From Arcobacter sp. (GTDB taxonomy: Bacteria > Campylobacterota > Campylobacteria > Campylobacterales > Arcobacteraceae): 64,000 nucleotides of DNA. Location: assembly GCA_002869535.1 (NCBI GenBank), contig PKUK01000001.1, positions 310,001 to 374,000 of the forward strand. The letters run 5' to 3'. The notes below the pieces were generated by a model. The model was not told where the DNA came from. It was given only the letters and a program-made list of their open reading frames with translations, and searched no databases. This document shows, in pieces, positions 1-64,000 of the stretch (positions are counted from its first letter, which is position 1; the number at the start of each line of letters is the position of its first letter). Made by a program: the position numbers and the translations under genes.

Positions 1-696
1 TTTACAGCTATTTCGATAGTATTTTTCCCAGCAGTTATTATGTCTATATCTTCTGCTTTGGGTTCACTTTTAACCATAACGATTCTCTATTTTATCTCTA
101 AAAAGATAAATAAAGATAGCATTGCCGTTTCTACAAACTCTATTTTACTTATAGGTATTGCTTTATCTTATTTTTATTCATCGGCTTTGATGTTGGTTTT
201 TTATATGAGTAATTTAGAACAAAACTATTCAATAGTAAGGTTTACTCTAGGAAGCCTAGATACGGTTGGTTTTTCAAGTGTTACAACTTTGTTACTTGTT
301 AGTGTAGTTTTATATGGTATTATTTATTGGAAAAAATCGGATATTAAACTTTTACTTATTTCAAATGATACTGCATTTTTAAAAGGTTTAAATGTAAATA
401 AGTTAAATCTTCTTTTACTAATAGTCATATCTTTAGCTGTAGGTATAAGTATAAGTTTTGTTGGACCAATTGGTTTTGTGGGTTTAGTTATTCCTCATAT
501 AATAAAACTTATTTATAAAAAAAGTGCAGATAAACTTATTTTTCCAGTATTTTTTTATGGAGGAATTTTTTTAGTAGCGTCTGATTTGATTGCAAGAAAT
601 TTAAATACTGCTTCAACTCTACCAATAGGGGTAGTTACTGCTTTCATTGGAGCTCCATTTTTTGTATATCTATTGATTAAAAGAAATAAAAGGTGA
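1..696 (+). CDS. FecCD/BtuC-type ABC transporter permease, 5' end outside window
   Basis: This is the C-terminal part of an inner-membrane permease of the FecCD family, which imports vitamin B12, cobinamide, haem or iron-siderophores together with a binding protein and an ATPase. The frame is open from base 1, so the true start lies upstream and the Met codon at 40 is internal. The remaining 231 residues are almost entirely hydrophobic helices. The segment near 460-520 (FVGPIGFVGLVIPHI) is the conserved FecCD signature that contacts the ATPase, and the protein ends in a basic tail. It is followed 4 bases later by cbiA, so a corrinoid substrate is likely from context, but the substrate cannot be read from this fragment. 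Confidence 0.9.
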   Translation, partial: FTAISIVFFPAVIMSISSALGSLLTITILYFISKKINKDSIAVSTNSILLIGIALSYFYSSALMLVFYMSNLEQNYSIVRFTLGSLDTVGFSSVTTLLLVSVVLYGIIYWKKSDIKLLLISNDTAFLKGLNVNKLNLLLLIVISLAVGISISFVGPIGFVGLVIPHIIKLIYKKSADKLIFPVFFYGGIFLVASDLIARNLNTASTLPIGVVTAFIGAPFFVYLLIKRNKR

Positions 697-700
697 TAAT

Positions 701-1960
701 ATGAAAGCCTTATGTATAAGTGCAAGTGCCTCAAATCAAGGTAAGACAGTTTTAACAACTGCCTTATTATATCACTTCAAAGACTCTGTCCGACCTTTTA
801 AAATGGGACCTGATTTTATAGATCCTCAATTTCATAAAATAGTTTGTCAAACTCCTAGTATAAACCTTGATAGATATATGATGAATAAAAAAGAGTTACA
901 ATGGCTTTTTTATAACTATAGTAATAAAAAAATCTCCATTTGTGAAGGTGTTATGGGCTTTTATGATGGACATGATAAAAAAAGTAGTGCTTATGATATC
1001 TCAAAACTATTAGATATACCTACAATTATTTTACTTGATGGAAGTGGCAGTTATATAACCGTAAGTGCAGTTTTACAGGGTCTAAAAAACTATAAGAAAA
1101 ACAACACTATAAAAGCAGTTGTTTTAAATAAGATTGCAACTGCAGCCCATTATGAATTGATAAAAAATATTATAGAAAAAGATTTTAAAGATATTGTAGT
1201 TTTAGGTTGGATAAAAAGTGGTCTTGAATCACTTGGTGAAACACACTTAGGACTTGATTTAAAAGACTTAGAAAAAATTGAAAAGATAAGCCAAGATGTT
1301 TTAGAACATATTGATATGAAAAAACTTGAGGAAATATCAAAAATTCATAAAAAAGTTAAAATCAATTATCCCTTTGAAAAAATACCAAAACAGAATAAGA
1401 AATTAGCAATTGTACATGATATAAATTTCTCATTTTTATATCATGATAATTTAGTTTTTCTAAAAGAGATTTTTAATGAAGTAATAATCGTTGATTCTAC
1501 AAAAGATGAACCAATCCCAGATGATGCAGATATTGTATATATTTGTGGTGGTTATATTGAAACAAATGAAGCGTACAAAAGAGTAGAAAACTCACATAAC
1601 TTTAAATCATCACTTATAAAACATGCCCAAGAAAAACCAATATACGCAGAGTGTGCTGGACTGTTATATTTAGGTCTTAGTGTCGATGATAAGCCTATGA
1701 GCTCTATTTTGGATATTAGCTTTTCAAAAGAGAAAAGATTTCAAAGAATGGGTTACTATTTCAATGAAGATGGCATAAAAGGTCATGCTTTTCACTATAC
1801 AAAACCAAGTGAAGAAAATAGTGGTTTTGATAGATTATCTAAGTCAAAAGAGTTGCTTGGAAAATATGGTTCATGGGAAAAAGGAAAAGTCTTTGGAACA
1901 TATTTACACACTATGTTTAGAGGAAATATTAAGCTAATAAAAAAAAGATTATTGCCATAA
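701..1960 (+). CDS. cbiA: Cobyrinate a,c-diamide synthase
   Basis: It amidates the a and c side chains of cobyrinate or hydrogenobyrinate using glutamine and ATP, in the cytoplasm. The N-terminus carries a dethiobiotin-synthetase-like P-loop (SASASNQGKT, residues 7-16), then the family segment KMGPDFIDPQFH. The C-terminal half is a class I glutamine amidotransferase with its nucleophile in ECAGLLYL (Cys318), and HT near the end supplies the distal histidine region. At 419 residues it is slightly shorter than many CbiA proteins. It starts 4 bases after the permease, so the two are probably co-transcribed. Its last 32 bases overlap the end of cbiB on the other strand. Confidence 0.93.
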   Translation: MKALCISASASNQGKTVLTTALLYHFKDSVRPFKMGPDFIDPQFHKIVCQTPSINLDRYMMNKKELQWLFYNYSNKKISICEGVMGFYDGHDKKSSAYDISKLLDIPTIILLDGSGSYITVSAVLQGLKNYKKNNTIKAVVLNKIATAAHYELIKNIIEKDFKDIVVLGWIKSGLESLGETHLGLDLKDLEKIEKISQDVLEHIDMKKLEEISKIHKKVKINYPFEKIPKQNKKLAIVHDINFSFLYHDNLVFLKEIFNEVIIVDSTKDEPIPDDADIVYICGGYIETNEAYKRVENSHNFKSSLIKHAQEKPIYAECAGLLYLGLSVDDKPMSSILDISFSKEKRFQRMGYYFNEDGIKGHAFHYTKPSEENSGFDRLSKSKELLGKYGSWEKGKVFGTYLHTMFRGNIKLIKKRLLP

Positions 1961-2813
1961 GTAAAAGTAGTGAATCAAGTTTTGATTTAAAGTTAAGTGC
2001 TTTTAAAATATCTTCTTTTAATATCTCTTCTCTTCCCTCTGCAAAATATGCTTTATCTTTTACTTTGCCAAAATATGAAGTTGGACCTCCTAGTTTAACT
2101 CCTAAGGCTAATGCCATAGCTGAAATAGGGTGCCCTGCATTTGGACTCTCATGTTTTTCTCCATATGAGTAGAAGTTTTTTAAAGCTTTAAAAGAATTAA
2201 AAAACAAAGCTATCAAAATAGCTGTTATTCTAGAGGGTATATAATTTACAACATCATCAAGTTTTGCAGAAAATTTACCAAAGTTTTCATATTTTTCATT
2301 TCTATAACCTACCATAGAATCAAGAGTATTTATTGCTTTATAAATAAATGCTCCAACAACTCCAAAAAACAAAATATAAAACATAGGAGCAATTACTCCA
2401 TCATTTAGATTTTCTGCATAGGTTTCAATTGCAGCTTTGTTTATGTCACTATTGCTCATATTTTCTGTATCTCTACTTACCAACATAGATATAGCTAGTT
2501 TTGCATCACTTGAATGAACAACTTCTTTTACACTATCATAAAGCATTTTAGAAGATATTGCAAATGAACATAAAAAGCCCTGTACTAAAATATTATCAAA
2601 TAGACTAAGAAAATATGTGATTATAAAAACTATACCAAGTAGAGAAATAGTTAGTGTAAAACCCCTTGAAACTGAGTCCTGATAAAAACTTTTCTCAAAC
2701 CATTTTATATAATCACCCATAAAAACGATAGGATGCTTGAAAAACTTTACTTTTTCAAACTCTCCAAAAATATAATCAATAAGATATGCAACTAAAACAG
2801 TTGTGAAATACAT
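1929..2813 (-). CDS. cbiB: Adenosylcobinamide-phosphate synthase, CbiB/CobD type
   Basis: This integral membrane protein attaches the (R)-1-amino-2-propanol phosphate arm to adenosylcobyric acid. It has the expected start (LIDYIFGE), the ETYAENLNDGVIAPMFY block and the conserved tail SPNAGHPISAMALALGVKLGG, with about five hydrophobic segments. Its 294 residues are in the family range. It lies 8 bases downstream of the decarboxylase gene at 2822-3838 on the same strand, so both aminopropanol-arm genes form a minus-strand pair. It converges on cbiA with a 32-base overlap. Confidence 0.92.
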   Translation of the reverse strand: MYFTTVLVAYLIDYIFGEFEKVKFFKHPIVFMGDYIKWFEKSFYQDSVSRGFTLTISLLGIVFIITYFLSLFDNILVQGFLCSFAISSKMLYDSVKEVVHSSDAKLAISMLVSRDTENMSNSDINKAAIETYAENLNDGVIAPMFYILFFGVVGAFIYKAINTLDSMVGYRNEKYENFGKFSAKLDDVVNYIPSRITAILIALFFNSFKALKNFYSYGEKHESPNAGHPISAMALALGVKLGGPTSYFGKVKDKAYFAEGREEILKEDILKALNFKSKLDSLLLLMAIIFFLLA

Positions 2814-2821
2814 TATTTAAA

Positions 2822-3838
2822 CTATTTTTTCAAAGCTTCAATAAAACTTTTCATGGCTTTTTTATCTTTTATGGCAACTCTTACAAAACTATCATTTAGA
2901 AAATCAAAGTTTGAACAATCTCTTATCATGATTTTATAAGGGATTAGTTTTTTTTGAAATGTTTTTGCTTTATAATCTTTGAGTTCTAGTAATAAGTAGT
3001 TTGCTTCACTTTTATATATTTTTTTTATAAAGTCAAACTTCTCTAAGTGCTTGATTGTATAGTTTTTATTTTTATTTGTTATTTTGATTGTTTTATTTAT
3101 AAAATTTTTGTCTTTTATTGCATTTTCTAAATATATAGAATCAAAATGAGAGATTTTCCATAAAGGCTCTTTCTCTTTTAGTTTTTTTATATTTTTAGAG
3201 TTTGAAATAATTGTACCAACCCTTATACTTGCGCTACTATATATCTTTGTCATGGATTTCAATATATAGAGTTTTTTATAGTTTTTTAATTTACCTATCA
3301 TTGATTTCTTATCTGTGAAGTCCAAAAAACTCTCATCTATAAAAATAGTGCAGTTTTTTTCAATCCATGAATTAAATAGCTTATCTAACTCATAATAGTC
3401 TCCATCAGGAGTTGAAGGGTTTACAAAAACTACTAAGGAGTCTTTTTCTACCTCTTTTTTTATATCATAAAATCTATTTATTAAATCAACTTTGAAACCA
3501 AATGTCTGTGCTGCTTTTTTGTACTCTAAATATGCTGGAGAGTAGATTGTGCAATGTTTCAAATTAAGATATCTAAAAAAAGAAAAAATAGCACTGCTTC
3601 CACCATTGAAAAGTTCTATTCCATCAGCTTTTACACTATATTTTTTTGCTATTATTCTAGATAGTTTTTCATATGTTGGATAGTTTGAAATATCTAGTTT
3701 ATTTAGGTCTATTTTGATTTTTGGTTTTAGAAAATTGATATTTGAAGATAGGTCTATAATCTCTTTTTGTTTTGAGCCAATTTTTTTGCTAAAAGCTAAA
3801 GTATCTCCACCATGACTAAATTGATTATTTGATTTCAA
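2822..3838 (-). CDS. PLP-dependent L-threonine-O-3-phosphate decarboxylase (CobD/CobC-like)
   Basis: It is a fold type I aminotransferase-like protein of the histidinol-phosphate aminotransferase branch. The N-terminal motif SHGGDT and LSSNINFL are typical of the cobalamin threonine-phosphate decarboxylases. The PLP lysine sits in ILKSMTKIYSSASIRVG, and NPSTPDGDY replaces the usual NPNNPTG. The product, aminopropanol phosphate, is the substrate of the neighbouring CbiB. The protein is very lysine-rich and, at 338 residues, shorter than many homologues. The reaction is inferred from family and operon position. Calling it cobD (Salmonella usage) or cobC (Pseudomonas usage) is a matter of nomenclature, so no symbol is given. 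Confidence 0.82.
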   Translation of the reverse strand: MKSNNQFSHGGDTLAFSKKIGSKQKEIIDLSSNINFLKPKIKIDLNKLDISNYPTYEKLSRIIAKKYSVKADGIELFNGGSSAIFSFFRYLNLKHCTIYSPAYLEYKKAAQTFGFKVDLINRFYDIKKEVEKDSLVVFVNPSTPDGDYYELDKLFNSWIEKNCTIFIDESFLDFTDKKSMIGKLKNYKKLYILKSMTKIYSSASIRVGTIISNSKNIKKLKEKEPLWKISHFDSIYLENAIKDKNFINKTIKITNKNKNYTIKHLEKFDFIKKIYKSEANYLLLELKDYKAKTFQKKLIPYKIMIRDCSNFDFLNDSFVRVAIKDKKAMKSFIEALKK

Positions 3839-3903
3839 AAGTTCTCTTTTTTATGCAATGGTACTATAAAATTTATATATAACAAATAAGAGGAAAAAGT
3901 TTA

Positions 3904-4527
3904 ATGAAAGAGTTTTCATCCGATGATATTACATGTTTAGAAAATATTATTGAAGCTAGACGTGATGTAAGAGGAAATAAGTTTTTAGATAAAAAAATTG
4001 ATGATGAAATCTTAGATAAATTATTAAAAGCTGCTTCAAATGCCCCCTCTGTAGGTTTTTCTCAACCTTGGAAATTTGTAATAGTAAAAGATGCCAAAAA
4101 AAGAGATGAGATATATCAAGACTTCGTAAAAGAAAATGAAAAAGCAAAAAAGATTTTTAAAGATAAAGAACTTTATAGTAAATTAAAACTTGAAGGTATA
4201 AAAGAGTCTTACCTAAATATCGCAGTACTATATGAAAAAAGTGATAAAAAAATATTAGGACAGACAAGTCAAAAAAAGATGTGTGAGTATAGTGTAGTTT
4301 GTGCTATACAAAACTTTTGGCTTATGGCTAGGGCTCATAATATTGTGGTTGGATGTGTGAGTATCTTAAAACCAAAAAGAGTAAAAAAGATTTTAAACAT
4401 AGAAAAAAACCATAAACTTATAGCTTATTTAACAGTTGGATATGTAAGTGAATTTTTAGATGAACCAGAGCTTTTAACCCTAGAGTGGGAAAAAAGAAAA
4501 ACTCTTCAAGATATCAAGGTAATCTAG
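3904..4527 (+). CDS. bluB: 5,6-dimethylbenzimidazole synthase (BluB-like nitroreductase)
   Basis: BluB uses oxygen to cut reduced FMN and release 5,6-dimethylbenzimidazole, the lower ligand of B12. The N-terminal block EARRDVRGNKF and the FMN-binding AASNAPSVGFSQPWKFVIV closely follow BluB rather than ordinary nitroreductases. The C-terminal region keeps the AYLTVGYV strand. At 207 residues it has the family length. The ATG follows GAGGAAAAAG with good spacing. Its stop TAG shares a base with the GTG of the next gene, so translation is probably coupled. Its presence implies oxygen-dependent lower-ligand synthesis, in keeping with a microaerobe. Confidence 0.85.
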   Translation: MKEFSSDDITCLENIIEARRDVRGNKFLDKKIDDEILDKLLKAASNAPSVGFSQPWKFVIVKDAKKRDEIYQDFVKENEKAKKIFKDKELYSKLKLEGIKESYLNIAVLYEKSDKKILGQTSQKKMCEYSVVCAIQNFWLMARAHNIVVGCVSILKPKRVKKILNIEKNHKLIAYLTVGYVSEFLDEPELLTLEWEKRKTLQDIKVI

Positions 4528-5312
4528 TGGGAGTTAAAACAAAACTTCTGTATGAAGATATAAAACCTTTTTTTGACATAAAAACTTTAGAAGAGACAAA
4601 AAGTGGACAAAGTCATACTGTTTATATTTTAGATGATGAGTATATTTTAAAAATATATGAAGATGAAACTACGCCATTTAATGTTGATGCTGAAATTGAA
4701 CTTCTAAGTTATGTGAGCACTCTTACTGTTCCAAAAATTATAAAAGATGATGTTTTTATAAAAGGAAAAAGAGGTGTTGTCTTTTCTAAGGCAAAAGGTG
4801 AAAGTATAGTTGATTTTGTTAAATCAACACATTTGCAACAAATAGGGGAGTTTTTAAACTCTTTTCATAAAATAACAAAAAATAAAACACACAATAACTT
4901 ATCCACTTTTGGGAAAAATGAATTAAAAACTCTGATAGAAAAAACCCAAAATAAAGAGTTTCAAGATGAATTTTATTCTTTAAAAATAGAACTTAAAAAT
5001 CATGGTATTATTCACGGTGATCTGTTTTTAGATAATGCAACTTTTTGTGAAGACAAATTAACTTGTGTTTTTGATTTTAGCGATGCCTGTGAGGGTGATT
5101 TTATCTTTGATTTAGCAGTTGTTGCTCTATCTTGGTGCCGTAATAAAGATGAAATAATAACTCTTCTAAATTCATACGATAGAACAATAACATTAGATGA
5201 ATTTATCCCTTATTTGAGATATGCTTCACTTTATTATTGTGTTAAAAGGCATTTGACTAATAGAGATTATGATAACATTATTTTTAAAAATAAATTTATA
5301 GATTTGATATAG
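4527..5312 (+). CDS. APH-fold small-molecule kinase in the cobalamin operon
   Basis: It is an aminoglycoside-phosphotransferase/homoserine-kinase-fold protein. The catalytic loop is HGDLFLDN (His163, Asp165, Asn170) and the metal-binding DFSD starts at Asp183. The N-terminal lobe has a short Gly/Ser loop (SGQSHTVYIL) and ILKIYE with the likely ATP lysine. I chose GTG at 4527 because it overlaps the bluB stop and has AAGGT 8 bases upstream. A longer in-frame GTG at 4485 would lie inside bluB. The substrate is unknown. By position between bluB and cobT and near the threonine-phosphate decarboxylase it could phosphorylate L-threonine or α-ribazole. That is inference only. Confidence 0.75.
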   Translation: MGVKTKLLYEDIKPFFDIKTLEETKSGQSHTVYILDDEYILKIYEDETTPFNVDAEIELLSYVSTLTVPKIIKDDVFIKGKRGVVFSKAKGESIVDFVKSTHLQQIGEFLNSFHKITKNKTHNNLSTFGKNELKTLIEKTQNKEFQDEFYSLKIELKNHGIIHGDLFLDNATFCEDKLTCVFDFSDACEGDFIFDLAVVALSWCRNKDEIITLLNSYDRTITLDEFIPYLRYASLYYCVKRHLTNRDYDNIIFKNKFIDLI

Positions 5313-5320
5313 GAAAGAAC

Positions 5321-6379
5321 TTGATAAAAAATATTATAGGTAAGATTGATTTTGCAGAATTTTTAAGGGGTAAAAAGGCTACTTTTATGTTAAGCCTTAG
5401 CAATACTCAAACAGTAAATATAAGTGGAATAACACAAGCTGGAATCCCAGGGAAAATACACTTAACTCCCACGCTTGATAGTGAGTTTGTTTGTTCTGGA
5501 CAACTAAGAAGCTTAGGTGAGATAGCCACAACACCAAGTGGGGTACCAACTCCTGCGCTTATCACAAGAGCTGTGCATCTTCTAAATCCATATTCAAATA
5601 TTGAACTTCTTGATTTAGGACTTGAAGTATCACCTCAAGTTGATTACTTTAAGACTCACTCTTTTGAAATTCGACCATCAAAATCAATTGCTCTTGATGC
5701 AAAAATAGATGCCCTTGATATCTTTCAAAAAGGTTTAGCTTTTGGGCAAACTTATGAGTGTAGTGATGATTATATAATCCTAGCAGAGAGTGTTCCAAGT
5801 GGAACTACAACAGCAAGGGCTACTTGTCAAGCATTGGGTTATGATTGTGAGGAGTTTTTTTCAAGTTCATTTAAAAATGCACCTACAACTATAAGAGATG
5901 AAACGGTTAAAAATGCCTTAGAACACATAAGAAGTGATGATGATATTTTCGCAAAACTAGGAAGAGTATCTGATAATATGCAGATATTCAATGCTGGATT
6001 TATACTTTGACTAAACAATAAGATAAAAGTAGTCTTAGCAGGTGGGACTCAAATGGCTTCAGTCCTTCTAATAGTAAACTCTATTTTAAAAACTATGGGT
6101 GGAGAATTTGACACTTCAAATTTATCATTATGTACTACAAAATGGGTATATGAAGATAAAAATAGTGATATAAAAGCACTTTTAGAACTTCTTGATTTTA
6201 AAATAGATGCCTTTTATGCTGATTTTGATTTTTCATTATCAAATCATCCAGCTTTAAAGTTATATGATGAAGGTGAAGCAAAAGAGGGTGTTGGTGCAGG
6301 TGGAGCTCTTATGTATGGGCTTTTAAATGGTCTGTCAAAAGCTGATATTACCAAACAAGTTGAAAGTTTCTTAGGATAA
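5321..6379 (+). pseudogene. cobT: Nicotinate-nucleotide:dimethylbenzimidazole phosphoribosyltransferase, interrupted by in-frame TGA
   Basis: CobT makes α-ribazole phosphate, the activated lower ligand. The frame runs from TTG at 5321 (AGGAAAG upstream) to 6379 with a single TGA at 6008-6010 (codon 230 of 353) and no frameshift. Read through, the product would have the usual CobT length of about 350. The upstream part has the substrate-binding ESVPSGTTTARA. The part after the stop has VVLAGGTQMASVLL and the catalytic glutamate region KEGVGAGGALMYG. The 229-residue truncated product therefore lacks the catalytic base. The context around the stop (GFIL-stop-LNNK) suggests an original Gly codon GGA. 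Restart at ATG 6053 (AGGTGG upstream) could give only a 108-residue C-terminal piece. Confidence 0.88.
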
Positions 6380-6382
6380 GTT

Positions 6383-6982
6383 ATGGATATTTTTATAGCA
6401 ACATTTTTAAAAATGTTTTTTATCATGACACCATTTTTTGTATTGTCAGTTTTTTTAACAGTAACCCATGATGCAACAGCAAAAGAGAAAAAAGCCTTAG
6501 CTATAAAAGTTACAATATCTGTTGTGATTATGAGTTTAGTTTTGCTTTTTTTTGGTAAACATATATTTGCAGTTTTTGGTATAACTCTTGATGCTTTTAG
6601 AATAGGTGCTGGAGCATTACTGTTTTTATCAGCAGTTGAGTTAATAAAAGGAAATAAAGATACTGGAAAAGTTGGAGATAAGGATATCTCACAACTAGCA
6701 GTTGTACCTTTAGCAATTCCTGTTACAATAGGACCAGGAACAATTGGTATCTTACTAGTCATGGGTGCGACGTTTGATAGTACATCATCCATGATTATGG
6801 GATGTTTAGCATTGATAAGTGCTGTATTAGTAATAGGTATTATGCTTTATTCTTCAAGTATTATTGAGAGTATTATTGGTAAACAAGGACTTCTTGTAAT
6901 CTCAAAAATTACAGGTCTATTCCTATCAGCACTTGCAGCACAGATTGTATTTACTGGTATCAAAAACTTTTTAGGGCTATGA
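6383..6982 (+). CDS. MarC-family integral membrane protein
   Basis: It is a 199-residue protein with about six membrane helices. The N-terminus (MTPFFVLSVFLTVTHDA) and the central block AVVPLAIPVTIGPGTIGILLVMGA match the MarC/YchE family. These proteins have no firmly established function, and the old link to multiple antibiotic resistance is not supported for MarC itself. It begins 3 bases after the cobT stop, and its own stop overlaps the start of cobU, so it is translated as part of the cobalamin operon. That placement may mean a transport role linked to B12 precursors, but nothing in the sequence proves it. Confidence 0.85.
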   Translation: MDIFIATFLKMFFIMTPFFVLSVFLTVTHDATAKEKKALAIKVTISVVIMSLVLLFFGKHIFAVFGITLDAFRIGAGALLFLSAVELIKGNKDTGKVGDKDISQLAVVPLAIPVTIGPGTIGILLVMGATFDSTSSMIMGCLALISAVLVIGIMLYSSSIIESIIGKQGLLVISKITGLFLSALAAQIVFTGIKNFLGL

Positions 6983-7476
6983 TGAAGATATTATACTACG
7001 GTGGACAAAAATCAGGTAAAAGTAGACTTGCAGAAGCAAAAACAATAGAACTATCAAATAATAAAAAGCCATACTATATAGCTACATATGACAATAGCTA
7101 TGGCGATGAAGAGATGCAAAAAAGAGTTTTACAACATCAAAACCAAAGAAGTGAAAAATTTGAAACTATCGAAGAAAAATTTGGGTTATCAAAAGTTATC
7201 AAAGATGGAAATACATATTTGATAGATTGTATCTCTATGTGGCTTTTAAATGGGCTTGAAAAAAGTGAAGATGAACTCTTATTTGAGATAGAAAAACTAT
7301 CAAAAAAAGATGCAAATATAGTTTTTGTACTAAATGATGTAAGTAGTGGAGTTATACCTTTTGAAAAAGTTAGTCGTAAGTATGTGGATATGAGCGGAAT
7401 CATTGGACAAAAGTTAGCAAGTATTTGTGATGAAGTATATGAAGTAAAACTTGGGTTAGCCCAAAGGATTAAGTAG
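6979..7476 (+). CDS. cobU: Adenosylcobinamide kinase / adenosylcobinamide-phosphate guanylyltransferase
   Basis: It phosphorylates adenosylcobinamide and then transfers GMP to give adenosyl-GDP-cobinamide, the activated corrinoid used by CobS. The P-loop GGQKSGKS lies at residues 8-15. RVLQHQNQRSEKFETIEE carries the His that becomes guanylylated, and LIDCISMWLLN is the second core block. The C-terminus GLAQRIK is typical. At 165 residues it is a short member of the family. The ATG at 6979 overlaps the marC stop. A second ATG at 6982 is equally possible. Confidence 0.9.
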   Translation: MMKILYYGGQKSGKSRLAEAKTIELSNNKKPYYIATYDNSYGDEEMQKRVLQHQNQRSEKFETIEEKFGLSKVIKDGNTYLIDCISMWLLNGLEKSEDELLFEIEKLSKKDANIVFVLNDVSSGVIPFEKVSRKYVDMSGIIGQKLASICDEVYEVKLGLAQRIK

Positions 7477-8466
7477 ATGAAATTTTTTTTAAGTTTTATA
7501 ATGGAGTATATTCACATATCATTATTCTATTTAAAATATTTACCTAGTAAAATAGATAAATTTGAGATTAAAATTTATTTTAGAATAATATTTATTTTTA
7601 TTGGTATATCATATATATTATTATTGAATCGTTTAGTTTTATATGGAATACCATTAGAATTAATAGAAATAAAAAATATTATTATTTCTTCAGAAAGTTT
7701 TTTCTTTAGAGAAGTAATTGGTTTTTTATTGTTAGTTTTTTTGATTCTTTATGCTTTATTTACAACAATCAATGGACTCATTATAAAAAAGAATATATTT
7801 TCAATGTATGGAATTTATTTTTTATTTTTTATTATTATAATTCCTTTTCAAGGTTTATTTAGTTTAGAATTGTCTGATAATATATTTGATATTCTTATTT
7901 TCATTTCATGTTTAATTTTTATTGTGCATATGCTTTTAAATTTTGAAAAAAATAAAATTTATATTAAATATGCATTAATAGGTGTCACTACTATTTTATT
8001 TTTTTCTATTACTATGGAAAGTATTTATCAAATAAGGTATAAAACTTCAAATTCAAATAAACATTTTCATAATAATAACATTTTCTCAGAGATTTTAGAT
8101 TCTTATATACTAGAGTATAAAAAACCTTATATTGAAGAAGTGCATATTGATAAAAAAAGTAAAAATGAAATAGTTTTTGTATTAGGAAATGTTAATGGAT
8201 ATATATATTATTATCCAAGAGAACAAATTATTGATATTTTAAATTCTGAAATATCACATGAAATAAAAGAGAAAATTTGCGTAGAGAAAGATAAAACACA
8301 AATTGATGAAAATATTTATTATCCTAGAAGAACAATTAGTTTATTAAAAACTTCTTCTTTAAGAAGCAGAAAATTTGAAAGAAAGAAAGAAGATAGAATT
8401 AAATTAATTACAGAGTTTGTAAATTTCAGAGATAGCTTTTGTGAAAACTTAACAGTTGATGAATAG
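7477..8466 (+). CDS. Unknown multi-pass membrane protein inserted between cobU and cbiP
   Basis: I do not recognise this 329-residue protein. The first 195 residues hold about five hydrophobic segments very rich in Ile, Phe and Leu. The last 135 residues are soluble and charged, with YIYYYPREQIIDIL and a basic stretch SLRSRKFERKKEDR near the end. The coding sequence is much more AT-rich than the neighbouring cobalamin genes, with runs of A and T. Its ATG directly follows the cobU stop and cbiP starts 17 bases after it, so it is expressed with the operon. Composition and lack of a recognisable family suggest later acquisition. A second possible start is ATG 7501. Confidence 0.7.
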   Translation: MKFFLSFIMEYIHISLFYLKYLPSKIDKFEIKIYFRIIFIFIGISYILLLNRLVLYGIPLELIEIKNIIISSESFFFREVIGFLLLVFLILYALFTTINGLIIKKNIFSMYGIYFLFFIIIIPFQGLFSLELSDNIFDILIFISCLIFIVHMLLNFEKNKIYIKYALIGVTTILFFSITMESIYQIRYKTSNSNKHFHNNNIFSEILDSYILEYKKPYIEEVHIDKKSKNEIVFVLGNVNGYIYYYPREQIIDILNSEISHEIKEKICVEKDKTQIDENIYYPRRTISLLKTSSLRSRKFERKKEDRIKLITEFVNFRDSFCENLTVDE

Positions 8467-8483
8467 ATTATTTAAGGAAAAAT

Positions 8484-9878
8484 ATGAATAATATCTCTAT
8501 CTTCGGAACTTCAAGCGATGCTGGAAAATCTACTATTACCTTTGTAATAGCTAAGATTTTACAAGATTTAGGAGTAAATGTTGCTCCTTTTAAAGCTCAA
8601 AATGTATCAAACAATGCTTATGTTTGTGATGATGGAAGTGAGATTGCTGTTGCTCAGTATTTTCAAGCTCAGGTTTTGGGCGTGCCTACTTCTTATCATC
8701 TAAATCCTGTGTTATTAAAATCAGGTCGGGGAAGTAATGCTTCTGTAATAGTTGAGGGGCAAGTATTAGCTAGCAAAGATGTGCTTACTTATTATAAAGA
8801 TTTGGACCTACTAAAACCTGCTGTTGATAGATGTTTTTCTTATCTTGATGAAAGGTATGATTGTCTTGTTTGTGAGGGAGCTGGAAGTCCTGTGGAACTT
8901 AATCTTATGGATAAAGACTTATCAAATATTTACATTGCCACCAAATACAATACAAAAATCATACTTGTAGCAGACATAGAGAAGGGCGGAGTTTTTGCTT
9001 CTATTTATGGAGTTTATAATCTTCTTCCAAAAGAGTTACAAAAAAACGTTATTGGTGTGATTGTAAATAAGTTTCGTGGGGATTTGAGTCTTTTTGATGA
9101 GGGTATAAAAATCATAGAAAATGATTTTAAGATACCAGTTCTTGGAGTACTTCCTTATATACCTTTTAATCTAGGATTTGAAGATTCTCAAAGTTTGAAA
9201 AACTATGCCCAAAACTCAAAAGATAGCGTTATAAGAGTAGGGGTTATTTCATATCCTTATATGAGTAATTACAACGATTTTGAGCCTTTGATTGCTGATA
9301 GTAATATAAACTTAGAGTTTATAGAAAACAATATCTCACTTGATAAGTTTGACCTGATAATCTTGCCTGGTTCCAAACTAGTGATAAAAGACCTGCAGTG
9401 GCTTAAATCAAATGGTTTGTTCAAAAGAGTAAAAGAGTATGAAAAAACTATTTTAGGGCTTTGTGGTGGTTATGAGATGATGTTTAATTCACTTGATGAC
9501 AAATTTGCCTTAGAAAATAGTATAGCATGTGTGGAAGAGGGATTTGGTTTTATAGATGAGACAATAGTTTTTGAAAAAGATAAAGTTCTTAAAAAAGCTA
9601 CTTATAATATCTTTGAATGTGAGATTGAAGGATTTGAGATACATCATGGAGTTTCTAAAAAACATCAAATATCATATGAAACAGAGAATATTAAAGGTAC
9701 TTTCATCCATGCTATTTTTGATAATGACAATATCAGAACAAAACTATTTAAAGCAATAAATAGTGAGTACAAAGAGTTTGATTTTAAAGCATACAAAAAA
9801 AAGACAATAGATAGCTTTATTTCTAATATGAAAGAAAGACTGGATGTAAATAAAATATTGGAAAATATAAATGAATAA
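8484..9878 (+). CDS. cbiP: Cobyric acid synthase
   Basis: It amidates the b, d, e and g side chains of adenosylcobyrinic acid a,c-diamide using glutamine and ATP. The P-loop block GTSSDAGKSTI is at residues 8-18, followed by VAPFKAQNVSNNAYV, which is diagnostic of CobQ/CbiP. The amidotransferase half has LPGSKLVIKDLQWL and the nucleophile in LGLCGGYEMM, with EGFEIHHG and FIHAIFDN towards the end. Its 464 residues are close to the usual 480-500. AAGGA lies just before the ATG. It overlaps cobS by 8 bases. The gene is also called cobQ. Confidence 0.93.
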   Translation: MNNISIFGTSSDAGKSTITFVIAKILQDLGVNVAPFKAQNVSNNAYVCDDGSEIAVAQYFQAQVLGVPTSYHLNPVLLKSGRGSNASVIVEGQVLASKDVLTYYKDLDLLKPAVDRCFSYLDERYDCLVCEGAGSPVELNLMDKDLSNIYIATKYNTKIILVADIEKGGVFASIYGVYNLLPKELQKNVIGVIVNKFRGDLSLFDEGIKIIENDFKIPVLGVLPYIPFNLGFEDSQSLKNYAQNSKDSVIRVGVISYPYMSNYNDFEPLIADSNINLEFIENNISLDKFDLIILPGSKLVIKDLQWLKSNGLFKRVKEYEKTILGLCGGYEMMFNSLDDKFALENSIACVEEGFGFIDETIVFEKDKVLKKATYNIFECEIEGFEIHHGVSKKHQISYETENIKGTFIHAIFDNDNIRTKLFKAINSEYKEFDFKAYKKKTIDSFISNMKERLDVNKILENINE

Positions 9879-10611
9879 TTTTATTTTAGGGTTTAAATTT
9901 GCTCTTAGCTACTTTACAATACTTCCCGTAAGATTTAAAGAAAAAGATGACTTATCGAAAAAAGAGATTCTATCTTTTATGCTTTTTTCACTTCCTTTAC
10001 TTGGTTTGATACTTGGGGTTATTACTCTTAGTTTATATTATTTTTTAGATGATCTATCTTGGTTTGGGGCGCTTATTTGTGCTGTATTTTATATGATTCT
10101 TTATGGTTTTATCCATACAGAAGCTATCATAGACGTAGTTGATGCGATATATGCAAAACATAGTGGGAAAGATGCCTATGAAGTGATAAAAGAGCCGACA
10201 ATTGGGGCTATGGGTGTTTTATATGCTTTTGCTTTTTTTACTCTTAAAATAGCAGCTATTGTATATCTATTTTTAAATGATTATCTTTTAGAGTTTATTT
10301 CAATTATTATCATAAGTAGATTGATGCTTCTGTTTGTGATTAAAAACTTTGAATTTAAATCAACTTTTGTAAACCAATTAAAAGAATCACTTAGTACAAA
10401 TATCTTTTTTAGTGCGCTTATTATTTTTACTTTATTAAATATTTTTCTTATTGGCTTAAAAGCTATTACTCTTGTGATATTTGCTTTTATTTTTTCATAT
10501 TTTATTGCACTATTTATAAAGAAAAATGTTGGCTTTTTAAATGGTGATGCACTAGGTACAGTTCTTGAATCATTAGAGATTTTGTTGGTAATTTTAATTC
10601 TTGTGATATAA
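9871..10611 (+). CDS. cobS: Adenosylcobinamide-GDP ribazoletransferase (cobalamin synthase)
   Basis: CobS joins adenosyl-GDP-cobinamide to α-ribazole (phosphate) in the membrane, the last assembly step. The protein has FALSYFTILPVRF at the N-terminus and the conserved core EAIIDVVDAIYAKHSGKDAYEVIKEPTIGAMG, given here in two parts as IIDVVDAIYAKHSGKDAY and VIKEPTIGAMG. About six hydrophobic helices follow, ending with FLNGDALGTVLE. The length of 246 residues is typical. It overlaps cbiP by 8 bases and ends the operon. Because cobT is interrupted in this sequence, its ribazole substrate may not be made here unless the cobT stop is an error or is read through. Confidence 0.9.
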   Translation: MNNFILGFKFALSYFTILPVRFKEKDDLSKKEILSFMLFSLPLLGLILGVITLSLYYFLDDLSWFGALICAVFYMILYGFIHTEAIIDVVDAIYAKHSGKDAYEVIKEPTIGAMGVLYAFAFFTLKIAAIVYLFLNDYLLEFISIIIISRLMLLFVIKNFEFKSTFVNQLKESLSTNIFFSALIIFTLLNIFLIGLKAITLVIFAFIFSYFIALFIKKNVGFLNGDALGTVLESLEILLVILILVI

Positions 10612-10666
10612 GTAAATCTTATGTTTCTTTTTATGATGTTTTAATAAATCAAAGATTATAATTAAT

Positions 10667-10876
10667 TTAGTTATTTGGTTTGACTAAAGATTTGATAGCT
10701 TTTGGTAGATGAGCAAAGGGTAGGGTTTTATTTTGTGTGAATTTCTCCTTCTCAAAACAAGATAATTCCACATTCATATTAGCTTTATTTAAAAATAGTA
10801 CTTTATATTTTATTCCCTCAAGAGTATAAGTTATATTTTTATTTCTAAAATCTACTATCTCTTTTTTCTTTGCCAT
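10667..10876 (-). CDS. Small basic hypothetical protein (69 aa)
   Basis: I do not recognise this protein. It starts with MAKKKEIVDFRNKN and is predicted to be soluble and basic, with a β-rich middle (ITYTLEGIKYKVLFLNKANMN) and a C-terminus LPKAIKSLVKPNN. AAAGGAT precedes the ATG on the minus strand. It stands alone between cobS and the divergently oriented transporter gene. The good ribosome site and absence of a competing ORF support it as real. Confidence 0.6.
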   Translation of the reverse strand: MAKKKEIVDFRNKNITYTLEGIKYKVLFLNKANMNVELSCFEKEKFTQNKTLPFAHLPKAIKSLVKPNN

Positions 10877-10910
10877 TTATAATCCTTTTACAAAAGAAGA
10901 GTATCAAAAA

Positions 10911-11882
10911 ATGGGTAATGAAAGAATAAAGTCAGTTCCAAATAGGTTGAAGTTTTTTCCTGTGATGATGTTTGCTATTGTTATGGGCTTAGCAGGACTT
11001 AGTTTAGTTTATGGAAAAGCTCATGAAGTATTAGGAATATATGAAATATTTTATGAAGTACTTTCATATTTTACTATTATTATTTTTTTTATAATTTTAA
11101 TTACCTACTTTAGAAAAATGATGAAATACCATGACGAAGTAAAAGAAGAGTTTTCTCACCCCATAAGAATAAACTTTTTTGCAGCTATATCTATATCTTT
11201 TATTCTTGTTTCTATGCTATTTAAACCTATAAATATTCAAGTTTCACTTAGCTTATTTACAATAGGAACAGTATTACATCTATTTTTTACATTTTATACT
11301 CTTAGTTTTTGGATAAATAAGCCTTTAAACATACAACACTCCAACCCCGCTTGGTTTATTCCAATTGTAGGAAATCTTATAATTCCAGTTGGTGGAATTG
11401 ATTTTTTAAGTAATAATGTACTTATCTATTTTTTCTCTATTGGAATCTTTTTTTGGATAATTATGTTTTCAATTATATTAAATAGAATTATCTTTCATGA
11501 TCAATTTGCACAAAAGTTTATACCAACACTTTTTATACTTATAGCTCCTCCTACTGTGGGACTTTTGGCTTATTATAAGTTGACTACTAATTTTGATATC
11601 TTTGCCATTATTTTATATAATCTAGGGTTGTTTTTTATCTTCCTGCTCTTTTTTATGTATAAAAATTTCTTAAAAATAAAATTTTTTATATCATGGTGGG
11701 CATTTACATTTCCTTTGGCTTCTATGGCTTTAGCTACACTATTAGTTTACTCTATAACTAAAGAGCTTATTTATTTTTATTTGTCATATTTTTTTATTAT
11801 TTGTGTGACTGTTGTAGTAGGTCTAGTTGCATATAATACCTTGAAACATATTGTAAAAAAAGAGATATGTATAATGGAATAG
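10911..11882 (+). CDS. SLAC1/TehA-type anion transporter
   Basis: It is a 323-residue membrane protein with about ten helices. The opening RLKFFPVMMFAIVMGLAGLSL and the later HSNPAWFIPIVGNLIIPVGG fit the SLAC1/TehA family. This family includes the tellurite-resistance protein TehA, C4-dicarboxylate transporters and plant anion channels. The substrate cannot be told from sequence. The ATG has AGAAGAG upstream and lies 34 bases from the divergent small gene. No tehB partner is present next to it. Confidence 0.82.
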   Translation: MGNERIKSVPNRLKFFPVMMFAIVMGLAGLSLVYGKAHEVLGIYEIFYEVLSYFTIIIFFIILITYFRKMMKYHDEVKEEFSHPIRINFFAAISISFILVSMLFKPINIQVSLSLFTIGTVLHLFFTFYTLSFWINKPLNIQHSNPAWFIPIVGNLIIPVGGIDFLSNNVLIYFFSIGIFFWIIMFSIILNRIIFHDQFAQKFIPTLFILIAPPTVGLLAYYKLTTNFDIFAIILYNLGLFFIFLLFFMYKNFLKIKFFISWWAFTFPLASMALATLLVYSITKELIYFYLSYFFIICVTVVVGLVAYNTLKHIVKKEICIME

Positions 11883-11897
11883 TAATTCTAATGGTAA

Positions 11898-11903
11898 TAT
11901 AAT
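11898..11903 (+). promoter_or_regulatory. -10 promoter element of the aldo/keto reductase gene
   Basis: TATAAT in the short gap between the transporter and the reductase gene, 28 bases before the start codon and with AAAGGT as ribosome site between. No -35 box is evident, as is usual for housekeeping promoters of Campylobacterota. Confidence 0.5.
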
Positions 11904-11931
11904 AAACCTATAAATATTAAAAGGTATTACT

Positions 11932-12951
11932 ATGAATTATAAATATATAGGAAAAACAGGACTAAGAGTAACTGATATTTGTTTGGGAACTATGACTTTT
12001 GGGACAACTACTTCAAAAGAAGAAGCTTTCAAAATCATGGATAAAGCTTATGAAAGAGGTATTAACTTCTATGATACAGCAGAGATTTATCCCGTACCCC
12101 CAACTGCAAACTTAGGTGGACTAACAGAAGAGATAGTAGGAGAGTGGCTAAAAACAAAACCAAGAGAGTCAATAATTCTTGCTACTAAAGTTGCAGGTGC
12201 AGCTTCTGGATGGTTTGTCCCTCCCACCCGTCATGGCTTGACAGCAATTGATTCTTTTCATATTAAAAGAGCAGTTGAGGGGAGTTTAAAAAGACTTCAA
12301 ACTGATTATATCGACCTTTATCAAATGCATTGGCCAGATACTATAGTACCTATTGAAGAGAGTTTAAAAGCCTTTGATGAGTTAGTTAAAGAAGGAAAAG
12401 TAAGATACATAGGAACTTCAAATGATAGTGCTTATGGTTTATCAAAAGCAAATGAAGTTTCAAAATATAATAAACTAGCTAGATTTGAATCTATCCAAAA
12501 TAATTTTTCACTTCTAAATCCAAGGTTTTTAGATGAACTTAGTATTGTTTGTAAAAATGAAGAAATCTCACTATTGCCATACTCTCCCATAGCAGGTGGA
12601 GTTTTAAGTGGAAAATATAATGCTGGATTTTACCCAGAAGATGCTAGATTTAGTTCTTATATACAAAACAAAAGTAAAAGAGTTCAAGCTATGGCTAATA
12701 GGTTTGTCAATGACAAAACAATGGAAGCTACAGCTAGATATATGAAGTTAGCTAAAAAGTATGATATGAGCCCAGTTACACTTGCTGTTGCTTGGTCAAA
12801 ACAGCATGACTTTGTCGCTTCTACTATTATTGGTGCTAGAATTTTGACTCAGTTAGATGCTTCTTTAGATGCAATAGATATAAGATTAAGTAATGAAATC
12901 TTGGAAGAAATCAAACAAATTCAAAAGGATATTTTATATCCAATGGGATAA
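11932..12951 (+). CDS. Aldo/keto reductase, Tas-like
   Basis: It is a cytoplasmic NADPH-dependent oxidoreductase with a TIM-barrel fold. The catalytic tetrad is visible: Asp and Tyr in FYDTAEIYPVP, Lys in LATKVAG and His in LYQMHWPD. The long insert after the tetrad Tyr and NLGGLTEEIVGEWLK resemble Tas of Escherichia coli. Towards the end, LAVAWSKQHDFVASTIIGAR binds the cofactor. Its 339 residues are the normal length. It is transcribed alone from the TATAAT at 11898. The physiological substrate is unknown. Confidence 0.88.
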   Translation: MNYKYIGKTGLRVTDICLGTMTFGTTTSKEEAFKIMDKAYERGINFYDTAEIYPVPPTANLGGLTEEIVGEWLKTKPRESIILATKVAGAASGWFVPPTRHGLTAIDSFHIKRAVEGSLKRLQTDYIDLYQMHWPDTIVPIEESLKAFDELVKEGKVRYIGTSNDSAYGLSKANEVSKYNKLARFESIQNNFSLLNPRFLDELSIVCKNEEISLLPYSPIAGGVLSGKYNAGFYPEDARFSSYIQNKSKRVQAMANRFVNDKTMEATARYMKLAKKYDMSPVTLAVAWSKQHDFVASTIIGARILTQLDASLDAIDIRLSNEILEEIKQIQKDILYPMG

Positions 12952-13019
12952 TATTATAAGTTATATTTATTCTTAAGAAGGTATAATAATCCAAAATATA
13001 TTCTTAGAGGTAAATAAGT

Positions 13020-15560
13020 ATGAGTAATTTTACGATTTCAAAAAAGTTTTCTATTATGATAATAGCATTGACAGTTATTATGCTAGCTATTAGTTTTTTT
13101 ATTTTAAATAATAAGAAAAATAGTATTGTCAATGAAGTTGTGAGTAAAACAAAAGAAGAACTACAACAAACTTCTGAAACAAAAATCAATGGAAAACTTG
13201 ATGTTGGTATTTCAAATGCAATATCTATTGCAAATGATTCAATGATTCAAAACTCTCTTTTAGATAATAATAGAGATATGGCTATTAATGCTTTATCAAC
13301 ATTATCTAAAAAAATGAAAGAATCAACGCCTTTTAAAAATATAAAGATTCATTTACATACAAAAGATAACAAATCATTTGTAAGGTCTTGGAAACTGGAT
13401 AAACATGGTGATGATTTGTCTTCATTTAGGAATAGTGTTGTTCAAGTAAATAAAGAACAAAAAGTTGTAAATACTTTTGAAGTAGGAAGGGCTGGACTAA
13501 GTATTCGTTCAGTTGTACCAGTATTTGCTAATAACGAGCATGTAGGTTCTTTAGAGTTTATGCAAGGTATTAATTCAGTAGCAAAAGAGTTTGATAAAAA
13601 TGGTGATGCTTTTATTTTATTGATGGATCCTAAAGTAGCTATTGCAGATACTTCAAAACTAGAAAAACTAAATGGCTATGTTGTCTCTCAAAAGTTTTTA
13701 AATAAAGACTTTTTTGAAGATGCTAAAAATATAGATCTTAAAAAACTTGTATCTGAGGGTCATATTCAAACTGCAAAGTACTTTTATACAACAACTGCTA
13801 TAAAAGATTTTGAAAATAAAACTTTAGGTTTTGGATTAGTAGGTAGAAAATATGAAGTTGTAAATGTTTCTATTCATGAAGCTTCGGATATTATTTGGCA
13901 AGCTTTAGTATTATTATTGATTTCTTTATTACTAACAATGTTAGGAAGTCTATTTAACTTAAAACATACAGTTCTTTCTCCAATAAAAAATCTAAAAAAC
14001 TCAATTGACAACTTAGTTAATAACAACTCAACAGAATCAACAAAGATTGAAGTAAATTCAAATGATGAAATTGGCGATGTTGTAAATAGTTTTAATAGTT
14101 ATTTAGCAGAGTTAGATAAAGGTAACAAACAAGATATAGAAGTAATTGAAGAGACAAAATTAATAATAGAAAAAGTTAATAAGGGCTTATTAAACGATAG
14201 AGTAACTAAAAAAGGTCACTCTGAGTCTGTAAATCAACTTGTAAATGAAGTAAATTCTATGATTGGTGTTTTTCAGACAAACTTATTAATGCTTTCAGAT
14301 GTTTTAATTAGTCTTTCAAATGCTAAATATGATACAAAGCTTCCTGATATAAAAGTTACTGGTATTGTTGCATCTATTTTTAGTGGAATAAAAGTTACTC
14401 AATCAACAATCAATGAAGTTCTGTGCTTAATAGACAATGCAAATAATAAGTTAACTACAAGTGCATTTGAACTAGCAGGTGCATCAAAAAAACTAAGTAG
14501 TTCTTCAAATACACAGGCTGCATCACTTGAAGAGACAGCGGCTGCTATACAAGAGATATCATCAACTATTCAAAGTAGTAGTGAAACAGCAACAAAGATG
14601 TCTTCTTATGCAAAAAATGTAAGTGAATCAAATGAGAATGGTAAACAACTTGCCTTTAAAACAGCTGGTGCAATGGAAGAGTTAAGTTCAAAAGTAAGTG
14701 CTATTAATGAATCTATTTCAATTATTGACCAAATAGCTTTCCAAACAAATATTCTTTCACTTAATGCAGCAGTTGAAGCTGCGACAGCTGGAGAAGCAGG
14801 AAAAGGCTTTGCCGTAGTTGCTCAAGAGGTTAGAAACTTAGCTTCAAGATCTGCAGAAGCAGCTAAAGAGATAAAAGCTTTAGTAGAAGATGCAACACAA
14901 AAAGCAGGGGAGAGTAAAGAGATATCAAATCAAATGATTACAGGATATAATCAGCTAAATGAAAATATCACTGCAACAATTGGACTTATTGAAGATGTTA
15001 ATAGTGCATCAAAAGAACAAGAACAAGCTATGATTCAAATAAGTGATACGGTAAACTCTTTAGACCAAGCTACTCAACAAAATGCATCTTTAGCTTCATC
15101 TATCAATGAAATGTAATCACTTACATCAAACCTTGCTTCTCAATTACAAAATGCAGTAAACAGAACAAGTTTTGATAAGAGTGCAAGTAATAGAATATGT
15201 GATGAAAATTTAATATTTGATGTAAATAAATTAAAGTCAGACCATTTAACCTTTAAAAATACAAATTTTTGTGAGTGTAAAAAAGGTCATAACTTTACAG
15301 TTAAAACGCACCATGAGTGTAATTTAGGTAAATGGATTGATGAGAATGAAGATTCAGATATGTCAAGAACAAATGAATGGAGCCATTTAAAAGAAGCACA
15401 CAAAGAGGTTCATGGTTTAGTTCAACAAACAGTTGATTTATATGCTTCAAGTGCCTCAAATGAAGAAATCTTTGAAGTTACAGAGGCAATAGAAAAAAAT
15501 ATTGATATCGTTTTTGAAGCTCTTAATATAATAAGAGTAGAAAAGTGTAAAAATAGCTAA
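13020..15560 (+). pseudogene. dCache-type methyl-accepting chemotaxis protein with C-terminal CZB-like domain, interrupted by in-frame TAA
   Basis: A transmembrane chemoreceptor. Residues 1-28 are the first membrane helix, about 30-300 a periplasmic Cache-type sensor, and about 300-320 the second helix. HAMP-like repeats follow, then the signalling tip [17 protein letters not shown] with [15 protein letters not shown]. An in-frame TAA at 15114-15116 (codon 699 of 847) follows SSINEM. The same frame continues with SLTSNLASQLQ and a zinc-binding CZB-like domain (HHECNLGKWI, LKEAHKEVHGLV) to 15560. The truncated receptor keeps the kinase-control tip but loses the distal coiled coil and the CZB domain. 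The latter part could alternatively start at ATG 15360. One G-to-T change in a GAA codon would explain the stop. Confidence 0.85.
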
Positions 15561-15633
15561 ATTCTTGACTAAAGTTATTGATTTCTCCTTTTTTTTCTAT
15601 TAAAATATAATCAGACTAAAAAAGGAGTTCTCC

Positions 15634-15837
15634 ATGCTTGATGAAAAAATATTACTTTTACTCGACTGCAACATTTATAAATATAATTATACAAAGCATT
15701 GTTTCCAAATAAGAAATTATTTTGATGTAAATAATGACTCTCTACTAGAAGAACTAAAAGAAATTTTAAAAATATTAGAAAAAAATGAAATTAATTATAT
15801 AATAGAAAAAGATAACACTATCACGATAGCTAAATAG
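15634..15837 (+). CDS. Small hypothetical protein (67 aa)
   Basis: I do not recognise it. The N-terminal LLLLDCNIYKYNYTKHCFQI is followed by an acidic helix LLEELKEILKILEKNEIN and a short strand. It starts with a good ribosome site (AAAAGGAG) and has a TATAAT about 25 bases before it, near 15607. It sits 10 bases before another 67-residue gene, so the two may form a small transcription unit downstream of the broken chemoreceptor. Confidence 0.6.
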   Translation: MLDEKILLLLDCNIYKYNYTKHCFQIRNYFDVNNDSLLEELKEILKILEKNEINYIIEKDNTITIAK

Positions 15838-15847
15838 AAGACCAAAC

Positions 15848-16051
15848 TTGAATAAAGAAAAATTAGTTTTAAAAGAAGCATATAAACTAAGATATGAATA
15901 CTATAATTTTTATGAAAATAAAGAAACAAAATGGCATGATAAATACAAAAATCATAAACTATATAATGCAGTAGTGGAGAGTTTAGAGTACAAATTTCAT
16001 GAGATAGCGAATATTATGCCCGAACTTATAAAAAAGTTGAATTTAAATTAA
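15848..16051 (+). CDS. Small hypothetical protein (67 aa)
   Basis: I do not recognise it. It is a charged, tyrosine-rich, mostly helical protein (EAYKLRYEYYNFYENKETKW) starting at TTG. It follows the preceding small gene by 10 bases and its stop overlaps the end of the convergent gene at 16048-16437 by 4 bases. No membrane segment or signal peptide is visible. Confidence 0.5.
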   Translation: MNKEKLVLKEAYKLRYEYYNFYENKETKWHDKYKNHKLYNAVVESLEYKFHEIANIMPELIKKLNLN

Positions 16052-16437
16052 TCTCCAAAATTAGCAAAAGCGCTTTCAACACTTGGAATGTTTTTGTAAG
16101 AAGTTTTTGATAGTCTTACTTTTTTTGTTTTTAAATCACATACAGCAATTTTAAAACTAGAACCCATATGTGGCTCTACAACACAAATAATTTTATCTTC
16201 AATTTGGCGTGTTGTATAGATGGTACCTTGTAAAGATCTGAAAAAATACTTTGGATAACTCAATGGTGTTATCTCAACTATATCTATACCTTCTTGATTC
16301 TCAAGGGTTTGCATTATGTCCATGGCGTCTTCATACTCTTCGAATTGAATACACCAATCATCAAAATTTTTATTAAAATGTTCTAAATCTTCATCTAGAA
16401 AACCACCAGCTAAAGATTGTAAAGCAAAAATTGACAC
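16048..16437 (-). CDS. Hypothetical acidic protein (129 aa)
   Basis: I do not recognise this protein. It is soluble and acidic, with FDDWCIQFEEYEDAMDIMQTL in the first half and β-rich stretches (YFFRSLQGTIYTTRQIEDKI, FKIAVCDLKTKKVRLSKTSY) in the second. The start is GTG, with AGGTGT upstream on the minus strand. It lies downstream of selO on the same strand, 78 bases away, and may be read from that promoter or its own. Confidence 0.6.
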   Translation of the reverse strand: MSIFALQSLAGGFLDEDLEHFNKNFDDWCIQFEEYEDAMDIMQTLENQEGIDIVEITPLSYPKYFFRSLQGTIYTTRQIEDKIICVVEPHMGSSFKIAVCDLKTKKVRLSKTSYKNIPSVESAFANFGD

Positions 16438-16514
16438 ATAAACACCTTGAAATATATATAGTTTTAAATATTTATTTTAACATACTTAGGTTTTAATTAT
16501 ATAAATAGAAAAAA

Positions 16515-18200
16515 TCAAGATGAACAACTAACATGGGAAACTCCTGCTATATCAAAAAGCTCTAATGGTTTTTTTCTGTAGTATTTTTTTTCTATATCAC
16601 TAGATTGTTCATCATATGGGTTTATCATTATATTTTGTAACTCATGTATCAAAGTATAATCACCATTTTTAGCTTGTTCATAAGCTGGTACTAAAAACCA
16701 CTCTCTTAAAGTATATTTGGGATTTATAGCCTTCATTTCTTTTGAAGTTGCATTAACCTTTAAATTCCAAGACTTAAGCCACTGTGTCCATTTTTTCTTG
16801 ATGTTTTCATCTTTTAATTCCTTATAAAAACTTTTTTCTAGTTTGGAAATATCTTCTGGAATAGATGATAGTTCTCGGAAAAACATCGTATAGTCTACTG
16901 TTGTTTCAATCATAAGTGACATAAGAGAGTTGAATAAGTTTTCATCAAATTTACTCAATCCAAGTTTAGAAGCCCACATATCTTGTATCTTTTCTTCCAC
17001 AACTTTTGCAAAATCATTTCTAATGGTAGCCAACTCTTCTAAAGCATTTGGGTGTGACTCAAGTAATGGCATTAAAGCACTACAAAACATATTGAAGTTT
17101 TTTCGGGCTGCCTCAGGTTGATTAAAAAATGAGAAGTGTCTTCCTCCACCAGTCCATGGTTGATAAGAGGGATCAAATAAATCAATAAACCCAAATGGAC
17201 CATAATCTAAAGTAAATCCTCCAACAGCAGTATTATCACTATTGAAATTACCTTGACAATATCCTACTCTTATCCAGTTTGCTACCAAAGAAGTTAGACG
17301 TTCACGAAACAAGCTTGCAAATAAAAGAATTTTTTCTTCAAGATGTAAGTTATTGTCTATTTGTTCTTTGTATTCTCTATTTATGGCATGCAGTACAATT
17401 TGTTCTAGCTCATCTTTTGCTTTTGAATGTTCATCTATTCTAGCACGTCTAGCAAAAAGCTCTAACTGACCAACTCTAATAAATGATGGCGCAACTCTAG
17501 TAGATATAGCAACAGCTTCTTCTATCATAACTTCTGGGTCTTTAGAGTAAGAACCTTGTGTAAACCAGGGACGAGTTACTGTTTCACTCTCTGAAGTATA
17601 TAAACTCAAAGAACGAGATGTTGGTATACCTAGTGCATACATATGTTCTTGGGCTAAAAACTCTCTAATACTAGATCTTAAAACTGCACGACCATCTGCA
17701 CCACGACAATATGGCGTTTTTCCACCACCTTTTAGTTGCATTTCCCAACGCTTGCCATTTATTACAGCTTCAAGTATAGATATAGCTCGACCATCACCAT
17801 AGCCATTTCCCGTTTGAAATGGACATTGTTGGTAATATTCTGTGCCATAAATTGAAAGAGCATATCCACATGCCCACCCAATACTATGTAATGGTTTTGG
17901 AACACTAGAGGTATCTCCACTAAACATCTTCATAAAATCATCAGATTGTGCTAAAGAATCATCTAGTCCCAGTTCTTCAAAAAAAGTTTTACTATGGGTA
18001 ATATATTTGGGATTTTCTATAGGAGTAGGAATCACAGGTACATAATGTCCGTTGTAAACCTCTCTGGGATGAAAATTTTGTCCATCTTTATTTGCCATAG
18101 GGTCGCAAACAAGAGTATTGGTAAAAGAGTAATCAGCTAGTTTTCCAAGCTCTTCAAGGGTATTGATTTTTTTATTTTTAATATTATTTGTATTTTTCAT
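16515..18200 (-). CDS. selO: Protein adenylyltransferase SelO (YdiU family)
   Basis: SelO is a pseudokinase-fold enzyme that transfers AMP to Ser, Thr or Tyr of proteins and is linked to the oxidative stress response. The active-site block [20 protein letters not shown] and the downstream [20 protein letters not shown] match E. coli Ydi[24 protein letters not shown] supplies the metal-binding Asn and Asp. The extreme C-terminus is CSS, the cysteine form of the eukaryotic selenocysteine-Ser-Ser ending. The protein is 561 residues, slightly longer than usual, with an Asn/Lys-rich leader before the conserved part. Neighbouring genes give no further clue. Confidence 0.92.
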
Positions 18201-18317
18201 ATTTCTTCTTATTCATTTTTTTCAATAGTATCATAAGCAGTTAAAAAAAATATCAAATATCGATACTAAATTAAAATTTAATTTTAGCTAATAAATAACA
18301 TTAACCAGTCCTTTAAA

Positions 18318-18419
18318 ATAGTAACAGTAACCTTGAAAGTATATGCAAAATTTATAAAAGAAGATGAAGAAATTAGACATAGAAAAATAGACAAAGTTGG
18401 AAAAATATTCAATTTGTGA
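18318..18419 (+). pseudogene. C-terminal relic of a phage-type tyrosine integrase
   Basis: In the 250-base gap between selO and the next small gene, one frame reads IVTVTLKVYAKFIKEDEEIR and then HRKIDKVGKIFNL before TGA at 18417-18419. The TLKVYAKFIKE segment is typical of the end of phage-type tyrosine recombinases, just after the catalytic tyrosine (the Y here). The frame has no start codon or upstream catalytic residues, so only the last 34 residues remain. The rest of the gap (18201-18317) shows no gene. This is a decayed fragment, and the assignment rests on a short match from memory. Confidence 0.45.
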
Positions 18420-18450
18420 TATAATTCACAATAAATTAAAAGGTTTATAA

Positions 18451-18597
18451 ATGGCGTTAGCAATAAAAAACAACAAAGTTATTACTATTGTTCCTCCTAA
18501 AAAGCTTTCTGTAGAAGATAGAAAGAAATTAATTAGTACTCCTATTAATGAAAAACTTATTCAAAAAGCTACATCACGAAAATATAACATAGTATAG
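18451..18597 (+). CDS. Small hypothetical protein (48 aa) preceding a GNAT gene
   Basis: A short ORF from ATG 18451, with AAAAGG upstream and a TATAAT-like sequence (18418-18423) in front of it. It encodes a basic protein beginning MALAIKNNKVITIVPPKKL, followed by SVEDRKKLISTPINEKLIQK. It ends 7 bases before the acetyltransferase gene, so the two look co-transcribed. The arrangement resembles antitoxin-toxin pairs in which a small DNA-binding protein precedes a GNAT toxin, but no ribbon-helix-helix motif is clear at this length. Confidence 0.55.
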   Translation: MALAIKNNKVITIVPPKKLSVEDRKKLISTPINEKLIQKATSRKYNIV

Positions 18598-18604
18598 AAT
18601 TAAT

Positions 18605-19084
18605 TTGGTTAAGATAAAAAAACACCATAATCAAGACTATCCTTATCTATTATCTCAAAAAATAATTTCATCAATAGAACTTTCAGATTCATTTGAACAA
18701 AAGAATAGGGAAAAACTCTTTATTGAGGACATTTGTAAAAGAGTTGAAAAATCTAAATCTGTTTTATACGTACTGTGTATTGATGATAAAGAAATAGGAC
18801 TAGTTTCTTTGTCTGTAACAGCTATTGAAGAGTTTCCCTCACTTCAAATTGACTTTTTACTTGTCGATAAAAATTATCGTGGTAGAGTTATTGAAGAATT
18901 AGACGATGTTAAAGCATCAGAATATTTAATTGAATTATCAATTTCAATTGCTAAAGAGATTCAAGAAAAGGTAGGATTAAAGTATATTGTACTTTTACCT
19001 GATAATGATGATTTAAGAGAAATTTATCAAGAATTAAACTTTAGTAAACTTAATAAAAATGGTTGGATGTTCATCTCAATTTAG
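18605..19084 (+). CDS. GNAT-family N-acetyltransferase
   Basis: It is a 159-residue acetyl-CoA-dependent acetyltransferase-like protein. The core strand-turn LYVLCIDDKEIGLVSLSV, the central strand LQIDFLLVDKNYRGRVIEEL (the RG of the acetyl-CoA loop is present but the Q/R-x-x-G-x-G/A motif is weak) and the C-terminal DDLREIYQELNF fit the fold. Start is TTG at 18605, with no strong ribosome site, consistent with translation coupled to the small gene 7 bases upstream. The target is unknown. It could be a toxin acting on charged tRNA or an ordinary metabolic acetyltransferase. Confidence 0.65.
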   Translation: MVKIKKHHNQDYPYLLSQKIISSIELSDSFEQKNREKLFIEDICKRVEKSKSVLYVLCIDDKEIGLVSLSVTAIEEFPSLQIDFLLVDKNYRGRVIEELDDVKASEYLIELSISIAKEIQEKVGLKYIVLLPDNDDLREIYQELNFSKLNKNGWMFISI

Positions 19085-19147
19085 TCATGTTTTTGGAGAA
19101 TCTAACATTTTAAAAAATCTATAAATACCAAAATAAGGGATATTATC

Positions 19148-19516
19148 TTGAGAATCAGAGTATATTATGAAGATACAGATTGTGGTGGAGTTGTTTATCA
19201 CTCCAATTATTTAAACTTTTGTGAAAGAGCTAGAAGCGAGTTGTTTTTTCAAAAGGGATTATCTCCACATAAAACTGATGAGTTTTTTGTAGTAAAATCA
19301 CTTGAAGCAGACTATATAAGTCCAGCTGTTTTTGGAGATGAACTTTTTATAGAAACTACACTTATTGAAAAAAAATCAGCATCATTAGTTTTAAAACAAG
19401 ATATATTAAAAGGTGAAAAAGTACTTTTTTCTATGAAAGTAAAAGTGGCTTTTTTAAAAAATGGTAAGCCATCAAAAATACCAAATGATATGTTTGAGGT
19501 CTTTAAAAATGATTAA
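19148..19516 (+). CDS. ybgC: Acyl-CoA thioesterase, YbgC/hotdog family
   Basis: It is a hotdog-fold thioesterase of the YbgC type, acting on acyl-CoA or acyl-ACP and often linked to the Tol-Pal system and phospholipid metabolism. The catalytic signature YYEDTDCGGVVYHSNYLNFCE contains the essential Asp and the His; it is quoted as YYEDTDCGGVVYHSNYL. Length is 122 residues, near the usual 130. Start is TTG at 19148, with AAGGGA upstream. Its end overlaps the start of the PLD-type gene by 8 bases. No tol-pal genes are nearby. Confidence 0.88.
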   Translation: MRIRVYYEDTDCGGVVYHSNYLNFCERARSELFFQKGLSPHKTDEFFVVKSLEADYISPAVFGDELFIETTLIEKKSASLVLKQDILKGEKVLFSMKVKVAFLKNGKPSKIPNDMFEVFKND

Positions 19517-19988
19517 GATTTTATTAGTCTTTTTACTCTTTTTTAGCTCTGTATATCCTAGTAGTGAAATTTATTTTTTACCAAAAGAGGCAAAGAAATC
19601 AAGGGATAAAATCATATCTTTAATAGATAATGCAAACAGTTCTATAGACCTTGCCATGTATAATTTATCATATAAAAAGCTTATAAAAAGCTTAACTAAA
19701 GCATCAAAAAGAGGTGTAATTATAAACTTATATCTAGATAAAGCTAAAGTTAAGAAAAGTGATAAAATCAATAAACTTTTTAAGAAAAGTGGTATTGAAT
19801 ACAAGATTTTAGACAAAAAAAACCATTTAAAGCTTGCATTGTTTGATAAGAAGCTTGCAGTTTTTGGAACAGCGAACTGGACAAAAGAGTATTTTAGTGA
19901 TAACTATGAACTTATTTTTATGACCTCAGAAAAAAATGAAATTGAAAAAATAAAAGATATATTTTTGAGCTTGGAAAAAAATTATTAA
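19509..19988 (+). CDS. Secreted phospholipase-D-type nuclease with one HKD motif
   Basis: It has an N-terminal signal peptide (MIKILLVFLLFFSSVYPSS) and a single PLD domain with HLKLALFDKKLAVFGTANWT, where the H-x-K-x4-D catalytic motif and the following N of the GTANW strand are visible. Single-HKD proteins of this size resemble the Nuc/endonuclease branch, which works as a dimer. The ATG at 19509 gives a clean signal peptide; a longer frame from 19461 would overlap ybgC further. The product has 159 residues and is probably periplasmic. The substrate may be DNA, but this is family inference. Confidence 0.8.
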   Translation: MIKILLVFLLFFSSVYPSSEIYFLPKEAKKSRDKIISLIDNANSSIDLAMYNLSYKKLIKSLTKASKRGVIINLYLDKAKVKKSDKINKLFKKSGIEYKILDKKNHLKLALFDKKLAVFGTANWTKEYFSDNYELIFMTSEKNEIEKIKDIFLSLEKNY

Positions 19989-20058
19989 TTACTATAAAAT
20001 TTTTACTACTATGCAAGTTTCAAAAAGATAAAATATCTAAAATTTAAAAGGATATTTA

Positions 20059-21306
20059 GTGTTAGAACTTTTTGTTATTGCATATTGTTTTTATTTTGTA
20101 GTAAATATTTATACCTCTTTTATGCAAGTTGGTTTTGTCCAAAATGCAAAAAAATTATCTCCTGTAATTCTTTCAAATGATAAATATGAAATAGCAGCCC
20201 AGTATGCTATTGAAAAAGAGAGAATCTCAATTGTTTCAACTTTATACGATTTTGTTATCTTCTTTTTATGGATTAAATTTGGATTAGGATTTTTGGATTC
20301 AATTATAGTGGTTGAAGAATCATGGCTAAAAGCTATACTTTTCATAGATGCATTTATAATCATAAATTGGATTTTAGGTTTACCTTTTGATCTGTACTCA
20401 ACTTTCAAGTTAAATAAAAAGTATGGTTTTTCTAATATGACAGCAAAACTATATATTATGGATACTATTAAAACAGCAATTATATTTTTAGTTGCTGGTT
20501 CTTTAGTTATTGCAGGTATTTCATTTATAATTGAAGCTTTTCCTATGTGGTGGATTTGGGGCTTTGTTTTTATCTTTGCTGTGATTATTTTGATAAATAT
20601 GCTTTATCCAGTTATTAGAGATAAAATGTTTGATAAGTTTGAACCTTTAAAGGATAAAGAACTAGAAGGAAAAATCAACAATCTTCTAAATGAAGTAGGA
20701 TTTAAAAGTTCTGGTGTATTTTCTGTGGATGCCAGTAAAAGAGATAATAGACTTAATGCTTACTTTGGCGGACTTGGAAGTACTAAAAGAGTAGTTTTAT
20801 TTGATACTTTAGTGGAAAAACTATCTCACAACGAACTTTTAGCAGTTTTAGGACATGAACTAGGTCATTTTAAAAATGGTGATATTCTAAAAAATATAGG
20901 AATCATGGGACTTGTTATGTTTGTATTTTTTGCTATCTTTGGAAACTTAGGTGATGAAATCTTTTTAGGACTAAATATTTCAAATGAACCATATGGAATT
21001 ATTGTTGTATTTTTGATGTTTTCACCAATACTTTCATTTTTCCTTATGCCTTTGATATCTTTAATTTCAAGACATAATGAGTATGCAGCTGATGAGTTTG
21101 GCTCAAACCTTCAATCAAAAGAGGATTTGGTAAGTGCTTTATTAAAACTTGCAAATGAAAATAAATCATTTCCCTTATCTCATCCTTTGTATGTCTTTTT
21201 TTACTATTCTCACCCGCCACTAGTGGAGAGATTTAAAGAACTTGGTTTCGATGTACATGCTAAAAAGGAAGATGCTATGAGAGATGAGTTTAACTTAGAT
21301 GTATGA
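20059..21306 (+). CDS. M48 family membrane zinc metalloprotease (Ste24-like)
   Basis: This membrane protease carries the zinc motif HELGH (His266, Glu267, His270) and the third ligand in NEYAADEFGS. Several hydrophobic helices precede and follow the catalytic domain, and the arrangement matches the CAAX protease 1/Ste24 branch rather than short HtpX. In bacteria these enzymes are linked to membrane protein quality control. Length is 415 residues. The start is GTG at 20059 with AAAAGGAT upstream. It overlaps rmuC by 8 bases. Confidence 0.9.
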   Translation: MLELFVIAYCFYFVVNIYTSFMQVGFVQNAKKLSPVILSNDKYEIAAQYAIEKERISIVSTLYDFVIFFLWIKFGLGFLDSIIVVEESWLKAILFIDAFIIINWILGLPFDLYSTFKLNKKYGFSNMTAKLYIMDTIKTAIIFLVAGSLVIAGISFIIEAFPMWWIWGFVFIFAVIILINMLYPVIRDKMFDKFEPLKDKELEGKINNLLNEVGFKSSGVFSVDASKRDNRLNAYFGGLGSTKRVVLFDTLVEKLSHNELLAVLGHELGHFKNGDILKNIGIMGLVMFVFFAIFGNLGDEIFLGLNISNEPYGIIVVFLMFSPILSFFLMPLISLISRHNEYAADEFGSNLQSKEDLVSALLKLANENKSFPLSHPLYVFFYYSHPPLVERFKELGFDVHAKKEDAMRDEFNLDV

Positions 21307-22549
21307 CCAAATAATAATCTTTGCTATTATAGTTTTAATTTCTATACTAATCACATATTTTTTAGTCAGATTAGTATATGAAAAGAAACTATCAACTCTA
21401 AATTCTGAAAAAGAATCTATTCAAAAAGAGATAATACAAAGATTAGAGTTTGAAAAAATTAGACATGAAGAGTCTAAAAAGTCAATGAATAGTGAGTTTA
21501 AACTAAGAATAGAGTCTTATGATGAAAAACTTCAGCTTTTAGAAGATTCTAAAAAGCAGATGAAGTTAGAATTTGAATCATTGGCAAATAGGTTATTTGA
21601 AGAGAACTCTAAAAAGTCATCCCTAAACCTAAATCAAGTTTTAACTCCTTTTAAAGAGCAATTAAATAGTTTTGGTAAAAGAGTTAATGATATCTACAAT
21701 GATGAGACTAAACAAAGAGTAACTCTTCTTACAGAGATAAAGAACTTAAAAGATTTAAACAATCAAATCTCACAAGATGCAATAAATCTAACAAAAGCTT
21801 TAAAAGGTGAAAATAAGACCCAAGGTGATTGGGGTGAGATGATTTTATCTAGAATTTTAGAGCAAACAGGTTTACGTGAAGGAATAGAGTATTCAACCCA
21901 AGGAAGCTTTACAAATGAGGATGGTAAAAGGTTACGACCAGATGTTATTGTACACCTTCCTCAAGAAAAAGATGTCATAATTGACTCTAAGGTATCACTT
22001 CTTGCATATACAAATTATATAGAGAGTGAAAATGAGATAGATAAAGAAAGATATGCCAAAGAGTTAGCAAAATCTATTTATGCTCATATAAAAGGACTTA
22101 GTTCTAAAAATTATGATGAAATAAGTGGTTTGAAGACATTAGATTTTGTATTACTTTTTATACCTATTGAGGGAGCTTTTATGCTTGCAGCCTCAAAAGA
22201 TAGCAATCTTTTTAAAGTAGCTTTTGAAAGTAATATTATGCTTGTATCTCCATCAACTCTGTTTGTAACACTAAGAACCATAGAAAATATATGGAGATAT
22301 GAACATCAAAATGAAAACTCTTTAATAATCTCAAAGAAAGCTGCAGATTTATATGATAAGTTTGCATCATTTTTAGAAGATATTGAAAAAATAGGTACGC
22401 ATATAGATAGAACTAAAAAGTCATATGATGATGCTATCAACAAACTAAGTGTTGGAAGAGGAAATCTTCTACGACGTGCTCAAGAATTTGAAGAGTTGGG
22501 TGTAAAAGCCAAAAAGACAATTGACCAAAGTAAATTACTAGGCGAATAA
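21299..22549 (+). CDS. rmuC: DNA recombination protein RmuC
   Basis: RmuC proteins limit recombination at inverted repeats and contain a nuclease-like core. The protein has one N-terminal membrane helix (residues 3-24), a long coiled coil of about 150 residues and the conserved core GDWGEMILSRILEQTGLREG, DGKRLRPDVIVHLPQ and VIIDSKVSL, which carries the PD-(D/E)xK-like residues. The C-terminal coiled coil ends with the LLRRAQEFEELG region. At 416 residues it is typical. It overlaps the protease gene by 8 bases, and the permease gene begins directly after its stop. Confidence 0.92.
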   Translation: MYDQIIIFAIIVLISILITYFLVRLVYEKKLSTLNSEKESIQKEIIQRLEFEKIRHEESKKSMNSEFKLRIESYDEKLQLLEDSKKQMKLEFESLANRLFEENSKKSSLNLNQVLTPFKEQLNSFGKRVNDIYNDETKQRVTLLTEIKNLKDLNNQISQDAINLTKALKGENKTQGDWGEMILSRILEQTGLREGIEYSTQGSFTNEDGKRLRPDVIVHLPQEKDVIIDSKVSLLAYTNYIESENEIDKERYAKELAKSIYAHIKGLSSKNYDEISGLKTLDFVLLFIPIEGAFMLAASKDSNLFKVAFESNIMLVSPSTLFVTLRTIENIWRYEHQNENSLIISKKAADLYDKFASFLEDIEKIGTHIDRTKKSYDDAINKLSVGRGNLLRRAQEFEELGVKAKKTIDQSKLLGE

Positions 22550-23683
22550 ATGGAACTGATATTAGAATTTGTACTTAACTTTTTAAAACTTTTAGATGCT
22601 ATGAGTATCTATGTAATGCTTGGCCTTTTCATAGCAGGTATTTTAAAACAATTGATTCCTGATGATTTCATATCTTCTCACTTAGGTACAAATTCTACGA
22701 CATCAGTAATAAAGGCAACTATTTTTGGAATACCTTTACCTGTTTGTTCCTGCTCTGTTATTCCTTTAGCTCAAGGGTTAAAAAAAGAGGGTGCTAGTAA
22801 GGGCTCTGTTCAGAGTTTCCTAATCTCTACTCCTATTACGGGTGTAGATTCTATCTTGGCTACTTTTTCTTTTTTTGGACTTATTTTTACTGTTTTTAGA
22901 GTTATTAGTTCAGTAATTATTGCTATAGTTGTAGGTTTAATACAAAACTTTATAGAAAAAGATGAAAAAAAAGTTGAAGCAAAACCTTCATTTCAAGCTT
23001 TTGCTCCAAAGACTAACTTTTCAGCAAATACAAACTTTAGTCCACAAGTTAATCAAACAAGTGAAAATAAAGAGTCATGTTGTAGTTCTAGTTCTTGTTG
23101 TGATAGTATAGTAAAAGAGAAAAAGTCTTTTTCTTTAAAAAGTGCATTAAGTTATGGATATGGTACACTTTTTGCTGATATGGCAAAGTCTTTATTGATA
23201 GGGCTTATATTAGGAGCTGTATTTACAACTTTTATGCCTCAAGAGTATGCAAAACTTCTTTTTGATAATCAAATACTAACGTATTTTGTGATTTTGATTG
23301 TAGCTATTCCTTTATATACTTGTGCAACTGCATCCCTGCCAATAGCAGCAGCTTTAATGCTTCAAGGAATGAGTGCAGGGGCTGCATTTATCTTTTTAAC
23401 AGCAGGACCTGCAACAAGTGCTGTAACTATGAGTGTTGTATATAAGATGCTAGGTAGAACTTCACTTATAATATATGTGTCAGTTATTTCTATCATGGCA
23501 CTTATCTTTGGTTTTATTTTTGATTTATCTTTTCAAAATCTTGAAATCTTATCTATCTCACATGATATGGATGAGTCAAATATATTTAAATCTCTTGCTT
23601 CATTGGCTATGTTGATACTTATTATTTATCATCTGTATAGAATGAAGTTTCCTAAAAAAGGTGCAACATGTTGTTCGAACTGA
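22550..23683 (+). CDS. Permease of the SO_0444 Cu/Zn efflux type (DUF318-related)
   Basis: It is a 377-residue membrane protein with two blocks of helices. The first half has GIPLPVCSCSVIPLAQGLKK and FLISTPITGVDSILA. The second has IPLYTCATASLPIAAALMLQG and FLTAGPATSAVTM. The pseudo-repeated Cys/Pro blocks are typical of this permease family. The cytoplasmic linker between the halves is Cys-rich (SCCSSSSCCDS), and the C-terminus ends TCCSN, both suggesting soft-metal binding. It starts immediately after the rmuC stop. Metal export, perhaps of Cu, Zn or arsenic compounds, is inferred from the family. Confidence 0.82.
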   Translation: MELILEFVLNFLKLLDAMSIYVMLGLFIAGILKQLIPDDFISSHLGTNSTTSVIKATIFGIPLPVCSCSVIPLAQGLKKEGASKGSVQSFLISTPITGVDSILATFSFFGLIFTVFRVISSVIIAIVVGLIQNFIEKDEKKVEAKPSFQAFAPKTNFSANTNFSPQVNQTSENKESCCSSSSCCDSIVKEKKSFSLKSALSYGYGTLFADMAKSLLIGLILGAVFTTFMPQEYAKLLFDNQILTYFVILIVAIPLYTCATASLPIAAALMLQGMSAGAAFIFLTAGPATSAVTMSVVYKMLGRTSLIIYVSVISIMALIFGFIFDLSFQNLEILSISHDMDESNIFKSLASLAMLILIIYHLYRMKFPKKGATCCSN

Positions 23684-23689
23684 GAAGAT

Positions 23690-24229
23690 ATGATTTTAGA
23701 TAAAAATTTAGATATAAATACACGATTTTCACAAAATATTAGAATATACACCCAAAAAGTAAATAATAAAAGTGATAAAGATACCATAATAATATCGGTA
23801 TCTATTATAGAAGAGATTTTAGATGAACTTTTAAAACATAGATTAGCACAAGTATCTCAAGTAGCAGAACTACCAGTTATGTCTTATCAGTCAAAAGTTG
23901 ATTTATGCTTTAAAATGGAACTTATTAAAAGTGGACTAAGAAGAACACTTCATATCTTTGGTAATCTAGTAGAAAATTTTACTAGCCCAGATAATAATAA
24001 CGGTTACGGAAATCTAATAGTTCAGGCAAATATTTTGGAACTATGTAAAATAAATGAAAATGATATATTTAATTTAATACTAAATCTAGTAAATTCAGCC
24101 CCTACTATTGAAGAAAACTATGAAAAAGTAGATGATTTGATAGAAGATATTGGTTGGAGTGGTACGATGAAGTTTATAACTTCAATAATTAGTGCTTCTT
24201 TAGTAGAAGCACTAGTTGAGTTAAAATAG
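23690..24229 (+). CDS. MtlR-like protein
   Basis: A 179-residue, mostly helical soluble protein. The segment IEEILDELLKHRLA and then SYQSKVDLCFKMELI resembles the mannitol operon repressor family (MtlR/DUF4145-like), which has the core pattern of a helix followed by AKIxLAYxLGLI. No mannitol genes are nearby, and members of this family outside enterics are not known to regulate mannitol use. It lies 6 bases after the permease and is probably in the same transcript. The family link is a weak motif match. Confidence 0.5.
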   Translation: MILDKNLDINTRFSQNIRIYTQKVNNKSDKDTIIISVSIIEEILDELLKHRLAQVSQVAELPVMSYQSKVDLCFKMELIKSGLRRTLHIFGNLVENFTSPDNNNGYGNLIVQANILELCKINENDIFNLILNLVNSAPTIEENYEKVDDLIEDIGWSGTMKFITSIISASLVEALVELK

Positions 24230-24231
24230 AT

Positions 24232-24753
24232 TTACTTATTTGTCATCCCAAAATATTTTTGATAAATAAAAACTTTATTACTATTTTCTAAAAATCCCCA
24301 CTGTTTGTAGTTTTTTTCATCAGTTGTTTTAAATGTAACTAAATTATTTTTATTAAATATTTGGTTTATGTTTTTTCCACAAATATTTTGATTATCTACT
24401 AAAACAGCATTGCTTTGTTCTTTTATAGTATTTAAAAGCTTCTTATCTTCTCTTGAGACTTCAAAGATTGCACAAGAGTAATATTCCCCTTTTATATTTA
24501 AAAATGAGGTATAACTACTTGTGATTTGTACATTTTTATTAAACTCTATACCTGAATAGTTTTTTAGATTATTGATATAATAACTATCCCTTGGAAAAAA
24601 GATTTCATAAAATATCACAACATATGATATCCATATAAGTGAAAGTGCATATTTCATATAAGGTTTATAGTTCCAATACTTAATTGTTGACATTATAGGA
24701 AGTACTATTAAAAATAGTATTCCCATAAGTACTATAATAATACTTTCAAACAT
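24232..24753 (-). CDS. Hypothetical membrane-anchored protein (173 aa)
   Basis: I do not recognise it. Two hydrophobic helices (residues 4-24 and about 33-52) are followed by a probable periplasmic domain with two cysteines (YYSCAIFEV, NQNICGKNINQ). It overlaps the moeA stop by one base on the same strand, so translation is probably coupled. It could be an accessory membrane protein, but nothing in the sequence ties it to molybdenum. Confidence 0.65.
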   Translation of the reverse strand: MFESIIIVLMGILFLIVLPIMSTIKYWNYKPYMKYALSLIWISYVVIFYEIFFPRDSYYINNLKNYSGIEFNKNVQITSSYTSFLNIKGEYYSCAIFEVSREDKKLLNTIKEQSNAVLVDNQNICGKNINQIFNKNNLVTFKTTDEKNYKQWGFLENSNKVFIYQKYFGMTNK

Positions 24754-25982
24754 TATAAATCATTTAGTAATAGTATATCAACTAGTTCACCAGCTTTTAT
24801 ATCAGCACTATCTTTCTTTTGTATAAGTAGAGCAGGGCTACCAAGCATATTTGTTAATATGGCACTGGTTCCTTTTCTTTTTCCTTCAAAGTCTATTTTA
24901 TATTCTGCATTTTCATACCTTACATTACAAGCTGTGAATACAGTTTTTGGCATTTTCATTGGAAAATCTTCATTTATTCTAGCTTTTACAATAGGAAGCT
25001 TTTTATTTGAGCCTTCTAGTTTATAAATCATTGGTAAAAGATATAATATGGCACATACTGTTGAGCTATAAGCAAAGCCTGGCAAGGAAATAATAAGTTT
25101 ATTTTCCTTTTTAGCAACTAATATAGGATTACCAGGTTTTATACTAACTCCATGAAATAAAACTTCAGCACCAAGCTCTTTTTTAACTACATCCTGTACA
25201 AAATCATAATCACCTTTAGAAACACCACCAGTTGTAACAACAATATCTGAGTTTTCTAAGGCTATTTTCATCATTTGTGTAATTGAATCCATATCATCTT
25301 TGATAACACCCATTTGAATTGTCTTTGCTCCAGCTTTTTTTGCTAAAGCTTCAACAGTGAGATGATTTGAACTTCTAATTTGTGCTTTATTAGTTTGTGT
25401 CTCTCCAATATCCAGAATTTCACTTCCTGTACTTGCAATACTTACAACTACTTTTGAATAAACAGTTGCTTGGGCAATATTAAGTGATGCCATAACACCT
25501 ATTTCTGCAAATCCTATTGTTGTACCTTTTTTTATTAGAACTTCATTTTCTTTATAGTTTTCTCCCACATCCCTTACTGCAAAGCCCTGTGGTACTTCTT
25601 GTGTAATCTTTATTGAATCACCAATAACTTCTACATTCTCTATAGGAATAAGTGTATCTGAACCTTCAGGCATCAAAGATCCTGTAAATGTTTTTATACA
25701 AACACCCTTTTCAACTTTTGATTCAACAACACTTCCTGCAGGATTTTTATCTATGATTTTTAAAGTACCTAATTTTTGATCTTCAAACTTAATAGCATAT
25801 CCATCCATTCCAGAAGTAACAAAAGCAGGTGAGTTTTCACTTGCAATTACATCATTTGCAAGAGTTCTACCAATTGCATTAGTTAAAAAAATCTTTTCCT
25901 TTATTTTTCCTTTTAAAATAAAATTATTTAATATGTTTAAAGAATCTTCATAATTTATAAAATTTCTCATTTTTTCCTCCAT
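24753..25982 (-). CDS. moeA: Molybdopterin molybdotransferase
   Basis: MoeA inserts molybdate into adenylylated molybdopterin to form molybdenum cofactor. The N-terminal block TSGMDGYAIKFED and FTGSLMPEGSDTLIPIENV are diagnostic. The central MoCF_biosynth domain contains STGSEIL, VVTTGGVSKGDYDFVQD and SIKPGNPILVAKKE. LPGFAYSSTVCAILYL replaces the more common LPGNPVSA. Length is 409 residues. A GGAGGAAAAA ribosome site precedes the start. It is transcribed away from soxC, whose product needs this cofactor, so the shared 293-base gap may coordinate them. Confidence 0.92.
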   Translation of the reverse strand: MEEKMRNFINYEDSLNILNNFILKGKIKEKIFLTNAIGRTLANDVIASENSPAFVTSGMDGYAIKFEDQKLGTLKIIDKNPAGSVVESKVEKGVCIKTFTGSLMPEGSDTLIPIENVEVIGDSIKITQEVPQGFAVRDVGENYKENEVLIKKGTTIGFAEIGVMASLNIAQATVYSKVVVSIASTGSEILDIGETQTNKAQIRSSNHLTVEALAKKAGAKTIQMGVIKDDMDSITQMMKIALENSDIVVTTGGVSKGDYDFVQDVVKKELGAEVLFHGVSIKPGNPILVAKKENKLIISLPGFAYSSTVCAILYLLPMIYKLEGSNKKLPIVKARINEDFPMKMPKTVFTACNVRYENAEYKIDFEGKRKGTSAILTNMLGSPALLIQKKDSADIKAGELVDILLLNDL

Positions 25983-26112
25983 AAAATTAAAATAAATATT
26001 AACATAATCAATAAAAAAAGTAACTTTATAAGGTCAAAAATTAATGTTTTGTTCCCCTTAAATAGCATTAACATAGCATATTACATTTTTTTATAAAAAT
26101 AGCAAAAAATAA

Positions 26113-26126
26113 TTGACTTAGGTCAA
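26113..26126. promoter_or_regulatory. Crp/Fnr-type palindromic operator upstream of soxC
   Basis: TTGACTTAGGTCAA is a perfect inverted repeat of TTGAC around a 4-base spacer, matching the half-site spacing of Fnr/Dnr-type regulators. Its centre is about 47 bases upstream of the start predicted from the first downstream -10 box, or about 62 from the second. Both distances are consistent with activation. It could serve soxC, moeA or both. The regulator itself is not in the window. Confidence 0.55.
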
Positions 26127-26154
26127 AAATATGGCAATAATATCCTAACGATTA

Positions 26155-26175
26155 TATAATTTATAGTTATATAAT
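26155..26175 (+). promoter_or_regulatory. Tandem -10 elements for the sox operon
   Basis: Two TATAAT boxes occur at 26155-26160 and 26170-26175 within a repeated TTATATAAT sequence. The soxC start follows about 100 bases later with a strong GAGGAGGAT ribosome site. The remainder of the 293-base gap (25983-26275) is AT-rich with no gene visible. Confidence 0.45.
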
Positions 26176-26275
26176 GGCTGTTTATAATATCTATAAGTAT
26201 AAGTAATTTTAAAAATAATTTCTAGTTATTTTATAATTTTTATTTATACTTGTTCAATTATCATGAGGAGGATAA

Positions 26276-27616
26276 ATGACAAGTAAGACTAACAGTTTGA
26301 AAGAAAACGAAACTTCTACTCAAGAAGAAAAACTTAGTAGAAGAAGTTTTTTCAAAAAAACTGCTATCTATTCTGCTGGTGCAATAGCCGCAGCAAATGT
26401 TTTGGCACCTGTTAAAGTTAAAGCTGATGATCCAGCAATTATGAATGATGCGCCATGGGGACAAAAATTAGGGGATCCTGTAGATAAAAATTTATATGGA
26501 TTACCTTCACCATATGAACATAATAATATAAGAAGAACACATTCATTGTTTTCATCAGGGGATTATTATGCATCTGTTTCAATGTGTCCAATTCATGAAT
26601 CAGAGGGAATCATAACACCAAATGGTCTGTTTTTTGTAAGAGATCATGGAGGTACAGCTCATGTTGATCCAAAAGAGTGGAGATTAATGATTCATGGTAA
26701 AGTTAAAAAAGAAATTGTTTTAACTTTAGAGGATTTAAAAAGATATCCTAGTGAAACAAGAACTTATTTTATTGAGTGTCCTGCAAATGGTGCTCCTGAA
26801 TGGAGAGGTCCACAATTTAACTCGTTACAATTTATGAAGGGTCTTATGAGTGCTGCTCAATGGACGGGAGTAATGTTAAAAACAATTCTTGATGATATTG
26901 GTTTAGAAAAAGACGCAGTATGGATGCTAGCAGAAGGTAGTGATAATGCATCAAACCCTAGATCAATTCCTGTTGAGAAAGCATTAGATGATATTATGGT
27001 TGTTTGGGGACAAAACGGTGAAGCTTTAAGAGCAGAGCAAGGTTATCCTGTAAGATTAGTTGTGCCAGGATGGGAAGGTAACTTAAATACTAAATGGTTA
27101 AAAAGATTAGAATTCTCAGATACGCCATTGCATTCAAAAGAAGAAACATCTAAATATACTATGGTTCAACCTGGTGGAAAAGCAATTAGATTTTTCTGGG
27201 TAAATGAAGTTAACTCAGTAATTACTAGTCCATGTCCTGAAAAGCCTTGGACTCACTTAAAAAAAGGTGATATGGTAGAAATTGAAGGTCTTGCTTGGTC
27301 TGGACATGGAACTATAACTGGTGTTGATGTTTCACTTGATGGTGGTGATAATTGGGTTGAAGCTAGCCTAAAAGGTTTAGTTCTTCCAAAATCATGGACA
27401 AGATTTTCTTATGTAATTAAATGGGATGGCAAGCCACTTCTATTAGCTAGTAGATCAAGAGATGACTTTGGAAATATTCAACCAACAATTGATGAAGAGA
27501 CAAGTGCTGTTGGTGTTGAATCAATTTATCATAGAAATGCAATTGTAACTTGGGAAATTAATAGTAAAGGAGAGTGTAATAATGTTCAAATTAGAAAACA
27601 CAACAAAAAAGCTTAA
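26276..27616 (+). CDS. soxC: Sulfane dehydrogenase molybdenum subunit SoxC
   Basis: SoxC, with SoxD, oxidises the SoxY-bound sulfane sulfur in the periplasm using molybdenum cofactor. A Tat signal with SRRSFFKK (Arg22-Arg23) precedes the mature domain. The molybdenum ligand is Cys168 in YFIECPANGAPEWRGP, and the C-terminal dimerisation domain has GLAWSGHGTITGVDVSLDGG. Its 446 residues are normal. The last 35 bases overlap the start of soxD, whose ribosome site lies within soxC. It is the first gene of the sox operon and is read divergently from moeA. Confidence 0.95.
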   Translation: MTSKTNSLKENETSTQEEKLSRRSFFKKTAIYSAGAIAAANVLAPVKVKADDPAIMNDAPWGQKLGDPVDKNLYGLPSPYEHNNIRRTHSLFSSGDYYASVSMCPIHESEGIITPNGLFFVRDHGGTAHVDPKEWRLMIHGKVKKEIVLTLEDLKRYPSETRTYFIECPANGAPEWRGPQFNSLQFMKGLMSAAQWTGVMLKTILDDIGLEKDAVWMLAEGSDNASNPRSIPVEKALDDIMVVWGQNGEALRAEQGYPVRLVVPGWEGNLNTKWLKRLEFSDTPLHSKEETSKYTMVQPGGKAIRFFWVNEVNSVITSPCPEKPWTHLKKGDMVEIEGLAWSGHGTITGVDVSLDGGDNWVEASLKGLVLPKSWTRFSYVIKWDGKPLLLASRSRDDFGNIQPTIDEETSAVGVESIYHRNAIVTWEINSKGECNNVQIRKHNKKA

Positions 27617-28766
27617 AACAACTCTTCTTACCTTGGGAGTTACTTCATTATTTGCCTCTTCTTTATTAGCAAATGGTGTATCAGTTGATGGTGCTGTAAA
27701 ATATCCAACTAAAGATGGTAAATATGGTCCTTATCATGTAAACACACAAGATGTTAAATATAACAATGGTAGAGAAGCTACTAAAAATGAAATTAATATT
27801 TGGAATATAGATGTAAAGCCAGATTTAAAAGATCTTCCAAAATATGATACAAAACATGGTAAACCAGTTATGGAAGATGGAAAACCAAAAATTGCAAAAG
27901 GTTCTGCTGAGTGGGGTGAAGAACTTTATGACAAAAACTGTGGTATGTGTCATGGTGAATTTGGTGCTGGTGGAAAAGGTTATCCTACACTTTCAGGTGG
28001 TAAAACAGCTGATTTAGTTATTCAAAGACTTAATCCTGCAGATAAATCACCAAATGCAAGTGTTGCATTAAAAACTGTTGGCTCTTACTGGCCATATGCT
28101 AGTACACTTTTTTGGTATATTCAAGACTCTATGCCATTTACTGCACCTAAAACTTTAACAAACAGTGAAGTTTATGCTATTACAGCTTTTTTACTTTCTG
28201 TTAATGAAATTGAAGTAGATGGAGAAGTTATAGATGAAGATTTTGTTTTAAGTAAAGAAAACTTTAATAAAATTGTTATGCCAAATGTGGATGGATTTTA
28301 CCCTGAGGTTAATACTAAAGACCCTCAACAAGGTGTAAAAAACATGACAGAACTTTTATCTAACCCTAAAATTTACGGTACTGGTACAAGATGTATGAAT
28401 GATTGTATTAAAGGTGATGTTAAGGAACTTTTGATGAGAATAAAGGTTGACTTAGCACCAAATGCCAATCAACCAATTACAGCTGAAAGAAGTTGGAAAG
28501 AACCTGCAAGTGAAAACTCTGGTGAAGACCCAGTTGTTTCAGGAAATTATGATACGTATTGTTCAGCATGTCACTCAAACAAAGCCATTGGTGCTCCTGT
28601 GATTGGAGATAAAGGTGCTTGGACAGAAGTTATGAGTAAGGGGATAGACACAGTTTATGAAAACGCTATCAATGGAATAAATGCTATGCCTCCAAAGGGT
28701 GGTACTGTTTTATCTGATGAAGAGTTTAAACAAATTGTAGACTATATGATTAACTCAAGCAAATAA
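27582..28766 (+). CDS. soxD: Dihaem cytochrome c SoxD, SoxC partner
   Basis: SoxD accepts electrons from SoxC in the periplasm. A signal peptide ends near LFASSLLANG. Two haem-binding motifs are present: CGMCH at residues 120-124 and CSACH at 327-331. Likely axial methionines lie in DSMPFTAP and GINAMPPKGG. At 394 residues the size is as expected for the dihaem form. AAAGGAG upstream of ATG 27582 supports this start inside soxC. soxX follows 11 bases later. Confidence 0.94.
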   Translation: MFKLENTTKKLKTTLLTLGVTSLFASSLLANGVSVDGAVKYPTKDGKYGPYHVNTQDVKYNNGREATKNEINIWNIDVKPDLKDLPKYDTKHGKPVMEDGKPKIAKGSAEWGEELYDKNCGMCHGEFGAGGKGYPTLSGGKTADLVIQRLNPADKSPNASVALKTVGSYWPYASTLFWYIQDSMPFTAPKTLTNSEVYAITAFLLSVNEIEVDGEVIDEDFVLSKENFNKIVMPNVDGFYPEVNTKDPQQGVKNMTELLSNPKIYGTGTRCMNDCIKGDVKELLMRIKVDLAPNANQPITAERSWKEPASENSGEDPVVSGNYDTYCSACHSNKAIGAPVIGDKGAWTEVMSKGIDTVYENAINGINAMPPKGGTVLSDEEFKQIVDYMINSSK

Positions 28767-28777
28767 AAGGAGAATAG

Positions 28778-29134
28778 ATGAAATTGATTAGAAATTTATT
28801 AATGGCATCGGCAGTTACTGGTGTACTTGCTTCAAGTGCATTAGCTAATGCTGATTTAGTAGCCCAAGGTGAAAAGATTTTTAACACTAAGAACTTAGGA
28901 AACTGTTTAGCATGTCATGCTGTTAATGGCAAAGAAATTAATGGACCAGGAAGTATGGGCCCAAAACTATCAGGTCTTACTTATTGGGATGAACAAACAC
29001 TTTATGATACGGTTTTTGATATTTATAGTGCAAGAGGTATTACAAATACTTCAATGCCATCATTTGGTAAGTCAGGATGGTTAAGTGATAGTCAAATAAA
29101 AGCAGTAGTTGCTTATTTAAAAACAGTTAAGTAA
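28778..29134 (+). CDS. soxX: Sulfur oxidation c-type cytochrome SoxX
   Basis: SoxX is the monohaem subunit of the SoxAX enzyme that joins thiosulfate to the SoxY cysteine. It has a signal peptide ending near SSALANA, one haem site CLACH (residues 43-47) followed by GPGSMGPKLSGL, and the axial methionine in TSMPSFGKSGWL. Length is 118 residues, within the small SoxX group. AAAAGGAG precedes its ATG. Confidence 0.93.
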   Translation: MKLIRNLLMASAVTGVLASSALANADLVAQGEKIFNTKNLGNCLACHAVNGKEINGPGSMGPKLSGLTYWDEQTLYDTVFDIYSARGITNTSMPSFGKSGWLSDSQIKAVVAYLKTVK

Positions 29135-29155
29135 TATTTTTAAAAAGGAAATAAA

Positions 29156-29608
29156 ATGAATAGAAGAAATTTTTTAAGTTTAGGTTTAGGTGCAGTTGCA
29201 GCAGCTTCACTAGCACCAACAGCATTGAGTGCAATTGATTTTAGAGAAACAAAACCAAAAGCATGGACTGCAACAAAAGTTGATGAAGCAATGACAGAAC
29301 TTTTTGGTACAGCAACAACTAGTGAATCAAAAGTAAAAATAAAAGCACCAGATATTGCAGAAAATGGTGCCGTTATTCCAATAACTGTATCTTCTAAGTT
29401 AGCTGGTTCTAAAGTAGCAATATTTCAAGATGCAAATCCAGAAGCTACAGTAGCTGTATTTACTGTTCCAAAAGGTGGAATTATTGATTATTCTTTCAGA
29501 ATTAAACTAGCAAAAACAGGAAAAGTTACAGCAGTAGTTGAAGCTGATGGTAAATTATATTCTGCTTCTAAAGAAGTAAAAGTTACTATTGGTGGATGTG
29601 GTGGTTGA
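29156..29608 (+). CDS. soxY: Thiosulfate oxidation carrier protein SoxY
   Basis: SoxY carries sulfur intermediates covalently on a cysteine at its flexible C-terminus, seen here as the ending GGCGG. A twin-arginine-type leader (MNRRNFLSLGLGAVAAASLA) directs export, probably together with SoxZ. The mature part has IPITVSSKLAGSKVAIF and the immunoglobulin-like strands of the family. It has 150 residues. It lies between soxX and soxZ as usual. Confidence 0.95.
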   Translation: MNRRNFLSLGLGAVAAASLAPTALSAIDFRETKPKAWTATKVDEAMTELFGTATTSESKVKIKAPDIAENGAVIPITVSSKLAGSKVAIFQDANPEATVAVFTVPKGGIIDYSFRIKLAKTGKVTAVVEADGKLYSASKEVKVTIGGCGG

Positions 29609-29675
29609 TTTAATTCCAACTACACAAACAATATTAAAATATAAAAAAATATAGAGAAAATATAAAGGAATTAAA

Positions 29676-29975
29676 ATGGCTAAAACAAGAATTAAAGCAA
29701 AAGAAAAAAAAGGTATAGTTACAGTTAAGGCTATGGCTAAACATGCAATGTTAAGTTACCAAGAAGCAAAAAGAGCTAAAAAAGAGGTTAACTTTATTAC
29801 TAATATTAAAGTGACATCAAATGGTGAAGTTGTATATGAAGTATCAACTAGTCAATTTTTATCTAAAAATCCATATGTTAAATTTAAATTTAAAGGAAAA
29901 TCAGGAGATGATTTAACTTTTACTTGGGTTGATTTAAAAGGTAAAACGCAATCTGACACGGTTACGATTAAATAA
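29676..29975 (+). CDS. soxZ: Thiosulfate oxidation carrier complex protein SoxZ
   Basis: SoxZ is the small partner of SoxY and has no signal peptide, being co-exported with SoxY. The sequence has KGIVTVKAMAKHAMLSYQEA, then VNFITNIKVTSNGEVVYEV and FKFKGKSGDDLTFTWVDLKG, all typical. It has 99 residues. AAAGGAAT precedes the ATG. It follows soxY by 67 bases. Confidence 0.94.
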   Translation: MAKTRIKAKEKKGIVTVKAMAKHAMLSYQEAKRAKKEVNFITNIKVTSNGEVVYEVSTSQFLSKNPYVKFKFKGKSGDDLTFTWVDLKGKTQSDTVTIK

Positions 29976-30021
29976 TTAATTACTAAATTTAGTAATTAAA
30001 TAAAATGACAAGGAGATATAA

Positions 30022-30948
30022 ATGTTATTGAAAATTGCAAAAACTACAGCTTTACTTGCTTTAACTGTTGGCGCTTTAAATAGTACTTTAAACGCTACAG
30101 ACTATGCAGCAACTGCTGAGAAAGATAGAGTAGAATTAGTAAAATATTTTGAAGCTAAATTCGAAGATCCTTTAAAAAACAGAGGTACTTTTTTCCCATA
30201 TTCAACTGATGAAGAGCTGGAAAATAGTATTGCAAAGGGTCTTAAATTTGAAGATTTTTCAAAAGGTAACTATGCTTATAATATTGATGGTAGAGGACAA
30301 TATGAAGATATTAAAGAGATGCCTCCATATGAAGATAGTATAGATGCTGGTGAAGCATTATGGAATACTACATTTACAAATGGTAAATCATTTGCTACAT
30401 GTTTTGAAACGCCAGAAGCAGCTGCTAACTATCCTTACTTTGACAAAGCTAGAAACGAAGTTGTATCTTTAACACAAGCTGTTAATGAGTGTTTAACATC
30501 AAATGGTGAAAAAGCATGGAATACAAAAAAAGGTGATATGGCTAAACTTCAAGGATATATGGCATTTTCAGCACAAGAAGCAGAAAAAGTTGTAGATGTA
30601 AAAATTGATTCACAAGCAGCAGCTGATGCATATGAAAGAGGGAAAGAGTATTACTATACACAAAGAGGTTATTTAAAGCTTAATTGTGCAGAATGTCATG
30701 TTTATGGTGCAGGTTTAAGAGTTAGAAATGAAAAACTATCTAAACTTCTTGGTCAAACAACTCACTTTCCTGTTTTCAGATTGAAATGGAAAGGTTTAGG
30801 AACTTTAGAGAGAAGAATGTCTGGATGTATTAAAGATGAAGGACAAGTTCCTCCAAAAGATACAAGTAATGAGATGAAAGAGTTACTATTCTTCATGGCC
30901 TATATGTCTAATGGTATGAAAATAGATGGTCCAGATATTAGAAAGTAG
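30022..30948 (+). CDS. soxA: Sulfur oxidation c-type cytochrome SoxA
   Basis: SoxA is the catalytic subunit of SoxAX. It has a signal peptide (cleavage near LNATDYAA), one canonical haem motif CAECH at residues 222-226, and the conserved FRLKWKGLGTLERRMSGC with the active-site ligand Cys269. The N-terminal domain keeps a cysteine in SFATCFETPEA but no CxxCH, so this is a monohaem SoxA. The length is 308 residues. AAGGAGAT precedes the ATG. The lipoprotein gene follows 12 bases later. Confidence 0.93.
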   Translation: MLLKIAKTTALLALTVGALNSTLNATDYAATAEKDRVELVKYFEAKFEDPLKNRGTFFPYSTDEELENSIAKGLKFEDFSKGNYAYNIDGRGQYEDIKEMPPYEDSIDAGEALWNTTFTNGKSFATCFETPEAAANYPYFDKARNEVVSLTQAVNECLTSNGEKAWNTKKGDMAKLQGYMAFSAQEAEKVVDVKIDSQAAADAYERGKEYYYTQRGYLKLNCAECHVYGAGLRVRNEKLSKLLGQTTHFPVFRLKWKGLGTLERRMSGCIKDEGQVPPKDTSNEMKELLFFMAYMSNGMKIDGPDIRK

Positions 30949-30960
30949 AGGGTAATAACT

Positions 30961-31392
30961 ATGAAAAAATTAACAACATTAATCGCAACTATAGGTTTAG
31001 CGGCAATTATAAGTGGATGTACATCTGAACCAAGTATTGCAAGTGCTACAAAATTGGATTTAAATACAGTTTGTAGTGTTGAAAAAAGTGGAATTAAAAG
31101 TGTAATTGAAACTGCTAAAACATACAATACAGTTGCACAAGCAAAAGGTTTAGAATTTAGAAGATTAGGTGTTAACAATAGTGATTTAATTGCATCAGTT
31201 GAAGAAGCAATTAAAACAGGAGCTAAAGAAGTTAATCCAAATGACTTTAAAGGTAAAACTTCAAAAACTAAATTAGATACTAATTTTGCAGCAGTGAGAG
31301 CTTGTAGATTTGCAGTAGTTGCTTTAATACAAGCTGACGAAGCAAAATCATCTTGGAGAGATGCTGTTCCAGGTGATGGTTTAAAATATTAA
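30961..31392 (+). CDS. Small lipoprotein, possible SoxK-like SoxAX-binding protein
   Basis: The signal peptide ends in a lipobox-like IISGC (Cys20), so the mature protein is probably lipid-anchored. The remaining 120 residues are mainly helical, with SVEKSGIKSVIETAKTYNTV and a C-terminal AKSSWRDAVPGDGLKY. The position directly after soxA and the closing WRD motif recall the small SoxAX-binding (SoxK/SAXB) proteins, but the match is weak. It is followed by a good terminator. I give no symbol because the identity is inferred from position. Confidence 0.6.
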   Translation: MKKLTTLIATIGLAAIISGCTSEPSIASATKLDLNTVCSVEKSGIKSVIETAKTYNTVAQAKGLEFRRLGVNNSDLIASVEEAIKTGAKEVNPNDFKGKTSKTKLDTNFAAVRACRFAVVALIQADEAKSSWRDAVPGDGLKY

Positions 31393-31405
31393 TTAACAAA
31401 AACTA

Positions 31406-31432
31406 AAGTCAAGGTTAGCCTTGGCTTTTTTT
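31406..31432 (+). terminator. Intrinsic terminator after the soxA-lipoprotein segment
   Basis: A 7-bp stem (GTCAAGG paired with CCTTGGC, one G-U pair) with a TTAG loop is followed by TTTTTTT. It ends or attenuates the soxC-to-lipoprotein transcript before the rhodanese-soxB segment. Confidence 0.8.
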
Positions 31433-31490
31433 ACGCATTATTTCATCCAAAAATAAAAAACAATGACAAGAAAACTAAAAGGGGTATAGT

Positions 31491-32141
31491 ATGACAATGT
31501 TAAAAAAAATAGCAATAGCTGCGCTGATTTCAGGAATTTGTGCAAGTTCAAGTTTAGCTGAGGGGACTACTAAATTTGTTCCAATTTCTAAAGGTGTAAA
31601 ATCTATTGAGATGAATCTAAATGGTGAAAAATTTACTTTAATGAGAAATCAAACTGCAGGAAATAAAATTTCACCACTTTATGAAACAACAAATAGAGGG
31701 GTTTCTCAACCTATGATAATAGCTGAAGGTGTTGAAACTGTTGGTGAGTTAGAGTTTATAGAGTTAATGAAAAAAGCTCAAACTGATGACACAATTGCAG
31801 TTATAGATTCAAGAAAGCCAGGATGGTATGCAAAATTGAGAATTCCAGGGGCTATAAATGTTCCTTTTACAAACTTTAATGAAAAAGCAACAGCTATTGA
31901 AATGATGGAAGATGAGATGGGAGTTGTTCAAAAAGAAGATGGAACTTTAGATTTTTCTGAAGCAAAAACATTAGCTTTATACTGTAATGGATATTGGTGT
32001 GGACAAACTCCTGGTATGGTTAAAAATGCAAAATTTGCATTATTAAAAATGGGTTACCCAACAGAAAAAATTAAATACTATAGAGGTGGAATGCAAGCAT
32101 GGACATCTTTAGGATTTACTGTAGTTGGTTCGGGTAAATAA
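31491..32141 (+). CDS. Secreted rhodanese-domain protein of the sox cluster
   Basis: It is a periplasmic sulfurtransferase-type protein. A signal peptide of about 24 residues is followed by one rhodanese domain. The active-site loop is LYCNGYWCGQTPGMV, with Cys165 the likely catalytic residue and Cys170 beside it. The KIKYYRGGMQAWTSLGFTV ending is typical of secreted rhodaneses. It lies between the terminator and soxB, and GGGG is 6 bases before ATG 31491. It may handle sulfane sulfur released by the Sox system, an inference from context. Confidence 0.85.
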   Translation: MTMLKKIAIAALISGICASSSLAEGTTKFVPISKGVKSIEMNLNGEKFTLMRNQTAGNKISPLYETTNRGVSQPMIIAEGVETVGELEFIELMKKAQTDDTIAVIDSRKPGWYAKLRIPGAINVPFTNFNEKATAIEMMEDEMGVVQKEDGTLDFSEAKTLALYCNGYWCGQTPGMVKNAKFALLKMGYPTEKIKYYRGGMQAWTSLGFTVVGSGK

Positions 32142-32165
32142 TAAATATTTTAAAGGTTATTTAAA

Positions 32166-33932
32166 ATGAGTAAACTTAGTAGAAGAGAATTCGTATATAT
32201 GATGGCAGTACTTGGTGCTGCGCCAGTTTTTGCTAATTCACATACAAGAATGACAAATACTAATAAGTTGGAAGATTACTATAAACTAAAACCTTTTGGT
32301 AATGCAAGACTTATGCATATGACGGATTGTCACGCACAGCTATTACCTGTATATTTCAGAGAGCCAAGTGTAAATTTAGGTTTCTTTGGAAATTATTGTA
32401 AACCACCACATATCGTGGGTGAAAACTTTTTAGAGTATTATGGGTTAAAAGGCAATCCAAGACTTGAGTATGCATATACATGTGTTAATTTTGAGAAACA
32501 TGCAAAAGCTATGGGTAGAACTGGTGGTTTTGCTCAAATTAAAACTGTTGTTGACTTTTTAAAAAATAGTTTTGGTGCAGAAAAAACACTTTTATTAGAT
32601 GGTGGTGATACGTGGCAAGGATCTTGGACAGCACTTCAAACAAGAGGTAAAGATATGGTTGGTGCCATGAATTTACTTGGAGTTGATGTTGCTGTTGGAC
32701 ATTGGGAGTTTACTTATAGAGCCGAAGAAGTTTTAGAAAATGTAAAACTATTAAATGCTGAATTCCTTGCTCAAAATGTAAAAGTTAAAGAAGCTTCATT
32801 ATTTGAAGGTAATGTAGAAGCTTATGATGAGGATACAGGGCATGCTTTTAAACCATATACTATAAAAGAAGTAAATGGTTCAAGAATCGCAATTATCGGT
32901 CAAGCTTTTCCTTATACAACAATTGCAAACCCTCAAAGATTTATTCCTGATTGGAGTTTTTCAATTAATGATGACGGAATGCAAGATTTAGTTGATGAAA
33001 TAAGAGAGAGTGAAAAACCTGATGCTGTTGTTGTATTATCTCACAATGGTTTTGACACAGATAAAAAGATGGCAGAGGTTTGTACAGGTATAGACTTCAT
33101 AATGGGTGGACATACTCATGATGGTGTTCCAGAAGCTGTTCCTATTAAAAATGAAGAGGGTGTTACTTATGTTTGTAATGCAGGAAGTAATGGTAAGTTT
33201 TTAAATGTACTTGATTTAGATATTCAAAATGGAAAAATAAAAGATTTCAAATTTACTTTATTGCCAATTTTTTCTGATCTAATTCCAGAAGATAAAGAGA
33301 TGAAAAAATATATCGAAGATGTAAGAGCACCATTTAAAAAAGAGTTAACAAGAGAGATAGCAACTACTGATGAAACTCTATTTAGAAGAGGAAACTTTAA
33401 TGGTTCTTGGGATCAAATTATTTGTGATGCTTTAGTTGATGTAAAAGATGCAGAGATTTCTTTATCTCCAGGATTTAGATGGGGAACATCTGTTATGCCT
33501 GGTCAAGCTATTACATTTGATGATTTAACAACACAAACAGCTATGACTTATCCTGAAACTTATAGAAGAGGTATTACAGGAGAAGGAATTAAAGCTATTT
33601 TAGAAGATGTTGCCGACAACTTGTTTAATCCAGATCCATTTTATCAACAAGGTGGAGATATGGTAAGAACTGGTGGAATTTCTTATAGAATTAATCCTAC
33701 TGCTAAAATAGGTGATAGAATTTCAGATATAACACTTACTAGAAATTGAGAAAAACTTCATGCAAGTAAAGAGTATCAAGTTGCAGGTTGGTCTACTGTT
33801 GGTTCAAAATCACCAGGGGAGCCAGTTTGGGAGACTGTTGAGACATATCTAAAAAGTATTAAACATGTTAAAAACTTAAAAGTTGATACTCCAGATATTG
33901 TTGGAATAAAAGGTAATCCAGGGATTGTCTAA
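32166..33932 (+). pseudogene. soxB: Sulfate thiol esterase SoxB, interrupted near the 3' end by in-frame TGA
   Basis: SoxB is a dimanganese hydrolase that releases sulfate from SoxY. It has a Tat-type leader (SRREFVYMM), metal-binding blocks MTDCHAQL, LDGGDTWQGS, VGHWEFTYR, LSHNGFD and GGHTHDG, and a C-terminal 5'-nucleotidase domain. A single TGA at 33747-33749 (codon 528 of 588) follows LTRN. The same frame continues with EKLHASKEYQVAGWSTVGSK to 33932. In SoxB homologues a Gly is usual at this point, so GGA to TGA is the simplest explanation. The truncated product has every metal ligand but loses about 60 C-terminal residues, which probably destabilises the second domain. Confidence 0.88.
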
Positions 33933-33937
33933 TCTTC

Positions 33938-33977
33938 AAAATTGAAAAAGTACAGTTACCTGTACTTTTCTCAATTT
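33938..33977 (+). terminator. Hairpin after soxB, likely terminator
   Basis: A long imperfect stem pairs AAATTGA and AAGTACAG with CTGTACTT and TCAATTT around a TTAC loop. It lies directly after the soxB frame. The following sequence is A-rich rather than T-rich, so termination strength is uncertain. Confidence 0.55.
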
Positions 33978-34026
33978 AAAATGTAGTTAATGAACTCTAT
34001 TTTAAATTAAGAAACAAGGAAGATTG

Positions 34027-34830
34027 ATGCTATTTAGGTTTATGATACTTTTTGTATTTATATTTACTTCAAGTTTATTAGCAGATTATGAAGAGGGTAA
34101 AAAGATATTTGATGAGAAATGTTCTTCTTGCCATGGAAGTTATATCTCTATTTCAAGTTTAAAAACAAATTTTTTTGAAAAGAAGAATATGTTATATAAC
34201 TTGGATACTCCTACTGAAAATATGTTAGCTTATGCAATAATGGATAGCTCTAAAAAGATAGGTGACCCCGAAGATCCTGAGATGAGAGTTATAGAAATAG
34301 AAGAGTTTCTAAAAAGTTATTTAGCTAATCCTGACTTAAACAATAGTGTTTGTGACCCCATGATAACAAAGTATTATAAGAAAAAAGAGCCTATGAAAAT
34401 AAGTGACGAAGAGGCTAATAATTTAGCACACTATTTTATGGAATATAAAAAACAATGGGAACTAGAACATCCAAAAGCTATAAAAGTTTTAGAAGATGGT
34501 TATGAAGAAGATAAGATCTTAAAAGAGGCAAAAGAACTAGATAAAACAGTTATTGTATATGCTACTTCAAAAACATGTTATTTTTGTAAAAAGATGAAAA
34601 AAGAAGTTTTAGATTTAGAAGATATACAAACTATGATTGATAAAAACTTTATTTTTTTGGAAGTTGATGTAGATAGTGTTGAATTGCCTTTTAATTTAAA
34701 AAAGAGCTTTTATGGAATGACACCTACTTTTTTCTTTGTATCCAATAAAAACGAACTTTTAAACACATATCCAGGAGCTTGGGTAAAAGATGATTTTATT
34801 CAAATTTTAAAGGAAAATATTAATAAATGA
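34027..34830 (+). CDS. Fusion of a c-type cytochrome domain and a thioredoxin-like domain (SoxW-like)
   Basis: A secreted protein with a signal peptide of about 20 residues, then a small cytochrome-like domain with one haem motif CSSCH (residues 32-36), and a C-terminal thioredoxin fold with TCYFCKKM (Cys184, Cys187) and GMTPTFFFV with the cis-proline. The domain order suggests electron exchange between haem and a dithiol. SoxW-type thioredoxins of sox clusters keep SoxY or related proteins reduced. I chose ATG 34027 because AAGGA is at the best spacing; TTG 34024 is the alternative. It overlaps the MOSC gene by 4 bases. Confidence 0.8.
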   Translation: MLFRFMILFVFIFTSSLLADYEEGKKIFDEKCSSCHGSYISISSLKTNFFEKKNMLYNLDTPTENMLAYAIMDSSKKIGDPEDPEMRVIEIEEFLKSYLANPDLNNSVCDPMITKYYKKKEPMKISDEEANNLAHYFMEYKKQWELEHPKAIKVLEDGYEEDKILKEAKELDKTVIVYATSKTCYFCKKMKKEVLDLEDIQTMIDKNFIFLEVDVDSVELPFNLKKSFYGMTPTFFFVSNKNELLNTYPGAWVKDDFIQILKENINK

Positions 34831-35276
34831 GATTCATAGGAAAAGTTTTAGATACATTTAGTGCAAAAAAAGACTCACAAAGCTCTATGCCAAGACCTAA
34901 AACAGATTTTTTAAATCTAATTGAAGGTTATGGTATTCAAAATGATAAATTTGCACAAAAAGACTTGGATAAAACAGTTATGATTTTAGGACTTAATAGT
35001 TATGAAAAATCTAAGCAAAGTGGTATATCTTTGGAGTTTGGTAGTTTAGGAGAAAATATTATATTTGATTTTAACCCACATGATTTTGACATAGGAACTA
35101 CCTTTGTGATTGGGGAAAGTGAAATAAAAATAACTGAAAAATGCACCATATGTAATCATTTATCTATTTTTGATAAACAATTACCAAAAATAGTAAAAGA
35201 TTGTAGAGGATTGTATTGTAAGATATTAAAAAATGGTACAATTAAAAAAGATTTTGAGGTTTATATAAAGGAATAA
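34827..35276 (+). CDS. MOSC-domain protein
   Basis: It is a 149-residue single-domain MOSC protein. Recognisable parts are SLEFGSLGENIIFD, corresponding to the GxxGENI block, and the cysteine-bearing EKCTICNHLSIFDKQLPKIV. MOSC domains bind molybdenum cofactor or carry sulfur on a cysteine; stand-alone forms such as YiiM detoxify N-hydroxylated bases. No signal peptide is present, so it acts in the cytoplasm. Its place in the sox cluster next to a molybdenum-dependent SoxC is suggestive only. Confidence 0.78.
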   Translation: MRFIGKVLDTFSAKKDSQSSMPRPKTDFLNLIEGYGIQNDKFAQKDLDKTVMILGLNSYEKSKQSGISLEFGSLGENIIFDFNPHDFDIGTTFVIGESEIKITEKCTICNHLSIFDKQLPKIVKDCRGLYCKILKNGTIKKDFEVYIKE

Positions 35277-35277
35277 T

Positions 35278-35715
35278 ATGAAGAGTTTTATTTTAGTTAT
35301 TTTATTAACAGTTATGGGATTTTCTAGTTCAGAGTTTAGTGATCCAAAGCCTACTTTTGATAATCCAAGAAGAGTTGTATTTCAATTATATGATTCAGAG
35401 GTAGCTAAGGTAAATCATAATTTAAGTTCAATTTATAATATCTTAAAAGAGTATCCTGCTGAAACATTAAAAGTTGTAGTAGTAACCTATGGAAATGGAA
35501 TGAGAGCTTTAAAAAAAGATTATGATAAAGCTACTTTAAAAAGAATAGTTTCTTTGATGGAGTATGATGTAGAGTTTATAGGTTGTAGAAACACTATGGA
35601 AACAATGAAATGGACAGAAGATGATTTTATTGATGATGTCTCATATGTTCAAGCGGGTATAGTAGATTTAATCGAACGAAAATTTGCAGGATATGTAGGC
35701 GTTATAGCTTATTAA
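35278..35715 (+). CDS. Secreted DsrE-like sulfur-relay family protein
   Basis: It has a signal peptide (about 18 residues) and a DsrE/DsrF-like fold: FDNPRRVVFQLYDSEVAKV, LKVVVVTYGNGMRALKKDY and VEFIGCRNTMETM, with one conserved cysteine at the usual position. The ending SYVQAGIVDLIERKFAGYVGV is typical of secreted members found in sulfur-oxidation clusters. A periplasmic sulfur-carrier role is plausible but unproven. It follows the MOSC gene by 1 base. Confidence 0.78.
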   Translation: MKSFILVILLTVMGFSSSEFSDPKPTFDNPRRVVFQLYDSEVAKVNHNLSSIYNILKEYPAETLKVVVVTYGNGMRALKKDYDKATLKRIVSLMEYDVEFIGCRNTMETMKWTEDDFIDDVSYVQAGIVDLIERKFAGYVGVIAY

Positions 35716-35732
35716 TTTAAAGGAGTTTAAAC

Positions 35733-36518
35733 ATGAAAAGATTATTTTTAATAATTACAATATTGGTTTTAGTGTCATTGAATGTACAAGCAGAAAAAAT
35801 TAATCATGAAGATTGTTTAGAAAAAGGTGAGAACTTTTTATTTGCAGGTGGAGAGTGTATTCAATATTTTACTAGTAAAGGTGATAGGGAAGGGTATTTA
35901 AATATTTTAGTTCATGGTACTTGGCCAGATGGAACAAATACTTTAGGTAGATACTCTCCTTTTGCTGAAATACTATCTTTTAATACGGATATTACAACAG
36001 TTGCAGTAGCACTTCCTGGATATTCTAATTCATCAACTAATAATTTTACAGCTTTAGCACATGAAGGTGTAAAAAATTTAGCAGCAAAAGAAGAATATAT
36101 ACATTTTTTATCAGACTTAGTAAAAGAGTTAAAGTATAGATTTGAAGCCCAAACAGTAACCTATATAGGACACAGTGCTGGTGCTATGATGGGTGGAACC
36201 CTGACAGGTTTTGAACCAAATTTAATTAATAATGCCGTTTTAGTTGGCGGTAGATATAATATCCATGAAGAGGATAAAGCTACAGGTCTAGTATCAATTG
36301 TGGATGTAATTGACGAGGTAAGTAAAGATACAAAATTTTTATTAATATATGGAGAAAAAGATAAAATATCTCCTGCTAAAGTTACTAAAAACTTTTATGA
36401 ATTAGCATCTAAAAAAGGTTTAGATGTAAAAATAGTAGAAGTTAAAAATGGTGTTCACTTAGATTTAGATATGACTGATACTTCAGTAGAAGCTATAATT
36501 AATCTTTTAGAAGAATAG
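35733..36518 (+). CDS. Secreted alpha/beta hydrolase
   Basis: A signal peptide (residues 1-20) precedes an alpha/beta-hydrolase domain. The oxyanion region NILVHGTWPDGTN, the nucleophile elbow YIGHSAGAMMGG with its Ser, the Asp in LIYGEKDKISPAKV and the His in VKNGVHLDLD make a complete catalytic triad. It has 261 residues. It closes the run of genes after soxB and is preceded by AAAGGAG. The substrate is unknown. Confidence 0.8.
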   Translation: MKRLFLIITILVLVSLNVQAEKINHEDCLEKGENFLFAGGECIQYFTSKGDREGYLNILVHGTWPDGTNTLGRYSPFAEILSFNTDITTVAVALPGYSNSSTNNFTALAHEGVKNLAAKEEYIHFLSDLVKELKYRFEAQTVTYIGHSAGAMMGGTLTGFEPNLINNAVLVGGRYNIHEEDKATGLVSIVDVIDEVSKDTKFLLIYGEKDKISPAKVTKNFYELASKKGLDVKIVEVKNGVHLDLDMTDTSVEAIINLLEE

Positions 36519-36523
36519 AATTT

Positions 36524-37690
36524 ATGGACAAGAAAAAAGAGCTTAGTTTTAATTTAAATAATTTCTTACTGGCTTTATCTTTACCTATTGATTATCTTAG
36601 AAAAGACAAATGCTCTACTTCTATAAACTACTCAAAAAGAGTTGCTTACCTAAGCCTAAACATAGGTAGGCAACTAAACTTAACTCCTCAGGAGATGAGT
36701 GATTTATGCTCTTATAGTTTGTTGCATTCTATAGGTTTATTCAACTGTTCTAATCTATCAAAAGAGTATTGTGAATCATCAAATGATATTTCTAAGAGTT
36801 TCCCTTTTTTATTAGAAAATAAAAATATCTTAAAATATCAAAGTGAGTATTTTGATGGTAGCGGATTATATGGTTTAAAAGGGGATAAGACGCCACTTTT
36901 TTCTCAAATTTTATCTTTTGCAATTGCCCTTGAAAATAGATTTAATTTGTCAAGTATTAACACAAAAGAAAGAACTGAGCTTATAAATTTTGTAAAAAGT
37001 AGTGAGAATGAACTTTTTTCTAAAAAAATAACAGATATTTTTTTAGAAATATCACAGAAGTGTAGTTTCTGGCTTGATTTACAAAATGAAAATGAGATAT
37101 TATATTTTATATTTGGTAATCTATATGATTTTACTCTCACTTTAAAATTTGAAGAGGTTTTAAAAATCTGTTCAGATTTATATTTTATTAATAACAGTGA
37201 CTCTCATCTCTTATCTTACGTTGAACAGATGTCTGATTTTTATAAGTTTGAGCATAAAGATAAATTTACATTATTAATTGCTGCATCTCTTTGTAAAATA
37301 GGAAAGATATGTATCTCTTCTTCAATTATTGATAAAAATTCTGCTTTAGATGAATTTGAGTACGAAGAGATTAAAGCATATCCTTATTATACAAATAAAG
37401 TATTAAGTAATATTATAGGATTTAGTGATATTAATTCATGGGCAATTAAAGTACAAGAAAGAGTTGATAAAAGTGGATATCCCTATAGTTTAGCAGCTAA
37501 AGATCTAAGCTTGAAAGATAGGTTATTAGCTATTTTAGTTATTTATGACTCATTAAGGATAAATAAGGTTTATAGAAAAGCTTATTCACATCAAGAAAGT
37601 CTTGATATACTAAAAGATTTGGCAAAGCAGGGTAAAATTGATATCTCAATAGTAGAAGATATTAGTGTGGCAATTACCCCTAATAAATAA
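36524..37690 (+). CDS. Degenerate double HD-GYP domain protein
   Basis: It is a 388-residue cytoplasmic protein made of two related halves. The first has YSKRVAYLSLNIGRQL, SLLHSIGLF and YQSEYFDGSGLYGLKGDKTP. The second has LIAASLCKIGKICIS and VQERVDKSGYPYSLAAKDLS with the closing DRLLAILVIYDSLR. These follow the HD-GYP pattern (HD, HHE, DGxGYP), but the metal-binding HD and HHE residues are replaced in both halves. Hydrolysis of cyclic di-GMP is therefore unlikely; binding or scaffold function is possible. It starts 5 bases after the hydrolase stop. Confidence 0.65.
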   Translation: MDKKKELSFNLNNFLLALSLPIDYLRKDKCSTSINYSKRVAYLSLNIGRQLNLTPQEMSDLCSYSLLHSIGLFNCSNLSKEYCESSNDISKSFPFLLENKNILKYQSEYFDGSGLYGLKGDKTPLFSQILSFAIALENRFNLSSINTKERTELINFVKSSENELFSKKITDIFLEISQKCSFWLDLQNENEILYFIFGNLYDFTLTLKFEEVLKICSDLYFINNSDSHLLSYVEQMSDFYKFEHKDKFTLLIAASLCKIGKICISSSIIDKNSALDEFEYEEIKAYPYYTNKVLSNIIGFSDINSWAIKVQERVDKSGYPYSLAAKDLSLKDRLLAILVIYDSLRINKVYRKAYSHQESLDILKDLAKQGKIDISIVEDISVAITPNK

Positions 37691-37723
37691 AAGTATAATT
37701 AGGGGAGTTTTAAATCAACTATT

Positions 37724-37909
37724 TTAGTTTTTTTTCATCATAGTTATTTGTTCAAAAAGCATATTTGAAAAGCCTTCTGGTAAATCAGGATTTTCCTTTT
37801 CAACATGTTTAATTAAATCTTTTATCTCTTCATCTTTCATATTCTCTGCCATTGGCATTATAGTTTCTCTAATTTTGTCTTTAAACTGTTGAATTTCTTC
37901 GTTTGTCAT
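37724..37909 (-). CDS. Small acidic-helical hypothetical protein (61 aa)
   Basis: I do not recognise it. It is a charged, fully helical-looking protein (EEIQQFKDKIRETIMPMAEN, then EIKDLIKHVEKENPDLPEGF) starting from ATG with GAGAAAA upstream on the minus strand. It stands alone between the HD-GYP-like gene and ttcA. Confidence 0.6.
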   Translation of the reverse strand: MTNEEIQQFKDKIRETIMPMAENMKDEEIKDLIKHVEKENPDLPEGFSNMLFEQITMMKKN

Positions 37910-38030
37910 TATTTTCTCTTTATTTTTTATTGAAATTATATTTATATAATCTAAAATAGAACTAAAATAGTTGAGTATTATGATTATAATTTCAATCTTG
38001 TTTAAATTTCATTTTTTCAATCATTTATGA

Positions 38031-38036
38031 TATAAT
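38031..38036 (+). promoter_or_regulatory. -10 element upstream of the ttcA-like gene
   Basis: TATAAT preceded by TTATGA and followed 28 bases later by the TTG start, with AGGATAAG as ribosome site between. The remaining bases of the 154-base gap (37910-38063) show no gene. Confidence 0.55.
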
Positions 38037-38063
38037 CGCGAAAAAAGTTTAGGATAAGAAAAA

Positions 38064-38816
38064 TTGGTTGAATTAAGTAAAAAAATTTCTAGTGTAGTTG
38101 GAAGAACAAATGCAGAGTATGGTTTAATAAAAGAGGGTGATAGAGTACTTGTTGGCTTTTCAGGGGGGAAAGACTCTACAACACTTATACATGCATTAAA
38201 TCACCTAAAAAGAGTTACTCCTTTTAATTTTGAGTTTAAAGCAGTAACTGTTACTTATGGAATGGGTGAACAAGTTGAGTTTTTAGCAAAACATTGTGAA
38301 AAACATGGAATAGAGCATGAAATTATTGATACAGAAATATTTGAACTATCAAAAGAAAAAATAAGAAAGAACTCATCTTTTTGTTCATTTTTTTCTAGAA
38401 TGAGAAGAGGGTACTTATACTCAACAGCACAAGAACAAGGTTATAATAAATTAGCCCTTGGGCATCATTTAGATGATGCAATGGAATCATTCTTTATGAA
38501 CTTCTTATATAATGGTGCACTTCGTTCTATGCCACCACGTTATAAAGCAGAAAATGGATTAGAAGTAATTAGACCTCTTATTTTTTGTAGAGAGAGACAA
38601 TTAAGAGCTTTTGCCCAAACAAATGAGATAAGTGTAATTGGTGATGAAGCTTGTCCTGCAATGAGATTTGATATAAAAATGCCTCATGCAAGAGCATCAA
38701 CTAAAGAGTTATTAGAAAAAATGGAAGAGGAAAACCCTCAAATGTTTGTTTCAATGAAAGCAGCATTTAAAAATATTCAAACTTCTACATTTTTTGATAA
38801 AGAGTTATTAGACTAA
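38064..38816 (+). CDS. TtcA-family PP-loop ATPase (tRNA 2-thiocytidine type)
   Basis: It is a 250-residue N-type ATP pyrophosphatase. The PP-loop VGFSGGKDSTTLIHAL and the downstream LALGHHLDDAMESFFMN and ALRSMPPRY are those of TtcA, which thiolates C32 of some tRNAs using an iron-sulfur cluster. The cluster CxxC motif of E. coli TtcA (CSLC) is here CSFF, with only the first cysteine, and the second CxxC is reduced to DEACPAM. It may bind its cluster differently or have another target. Start is TTG at 38064. It converges on trxC with a 4-base overlap. Confidence 0.75.
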   Translation: MVELSKKISSVVGRTNAEYGLIKEGDRVLVGFSGGKDSTTLIHALNHLKRVTPFNFEFKAVTVTYGMGEQVEFLAKHCEKHGIEHEIIDTEIFELSKEKIRKNSSFCSFFSRMRRGYLYSTAQEQGYNKLALGHHLDDAMESFFMNFLYNGALRSMPPRYKAENGLEVIRPLIFCRERQLRAFAQTNEISVIGDEACPAMRFDIKMPHARASTKELLEKMEEENPQMFVSMKAAFKNIQTSTFFDKELLD

Positions 38817-39244
38817 ATATACTTATTAATTAGTATTCCAAGCTTTGTTGGGTCTAAAGCCCCGGATACTCTCTCTAGCTCAACTCCTGCTTTGTATACA
38901 ACTAAAGTAGGGATTGATTTTATTTGATACTTACTTCCTAAGTTTTGTTCAACTTCAGTATTTACTTTTGCAAATTTCACTTTTAATGGATATCTTGAAC
39001 TAGCTTCATTAAATATGGGTGCAAACATTTTACAAGGCCCACACCAAGGTGCCCAAAAATCTACAAGTACAGGTATGTCAGAATTCACAATTTGAATATC
39101 AAAATTTGAATCATCTAAATCAAGAGGTTTAGTATTTAGTAATGATTCTTTACAGCTACCACAGTTGGCAACTTTATAAGAGTCTTTTTTAGGAATAGAG
39201 TTTACACTATTACAAGATGAGCAAACAACTTTTATTTTATCCAT
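38813..39244 (-). CDS. trxC: Thioredoxin with N-terminal zinc ribbon (thioredoxin 2 type)
   Basis: It is a cytoplasmic disulfide reductase. The N-terminus has two CxxC pairs (CSSC near residue 9 and CGSC near 28) forming a zinc ribbon. The thioredoxin domain has LVDFWAPWCGPCKMFAP and the cis-proline in IKSIPTLVV. The 143-residue length and zinc ribbon match TrxC/Trx2, often linked to oxidative stress. It lies downstream of the small axial-like gene, with only 4 bases between. Confidence 0.9.
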   Translation of the reverse strand: MDKIKVVCSSCNSVNSIPKKDSYKVANCGSCKESLLNTKPLDLDDSNFDIQIVNSDIPVLVDFWAPWCGPCKMFAPIFNEASSRYPLKVKFAKVNTEVEQNLGSKYQIKSIPTLVVYKAGVELERVSGALDPTKLGILINKYI

Positions 39245-39248
39245 AAAA

Positions 39249-39494
39249 TTAAGCTTTTATATTTAAAAGTGATGCAAAAACTTCATCTTGTACTTTAATA
39301 CTAGTTCCATTTGCTTCATAAGCAATTGGAATAGGTATTTGTGCTGTAATTGCTTCTATAAGGTCAGGTGTTACTTCTTGCGATTTTGAATCTGAATTAT
39401 TTACATAATTTTTAGGATTTGCAATATCTTTAGCTGAGTCATTTAACTTAACTTCTTGCAATCTCATTGCATTTAGATTACTATTTATTTCCAT
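39249..39494 (-). CDS. Minimal flagellar axial-protein-like protein (81 aa)
   Basis: The N-terminal helix SNLNAMRLQEVKLNDSAKDIAN resembles the rod/hook N-terminal motif (ALxAxxxxLxxxxNNIAN); quoted core LNAMRLQEVKLNDSAKDIAN. The C-terminal part DLIEAITAQIPIPIAYEANG and VQDEVFASLLNIK resembles the rod/hook C-terminal helix (MIxAQRAFEANxKxIxTxDEMLxxLLNL). The two D0-type helices are thus joined by only about 25 residues, with no D1/D2 domains. AAGGACTT precedes the ATG. It may be an accessory rod-like or export-apparatus protein. The family assignment is by motif only. Confidence 0.6.
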   Translation of the reverse strand: MEINSNLNAMRLQEVKLNDSAKDIANPKNYVNNSDSKSQEVTPDLIEAITAQIPIPIAYEANGTSIKVQDEVFASLLNIKA

Positions 39495-39598
39495 TTCAAG
39501 TCCTTTCGAACGTTATTTTATATTTTACTAGTTTTTATAATAAAAAGCAAATAAAATTTTTCACTAGATTTAATCATAATTTTAATATAATAATCACA

Positions 39599-40696
39599 AT
39601 GAAAAAACGTATTTTTGATTCAGTTAGTTTTAAATTAGTATTATTGTTAGTCACTATAATTATGATGCTTATTACAGCTAGTTTTATATTTAATTCTCAA
39701 ATTGAGAATTTAAAAAAGCACATAGATAAAATATACTTTGGAAATTTTGTTCCAGTTACAAACCTGCAAAGCATATCTTCAAACTACAAAGATATGATAA
39801 TTTGTCTACAAAATAAAGAAAAACTTTGTTCAATTAAAAAAAGTCAGAAAAATATAGAAAAAGATTGGAATGACTATTTTAAGTCATATAAGACTTATGA
39901 AGAGAGAAAAGTTGTTAATTCTATAAATGAAGATATAGAAGTCTCTTTTATGGATAAAAATACCATGAAATACACTATTATGATACAAAAAATAAATTTT
40001 TTAATAGAGTATGAAGTTAATAATGCAAAAAATCAAAGAATTGATTTTTTAAATAGATATGAACAAATGAAAAAATTACTTTTTTATAATATAGTTGCCT
40101 TGGTAATTTTCTCTTTTGCAATAATTATTTATTTGACATACAGTATTATTAAAAAAGATAATCATTTGACGGTATTAAATAAAAAATATAAATTAGAATC
40201 TATAACTGACTCTATGACACTATTATATAATAGAGGATATTTTGATACAATATTTGATAGTATTCCATCTGTATCAAATGCCAACAAATGGGAAACAGCC
40301 TTTGTAATGTTTGATATAGACTTTTTCAAGCAATATAATGACACCTATGGGCATGATATGGGTGATAAGACATTAAAAGCTGTGGCAACTGAACTAAAGA
40401 AATATTTCAATAAAGAGTATGAATATGTATTTAGACTTGGAGGAGAAGAGTTTGGGGCAATACTGTTTGATGTTGACCAAGAGATTTTAGAAAATTGTTT
40501 AAAGGCAATTATAAAATTAGTTGAATACTTGAAAATTGAACATAAAACAAGTAAAGCAAATGAATTTGTAACAATATCAATTGGTGCAATTATTTATGAA
40601 CCAGGTTCAAATACCTCTCCAAATAGATTATATAAATTGGCAGATGAAAATTTATATAAATCAAAACAAAATGGTAGAAACCAATATACAATTTAA
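39599..40696 (+). CDS. Membrane-bound diguanylate cyclase (GGDEF)
   Basis: It synthesises cyclic di-GMP from GTP. Two membrane helices (about residues 12-32 and 163-185) enclose a periplasmic helical sensor of about 130 residues. The GGDEF domain has SITDSMTLLYNRGYFD, FDIDFFKQYNDTYGHDMGD and the active-site RLGGEEFG, ending with DENLYKSKQNGRNQ. No obvious inhibitory RxxD site is seen. I chose ATG 39599 because it gives a clean first helix; the longer frame from 39467 has no membrane logic. It has 365 residues. Confidence 0.88.
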   Translation: MKKRIFDSVSFKLVLLLVTIIMMLITASFIFNSQIENLKKHIDKIYFGNFVPVTNLQSISSNYKDMIICLQNKEKLCSIKKSQKNIEKDWNDYFKSYKTYEERKVVNSINEDIEVSFMDKNTMKYTIMIQKINFLIEYEVNNAKNQRIDFLNRYEQMKKLLFYNIVALVIFSFAIIIYLTYSIIKKDNHLTVLNKKYKLESITDSMTLLYNRGYFDTIFDSIPSVSNANKWETAFVMFDIDFFKQYNDTYGHDMGDKTLKAVATELKKYFNKEYEYVFRLGGEEFGAILFDVDQEILENCLKAIIKLVEYLKIEHKTSKANEFVTISIGAIIYEPGSNTSPNRLYKLADENLYKSKQNGRNQYTI

Positions 40697-40705
40697 AGGA
40701 AAAAA

Positions 40706-41263
40706 TTGAGTTTTTTATTTGATAAACACAATCATTTTAATCTAGCAAATTTAGCTACATTTATGAATATAAGTGCTGGTATATTAGCTATTTATTTTAT
40801 AACCCACGACCAATTTTTTGGTGCTGCACTTTTTGCTTGGATTGCAGGAGCATTTGATATTGTTGATGGAAAAATTGCAAGAAAATATAATCTATCTACA
40901 GAGTTTGGAATTCAATTAGATTCTTATGCTGATTTTTTATCTTTTGTAGTAGTTCCTAGTATGTTTATATATTTTGCCATAATTGATGGTAAAGAGTTGG
41001 AGTTAAATACTATAGTAGTGGCTTTTACTTTTATATACTACGTAATCTCTGGACTTAGAAGATTGATAAAGTTTAATATCAATGCACAAGAGGGTGAGGT
41101 AGAAAAGTACTTTACGGGTATACCAACACCTTTAGGTGCAATTTTACTTTTTGTTGTTTATCTTGTATGGTTGACAGGAGTTTTACCTGAAACATTTGTT
41201 TTAATTTTTATGATTATCATAGGTTTTTTACTTAACTCAAAAATCCAAATTCCTCACCCTTAA
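40706..41263 (+). CDS. pssA: CDP-alcohol phosphatidyltransferase, probable phosphatidylserine synthase
   Basis: The CDP-alcohol phosphotransferase signature D-G-x2-A-R-x8-G-x3-D-x3-D is visible as DGKIARKYNLSTEFGIQLDSYAD; the central part is GKIARKYNLSTEFGIQLD. The membrane protein has about six helices and the N-terminal FNLANLATFMNISAGILAI typical of PssA, which joins CDP-diacylglycerol to serine for phosphatidylethanolamine synthesis. At 185 residues it is shorter than many. Start is TTG at 40706 with AAAGGA upstream. Its stop overlaps the ATG of ppx by 1 base. Confidence 0.85.
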   Translation: MSFLFDKHNHFNLANLATFMNISAGILAIYFITHDQFFGAALFAWIAGAFDIVDGKIARKYNLSTEFGIQLDSYADFLSFVVVPSMFIYFAIIDGKELELNTIVVAFTFIYYVISGLRRLIKFNINAQEGEVEKYFTGIPTPLGAILLFVVYLVWLTGVLPETFVLIFMIIIGFLLNSKIQIPHP

Positions 41264-42177
41264 TGAAAAATATAGTATCAGTAGATTTAGGTTCTAACTC
41301 TTTTAGAACCTTACTTTATGATGGTTTAAATCATAAAATTATAGATGAATATCAAGAAGTTGTTGGTATGGCTGATGGACTTATTGATACAAATAAAATA
41401 TCAAATGAAGCTCAAGATAGGGTAATTGATGCAGTAAAAAGATCTATTGCAAAACTAAAGTATAATCCAGAAGATGCCATTTGTGTAACAACTGCAGCAA
41501 TGAGAATGGCCAAAAATTCATCTGAAGTTTTAAAAAGATTTAAAGATGAATGCAAACTTGATTTTAAAATAATTGATGGCGAAGAAGAGGCTAGATTAAC
41601 TCTTTTGGCTATTAAGTATGCATTAAAAAGAGAGAAAAAAGAGTCTGAACATTTTATTTTAATAGATATTGGCGGTGGTTCTACTGAGTTAATTATAAAT
41701 AGTGGAGATAGCCATTTTGCAAAAAGTTTTGATATAGGTATTGTAACCCTTGCTCAAAAACATAAAAATAGTGAAACTATAATCTCTGAACTTGAAAAAA
41801 GAAAAAGTGAAATAGCCAAATTTATAACTGCTTTGAATATAGATTTAAAAAATTTTAACTTCGTAGCAACTGCTGGAACTCCCACAACCATTGCCGCAGT
41901 AAAACTCGGACTTACTTTTGCAACTTATAATAGGGACTTGATAAATGGAACTGAGTTATATTTAGAAGAAATCGAATCTTTTTTAAATAAATTCAGGTCT
42001 TTGTCTCAAGAAGAAATTTTTAATCTAGTGGGTCCTGGTAGAACTGATTTTATAGAATCAGGAGTATTTATTTATAAGCTATTTTATGAAATTTTAAATA
42101 AAGACAAATCAATAGTTTTTGATGATGGTCTACGTGAGGGCGTAGCTATTGATTATGCTTTAAAATCAAACAAGTAA
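41263..42177 (+). CDS. ppx: Exopolyphosphatase / guanosine pentaphosphate phosphatase family
   Basis: It belongs to the Ppx/GppA actin-fold family that hydrolyses polyphosphate or pppGpp. The phosphate-binding loop 1 is SVDLGSNSFRTLLYD, the second is LIDIGGGSTELII, and VTTAAMRMAKNSSE lies between. Later, FVATAGTPTTIAAVKLG and DDGLREGVAIDYAL complete the family blocks. At 304 residues it is the short, two-domain form. The TAA of pssA overlaps its ATG. The last 12 bases overlap the minus-strand flagellin-like gene. Confidence 0.88.
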   Translation: MKNIVSVDLGSNSFRTLLYDGLNHKIIDEYQEVVGMADGLIDTNKISNEAQDRVIDAVKRSIAKLKYNPEDAICVTTAAMRMAKNSSEVLKRFKDECKLDFKIIDGEEEARLTLLAIKYALKREKKESEHFILIDIGGGSTELIINSGDSHFAKSFDIGIVTLAQKHKNSETIISELEKRKSEIAKFITALNIDLKNFNFVATAGTPTTIAAVKLGLTFATYNRDLINGTELYLEEIESFLNKFRSLSQEEIFNLVGPGRTDFIESGVFIYKLFYEILNKDKSIVFDDGLREGVAIDYALKSNK

Positions 42178-42978
42178 TTTACTTGTTTGTTCTTGGATAA
42201 TATGTGCTTGAGAAGCAGCTAGATTACCTAACTGTGTTGTAATATTAGTTTTTGAAAAATCACTAAAATCAGAACCAAAATTCATATCTTTTAAACTTGT
42301 GTTATCTTTCAATAAATTTATTTGTTCGTTTAGTGTTCCCCTTGCAACTTGTTTCATTTCATTATTCATTTGTGAGAAATCTTCTGAAAAAGTTCGACTC
42401 TTTTTTAGTGCTTCATCTACATTTCCTAATGCACTAGTTACATCTTCGCTTGAAGATAGACTATTAGATTGTAAACTAGTAACCAAATCTTGTGATATTG
42501 CTTTTGTATTTACACCATTTATTTGGTAATTTTTTGATTGAGTTACTACATTAATTATTTCATCACCATATTGGTCATCTAAAAGTAATTTTTTATTATA
42601 TCTAGCGTTATCAGCTTCTTTATTATATTAATTTAATTGATCTGAAATCTCTTGTGCTGTTTCAAATCTTTTATTTTCATAATCACCACTATTTTCTAGT
42701 TTAATTAAAGCACTTCCAATATGGTTTAGGTTTTCTTGCTGTTTCCCTAGTGCATTTACAGATATTTGTGTAGCTGCAATACCTTCGTTTAGGTTTCTTA
42801 AGGAGTGTGATAGTTCATCTCTTTTTTTATTATAAATTTCATTAATTGAGACTTTTAAAGCATCATTGTTTTCGTCAATTATTCCAACTGAACCATCAAA
42901 TTTTGATTTATCTACATACTGTTTTGGTACATTATTTACACTAACATTACTTACACTATTAAGATTATTTACTTCCAC
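42166..42978 (-). pseudogene. Flagellin-like helical protein, interrupted by in-frame TAA
   Basis: The frame from ATG 42978 to 42166 would give 270 residues but has a TAA at 42630-42628 (codon 117 of 271), with the frame otherwise open. The part before the stop ends ETAQEISDQLN; the part after begins YNKEADNARYNKKLLL. The C-terminal SDFSKTNITTQLGNLAASQA, then HIIQEQTSKLL, resembles the flagellin D0 C-terminal helix, and the N-terminal half is coiled-coil-like. It looks like a secreted flagellar-type protein of unknown role. A GAA to TAA change would explain the stop. It has a TATAAT-like box and GGAG before its start. Confidence 0.72.
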
Positions 42979-43124
42979 ATTAGACTCCTAAGATTATGCT
43001 TGATTATAATAGAAAAATTATAAATAAGATATTAAGTGAGTAAGTTATTTTTAGACCCAATTAAAGATGGATTAACCAAACTTTTTGTAAAATAATTAGC
43101 TATTTTATAACGGAGAAAAGTATA

Positions 43125-44819
43125 ATGAAAATGACAGGCGCAAAGATGGTAACAGAATCATTAAAAAATGAAGGGGTAGATGTAGTATTTGGATACCCTG
43201 GTGTCGCTATTATGAATGTCTACGATGAAATTTATAAACAAACACATTTTGAACATATATTGACTAGACATGAACAAGCGGCTATTCATGCTGCTGAAGG
43301 ATATGCAAAAGCTACTGGCAAAGTTGGGGTTGCTATAGTTACATCTGGACCTGGATTTACAAATGCAGTTACAGGATTGGCAGATGCTTATATGGATTCT
43401 ATTCCTTTAGTTGTAATTACAGGACAAGTGCCAACAACAATCATTGGGACTGATGGATTTCAAGAAATTGATGCTGTTGGTATTTCAAGACCTTGTACAA
43501 AACATAATTATTTAGTTAACAAGATTGAAGATTTACCAAGAATTATTAAAGAAGCATTTCATATAGCAAGTACTGGTAGACCAGGACCTGTACATGTTGA
43601 TGTTCCAAAAGATATAACAGCTGAAGTTGCAGATTATATTTACCCAGCAGATGTAAATATTCCAACATATAAGCCAACGGTAAATTACAATAAAAAGCAG
43701 TTAAAAAGAGCTATGCAAGCAATTGCAAAGTCAAAAAAACCATTGCTTTACGTTGGTGGTGGAGCTATTTTATCAAATTGTGCATATCAAATAAGAGAGT
43801 TAGCAGAGAAGTTAAATATTCCAGTTGTTGAAACGCTTATGGCAAGAGGAGTAATGGGACATGATAATCCATTGCTATTAGGTATGCTAGGTATGCATGG
43901 TGAATATGCTGCAAATATGGCAGCACATGAAGCTGATTTATTGATTTCATTGGGTGCTAGATTTGATGATAGGGTAACTGGAAGACTTGACGAGTTTGCT
44001 AAAAAAGCAAAAGTTATTCATGTAGATATCGACCCAGCTTCTATTGCAAAACTTGTACATACAAACTTCCCAATTGTTGGGGACTTAAAAGTAACTGTTC
44101 AAGGAATGATTGACTCAGTAGGTGAATTTGAGTTTAATGATTACTCTAATTGGGTGACATTGTTAAGAGATTACAGAGCACAGCATCCTTTAGCTTTTAT
44201 TGATTCAGATACAAAAATTAAACCACAATGGCCAATTGTAAGAGTTGGGGAACTAGTTGGAGAAAATGCAATTATTTCTACTGATGTTGGACAACATCAA
44301 ATGTGGACAGCACAATTTTATCCTTTCTCATATCCAAGACAATGGAATACTTCTGGTGGATTAGGTACTATGGGATTTGGACTTCCAGGTGCTATGGGTG
44401 TTGCTAAAGCTATGCCAGATAAGGTTTCTATAAACTTCACAGGAGATGGCTCTATTTTGATGAATATTCAAGAGCTTATGACTTGTGTTGAGCAAAAACT
44501 TCCAGTTATTAATATTATATTAAATAATAACTATCTTGGAATGGTTAGACAATGGCAAACAATGTTTTATGAAAATAGATTATCTGAAACTGATTTAAGT
44601 GCACAACCTGATTTTGTAAAACTTGTTGAAGCTTTTGGTGGAATAGGGTATAGAGTTACTACTAAAAAAGAGTTTGATGCGGCATTAAAAGATGCAATGG
44701 AGAAAAAAGTAGTTGCAATGATAGAAGTTATTGTTGATAGAAATGAAGAGGTTTTACCAATGGTTCCAAATGGACATGCACTAAATGAAATGATGCTATT
44801 AGGAGATAACAATGAATAA
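43125..44819 (+). CDS. ilvB: Acetolactate synthase large subunit
   Basis: It condenses two pyruvates, or pyruvate and 2-oxobutyrate, in branched-chain amino acid synthesis, using thiamine diphosphate and FAD. The N-terminal block VVFGYPGVAIMNVYDEIY has a GYPG in the place of the usual GYPGG. The catalytic Glu is in LTRHEQAAIHAAEGYA, and the cofactor motif is FTGDGSILMNIQELMTCVEQ with ILNNNYLGMVRQWQ. Its 564 residues are normal. ACGGAGAAAAG precedes the ATG. The stop region overlaps ilvH by 8 bases. Confidence 0.94.
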   Translation: MKMTGAKMVTESLKNEGVDVVFGYPGVAIMNVYDEIYKQTHFEHILTRHEQAAIHAAEGYAKATGKVGVAIVTSGPGFTNAVTGLADAYMDSIPLVVITGQVPTTIIGTDGFQEIDAVGISRPCTKHNYLVNKIEDLPRIIKEAFHIASTGRPGPVHVDVPKDITAEVADYIYPADVNIPTYKPTVNYNKKQLKRAMQAIAKSKKPLLYVGGGAILSNCAYQIRELAEKLNIPVVETLMARGVMGHDNPLLLGMLGMHGEYAANMAAHEADLLISLGARFDDRVTGRLDEFAKKAKVIHVDIDPASIAKLVHTNFPIVGDLKVTVQGMIDSVGEFEFNDYSNWVTLLRDYRAQHPLAFIDSDTKIKPQWPIVRVGELVGENAIISTDVGQHQMWTAQFYPFSYPRQWNTSGGLGTMGFGLPGAMGVAKAMPDKVSINFTGDGSILMNIQELMTCVEQKLPVINIILNNNYLGMVRQWQTMFYENRLSETDLSAQPDFVKLVEAFGGIGYRVTTKKEFDAALKDAMEKKVVAMIEVIVDRNEEVLPMVPNGHALNEMMLLGDNNE

Positions 44820-45309
44820 TTTTAATCACTACTATGATACTGATAATGCAAGAAAAGTTATCTCTGTTATTGTTTTAAATGAAAATAATGTTTTATCTAG
44901 AATAGTAGGACTGTTTTCAGCACGTGGGTATAATATAGACTCTTTAACAGTCGCTCCAATTAGTGATTCTGAGTACTCTAGAATGACTATTGTTACAACA
45001 GGTGATAGAAGAGTGATAGACCAAATTGTTAAACAATTAAATAAATTAATTCCAGTTTTAAGAGTAAATGAGCATTTTGACGTTGTTGAAAAAGAGACTG
45101 TACTTATAAAAATTCCTGTGGATCAAAACTTAAGTGATGTGGATGTGTTAGCACGAGCTTATAATGGTTCTATACAAAACGTTACTCAAGATTGTATTGT
45201 TGTATCTGCAACTGATGCACCAAGTAGAATTGCAAATTTTGTAAAAGTTATCAAAAACTATAACCCTATAGAAATAGTTAAAAGTGGTGTAGTTGCAATG
45301 GAACGATAA
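44812..45309 (+). CDS. ilvH: Acetolactate synthase small regulatory subunit
   Basis: This subunit gives valine feedback control and raises the activity of IlvB. The ACT domain begins KVISVIVLNENNVLSRIVGLF, followed by GYNIDSLTVAPISDSEYSRM, which contains the valine-binding region. The C-terminal domain has VDVLARAYNGSIQNV. It has 165 residues, the usual size, and overlaps ilvB by 8 bases, so the two are translated together. Confidence 0.94.
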   Translation: MNNFNHYYDTDNARKVISVIVLNENNVLSRIVGLFSARGYNIDSLTVAPISDSEYSRMTIVTTGDRRVIDQIVKQLNKLIPVLRVNEHFDVVEKETVLIKIPVDQNLSDVDVLARAYNGSIQNVTQDCIVVSATDAPSRIANFVKVIKNYNPIEIVKSGVVAMER

Positions 45310-45345
45310 GTATTTTTACTTGTCGTTTGAATTAAAGGATAATTA

Positions 45346-46290
45346 TTGAAATTAAAAGATATTGCACATGAATTAGATATAAAATGTGATAGTGATGTTG
45401 AAATAAGTGGATTGAGTACTTTACTTGATTCTACATCAAATGAATTAACATTTTTAGAAAATAAAAAATATGTAAATGATTTAGAAAAAACTACTGCAGC
45501 AGCTGTTTTAGTAAAAGAAGAATTTATATCTAAAGTGCCAGAAAATACTATTGCTTTAGTTTGTGATGAGCCTTATATAAAACTAGCACTTGCTTCAAAA
45601 CTATTTGCACCAAAAGTTGTAGAAACAGATGGCTTAGATTGTGTAGTAGGTGAAAACTGTACAATTATGCCAAATGCTTATTTAGGTAAAAACTCTAAAA
45701 TAGGCAATAACTGTACAATAATGAGTGGTGCTTATATTGGTGATAATGTAAAAATTGGAAATAATACTATCATTTATGCAAATGTTACCGTTTACAGAGA
45801 TTGTAATATAGGTAATGATTGTATAATCCACTCTGGAACAGTAATTGGAAGTGATGGCTTTGGTTTTGCACAAAATAGAGGAAAATACATAAAGATTTAT
45901 CAAAATGGTAATGTAGAAGTTGGCAATGATGTAGAAATTGGAGCAAACTGTACAATAGATAGAGCTGCTTTTAAATCTACAATTATAGGTGATGGGGTAA
46001 GGCTTGATAATCTAGTTCATATTGCCCATAACTGTAAACTTGGAACAGGATGTATATTAACAGGACAAGTTGGACTATCAGGCTCTACAACACTTAATGA
46101 ATATGTTATTATGTGTGGACAAAGTGGAACTGCAGGACATTTAGAGATTGCACCATTTACTACAATTGCAGCTCGTGGTGGAGTAACTAAAAGTATTACA
46201 GAGCCTAAGAAACAGTGGGCTGGTTTTCCTTTAATGGAACATAAGATATGGTTAAAACTACAAATTAGAATTTCAAAATTATTAAAATAA
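45346..46290 (+). CDS. lpxD: UDP-3-O-acylglucosamine N-acyltransferase
   Basis: LpxD adds the second acyl chain in lipid A synthesis from hydroxyacyl-ACP. The N-terminal uridine-binding domain (ISGLSTLLDSTSNELTFLEN) is followed by a left-handed β-helix of hexapeptide repeats (IGNNCTIMSGAYIGDNVKIG). The catalytic histidine is His228 in VHIAHNCKLG. AGFPLMEHKIWLKLQIRI is the usual tail. It starts at TTG 45346 with AAAGGAT upstream, after the ilv genes. It has 314 residues. Confidence 0.93.
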   Translation: MKLKDIAHELDIKCDSDVEISGLSTLLDSTSNELTFLENKKYVNDLEKTTAAAVLVKEEFISKVPENTIALVCDEPYIKLALASKLFAPKVVETDGLDCVVGENCTIMPNAYLGKNSKIGNNCTIMSGAYIGDNVKIGNNTIIYANVTVYRDCNIGNDCIIHSGTVIGSDGFGFAQNRGKYIKIYQNGNVEVGNDVEIGANCTIDRAAFKSTIIGDGVRLDNLVHIAHNCKLGTGCILTGQVGLSGSTTLNEYVIMCGQSGTAGHLEIAPFTTIAARGGVTKSITEPKKQWAGFPLMEHKIWLKLQIRISKLLK

Positions 46291-46303
46291 AGGGTCTCAA
46301 ATA

Positions 46304-48433
46304 GTTAAAAAAATATTATCCTTAATATCACTATTTATAATAGTATATTTTGAGTATGCAACAATTGTATCAGATAAGGCAACAGTTGGGCAAATAGGCT
46401 CTATTTTTGCAGTGTATTCACATACTTATTTTGGGTATTTATCATATGTTTATCTTTTTTTATTAGTATATCCGTTATATAAAATAAACTTTATACAAGA
46501 AGAGAGTAGAGAGTATCTAAAATATTTTGGTGTATTTACATTTCTTTTGTCAGCTTTGATTTTACAATCATTAATTTTTACAAAAAAAGATATATATTCA
46601 GGAGTTATTGGAAATAGTATAGTTGACACACTATACCCTTTTGTTGGATTTGCAGGATTATGGTTATTAGTTCTAATAGGATTTTTAATAGTATTTTTAA
46701 TATTTATTGATGGAAAAGAGATAAAAAAGCTAGATGTGCAAAAAATAGCTTCAAATATTAAAAAAGATGTGGTTTTATTTCAACCAAAACCTTCAGAATC
46801 TAAAAGAGAAAAAAGAAGAGAAGAGAGACTTACTGTAAAAGAAGTAGGTGACACTGCAGAAATATTAATCATGGAAACTTCTTCTGATGAGAAAAAGAGT
46901 AAAAAAGAGAAGCCAGTTGAAGAAAAAATTACTGAAAACAGTGAAGAAAAACACTCTATAATCGTAGATGAATTAGAGGAAAATAAAAAGCTACAAGATG
47001 AAATTGAAGTTGGAGAGTCTGAAAAACCAAAAGACTTTAAACTTCCTAGTAGCAACTTTTTTCAAACTCCTGCAAAAGTCTCTACTTCAAAAATAAATGA
47101 AGATATTATTGATAAAAAGATTGCTGATTTATTAGAAAAATTATTAATGTTTAAAATAGAAGGTGATGTTGTAAGAACTTATACAGGACCTGTTGTTACA
47201 ACATTTGAGTTTAAACCAGCACCCCATGTAAAAGTATCAAAAGTATTAAACTTACAAGATGATTTAGCAATGGCTCTTAAAGCTGAAACAATTAGAATTC
47301 AAGCTCCAATTCCAGGAAAAGATGTAATAGGTATTGAAGTTCCAAATGAAAATATGCATGTAATTTATATAAAAGAGTTACTTGATAGTGAAATATTTAA
47401 TAAAGCCGCATCTCCACTTACTATGATTTTAGGTAAAGATATTGTTGGGAAGCCTTTTATTACAGACCTTAAGAAACTTCCTCATTTACTTATTGCAGGA
47501 ACAACTGGTTCTGGAAAGTCAGTTGGTTTAAATGCAATGATTCTTTCACTTTTATATAGAAATTCACCTGATAATTTAAAACTTATTATGATAGATCCAA
47601 AGATGCTAGAGTTTTCAATTTATAATGATATTCCACATCTTTTAACTCCAGTTATTACAAAACCAAAAGAGGCTATTTTAGCCCTATCAAATATGGTTTT
47701 AGAGATGGAAAGACGTTATACTCTTATGTCTCAAACTAAAACAAAAAACATAGAAAACTATAACGAAAAATCTAAAAAAGAGGCATTTGATCCTTTACCT
47801 TATATTGTTGTTATTATTGATGAGTTAGCAGACCTTATGATGACAAGTGGAAAAGATGTAGAGCTATCTATTGCTAGACTTGCACAAATGGCAAGAGCAA
47901 GTGGTATTCACTTAATAGTCGCAACTCAAAGACCATCTGTAGATGTTGTTACAGGATTGATTAAAGCAAACTTACCAAGTAGAATTTCATACAAAGTAGG
48001 GCAAAAAGTAGATTCTAAAATTATTTTAGATGCAATGGGTGCTGAATCACTACTTGGACGAGGAGATATGTTGTTTACACCTCCTGGAAGTTCAGGGCTT
48101 GTAAGACTTCATGCTCCATGGTCAAAAGAGGATGAAATAGAAAAAGTTGTAGACTTCTTAAAATCACAACGAGAAGTTGAATATGACATGAATTTTGTAA
48201 AAGATAAAGAAGGAACAGGTACTGCTATTTCTAGTGGTGATATGTCAGCGTTAGATGAACTTTATGAAGATGCAAAAGAGGTTGTATTAAATGACAAAAA
48301 AACTTCTATATCATATATACAAAGAAAACTAAGAATTGGTTATAACAGAGCTGCTACAATAGTCGAACAATTGGAGATGACAGGCGTTTTATCTGAGGTA
48401 AATGCAAAATGTAATAGGGATATCTTACTTTAG
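46304..48433 (+). CDS. ftsK: DNA translocase FtsK, start codon apparently lost
   Basis: FtsK pumps DNA at the septum and coordinates chromosome dimer resolution. An N-terminal membrane domain is followed by an acidic-basic linker of about 130 residues, the motor domain with Walker A GTTGSGKS (399-406) and Walker B VVIIDELADLMM, and a γ DNA-reading domain (YIQRKLRIGYNRAATIVEQL). The first membrane helix lies upstream of the first recognisable start (GTG 46412, no ribosome site). Counting from 46304, where AGGG lies 9 bases upstream, the protein begins as KKILSLISLFIIVYFEYATIV after a GTT codon. GTG changed to GTT is the likely cause. Residues are numbered from 46304. Confidence 0.85.
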   Translation, partial: VKKILSLISLFIIVYFEYATIVSDKATVGQIGSIFAVYSHTYFGYLSYVYLFLLVYPLYKINFIQEESREYLKYFGVFTFLLSALILQSLIFTKKDIYSGVIGNSIVDTLYPFVGFAGLWLLVLIGFLIVFLIFIDGKEIKKLDVQKIASNIKKDVVLFQPKPSESKREKRREERLTVKEVGDTAEILIMETSSDEKKSKKEKPVEEKITENSEEKHSIIVDELEENKKLQDEIEVGESEKPKDFKLPSSNFFQTPAKVSTSKINEDIIDKKIADLLEKLLMFKIEGDVVRTYTGPVVTTFEFKPAPHVKVSKVLNLQDDLAMALKAETIRIQAPIPGKDVIGIEVPNENMHVIYIKELLDSEIFNKAASPLTMILGKDIVGKPFITDLKKLPHLLIAGTTGSGKSVGLNAMILSLLYRNSPDNLKLIMIDPKMLEFSIYNDIPHLLTPVITKPKEAILALSNMVLEMERRYTLMSQTKTKNIENYNEKSKKEAFDPLPYIVVIIDELADLMMTSGKDVELSIARLAQMARASGIHLIVATQRPSVDVVTGLIKANLPSRISYKVGQKVDSKIILDAMGAESLLGRGDMLFTPPGSSGLVRLHAPWSKEDEIEKVVDFLKSQREVEYDMNFVKDKEGTGTAISSGDMSALDELYEDAKEVVLNDKKTSISYIQRKLRIGYNRAATIVEQLEMTGVLSEVNAKCNRDILL

Positions 48434-48528
48434 GGCTATAATTAATAAATAATACGTAAATTTTATTATTATTTTAATAATGATTGTGTTATTATATTAA
48501 TTATATTAAGAGTAAGAAGGAGTATGTT

Positions 48529-49071
48529 ATGAATACAAGTATTGTAGGAAGACACATAGAATTAACAGATGCGATAAAAGACTATGTAAATAGTTCAGTA
48601 GAAATTTTTAAAAAGTATAACTTAGATATTATTTCAGTTAATTCTATTATTGATAAAGAAGAGAGAAACAGTAAGCCTGTATTCGTTTTTGAATTTACAT
48701 TAAATGTAGCACATTTAGATACAATTGTTGTAAAACAAAAAGATAAAGATTTATACACAGCAGTTGATATTGCAGTTGATAGAGTTTCAAAAGTTTTAAG
48801 AAGACATCATGATAAAGTAAGTGCTCACAAAGCTACAAAGCTTACAGAGGTTGTTTCAACAGAAATTGAAGATGCAATTGCAGCTGAATTAGATAAATTT
48901 GAAAGTGAAATTATTCCAGTAAGATTAGCTTCATATAAGCCAGTAGATATTGAAGAGGCATTAACTGAACTTAAAGGTTCTAGTGCTGTATTTAAAGTTT
49001 TCTATGACAAAGATGATAATATGAGAGTATTATATAGAACAAGTGAAGAAGGAAAATTTGGTTTATACTAA
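48529..49071 (+). CDS. hpf: Long-type ribosome hibernation promoting factor
   Basis: It binds the 30S decoding region and promotes ribosome dimer formation in resting cells. The N-terminal domain has STVGRH-like TSIVGRHIELTDAIKDYV and the C-terminal dimerisation domain has KPVDIEEALTELKGSSAVF and NMRVLYRTSEEGKFGL. It is the long form with 180 residues. ATG 48529 is the correct start, with AAGGAG before it; an upstream ATG at 48484 lacks this. A terminator follows. Confidence 0.9.
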   Translation: MNTSIVGRHIELTDAIKDYVNSSVEIFKKYNLDIISVNSIIDKEERNSKPVFVFEFTLNVAHLDTIVVKQKDKDLYTAVDIAVDRVSKVLRRHHDKVSAHKATKLTEVVSTEIEDAIAAELDKFESEIIPVRLASYKPVDIEEALTELKGSSAVFKVFYDKDDNMRVLYRTSEEGKFGLY

Positions 49072-49090
49072 AATTTTTTAGAGAATTATT

Positions 49091-49130
49091 AAAAAAGGGT
49101 GTTAGTCTTGTGGCTAACGCCCTTTTTTTT
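49091..49130 (+). terminator. Intrinsic terminator after hpf
   Basis: AGGGTGTTAG pairs with CTAACGCCCT (one G-U pair) around an 8-base loop, followed by eight T residues and preceded by A-rich sequence. It is a strong Rho-independent terminator and could work from both sides. Confidence 0.92.
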
Positions 49131-49132
49131 GT

Positions 49133-49138
49133 TATAAT
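49133..49138 (+). promoter_or_regulatory. -10 element for der
   Basis: TATAAT directly after the terminator T-tract, 26 bases before the der ATG. The T-rich stretch upstream is typical of ε-type promoters without a -35 box. Confidence 0.6.
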
Positions 49139-49164
49139 ACGAAATTGAAAAAATTAGGACATAG

Positions 49165-50607
49165 ATGCAAGCAGTTAATAGTAAAGATGAATTAAAGAAA
49201 ATAGCTTTAGTTGGACAGCCAAATGTTGGTAAAAGTTCACTTTTTAATAGAATAGCAAAACAAAGAATAGCCATAGTATCAGAACAAGCAGGTACTACAA
49301 GAGATGTAAGAAAACATGAAGTAGACATATTTGATAAAAAAGCATTGATGTTAGATACCGGTGGTATAGATGAAACAAATGATGCAATCTTTTCAACAGT
49401 AAAAAGAAAAGCTGTAGAGACTGCAAAAGAGGCTGATATAATACTTTTTATGGTAGATGGTAAAAAGCTTCCAGATGATAAAGATAAAGAATTATTTTAT
49501 GAGCTTCAAGCCTTAGGAAAAAAATTAGCATTAGTCGTAAATAAAATTGATAATGATAAAGAAAAAGAGAGACTTTGGGATTTCTTTGAATTTGGTATTA
49601 AAGATGAAAATCTTTTTGGAATATCAGTTTCTCATAATAGAGGTACAAAAGATTTATTTGATTGGATTTATAATGTCTTACCAGAATTACCAGAGAGTGA
49701 AATCATAAAAAACAGAGAAATTTTAGGTGATGATGAAGAGTATGCAGAAGGCGAATATCCTTTAGAAGATGAAAAGATTGTTGAAGAAGTTGATGATAAT
49801 AATATTAAAGTAGCCATTATAGGTAGAGTTAATGTTGGTAAATCATCTATTCTTAATGCTTTAATAGGAGAAGAGAGATCTGTTGTCTCACCAATAGCAG
49901 GGACAACAATAGATCCTGTTGATGAGTCCTTTGAGTATAAAGATAAAAATATCACTTTTGTTGATACTGCTGGATTAAGAAGAAGAGGAAGTATTGAAGG
50001 AATTGAAAAATTTGCTTTAATGAGAACAAAAGAGATGCTTAAAAAAGCAAATCTTGCTTTAGTGGTATTGGATGCTTCTTCTGAACTTGTTGATTTAGAT
50101 GAAAAAATTGCTGGGCTAGTTGATGAATATGGATTAGGTACAATTATTGTTTTAAACAAATGGGATGAGAATATGGATACCTTCCAAAAAATACAAGAGA
50201 CAGTTCGAAGCAAATTTAAATTTCTATATTATGCTCCAATAATTGCTGTATCTGCAAAGACTGGTAGAAGTATAGATAAACTAAAAGATAAATTAATTGA
50301 GATTCATGATAATTATAGTCAAAGAGTCTCTACTTCTGATTTAAATAGAATTATTGAACATGCACTAGTAAGGCATGCTCTACCAAGTCCAAATGGGGCA
50401 TACTTAAGAATATACTATACAACGCAATTTGAGACAAAACCTCCAAGAATTGCACTTATTATGAATAAGCCAAATTTATTACATTTCTCATATAAAAGAT
50501 ATTTAATTAATATTTTAAGAGAACAATTGAATTTTGAAGGAACACCTATTCATATTTTAACTCGTAAAAAAGGGCAAAGAGAAGAGGAAGAAGATACAGC
50601 TCAATAA
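49165..50607 (+). CDS. der: Ribosome-assembly GTPase Der (EngA)
   Basis: Der is an essential double-GTPase for 50S ribosome maturation. Its first G1 motif is GQPNVGKS (17-24) and the second GRVNVGKS (from residue 220), with switch motifs GTTRD and GTTIDPVD, G3 DTGG and DTAG, and G4 NKID and NKWD. An acidic linker (DDEEYAEGEYPLEDEKI) joins the two domains, and a KH-like domain ends the protein. It has 480 residues. AGGAC precedes the ATG. Confidence 0.96.
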   Translation: MQAVNSKDELKKIALVGQPNVGKSSLFNRIAKQRIAIVSEQAGTTRDVRKHEVDIFDKKALMLDTGGIDETNDAIFSTVKRKAVETAKEADIILFMVDGKKLPDDKDKELFYELQALGKKLALVVNKIDNDKEKERLWDFFEFGIKDENLFGISVSHNRGTKDLFDWIYNVLPELPESEIIKNREILGDDEEYAEGEYPLEDEKIVEEVDDNNIKVAIIGRVNVGKSSILNALIGEERSVVSPIAGTTIDPVDESFEYKDKNITFVDTAGLRRRGSIEGIEKFALMRTKEMLKKANLALVVLDASSELVDLDEKIAGLVDEYGLGTIIVLNKWDENMDTFQKIQETVRSKFKFLYYAPIIAVSAKTGRSIDKLKDKLIEIHDNYSQRVSTSDLNRIIEHALVRHALPSPNGAYLRIYYTTQFETKPPRIALIMNKPNLLHFSYKRYLINILREQLNFEGTPIHILTRKKGQREEEEDTAQ

Positions 50608-50622
50608 ACAAAAGGAGTTTTT

Positions 50623-52206
50623 TTGTTTAAAAATATTAAAAATGATGTTTTAGGTGGTATAACTGCTGCAGTTGTCGCTTTACCATTAGCTTTGGCTTTT
50701 GGAGTTGCAAGTGGCGCAGGTGCACAAGCTGGGATTTATGGGGCAATAATACTTGGTTTTTTTGCTGCACTATTTGGGGGAACTGCAACTCAAATATCAG
50801 GTCCTACTGGTCCTATGACTGTAATAATTGCTGCTGCAATTGTATCTTTCCAAAATGATTTAGCATCTGTAATGACAGTAATATTTTTAGCTGGATTAAT
50901 TCAAATATCATTTGGGTTTTCAGGTATTGGTAAGTGGATTAAATTTATTCCTTACCCTGTTATTTCTGGTTTTATGTCAGGAATTGGGGTTATTATTATA
51001 ATCTTACAAATCAACCCTTTTTTAGGAGTTGATGGTTTTGGTTCAGTTATTCAAACCCTAGTTGAGATTCCAAACACTTTACATTTAGCCAATGATGACT
51101 CTTTAGTAATTGCATATATTACTTTAATCATAATGTTTTTAACACCTAAAGTAATAACAAAAATTATACCTTCTGCTTTAATTGCACTTATTGTCATGAC
51201 AATTTTTACAATCTATTATGGCTTTGAGGTAAAAGTTATAGGGGAAATACCAACTTCTTTACCAGAGTTTGTTCTTCCTTTTAATTTTGATGTTCTTAAA
51301 TTAAGTGATATATTGATGTATGCAGTTACCTTGGCACTTCTAGGAACTATTGATACCCTTTTAACTTCATTAGTTGCTGATTCCATGACAAAAACTAAGC
51401 ATAGACCAAACAAAGAGTTAATAGGGCAGGGTATTGGAAATACACTTTGTTCATTTGTTGGTGGAATACCAGGTGCAGGTGCAACCATGAGAACTGTTAT
51501 AAATATAAAAAGTGGTGGTAAAACAAATATTTCAGGAATGACTCACTCAATTATGCTTTTGATAACAGTAGTATTTTTTGCAAAATATGCTGCACAAGTA
51601 CCTTTAGCTGTATTATCTGGGATTTTGATAAAAGTTGGTGTTGATATTATTGATTATAGATTTTTTAGAATTATGAAAGTTTTACATAAAAATGATTTAC
51701 TAATCATGATTACAGTATTACTTTTAACTGTATTTGTAGATTTGATTATGGCTGTTGGTGCAGGTATTACATTTGCTGCAATATCGGCTGTTTACAAAAT
51801 ATCTAAACAGACAAGAATACAAACAATAAAATCTTTTAAAGATAGTCCTTTTGATATAGATATTGACAATTATGATATAAGAATATTAAAAATTGATGGA
51901 GCATTTTTCTTTGGAAGTGCTATGTTACTAGAGCGAAGAATAAAAAAAGTTTTAAGAGCTAAACATATTATTATTGATTGTAAAAATATACCTTTTTTAG
52001 ATATCTCAGCAATTATTACTATAGAAGAGACGATAAACTTACTAAATGAGTATGGTATAAAGGTTTCACTTGTAGTAAAAGAGAGAGATAGAAGAAGACT
52101 TGTTAAAATTGAAGATAGTGAACTATTCAAAAGTATCAAAATATATAAAGATATAGATTTAGCAATAAATGAGATACAAAAAGAGAAGTTGCATATAAAT
52201 GAATAA
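50623..52206 (+). CDS. SulP/SLC26 family anion transporter
   Basis: It is a membrane transporter for sulfate, bicarbonate or similar anions with about twelve helices and a C-terminal STAS domain. The core ALPLALAFGVASGAGAQAGI and the motif ATQISGPTGPMTVI are typical. The STAS part contains HIIIDCKNIPFLDISAIITI. It has 527 residues. The start is TTG at 50623 with AAAGGAG upstream. The last 8 bases overlap hemD. The substrate is not evident; in autotrophs such proteins are often bicarbonate importers. Confidence 0.88.
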   Translation: MFKNIKNDVLGGITAAVVALPLALAFGVASGAGAQAGIYGAIILGFFAALFGGTATQISGPTGPMTVIIAAAIVSFQNDLASVMTVIFLAGLIQISFGFSGIGKWIKFIPYPVISGFMSGIGVIIIILQINPFLGVDGFGSVIQTLVEIPNTLHLANDDSLVIAYITLIIMFLTPKVITKIIPSALIALIVMTIFTIYYGFEVKVIGEIPTSLPEFVLPFNFDVLKLSDILMYAVTLALLGTIDTLLTSLVADSMTKTKHRPNKELIGQGIGNTLCSFVGGIPGAGATMRTVINIKSGGKTNISGMTHSIMLLITVVFFAKYAAQVPLAVLSGILIKVGVDIIDYRFFRIMKVLHKNDLLIMITVLLLTVFVDLIMAVGAGITFAAISAVYKISKQTRIQTIKSFKDSPFDIDIDNYDIRILKIDGAFFFGSAMLLERRIKKVLRAKHIIIDCKNIPFLDISAIITIEETINLLNEYGIKVSLVVKERDRRRLVKIEDSELFKSIKIYKDIDLAINEIQKEKLHINE

Positions 52207-52831
52207 TATTATTTTATTATCAAATGTAAAATATGATGGTGTTACTAGTCTGCCTGTCTTCGATATTGAGTATTTAGATATAAAAATTGACTTAGAAAAA
52301 TATGATTCATTGATATTTACTTCCAAAAATGCTATTTATGCCCTTGATAAATTAAATATGCCCTGGGAAAAATTAGATTCATATGCAATTGCAGAAAAAA
52401 CTTCAAATATTTTAAAAAAATATAACTCAAAAGTAGTCTTTACTGGTACTCATTCACATGGTGATGAGTTTGCTTATGAGTTGATTCCTTTATTAAAAAA
52501 TAAAAAAGTTTTATATGTAAAGGGTGAAAAGAGTGTTTCAAAATTATTTAATATCTTAAAAGATAACAAAATAAACATAGATGAACTTACGGTATATAAA
52601 ACAATATGCAGTAAAAAAGAGTTTAAAGCCCCTTCTTTACACTCAATTATTATATTTACTTCTCCTTCATGTATAAAATGTTTTTTTGATAAAATAGCTT
52701 GGAATGAGACATATAAAGCTATAGTCATAGGAAAAACAACGGCAAAATATATGCCAAAAAATATAGAATATAAAATATCTCCTATTCAATCAATTGACTC
52801 TTGTATTGAACTAGCAAAAAAATTTCAATAA
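52199..52831 (+). CDS. hemD: Uroporphyrinogen-III synthase
   Basis: HemD cyclises hydroxymethylbilane with inversion of ring D to give the precursor of haem, sirohaem and B12. HemD proteins are poorly conserved. Supporting signs are SLIFTSKNAIYAL, the later IIIFTSPSCIKCFF and YKAIVIGKTTAKYM, each matching the family pattern F(T/S)Sxx(G/A)(V/I). Length is 210 residues. It overlaps the SulP gene by 8 bases and lies before the probable 6S RNA. Confidence 0.8.
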   Translation: MNNIILLSNVKYDGVTSLPVFDIEYLDIKIDLEKYDSLIFTSKNAIYALDKLNMPWEKLDSYAIAEKTSNILKKYNSKVVFTGTHSHGDEFAYELIPLLKNKKVLYVKGEKSVSKLFNILKDNKINIDELTVYKTICSKKEFKAPSLHSIIIFTSPSCIKCFFDKIAWNETYKAIVIGKTTAKYMPKNIEYKISPIQSIDSCIELAKKFQ

Positions 52832-52873
52832 AATTAATCTTTAATTCAATCATAATTAGGTAAAATAATATTA

Positions 52874-53042
52874 TCTAAGTAGTTCGGGATTTCCATTGTT
52901 GAGGGTCCGATACTGTTTTTTTGTGCGTAATGTAATTATTTGGTGTGAAGCGTTTACTTTTAGTATTTCTGCTCCTAAAATATAATTCTTATGTGCTAGT
53001 GTTGGCTTTTAGGGCCGGTTTGATGGTTAACGGCTACTTGGA
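52874..53042 (+). ncRNA. ssrS: Probable 6S RNA
   Basis: The 237-base gap between hemD and purD holds a structured segment. TCTAAGTAG at 52874-52882 pairs with CTACTTGGA at 53034-53042 to close it, and an inner TTCCATTG / TTAACGG pairing continues the long imperfect rod. A TAAAAT -10 box at 52861-52866 fits a start near 52873. The size of about 170 bases and rod-like closing fit 6S RNA, the regulator that mimics an open promoter and binds RNA polymerase. I recall that 6S RNA lies upstream of purD in Helicobacter. The assignment is by structure and neighbour, not by sequence identity. Confidence 0.65.
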
Positions 53043-53068
53043 AACTTACAACTTTAAGGAAAATCATA

Positions 53069-54337
53069 GTGAATATTTTAATACTTGGTAGTGGAGGTAG
53101 AGAATACTCTATTGGATTAGCTATATATAAAGAGAATAAACACAATATATATTTTATGCCAGGAAATGGCGCAACTGATAATTTAGGTACTAATATAAAT
53201 ATAAAAGATTATAACGAATTAGCTTTATGGGCAAAAGAAAACAGTATTGATTTAACAATTGTAGGACCAGAAGCTCCTTTAGTAGATGGAGTTGTAGATA
53301 TTTTTAAAGAGAATGATTTAACTATATTTGGACCAAGTGCAGCAGCTGCTAGACTTGAAGGTTCAAAAGTTTATATGAAAAATATATTAAAAAAATATAA
53401 TATTCCAACAGCAGCATTTATAGAAACAAGTAATGAAAATGAAGCTCATAGCTTCATTGATGATATGAACAAAACACCAATAGTAGTAAAAGCAGATGGT
53501 TTGTGTGCAGGAAAAGGTGTAATTATAGCTCAATCAAAAGATGAAGCTAAGCAAGCTGTTTCAGATATGCTTAGTGGTGAATCTTTTGGAGATGCAGGAA
53601 CATCAGTTGTTGTTGAAGAGTTTTTAGATGGATATGAGTTATCTATTTTTGCCATTTGTGATGGTGAAAATTATAAAGTATTACCAGCTGCACAAGATCA
53701 TAAGAGAATAGGGGATGGGGATACTGGGCCAAATACAGGTGGAATGGGCGCATATGCACCAACCCCTTTAGTAAATGATGATATTTATAAAAAAGTTGAA
53801 GAGAGAGTTATTAAACCAACTCTAGAAGGTATGAAAAATGAGGGTGCTCCTTTTGAGGGTGTTCTTTTTATTGGTGTAATGGTTGTAGATGGTGAACCAA
53901 TTATTTTAGAATATAATGTAAGATTTGGTGATCCAGAGTGTGAAATAATAATGCCGTTACTTGAAACTCCTGTTTCTGAACTTTTTTATAAGGGTGCAAC
54001 AAAAGATTTAAAATCTTTAGATATCAAGATTAAAAATGAATTTGGTGTTGGTGTTGTTATGGCTAGTAAAAACTATCCATATAGTTCAAGTGAAGCAGCA
54101 GAAATTATTGTTGATGATATAGTTGATGGAGATATTTTAAATAATACACATATCTCATATGCCGGTGTTGAAAAAGAAGATGACAAGCTTTTTGCAACAG
54201 GTGGAAGAGTTTTAGTATGTGTTGGCTTTGGTAAAAGCATAAAACAAGCAAGAGATAGAGCATATGCGTTATGTGGGCAGGTTCATTTTGCTGGCAAAAA
54301 ATGTAGAACAGATATCGCATATCAAGCACTAAAGTAG
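53069..54337 (+). CDS. purD: Phosphoribosylamine-glycine ligase
   Basis: PurD joins glycine to phosphoribosylamine in purine synthesis. It has the N-terminal [15 protein letters not shown], the ATP-grasp blocks [20 protein letters not shown] and [15 protein letters not shown], the [21 protein letters not shown] signature (core [20 protein letters not shown]), and [11 protein letters not shown] for metal binding. It has 422 residues. The start is GTG at 53069 with AAGGA upstream, after the probable 6S RNA. Confidence 0.96.
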
Positions 54338-54341
54338 TTTT

Positions 54342-54782
54342 ATGACTCAAAAGAATGATATGAATAACTTGCAACTAGCTACAATTAATTCAAGAATTAA
54401 AGCATTTATAATTGATGATGTGTTAATCACGTTGATTGTATTGATTATTTTTTGGGATACAATTTCTAAAAATGATAGTGATTTAACTACGGTTTTAGTT
54501 TTAATGAATGAGTTTGTTTTACAGGTATTAGTGTTGAAGTTTATCTATCAAACATTTTTTGTATGGTATTATGGTGCAACTGTTGGTAAAATAATAGCAA
54601 AAGTAAGGGTTGTTGACTTTGATGACCTTTCTAGAGTTAATTTAATCCAATCAGCTTTAAGATCTTTTGGTAGAATCTTAAGTGAAATGTTTTTTTATAT
54701 AGGGTTTATATTCTCATTTTTTAATGATGGTAGACAAACATTTCATGACAAAATTTCAAAAACATTGGTTATAGATGCGTAA
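54342..54782 (+). CDS. RDD-family membrane protein
   Basis: It is a 146-residue membrane protein with three helices. The RDD signature is seen as SRIKAFIIDDVLITLIV at the N-terminus (R followed by two aspartates) and TVGKIIAKVRVVD in the middle, with the ending GRQTFHDKISKTLVI. The family has no uniform function. It starts 4 bases after purD and overlaps lptD by 8 bases. Confidence 0.85.
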   Translation: MTQKNDMNNLQLATINSRIKAFIIDDVLITLIVLIIFWDTISKNDSDLTTVLVLMNEFVLQVLVLKFIYQTFFVWYYGATVGKIIAKVRVVDFDDLSRVNLIQSALRSFGRILSEMFFYIGFIFSFFNDGRQTFHDKISKTLVIDA

Positions 54783-56871
54783 ATTATTTTTAATTTTGCC
54801 AATACTTATTGGTACACTCTTTTCAAAAGAGTTAAAAAACGAAAGACTTCAAATATTATCAAATGATTTAAATAGTAAAGAGAATATAGTTATTGCAAAA
54901 GGTGATGTTGTTATATTTTCTCCTAAGTATTATATATCTGCTCAAAAAGTAATTTATGACAAAGAAAAGGGGACATTAGAACTTTTTGATGATGTTGTAA
55001 TTTTAAAAGACAATCTTGTTCAAACACAAAGTGACTATGCATTTATGGATTTAAATGAAGAAAGCTTAACTCAAAATCCGATTCTTTTGTTGGATAAAAA
55101 ATCTGAAGTATGGATTACTTCAAATAATGCAAATAAGCAAGAAAACTTTTATCATTTTAAGAATTCTATTATGTCAAGTTGTGATTGTATTGATCCTGCT
55201 TGGAATATAAGAGTTACAAGTGCAGATTATGATACCCAAGATCAATGGCTGGATGTTTATAATGCTAGGCTTTATATAAAAGATGTACCAGTTTTTTATA
55301 CCCCTTACTTTGGTTTTTCAACAGATACTACAAGAAGAACAGGTCTTTTACGACCTACCGTAGGATACTCATCTTCTGAAGGGTTTTTATACTCTCAACC
55401 AATCTTTATAGCTCCTGCTGATGATTATGATATAGAGCTTGTTCCTCAAGTTAGACTAAATAGAGGATATGGATTATCAGCATATTATAGATATGTTGAT
55501 TCAGAGTATTCTAGTCTTGAAATTGGAGCAGGGTTTTTTAAAGAGAATAGTGAATATGTATCAAAAAATTCTTTAGAGAATGAAAAACATTATGGATGGA
55601 GTTTAGACTATACAAGAAGTAAACTTCTAAGTGGTAAAGAGAGTGAAGATGGATTATTTGCAAAAATAAAGTGGATTAATGATATTGAATATTATAATGT
55701 TGAAGACTCTACTCATAAAAGTTCAACAATAGAGAAAAAAATAGAATCAAAGATTAATTATTATTATAAAAACAATGATTATTACCTTGGAACCTATTTA
55801 CGTCATTATTTAGATACAGACCTTTCATCAAATGATACAACTTTACAGCAACTACCACAAGTTCAATTGCATTCTTTTGCTGATAACTTCTATTTAGATA
55901 AACTTTTGTATTCAGCAGATTTACAAGTGACTAATTATACAAGGCAAAATGGCTTAGAAGCTGTTAAGACAGATCTCACTGCACCACTATCTTATAGTTT
56001 TTCTTTTTTTGATGATTATATAAAGTTAATTTTACAAGAAGAAATTTCTGTATCAAAAATAGAGTATGATAATGGAACAACAAATTATGAGAATGCAACA
56101 TTTATTGAAAATAGACATAAAATTTCTGTAAATAGTAATCTAATTAAAAAATATGAAACAGGAATACATACTATTAATTTTAATACAGATTTTGTAATTC
56201 CAAATGTTGTAAAATCAAAAGGTGATATTTATCCTTTATCTAATACATCAAGTGAATTATCTCCTTTCCCCCTATCACAAACAACAAAAACTATAACTTT
56301 TGCAATAAATCAATCTTGGACTGATATTGAAGATTTAAAAGAGATAATTAATCATAAAATCAGTCAATCAATTATTTATGATGATTTTAATAATACAAAA
56401 TTAGGTGATTTAGAAAATGAAATTAGATATAACTATTTTCTTGGAAGTATAGCAAATAGAATTATTTACAGTAATTTAGATAATAAAGTAACTGAATCAT
56501 CAACAAGTTTTTCTTTAAATTATGAAAACTATTTTTTTAGGGCAAGTCATTATTTATCAAAAAATACAGCAAACTCAGGAAAAGAGGAATTAGAATCATA
56601 TGCTGTAGATACTGGATTTACTTTTTATAAGGATTATAGTTTATCATATAACGAAAACTATAATATTAAAGATAAAATTAGAAATAAACAAGCTTTTGTT
56701 TTTGGTATTAATGATAAGTGTTGGAGTTTAGATTTATCTTTTGAGAAGTCAATTACACCAACTGCTTCAACAACTGCAAACTCTATTAAGCAAGATATAG
56801 TTTACTTAGAGTTAACATTAAAACCTTTAGGTGGCTTAAAACAAGCATATATGGTTAAAGAGGAAAAATAA
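54775..56871 (+). CDS. lptD: LPS-assembly protein LptD
   Basis: LptD is the outer-membrane barrel that places lipopolysaccharide on the cell surface. A short signal peptide (LFLILPILIGTLFS) precedes a small periplasmic OstA-like domain (IVIAKGDVVIFSPKYYISAQ) and the barrel with FYTPYFGFSTDTTRRTGLLR and the YSSSEGFLYSQPIFIAPA block. Cysteines in SSCDC probably form the essential disulfide. The C-terminus keeps LTLKPLGG. It has 698 residues, in the normal size range for the phylum. The next gene starts right after its stop. Confidence 0.92.
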   Translation: MRKLFLILPILIGTLFSKELKNERLQILSNDLNSKENIVIAKGDVVIFSPKYYISAQKVIYDKEKGTLELFDDVVILKDNLVQTQSDYAFMDLNEESLTQNPILLLDKKSEVWITSNNANKQENFYHFKNSIMSSCDCIDPAWNIRVTSADYDTQDQWLDVYNARLYIKDVPVFYTPYFGFSTDTTRRTGLLRPTVGYSSSEGFLYSQPIFIAPADDYDIELVPQVRLNRGYGLSAYYRYVDSEYSSLEIGAGFFKENSEYVSKNSLENEKHYGWSLDYTRSKLLSGKESEDGLFAKIKWINDIEYYNVEDSTHKSSTIEKKIESKINYYYKNNDYYLGTYLRHYLDTDLSSNDTTLQQLPQVQLHSFADNFYLDKLLYSADLQVTNYTRQNGLEAVKTDLTAPLSYSFSFFDDYIKLILQEEISVSKIEYDNGTTNYENATFIENRHKISVNSNLIKKYETGIHTINFNTDFVIPNVVKSKGDIYPLSNTSSELSPFPLSQTTKTITFAINQSWTDIEDLKEIINHKISQSIIYDDFNNTKLGDLENEIRYNYFLGSIANRIIYSNLDNKVTESSTSFSLNYENYFFRASHYLSKNTANSGKEELESYAVDTGFTFYKDYSLSYNENYNIKDKIRNKQAFVFGINDKCWSLDLSFEKSITPTASTTANSIKQDIVYLELTLKPLGGLKQAYMVKEEK

Positions 56872-57540
56872 TTGGATTTTGAACTTAAATGTAGTGGTAG
56901 TAAAATATATTTCAAAGATAGAGAAGATGCTGCAAATAGACTAATAGAGGTTTTACCAATTGAAAAGATGAAACTAGAAGATTGGATAGTTGTTGCTTCT
57001 TCTTATGGTGGTTATTCAATTGCTAAAACCATTGCAAAAAAATTAGATGCACAATATAAAATACTCTTTACAGAAAAAGTTGTAGCGCCACATAATGAAG
57101 AGTGTGAAATTGCAATTGTAACAGAGAGTGAAGAGGTTGTAATTCATGAAGAATTAGCAAGATCTTTTGATTTAAGTTTAGATTTTATTTTTTCAAAGTC
57201 AAAATATGTTTATGATAGTATGATTTTAAATAAGTTAAGTAAATTTAGATCAGGAGAAAGAATAAAAGATATAAAAGATAAGAATATTCTTCTTGTTGAT
57301 GAGGGGTTAAATACAGGTCTTACAATGATGGCTTGTATTAAAACAGCAATAAATTTAGGTGCTAAGTCAGTTTCAGTTGCAATTCCAATACTGCCAAATG
57401 CCAGTATACAAACTATTGAATCTATTGCTGATGATTTGTATTATGTGAAAAGTTTAGATCATTTTATCTCTATTGATTATTATTATAACAACTTAGAAGA
57501 GATAACGTTTGAAGATATTAAAAATATAAAGGATAAATAA
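56872..57540 (+). CDS. Phosphoribosyltransferase-domain protein
   Basis: It is a 222-residue cytoplasmic protein with a type I phosphoribosyltransferase fold. The PRPP-binding loop is ILLVDEGLNTGLTMMACI (VDE-x3-TG-x-T pattern), and the N-terminal SSYGGYSIAKTIAKKL is the first nucleotide-binding turn. The end, LYYVKSLDHFISIDYYYNN, is family-typical of the Campylobacterota version next to pnp. It starts with TTG at 56872, directly after lptD. The substrate is unknown. Confidence 0.72.
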   Translation: MDFELKCSGSKIYFKDREDAANRLIEVLPIEKMKLEDWIVVASSYGGYSIAKTIAKKLDAQYKILFTEKVVAPHNEECEIAIVTESEEVVIHEELARSFDLSLDFIFSKSKYVYDSMILNKLSKFRSGERIKDIKDKNILLVDEGLNTGLTMMACIKTAINLGAKSVSVAIPILPNASIQTIESIADDLYYVKSLDHFISIDYYYNNLEEITFEDIKNIKDK

Positions 57541-57542
57541 TT

Positions 57543-59720
57543 ATGTCAACTGTATGTGAGTTCGAATTAAATGGAAAAGAGGAAATATTTGAGTTTAATA
57601 AAGTTGCAAAACAAGCAAATGGCTCTGTTTTAGCAAAATGTGGTAAAGCAGTTGTTTTAGCAACAATTGTTAGTGAGTTTGATAATCCTGTTTCTGAAGA
57701 TTTTACTCCATTGACTGTTCAATATATAGAAAAAACATATGCTGCTGCAAAGATGCCAGGTGGTTTTTTCAAAAGAGAGAGTAAACCAAGTGAATTAGAG
57801 ACTTTAACTTCAAGAATTATAGATAGAAGTTTAAGACCACTATTTCCAAAAGGTTATGTTTATCCTACTACAATTACAGTTATGGTTTTAAGTGCTGATA
57901 AAGATGTTGATTTACAAGCATTAGCTTTAAATGCTGCTAGTGCTGCATTTTATACTTCTGATTTACCAGTTAAAAAATCAGTTGCAGGAGTTAGAGTTGC
58001 TAGAATTGAAGGTGAATATGTTATTAATCCAAACAGTTCAGATATGGAAAACTCAACTTTAGACTTATATGTTGCAGGTTCAAAAGATGAACTTCTAATG
58101 ATAGAGATGAAAGCAATTTCATCTGAAGAAATGATTGAAGTTGACATTGAAGCATTTACAAAAGTACACAAAACAAATGAAATGAGTGAAGATGAGTTAG
58201 TTGAAGCAATAGGTGTTGCTCAAAAAGCACTTTATGAAGTTAATAGTACATATGAAAGTGGATTTGAAAATGTATGTAAAGAGATGAAAGAGATTGAATT
58301 AGTTGAATTTTCTATCTCAAAAGATTTAATTTCACATGTTCAAGAAAAATATTTAAATGATGTAAAAGATGCTGTAAAAAAATTAGCTAAAAGTGAAAGA
58401 GCAACAGAATTAAAAGATTTAGCAAAAAAGATTGCAGAAGATGAGTATTGTATATCAAACGAGCTTCCTTATTCAGATATTTATGAAGCTGTATCTATTG
58501 TAAAAAAAGATGTTGTTAGATCAATGATTGTAAATGAAAATGTAAGAGCAGATGGAAGAGGTTTACGAACTGTTAGACCTATATCAATTGAGACAAATAT
58601 TTTACCTTCAGCTCACTCTTCTTGTCTTTTTACTAGAGGTGAAACTCAAGCATTAGTTGTGGGAACTTTAGCAGGTGCTAAAGATGGACAGATGTATGAA
58701 GTTTTAAATGAAAAATCAACTTCTATGGAAAATTTCATGGTTCATTATAATTTTCCAGGCTTTTCAGTTGGTGAAGCAAAACCTATGTTTGGAGTTGGTC
58801 GAAGAGAGTTAGGACATGGAAACTTAGGTAAAAGAGCACTAGAAGCAACTATTGACAGAGATTTTGGAGAAACAATAAGATTGGTATCAGAAATACTAGA
58901 ATCTAATGGTTCGTCATCTATGGCAACTGTATGTGGTGGTTCATTGGCTTTAAAAGCAGCAGGTGTTCCAATCTCAGGTTTAGTTGCTGGAGTTGCTATT
59001 GGTATGGTTGTGGAAGGCAATAAACATTGTGTATTAACTGATATTATGGGATTAGAAGATCATGATGGTGATATGGACTTTAAAGTTGCTGGTCCAAAGT
59101 CAGGTATTACAGCTTTACAGATGGATATTAAACTTGGTGGAATAGAGTTAGATGTTTTAAAAGAGGCTCTTTTACAAGCAAAAGAGGGTAGAGAACATAT
59201 TTTAGAACTTATGGAAGCAGCGGCTGTTGATATCGTACCAAGCTTAGCACTGCCATTAATGGAACAATTTGCAATAGACCCAAGTAAAATCATGGTAGTT
59301 ATTGGAAAAGCAGGTTCTACTATAAAAGAGATTATTGAAAAATTCTCTGTGTCAATTGATTTAGATAGAGATAGTGGTAATGTTAAAGTAGCAGGTGAAT
59401 GTAAACAGAATGTTTTAGATGCTTGTGAACATATTAAAACTATATCAAATAATGCACCAGCAAGAAGACAAAGCGAAAAAATTATTTTTGATACTATATA
59501 CAAAGAAGAAGAAGTTTTAGAAGGTATAGTGGAAAGAATTGTTGATTTTGGAGCATTTATGAAGCTTCCAAAAGGTGGTGAAGGTCTATTACATATCTCT
59601 AAAATATCAAAAGAGCGAGTTAAAAATGTAACAGATGTTTTAAGTGTTGGTGATAAAGTTGAACTAAAAGTGTTAAAAGTAAATAGAGATAGAATTGAAT
59701 TAGCATCGGCTAATATTTAA
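57543..59720 (+). CDS. pnp: Polyribonucleotide nucleotidyltransferase (PNPase)
   Basis: PNPase degrades RNA from the 3' end by phosphorolysis. Two RNase PH domains are present (PGGFFKRESKPSELETLTSR in the first; NFPGFSVGEAKPMFGVGRRE in the second), then a KH domain with VVIGKAGSTIKEI and an S1 domain (EGIVERIVDFGAFMKLPKGG with GLLHISKIS). It has 725 residues. It follows the phosphoribosyltransferase gene by 2 bases and ends the long purD transcript. The 71-base gap after it holds an AT-rich stretch with possible promoter boxes. Confidence 0.96.
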   Translation: MSTVCEFELNGKEEIFEFNKVAKQANGSVLAKCGKAVVLATIVSEFDNPVSEDFTPLTVQYIEKTYAAAKMPGGFFKRESKPSELETLTSRIIDRSLRPLFPKGYVYPTTITVMVLSADKDVDLQALALNAASAAFYTSDLPVKKSVAGVRVARIEGEYVINPNSSDMENSTLDLYVAGSKDELLMIEMKAISSEEMIEVDIEAFTKVHKTNEMSEDELVEAIGVAQKALYEVNSTYESGFENVCKEMKEIELVEFSISKDLISHVQEKYLNDVKDAVKKLAKSERATELKDLAKKIAEDEYCISNELPYSDIYEAVSIVKKDVVRSMIVNENVRADGRGLRTVRPISIETNILPSAHSSCLFTRGETQALVVGTLAGAKDGQMYEVLNEKSTSMENFMVHYNFPGFSVGEAKPMFGVGRRELGHGNLGKRALEATIDRDFGETIRLVSEILESNGSSSMATVCGGSLALKAAGVPISGLVAGVAIGMVVEGNKHCVLTDIMGLEDHDGDMDFKVAGPKSGITALQMDIKLGGIELDVLKEALLQAKEGREHILELMEAAAVDIVPSLALPLMEQFAIDPSKIMVVIGKAGSTIKEIIEKFSVSIDLDRDSGNVKVAGECKQNVLDACEHIKTISNNAPARRQSEKIIFDTIYKEEEVLEGIVERIVDFGAFMKLPKGGEGLLHISKISKERVKNVTDVLSVGDKVELKVLKVNRDRIELASANI

Positions 59721-59791
59721 TTTTTATACTAAATTAATAGTTCTTTAGTTATTATTTATAAAATATTATTTTTTCGTATTAAGGAAATACT

Positions 59792-60160
59792 ATGGCAAAA
59801 CTTTTAATAGTGGATGATTCGACTATGTTAAGAGATATGTTAACATACGCTCTCAAGGAGGGTGGATATAGTGACGTTATTGCAGCAGTAGATGGTGTAG
59901 ACGGTTTAGAGAAAGCAAAAGGTCACGAATTTGATTTGGTTATTACTGATGTAAATATGCCAAATATGGATGGATTAACATTAATTGGTGAATTAAGAAA
60001 AGTAGATAAATATAAAACAAAACCTATTTTAGTATTGACAACTGAAAGAAGTGATGATATGAAAGCAAAAGGAAAAGCAGCAGGTGCAACTGGTTGGATT
60101 GTAAAACAATTTGTTCCAGATCAATTACTAAAAGCTGTTAACATAGTTTTAAATAGATAG
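59792..60160 (+). CDS. CheY-like response regulator with K-Q in place of K-P
   Basis: It is a single receiver domain of 122 residues. The acidic pocket is in LIVDDSTMLRDML, the phosphorylated Asp53 is in VITDVNMPNMDG, the Thr in LVLTTER, and the Lys in GWIVKQFVPDQL (Lys105). The residue after the lysine is Gln106; nearly all receiver domains have Pro there. CCA to CAA would explain it. Its gene begins the chemotaxis operon, 14 bases before cheA, so it is likely the output or an adaptor of this CheA. AAGGAAATAC precedes the ATG. Confidence 0.9.
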   Translation: MAKLLIVDDSTMLRDMLTYALKEGGYSDVIAAVDGVDGLEKAKGHEFDLVITDVNMPNMDGLTLIGELRKVDKYKTKPILVLTTERSDDMKAKGKAAGATGWIVKQFVPDQLLKAVNIVLNR

Positions 60161-60174
60161 AAAGGTATTATAAT

Positions 60175-62238
60175 ATGGCTGGTTTTGATATATCAAAATA
60201 TCGAGAGATGTTTTTAGAAGAAGCTGTGGAACTTTTCGAGTCTGCAGATAATGTTTTATTGGAAGCTGAAAATAATGGCTCACTTACAGATGACGAGATG
60301 GGACAACTTTTTAGGGATGTACATACCCTTAAGGGTAGTGGTGCTTCTGTAGAACTTCCATTATTTGCAGAGTTTACTCATGATGTAGAAAACATGATGG
60401 ATAAATTAAGAAATCATCAAATAGTTTTTATCCCTGAAATGGCGGGTACGTTAATTGATGCAATGGATATAATGAAAGAGATTTTAGAGCTAGAAGTTGC
60501 AGAAGATATAACTAGAGAAACTTTTGAAGAAATGACATCTGAAATGCTAGTACAAATTAGAGCATATATTAATGGCGAGAATGTTTCAGCACAAGAAGAA
60601 GTTGTAGCAGTAGAATCTGAACCTATTCAAGAAGAGTCATCAGCAGAAGAAACTTCAAGTGATTTTGGAAATGAGGGTGTTTCTAGCTCATCATCAAATT
60701 CATATGGGATTTTTGAAGATGACTTCAATGAAGAAGAGAGTTTAGAAAATGACTCTTTTGGTTTCTTTAGTGAAGATATGAAAATTTCTAATTCTAAAGA
60801 GTATGACTATGATAATGAAAACTTTGGTTTCTTTGATGATGCAGAAGATATAACACCTGCTTCAACAATAAAAGTAAAAGTAGAAGAAGTTGAAGAAAAA
60901 CCTACTCAAAAAGCTCAACAACCTGCAGCAAGTGCACCTGCTACAAAAGCAGTAGCACCAGCAAAAGCAGCAACGCCAGCAGCTAGTAGACCTGCTTCAA
61001 GAAATAGAGAAGAGAAAAAACCTGCTGTAACAAATAATATTAGAGTTAATCTTGATAAAATTGATTTATTAATGAATAATGTTGGTGATTTAGTAATTAC
61101 TAATGCTATGCTTAAACAGTTTACTTCAACAATTGAAGATAATAAAGTACAAAACTCAGTATATGAAAGATTAGAACAACTAGAAAGACATATTAGAGAT
61201 ATGCAAGATTCTATAATGAGTATTAGAATGGTACCTATGGAATCTATTTATTCTAAATTCCCTAAAGTTGTTAGAGATATCTCTAAAAAATTAAATAAAA
61301 AAGTTGATTTCAAACATTTTGGTGATAATGTTGAAATTGATAAAGCAATGATTGAAGGATTAACAGATCCTTTAATGCATATTATTAGAAACTCTTTAGA
61401 CCATGGAATAGAGACTCCTGAAGCTAGATCTGCCTCAGGTAAAAATGAAATGGGAGAGATTATCATCTCTGCTGAACAAGCAAATGGACAAATGATTATT
61501 ACAATTGAAGATGATGGTAAAGGTATTGATGGAGATAGAGTTGCTCAAAAAGCTCTAGACAATGGACTAATTGACGAAAATCAATTCTCAAAAATGACTG
61601 ACAATGAAAAAGCAATGTTAGTATTTGGAGCTGGAGTTTCAACTGCTGATCAAGTTACAGATATTTCTGGTCGTGGTGTTGGAATGGACGTTGTAAAAAC
61701 AAATATTCATAAGCTTGGTGGTGCAATTAATTTAGATACAACAATGGGTGCTGGTACTACTATTACTATTATGCTTCCATTAACACTTGCAATTCTTGAT
61801 GGACTAGATATTGCTGTTGGTGAACAAAGATATATATTACCTCTTAATTCTATTGTAGAATCTCTACAACCAACACATGAAATGATTAAAAAAATAGGTG
61901 ATGGTGCACAAGACTTATTGATGCTAAGAGAAGAGTTTATCCCTATCGTAAAACTTCATAGTCTTTTTGGAGTAGAGCCTGCTTATCATAAACTTGAAGA
62001 TGGAATGTTAATTGTTGTAAAACAAGGTAATACAAAAATTGCAATAGCAATTGATGAGTTCTTAAATCAATATCAAGTTGTGGTTAAACCTTTAGATAAA
62101 AACTTTAGACCTGTTCAAGGAATAGGTGCCGCGACTGTAAGAGGTGATGGTAGTATAGGATTAATTTTAGATGTATTAGGTATTATTAATGCACAAATTA
62201 AAAAAGAAAAAGAAATAGGGATTGTAAAAGCCTCTTAA
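60175..62238 (+). CDS. cheA: Chemotaxis histidine kinase CheA
   Basis: CheA passes phosphate from receptor complexes to CheY and CheB. The N-terminal Hpt domain has RDVHTLKGSGAS with His50. A long low-complexity linker (Ser/Glu-rich, then Ala/Pro-rich, about residues 145-280) follows. The dimerisation, ATPase (MHIIRNSLDHGIETPEARSA, DISGRGVGMDVVKTNI) and CheW-like domains come next, ending QIKKEKEIGIVKAS. No separate P2 domain is obvious and no receiver is fused. It has 687 residues. AAAGG precedes the ATG, and cheR follows 2 bases after its stop. Confidence 0.95.
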   Translation: MAGFDISKYREMFLEEAVELFESADNVLLEAENNGSLTDDEMGQLFRDVHTLKGSGASVELPLFAEFTHDVENMMDKLRNHQIVFIPEMAGTLIDAMDIMKEILELEVAEDITRETFEEMTSEMLVQIRAYINGENVSAQEEVVAVESEPIQEESSAEETSSDFGNEGVSSSSSNSYGIFEDDFNEEESLENDSFGFFSEDMKISNSKEYDYDNENFGFFDDAEDITPASTIKVKVEEVEEKPTQKAQQPAASAPATKAVAPAKAATPAASRPASRNREEKKPAVTNNIRVNLDKIDLLMNNVGDLVITNAMLKQFTSTIEDNKVQNSVYERLEQLERHIRDMQDSIMSIRMVPMESIYSKFPKVVRDISKKLNKKVDFKHFGDNVEIDKAMIEGLTDPLMHIIRNSLDHGIETPEARSASGKNEMGEIIISAEQANGQMIITIEDDGKGIDGDRVAQKALDNGLIDENQFSKMTDNEKAMLVFGAGVSTADQVTDISGRGVGMDVVKTNIHKLGGAINLDTTMGAGTTITIMLPLTLAILDGLDIAVGEQRYILPLNSIVESLQPTHEMIKKIGDGAQDLLMLREEFIPIVKLHSLFGVEPAYHKLEDGMLIVVKQGNTKIAIAIDEFLNQYQVVVKPLDKNFRPVQGIGAATVRGDGSIGLILDVLGIINAQIKKEKEIGIVKAS

Positions 62239-62240
62239 AT

Positions 62241-63086
62241 ATGGACAATACTCTTCATTTACATGAAATAGTAAAAGAGTTGTTATACTCTTTTACAGGA
62301 ATAACGCTTACTGAAAATAAAGATATTATGATTTCAAATAGACTTCATAAACTAAAGAGAAATGCCTTGTTTAATGGAACCTTGGATGAACTCTTGGATG
62401 CAATTAGAGAGGGTAATTATAAAACAGAGTTTATAAATGCTTTTACAACAAATAAGACTCATTTTTTTAGAGAAGAGTTTCATTTTGCAGATTTAAAAAA
62501 TAGAGTTTTGCCAGAGTTATGTAAAAATAATCAAGAAATAAAATTGTATTGTTCTGCTTCTTCAACGGGAGAAGAACCTTATTCAATGGCAATGACTATT
62601 TTAGAAGCACAAGAAGAACTAGGTAAAAAAATAAATACATCAATTATTGCAACAGATATTGATACAAATGTTCTTCAATATGCTGCAAATGGTATATATC
62701 GATATTCAAAAAGTTCAAAAGAGTTCCCTTCTTGGTTAAAACCTCAAAAATATTTTAGAAAACGAGTTGAAAAGAACTTAGTTTCTGAAGAAATTTTAAT
62801 AAAAGTAAAAGAAGAACTTCAAAGAATGATTAAGTTTCAAGTTATGAACTTAAATGATGAAAACTACCCTTTTGCTAAAAATCAGTTTGATGTAGTGTTT
62901 TGTAGAAATGTTTTAATATATTTTTCTTCAGAAGATCAAGAAAAAATTCTTTTTAAACTATTTAGGCATCTAAAAATGGGTGGAACACTTTATATTGGAC
63001 ATTCTGAAAGTCCTGGAAAACTTGAAGCATATGTAAAAAGAATAGGGCAAAACATTTTTATTAAAGAGAAGGAAATATCTTGGTAA
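62241..63086 (+). CDS. cheR: Chemotaxis methyltransferase CheR
   Basis: It methylates receptor glutamates with S-adenosylmethionine. The N-terminal helical domain (DIMISNRLHKLKRN) is followed by TTNKTHFFREEFHF, the methyl-donor site CSASSTGEEPYSMAM and DVVFCRNVLIYFSSEDQEK. It has 281 residues. No pentapeptide-binding TPR domain is attached. It overlaps the start of cheD by 7 bases. Confidence 0.95.
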   Translation: MDNTLHLHEIVKELLYSFTGITLTENKDIMISNRLHKLKRNALFNGTLDELLDAIREGNYKTEFINAFTTNKTHFFREEFHFADLKNRVLPELCKNNQEIKLYCSASSTGEEPYSMAMTILEAQEELGKKINTSIIATDIDTNVLQYAANGIYRYSKSSKEFPSWLKPQKYFRKRVEKNLVSEEILIKVKEELQRMIKFQVMNLNDENYPFAKNQFDVVFCRNVLIYFSSEDQEKILFKLFRHLKMGGTLYIGHSESPGKLEAYVKRIGQNIFIKEKEISW

Positions 63087-63757
63087 TATTAGGTCATAAA
63101 GATGGAAGTATAGAAAAAATTGCCAATAATCTATCAACTCAGACAATAAAAGGGTATAAAGCACACACTGTAATAGGTGGAGAGTTTGCCGTTAGTTCTG
63201 ATAATTATGATATTGCTTTTAAAACTCTGCTTGGTTCTTGTGTTGCTATTATGTTTTATGATACAGTTAAAAAAATAAAAGCTATGAACCATTTTTTGTT
63301 GCCAACAACGAATAATTCAAATGAAGATATGAAATATGGACTTTATTCAGTTGAAGCGATGTTAAATGAAATGTACAAATTGGGTTGCTCGAAAAAAGAT
63401 TTAAAAGCAAAAATTTCTGGTGGTGCTGATATTATGCAGCTAATGGCTACGAATAATAACTCAATAGGGCATAGAAACGTAGAGTTTGCAAAAGATTTTT
63501 GCAGATCTGAAGGATTTGAAATACTTTCAGAGCATACAAGAGGGGATCACGCAAGATTAATTTTGATGACTAATGAATTTGAAACATTTATAAAAGTTAC
63601 TAGTAAAAATGAAACAGACTCTAAGGTTATTCAAGAGGAAAAATCTTTACAAGTGGAAATTACAAAAGCACCAGTTCTCAAAGAGTATGTTGGTGGTGTG
63701 GACTTATTTGGAAATGATCCAGAACCGGCTCCTGAGATGGATATAGAATTATTTTAA
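63080..63757 (+). CDS. cheD: Chemoreceptor glutamine deamidase CheD
   Basis: CheD deamidates receptor glutamines and may interact with receptors directly. The catalytic cysteine is in LLGSCVAIMFYD (Cys54) and the histidine in AMNHFLLP (His71), matching the family. KISGGADIMQL is the next block. At 225 residues it has a C-terminal extension of about 60 residues (TSKNETDSKVIQEEKSLQVE onward) beyond the usual domain, ending in an acidic tail. Start TTG at 63080 overlaps cheR. Confidence 0.9.
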   Translation: MVILGHKDGSIEKIANNLSTQTIKGYKAHTVIGGEFAVSSDNYDIAFKTLLGSCVAIMFYDTVKKIKAMNHFLLPTTNNSNEDMKYGLYSVEAMLNEMYKLGCSKKDLKAKISGGADIMQLMATNNNSIGHRNVEFAKDFCRSEGFEILSEHTRGDHARLILMTNEFETFIKVTSKNETDSKVIQEEKSLQVEITKAPVLKEYVGGVDLFGNDPEPAPEMDIELF

Positions 63758-63770
63758 AAGGTATTTTATT

Positions 63771-64000
63771 ATGTATACAGTAATTGTAATTGATGATTCA
63801 TTATCGATGAGAAAAATTTTAAGAGATATAATTAATTCTATCGATGAATTTGAAGTTATTGATGAAGCTGTAGATGCTTTTGATGCCAGAGAGAAAATAA
63901 AAAAATATGAGCCAGATTTAGTAACTATTGATATTAATATGCCAAAAATGGATGGTGTAACATTCTTAAGGAACCTTATGAGGTTACACCCAATGCCTGC
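63771..64000 (+). CDS. cheB: Chemotaxis methylesterase CheB, 3' end outside window
   Basis: The first 76 residues form a receiver domain: VIVIDDSLSMRKILRDIINS, then the phosphorylation site Asp54 in TIDINMPKMDGVTFLRNLM. The sequence LRNLMRLHPMP continues as in CheB, whose methylesterase domain would follow outside the window. Order after cheR and cheD supports this over a second CheY, although a stand-alone receiver cannot be excluded from the fragment. AAAGG precedes the ATG. Confidence 0.85.
   Translation, partial: MYTVIVIDDSLSMRKILRDIINSIDEFEVIDEAVDAFDAREKIKKYEPDLVTIDINMPKMDGVTFLRNLMRLHPMP

Follow-up and report, generated by a model that had tools for sequence, protein, structure and literature searches.

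A predicted L-threonine kinase for cobamide synthesis

The gene at positions 4527 to 5312 (plus strand) of the window, the 64,000-nucleotide stretch of an Arcobacter sp. genome analyzed here, is predicted to encode an ATP:L-threonine kinase of B12 synthesis that is unrelated to PduX, a reading to which a probability of roughly 0.7 can be assigned. We infer the substrate and the reaction from the fold of the predicted structure model, the sequence motifs, the absence of PduX, and the co-occurrence and adjacency of the gene with the one coding for CobD. The kinase would use ATP to phosphorylate the side-chain hydroxyl of L-threonine, CobD would decarboxylate the resulting L-threonine-O-3-phosphate to (R)-1-amino-2-propanol O-2-phosphate, and CbiB would join the latter to cobyric acid as the nucleotide-loop linker. 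The protein would then be a functional analogue, not a homologue, of the GHMP-type kinase PduX. It is also fairly likely that, in much of the phylum Campylobacterota, the missing step before CobD is carried out by a class of B12 L-threonine kinases peculiar to these bacteria, one that arose within the homoserine kinase II/APH lineage and has no relation to PduX.

The kinase gene and its cobamide cluster

The preliminary description placed an APH-fold kinase gene inside a cobalamin operon, translationally coupled to bluB and 8 bases away from cobT, and all of this was borne out. The 261-codon open reading frame starts with a GTG (4527 to 4529) that shares one base with the TAG stop codon of bluB (4525 to 4527) and is preceded, at ∼7 bases, by the ribosome-binding-like motif AAGG. 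Its stop codon occupies positions 5310 to 5312, leaving an 8-base gap to the TTG start of cobT (5321). The gene is intact in this strain, and positions 1 to 20000 of the window gave no Rfam match. The products of the neighboring genes (CobB, CbiB, CobD, BluB, an archaeal-type CobT, CobU, CobQ, and CobS) had likewise been named correctly. The cluster comprises the following genes:

701..1960, plus strand: cobB/cbiA, a,c-diamide synthase-like, assigned on the basis of its sequence and its place among the genes; orthologues in congeners at 86 to 88%
1929..2813, minus strand: cbiB, adenosylcobinamide-phosphate synthase, which uses aminopropanol phosphate; TIGR00380 above the cut-off
2822..3838, minus strand: cobD, threonine-phosphate decarboxylase, 338 aa, predicted consumer of the kinase product; TIGR01140, E value 3.7e-62, and co-occurrence
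3904..4527, plus strand: bluB, 5,6-dimethylbenzimidazole synthase, overlapping the kinase start; TIGR02476, 202 bits, cut-off 150
4527..5312, plus strand: APH-fold kinase of 261 aa, predicted to phosphorylate L-threonine for cobamide synthesis; PF01636, clade, and structure model
5321..6379, plus strand: cobT, archaeal type, with an in-frame TGA at 6008 to 6010; family match and reading of the open reading frames
6979..7476, plus strand: cobU, adenosylcobinamide kinase/guanylyltransferase; PF02283
8484..9878, plus strand: cobQ, cobyric acid synthase; TIGR00313 above the cut-off
9871..10611, plus strand: cobS, cobamide synthase; PF02654

In this arrangement cobD is divergent from the kinase gene and lies on the far side of bluB. 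One correction concerns cobT, which appears as two open reading frames because of the in-frame TGA. The same position is a sense codon in the congeners G001 and G002, where the gene is intact; the TGA would reflect a recent loss of the gene or else an error in the assembly. A gene for a MarC-like membrane protein (6383 to 6982) separates cobT from cobU, as it does in many members of the family. Between cobU and cobQ, positions 7477 to 8466 encode a hydrophobic protein of 329 aa with no Pfam or NCBIfam match.

Fold, motifs, and family relations

The kinase matches the Pfam APH family (PF01636) with 77.1 bits (E value 2.3e-21, cut-off 23.2), and the GHMP domains PF00288 and PF08544 were not matched in this protein. 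The best named models are those of homoserine kinase type II, TIGR00938 and PRK05231, both below threshold: the scores of 55.4 and 68.4 bits are about a quarter of the respective cut-offs of 255.9 and 271. Among the homoserine kinase-like relatives, 7 of the 8 tested pass the homoserine kinase II cut-off. Structure prediction gave a confident model (pLDDT 89.9), and its first-ranked fold match in the PDB is the homoserine kinase 2ppq (TM score 0.74), which is also the top profile match of the protein (E value 4.8e-22). The following elements of the active site could be located:

4650..4652, plus strand: K42, presumably the ATP-binding lysine, as judged from the APH fold; invariant in an alignment of 20 orthologues
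5013..5036, plus strand: catalytic loop HGDLFLDN, residues 163 to 170; H163, D165, and N170 invariant in the 20 orthologues
5073..5075, plus strand: D183 of the DFS motif, which we take from the APH fold to be the metal-binding aspartate; invariant in the 20 orthologues
5130..5138, plus strand: SWC motif, residues 202 to 204; invariant, and partly common to homoserine kinase II (N-x-W-C)

E56 is also among the invariant residues, and the catalytic set of this APH/protein-kinase-like fold (K42, E56, H163-x-D165, N170, and D183) is intact.

In a tree of 70 sequences, 42 proteins from Campylobacterota fall on one side of a branch with support of 97/97, and the type II homoserine kinases form a separate clade (100/99). 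The kinase clade, found only in Campylobacterota among the sequences sampled here, is nearest to homoserine kinase type II by profile, fold, and tree but distinct from it. Outside this phylum, the matches of a profile scan were relatives of homoserine kinase II, beside which no cobamide genes were seen at the annotated loci, and a scan of genome contigs with the single kinase sequence produced no match. The two groups share the fold of homoserine kinase type II (ThrB of Pseudomonas and Agrobacterium; 2ppq), the HxDLFxDN and WC motifs, and an N-terminal M-x-V-x-T-K start, which indicates that the homology extends over close to the full length; the identity to one homoserine kinase II is 31%. 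However, members of the kinase clade are ∼50 residues shorter (median length of 268 versus 321) and mostly have DFS where homoserine kinase II has DFY. The Asn residue two positions before the Trp, present in 60 of 62 homoserine kinases, is replaced in 28 of the 32 scored members of the kinase clade. The four that keep it belong to two lineages and lie outside a cobamide cluster, which is a hint only, and this change was rejected as a strict clade marker. At two loci (L073:351-1283 and L074:9234-10154), the Asn-retaining kinase orthologue is found by hisA and a hisH-like gene instead of cobamide genes. Given the placement of the clade beside homoserine kinase II, the predicted reaction would correspond to a substrate switch between homoserine and threonine, which are isomers of each other.

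Absence of PduX and comparison with known L-threonine kinases

The preliminary description had seen no PduX-type kinase in the cluster, and the search extended to the genome gave the same result. This genome (G000; 2.68 Mb, 99.96% complete) encodes exactly two GHMP kinases, scored as IspE and as the GHMP homoserine kinase ThrB, so that PduX is absent from the genome and homoserine is already served. In all 60 relatives searched, there are two or three GHMP kinases per genome, and the third copies, in the three cases opened, adjoin sugar-nucleotide genes. These data bear on the idea that the gene encodes a second homoserine kinase that moved into the operon and has no B12 role. It would agree with the nearest models and the nearest structure, both of homoserine kinase II. 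However, ThrB leaves no need for a second such enzyme, the scores fall well short of those required for the family, the clade is separate, and the gene tracks CobD, making this the least probable of the readings considered here.

Two L-threonine kinases, PduX and BluE, have been described before, as has a bifunctional CobD. PduX of Salmonella enterica (EC 2.7.1.177) catalyzes the same reaction as the one predicted here and acts at the same point of the pathway, immediately ahead of CobD, but the window's kinase is of the APH fold and matches no GHMP domain. The same predicted reaction is shared, by description, with BluE of the Rhodobacterales, which has been called nonorthologous to PduX (PMC8123684) as well as its homologue (PMC6249242). 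The CobD protein MM2060 of Methanosarcina mazei, according to titles cited in PMC9986279, unites kinase and decarboxylase in one protein; it furnishes the threonine phosphate that it then decarboxylates, as the predicted kinase-CobD pair would, but as a single bifunctional protein, whereas the window has a separate kinase beside a 338-aa CobD. Since most verified cobamide producers have no PduX or CobD annotation in their genomes, both were left out of cobamide prediction rules; no signature gene existed for norcobamide producers (PMC6461909). The predicted kinase would provide a named candidate to fill the threonine kinase gap for one phylum. It might also serve as a marker gene for a linker made from threonine and may help to separate ordinary cobamide producers from norcobamide producers. 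If the prediction is true, the kinase would clearly exemplify how one biosynthetic step can arise from another kinase fold.

The window's strain itself has no CbiD and encodes 2 TP-methylase proteins, compared with 6 in each of two congeners. The corrin-ring methylases that these congeners have are missing, and the strain seems, from its gene content, unable to build a corrin ring of its own and would have to rely on salvage. Given these missing methylases and the stop codon in cobT, the pathway in this strain may be salvage-only or decaying.

Co-occurrence with CobD, CobT, and BluB

Among 298 Campylobacterota genomes, drawn evenly, the kinase was found together with CobD in 27, the kinase only in 1, CobD only in 4, and neither in 266, for totals of 28 and 31 genomes, respectively (Fisher p of ∼5e-33, a value that ignores relatedness). 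Counted by genus from the same tables, 14 genera have both, 1 has only the kinase, and 3 have only CobD. The co-occurrence with the decarboxylase across the phylum, which the preliminary description had proposed to check, thus extends to 27 of the 28 kinase genomes, G272 being the one without CobD. In a closer sample of 60 genomes, CobD or a piece of it is present in all 22 that bear the kinase. Mapped onto the CobD tree, the kinase label undergoes about six changes, indicating that the gene was gained or lost several times.

CobT is a weaker partner, detected in 26 of the 28 kinase genomes of the phylum sample. Of the CobT-bearing genomes, 26 of 29 with CobD have the kinase, and none of the 5 without CobD do. 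BluB is the weakest: 8 of the 22 kinase-bearing genomes lack it, whereas 9 or 10 genomes without the kinase carry it. This looser tracking of CobT and BluB disfavors α-ribazole or a substrate linked to 5,6-dimethylbenzimidazole. The gene had originally been proposed to encode a kinase of either L-threonine or α-ribazole. In favor of the α-ribazole half, the gene immediately precedes cobT in the window, as it does at several other loci. Against it stand the five CobD-less genomes above and G062, in which the kinase and CobD are present and CobT is not matched, and CobT itself already makes the phosphorylated riboside. An α-ribazole kinase is therefore highly improbable. The threonine half is well supported by context, that is, by the lack of PduX, the tight co-occurrence with CobD, the frequent adjacency to it (see below), and the kinship with homoserine kinase, and stands as a prediction; co-occurrence inside one pathway cannot by itself name a substrate. 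Two other ideas were rejected: that the kinase serves BluB, on account of the poor co-occurrence, and that it marks de novo corrin synthesis, since CbiD is distributed differently.

Genomes with CobD but without the kinase

As far as the searches went, CobD is kept without the kinase or PduX in 4 of the 31 CobD genomes of the phylum sample and in about a dozen of the closer sample. Within the family of the window's organism, CobD without the kinase is found in G004, G007, G010, G019, G024, G027, G035, and G327; PduX was not seen in the CobD-only genomes whose GHMP kinases were counted, a count that leaves out G327. A kinase hidden beside a separately located bluB was rejected, as none was seen there, and so was a diverged orthologue, as none appeared at the profile level. 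The profile scan of the closer sample separates full-length matches with E values of 1e-74 or better from the rest at 1e-22 or worse, the one exception being a contig-end fragment. It follows that these genomes obtain threonine phosphate in another way or that CobD can do without it. They may make norcobamides, rely on a CobD that is itself a kinase, as reported for Methanosarcina, or use another enzyme.

Serine phosphate is an existing intermediate of serine synthesis, which counts against the kinase being an L-serine kinase that would deliver serine phosphate to CobD for norcobamides. Such a role could be expected from the example of Sulfurospirillum multivorans, a member of the Campylobacterota that makes norpseudo-B12, without the linker methyl group, and whose CobD-like protein SMUL_1544 was proposed to give ethanolamine phosphate (PMC4585668). 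However, the gene list of its norcobamide cluster (SMUL_1543-1568) includes no such kinase (PMC7755780), and an L-serine kinase appears very unlikely. As far as this cluster gene list goes, the kinase-free cluster fits a threonine-specific role.

Gene order across loci

At least two cobamide genes lie within six genes of the kinase in 32 of the 40 loci; the other 8 have no clear cobamide surroundings, in some cases simply owing to a contig end. The adjacent gene codes for CobD in 13 of the 40 loci, from several families, where it is located downstream of the kinase gene, mostly with a 4-base overlap. The remaining genes are arranged differently from one genus to the next, and the recurrent pairing of the kinase with CobD is therefore not simply inherited synteny.

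The same pairing weighs against an aminoalcohol kinase acting on free (R)-1-amino-2-propanol or ethanolamine and feeding CbiB directly for salvage. The product of such an enzyme would be a CbiB substrate, and choline/ethanolamine kinases with the APH fold are known. However, it would make CobD unnecessary, and yet CobD is the protein that the kinase tracks most closely and overlaps in operons; moreover, the closest relatives act on an amino acid. This alternative is accordingly considered unlikely, and phosphorylation of L-threonine remains the preferred reading.

Most of the cobamide clusters also encode a conserved cysteine-rich protein of ∼140 aa, weakly similar to PF04071, whose gene often adjoins those for the kinase and CobD, for example at L255:12259-12678, L256:10473-10898, L257:10734-11159, and L262:2683-3111, among many others. 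In M. mazei CobD, a cysteine-rich domain is fused at the C terminus, and, by analogy, the small protein may work with CobD as a separately encoded partner.
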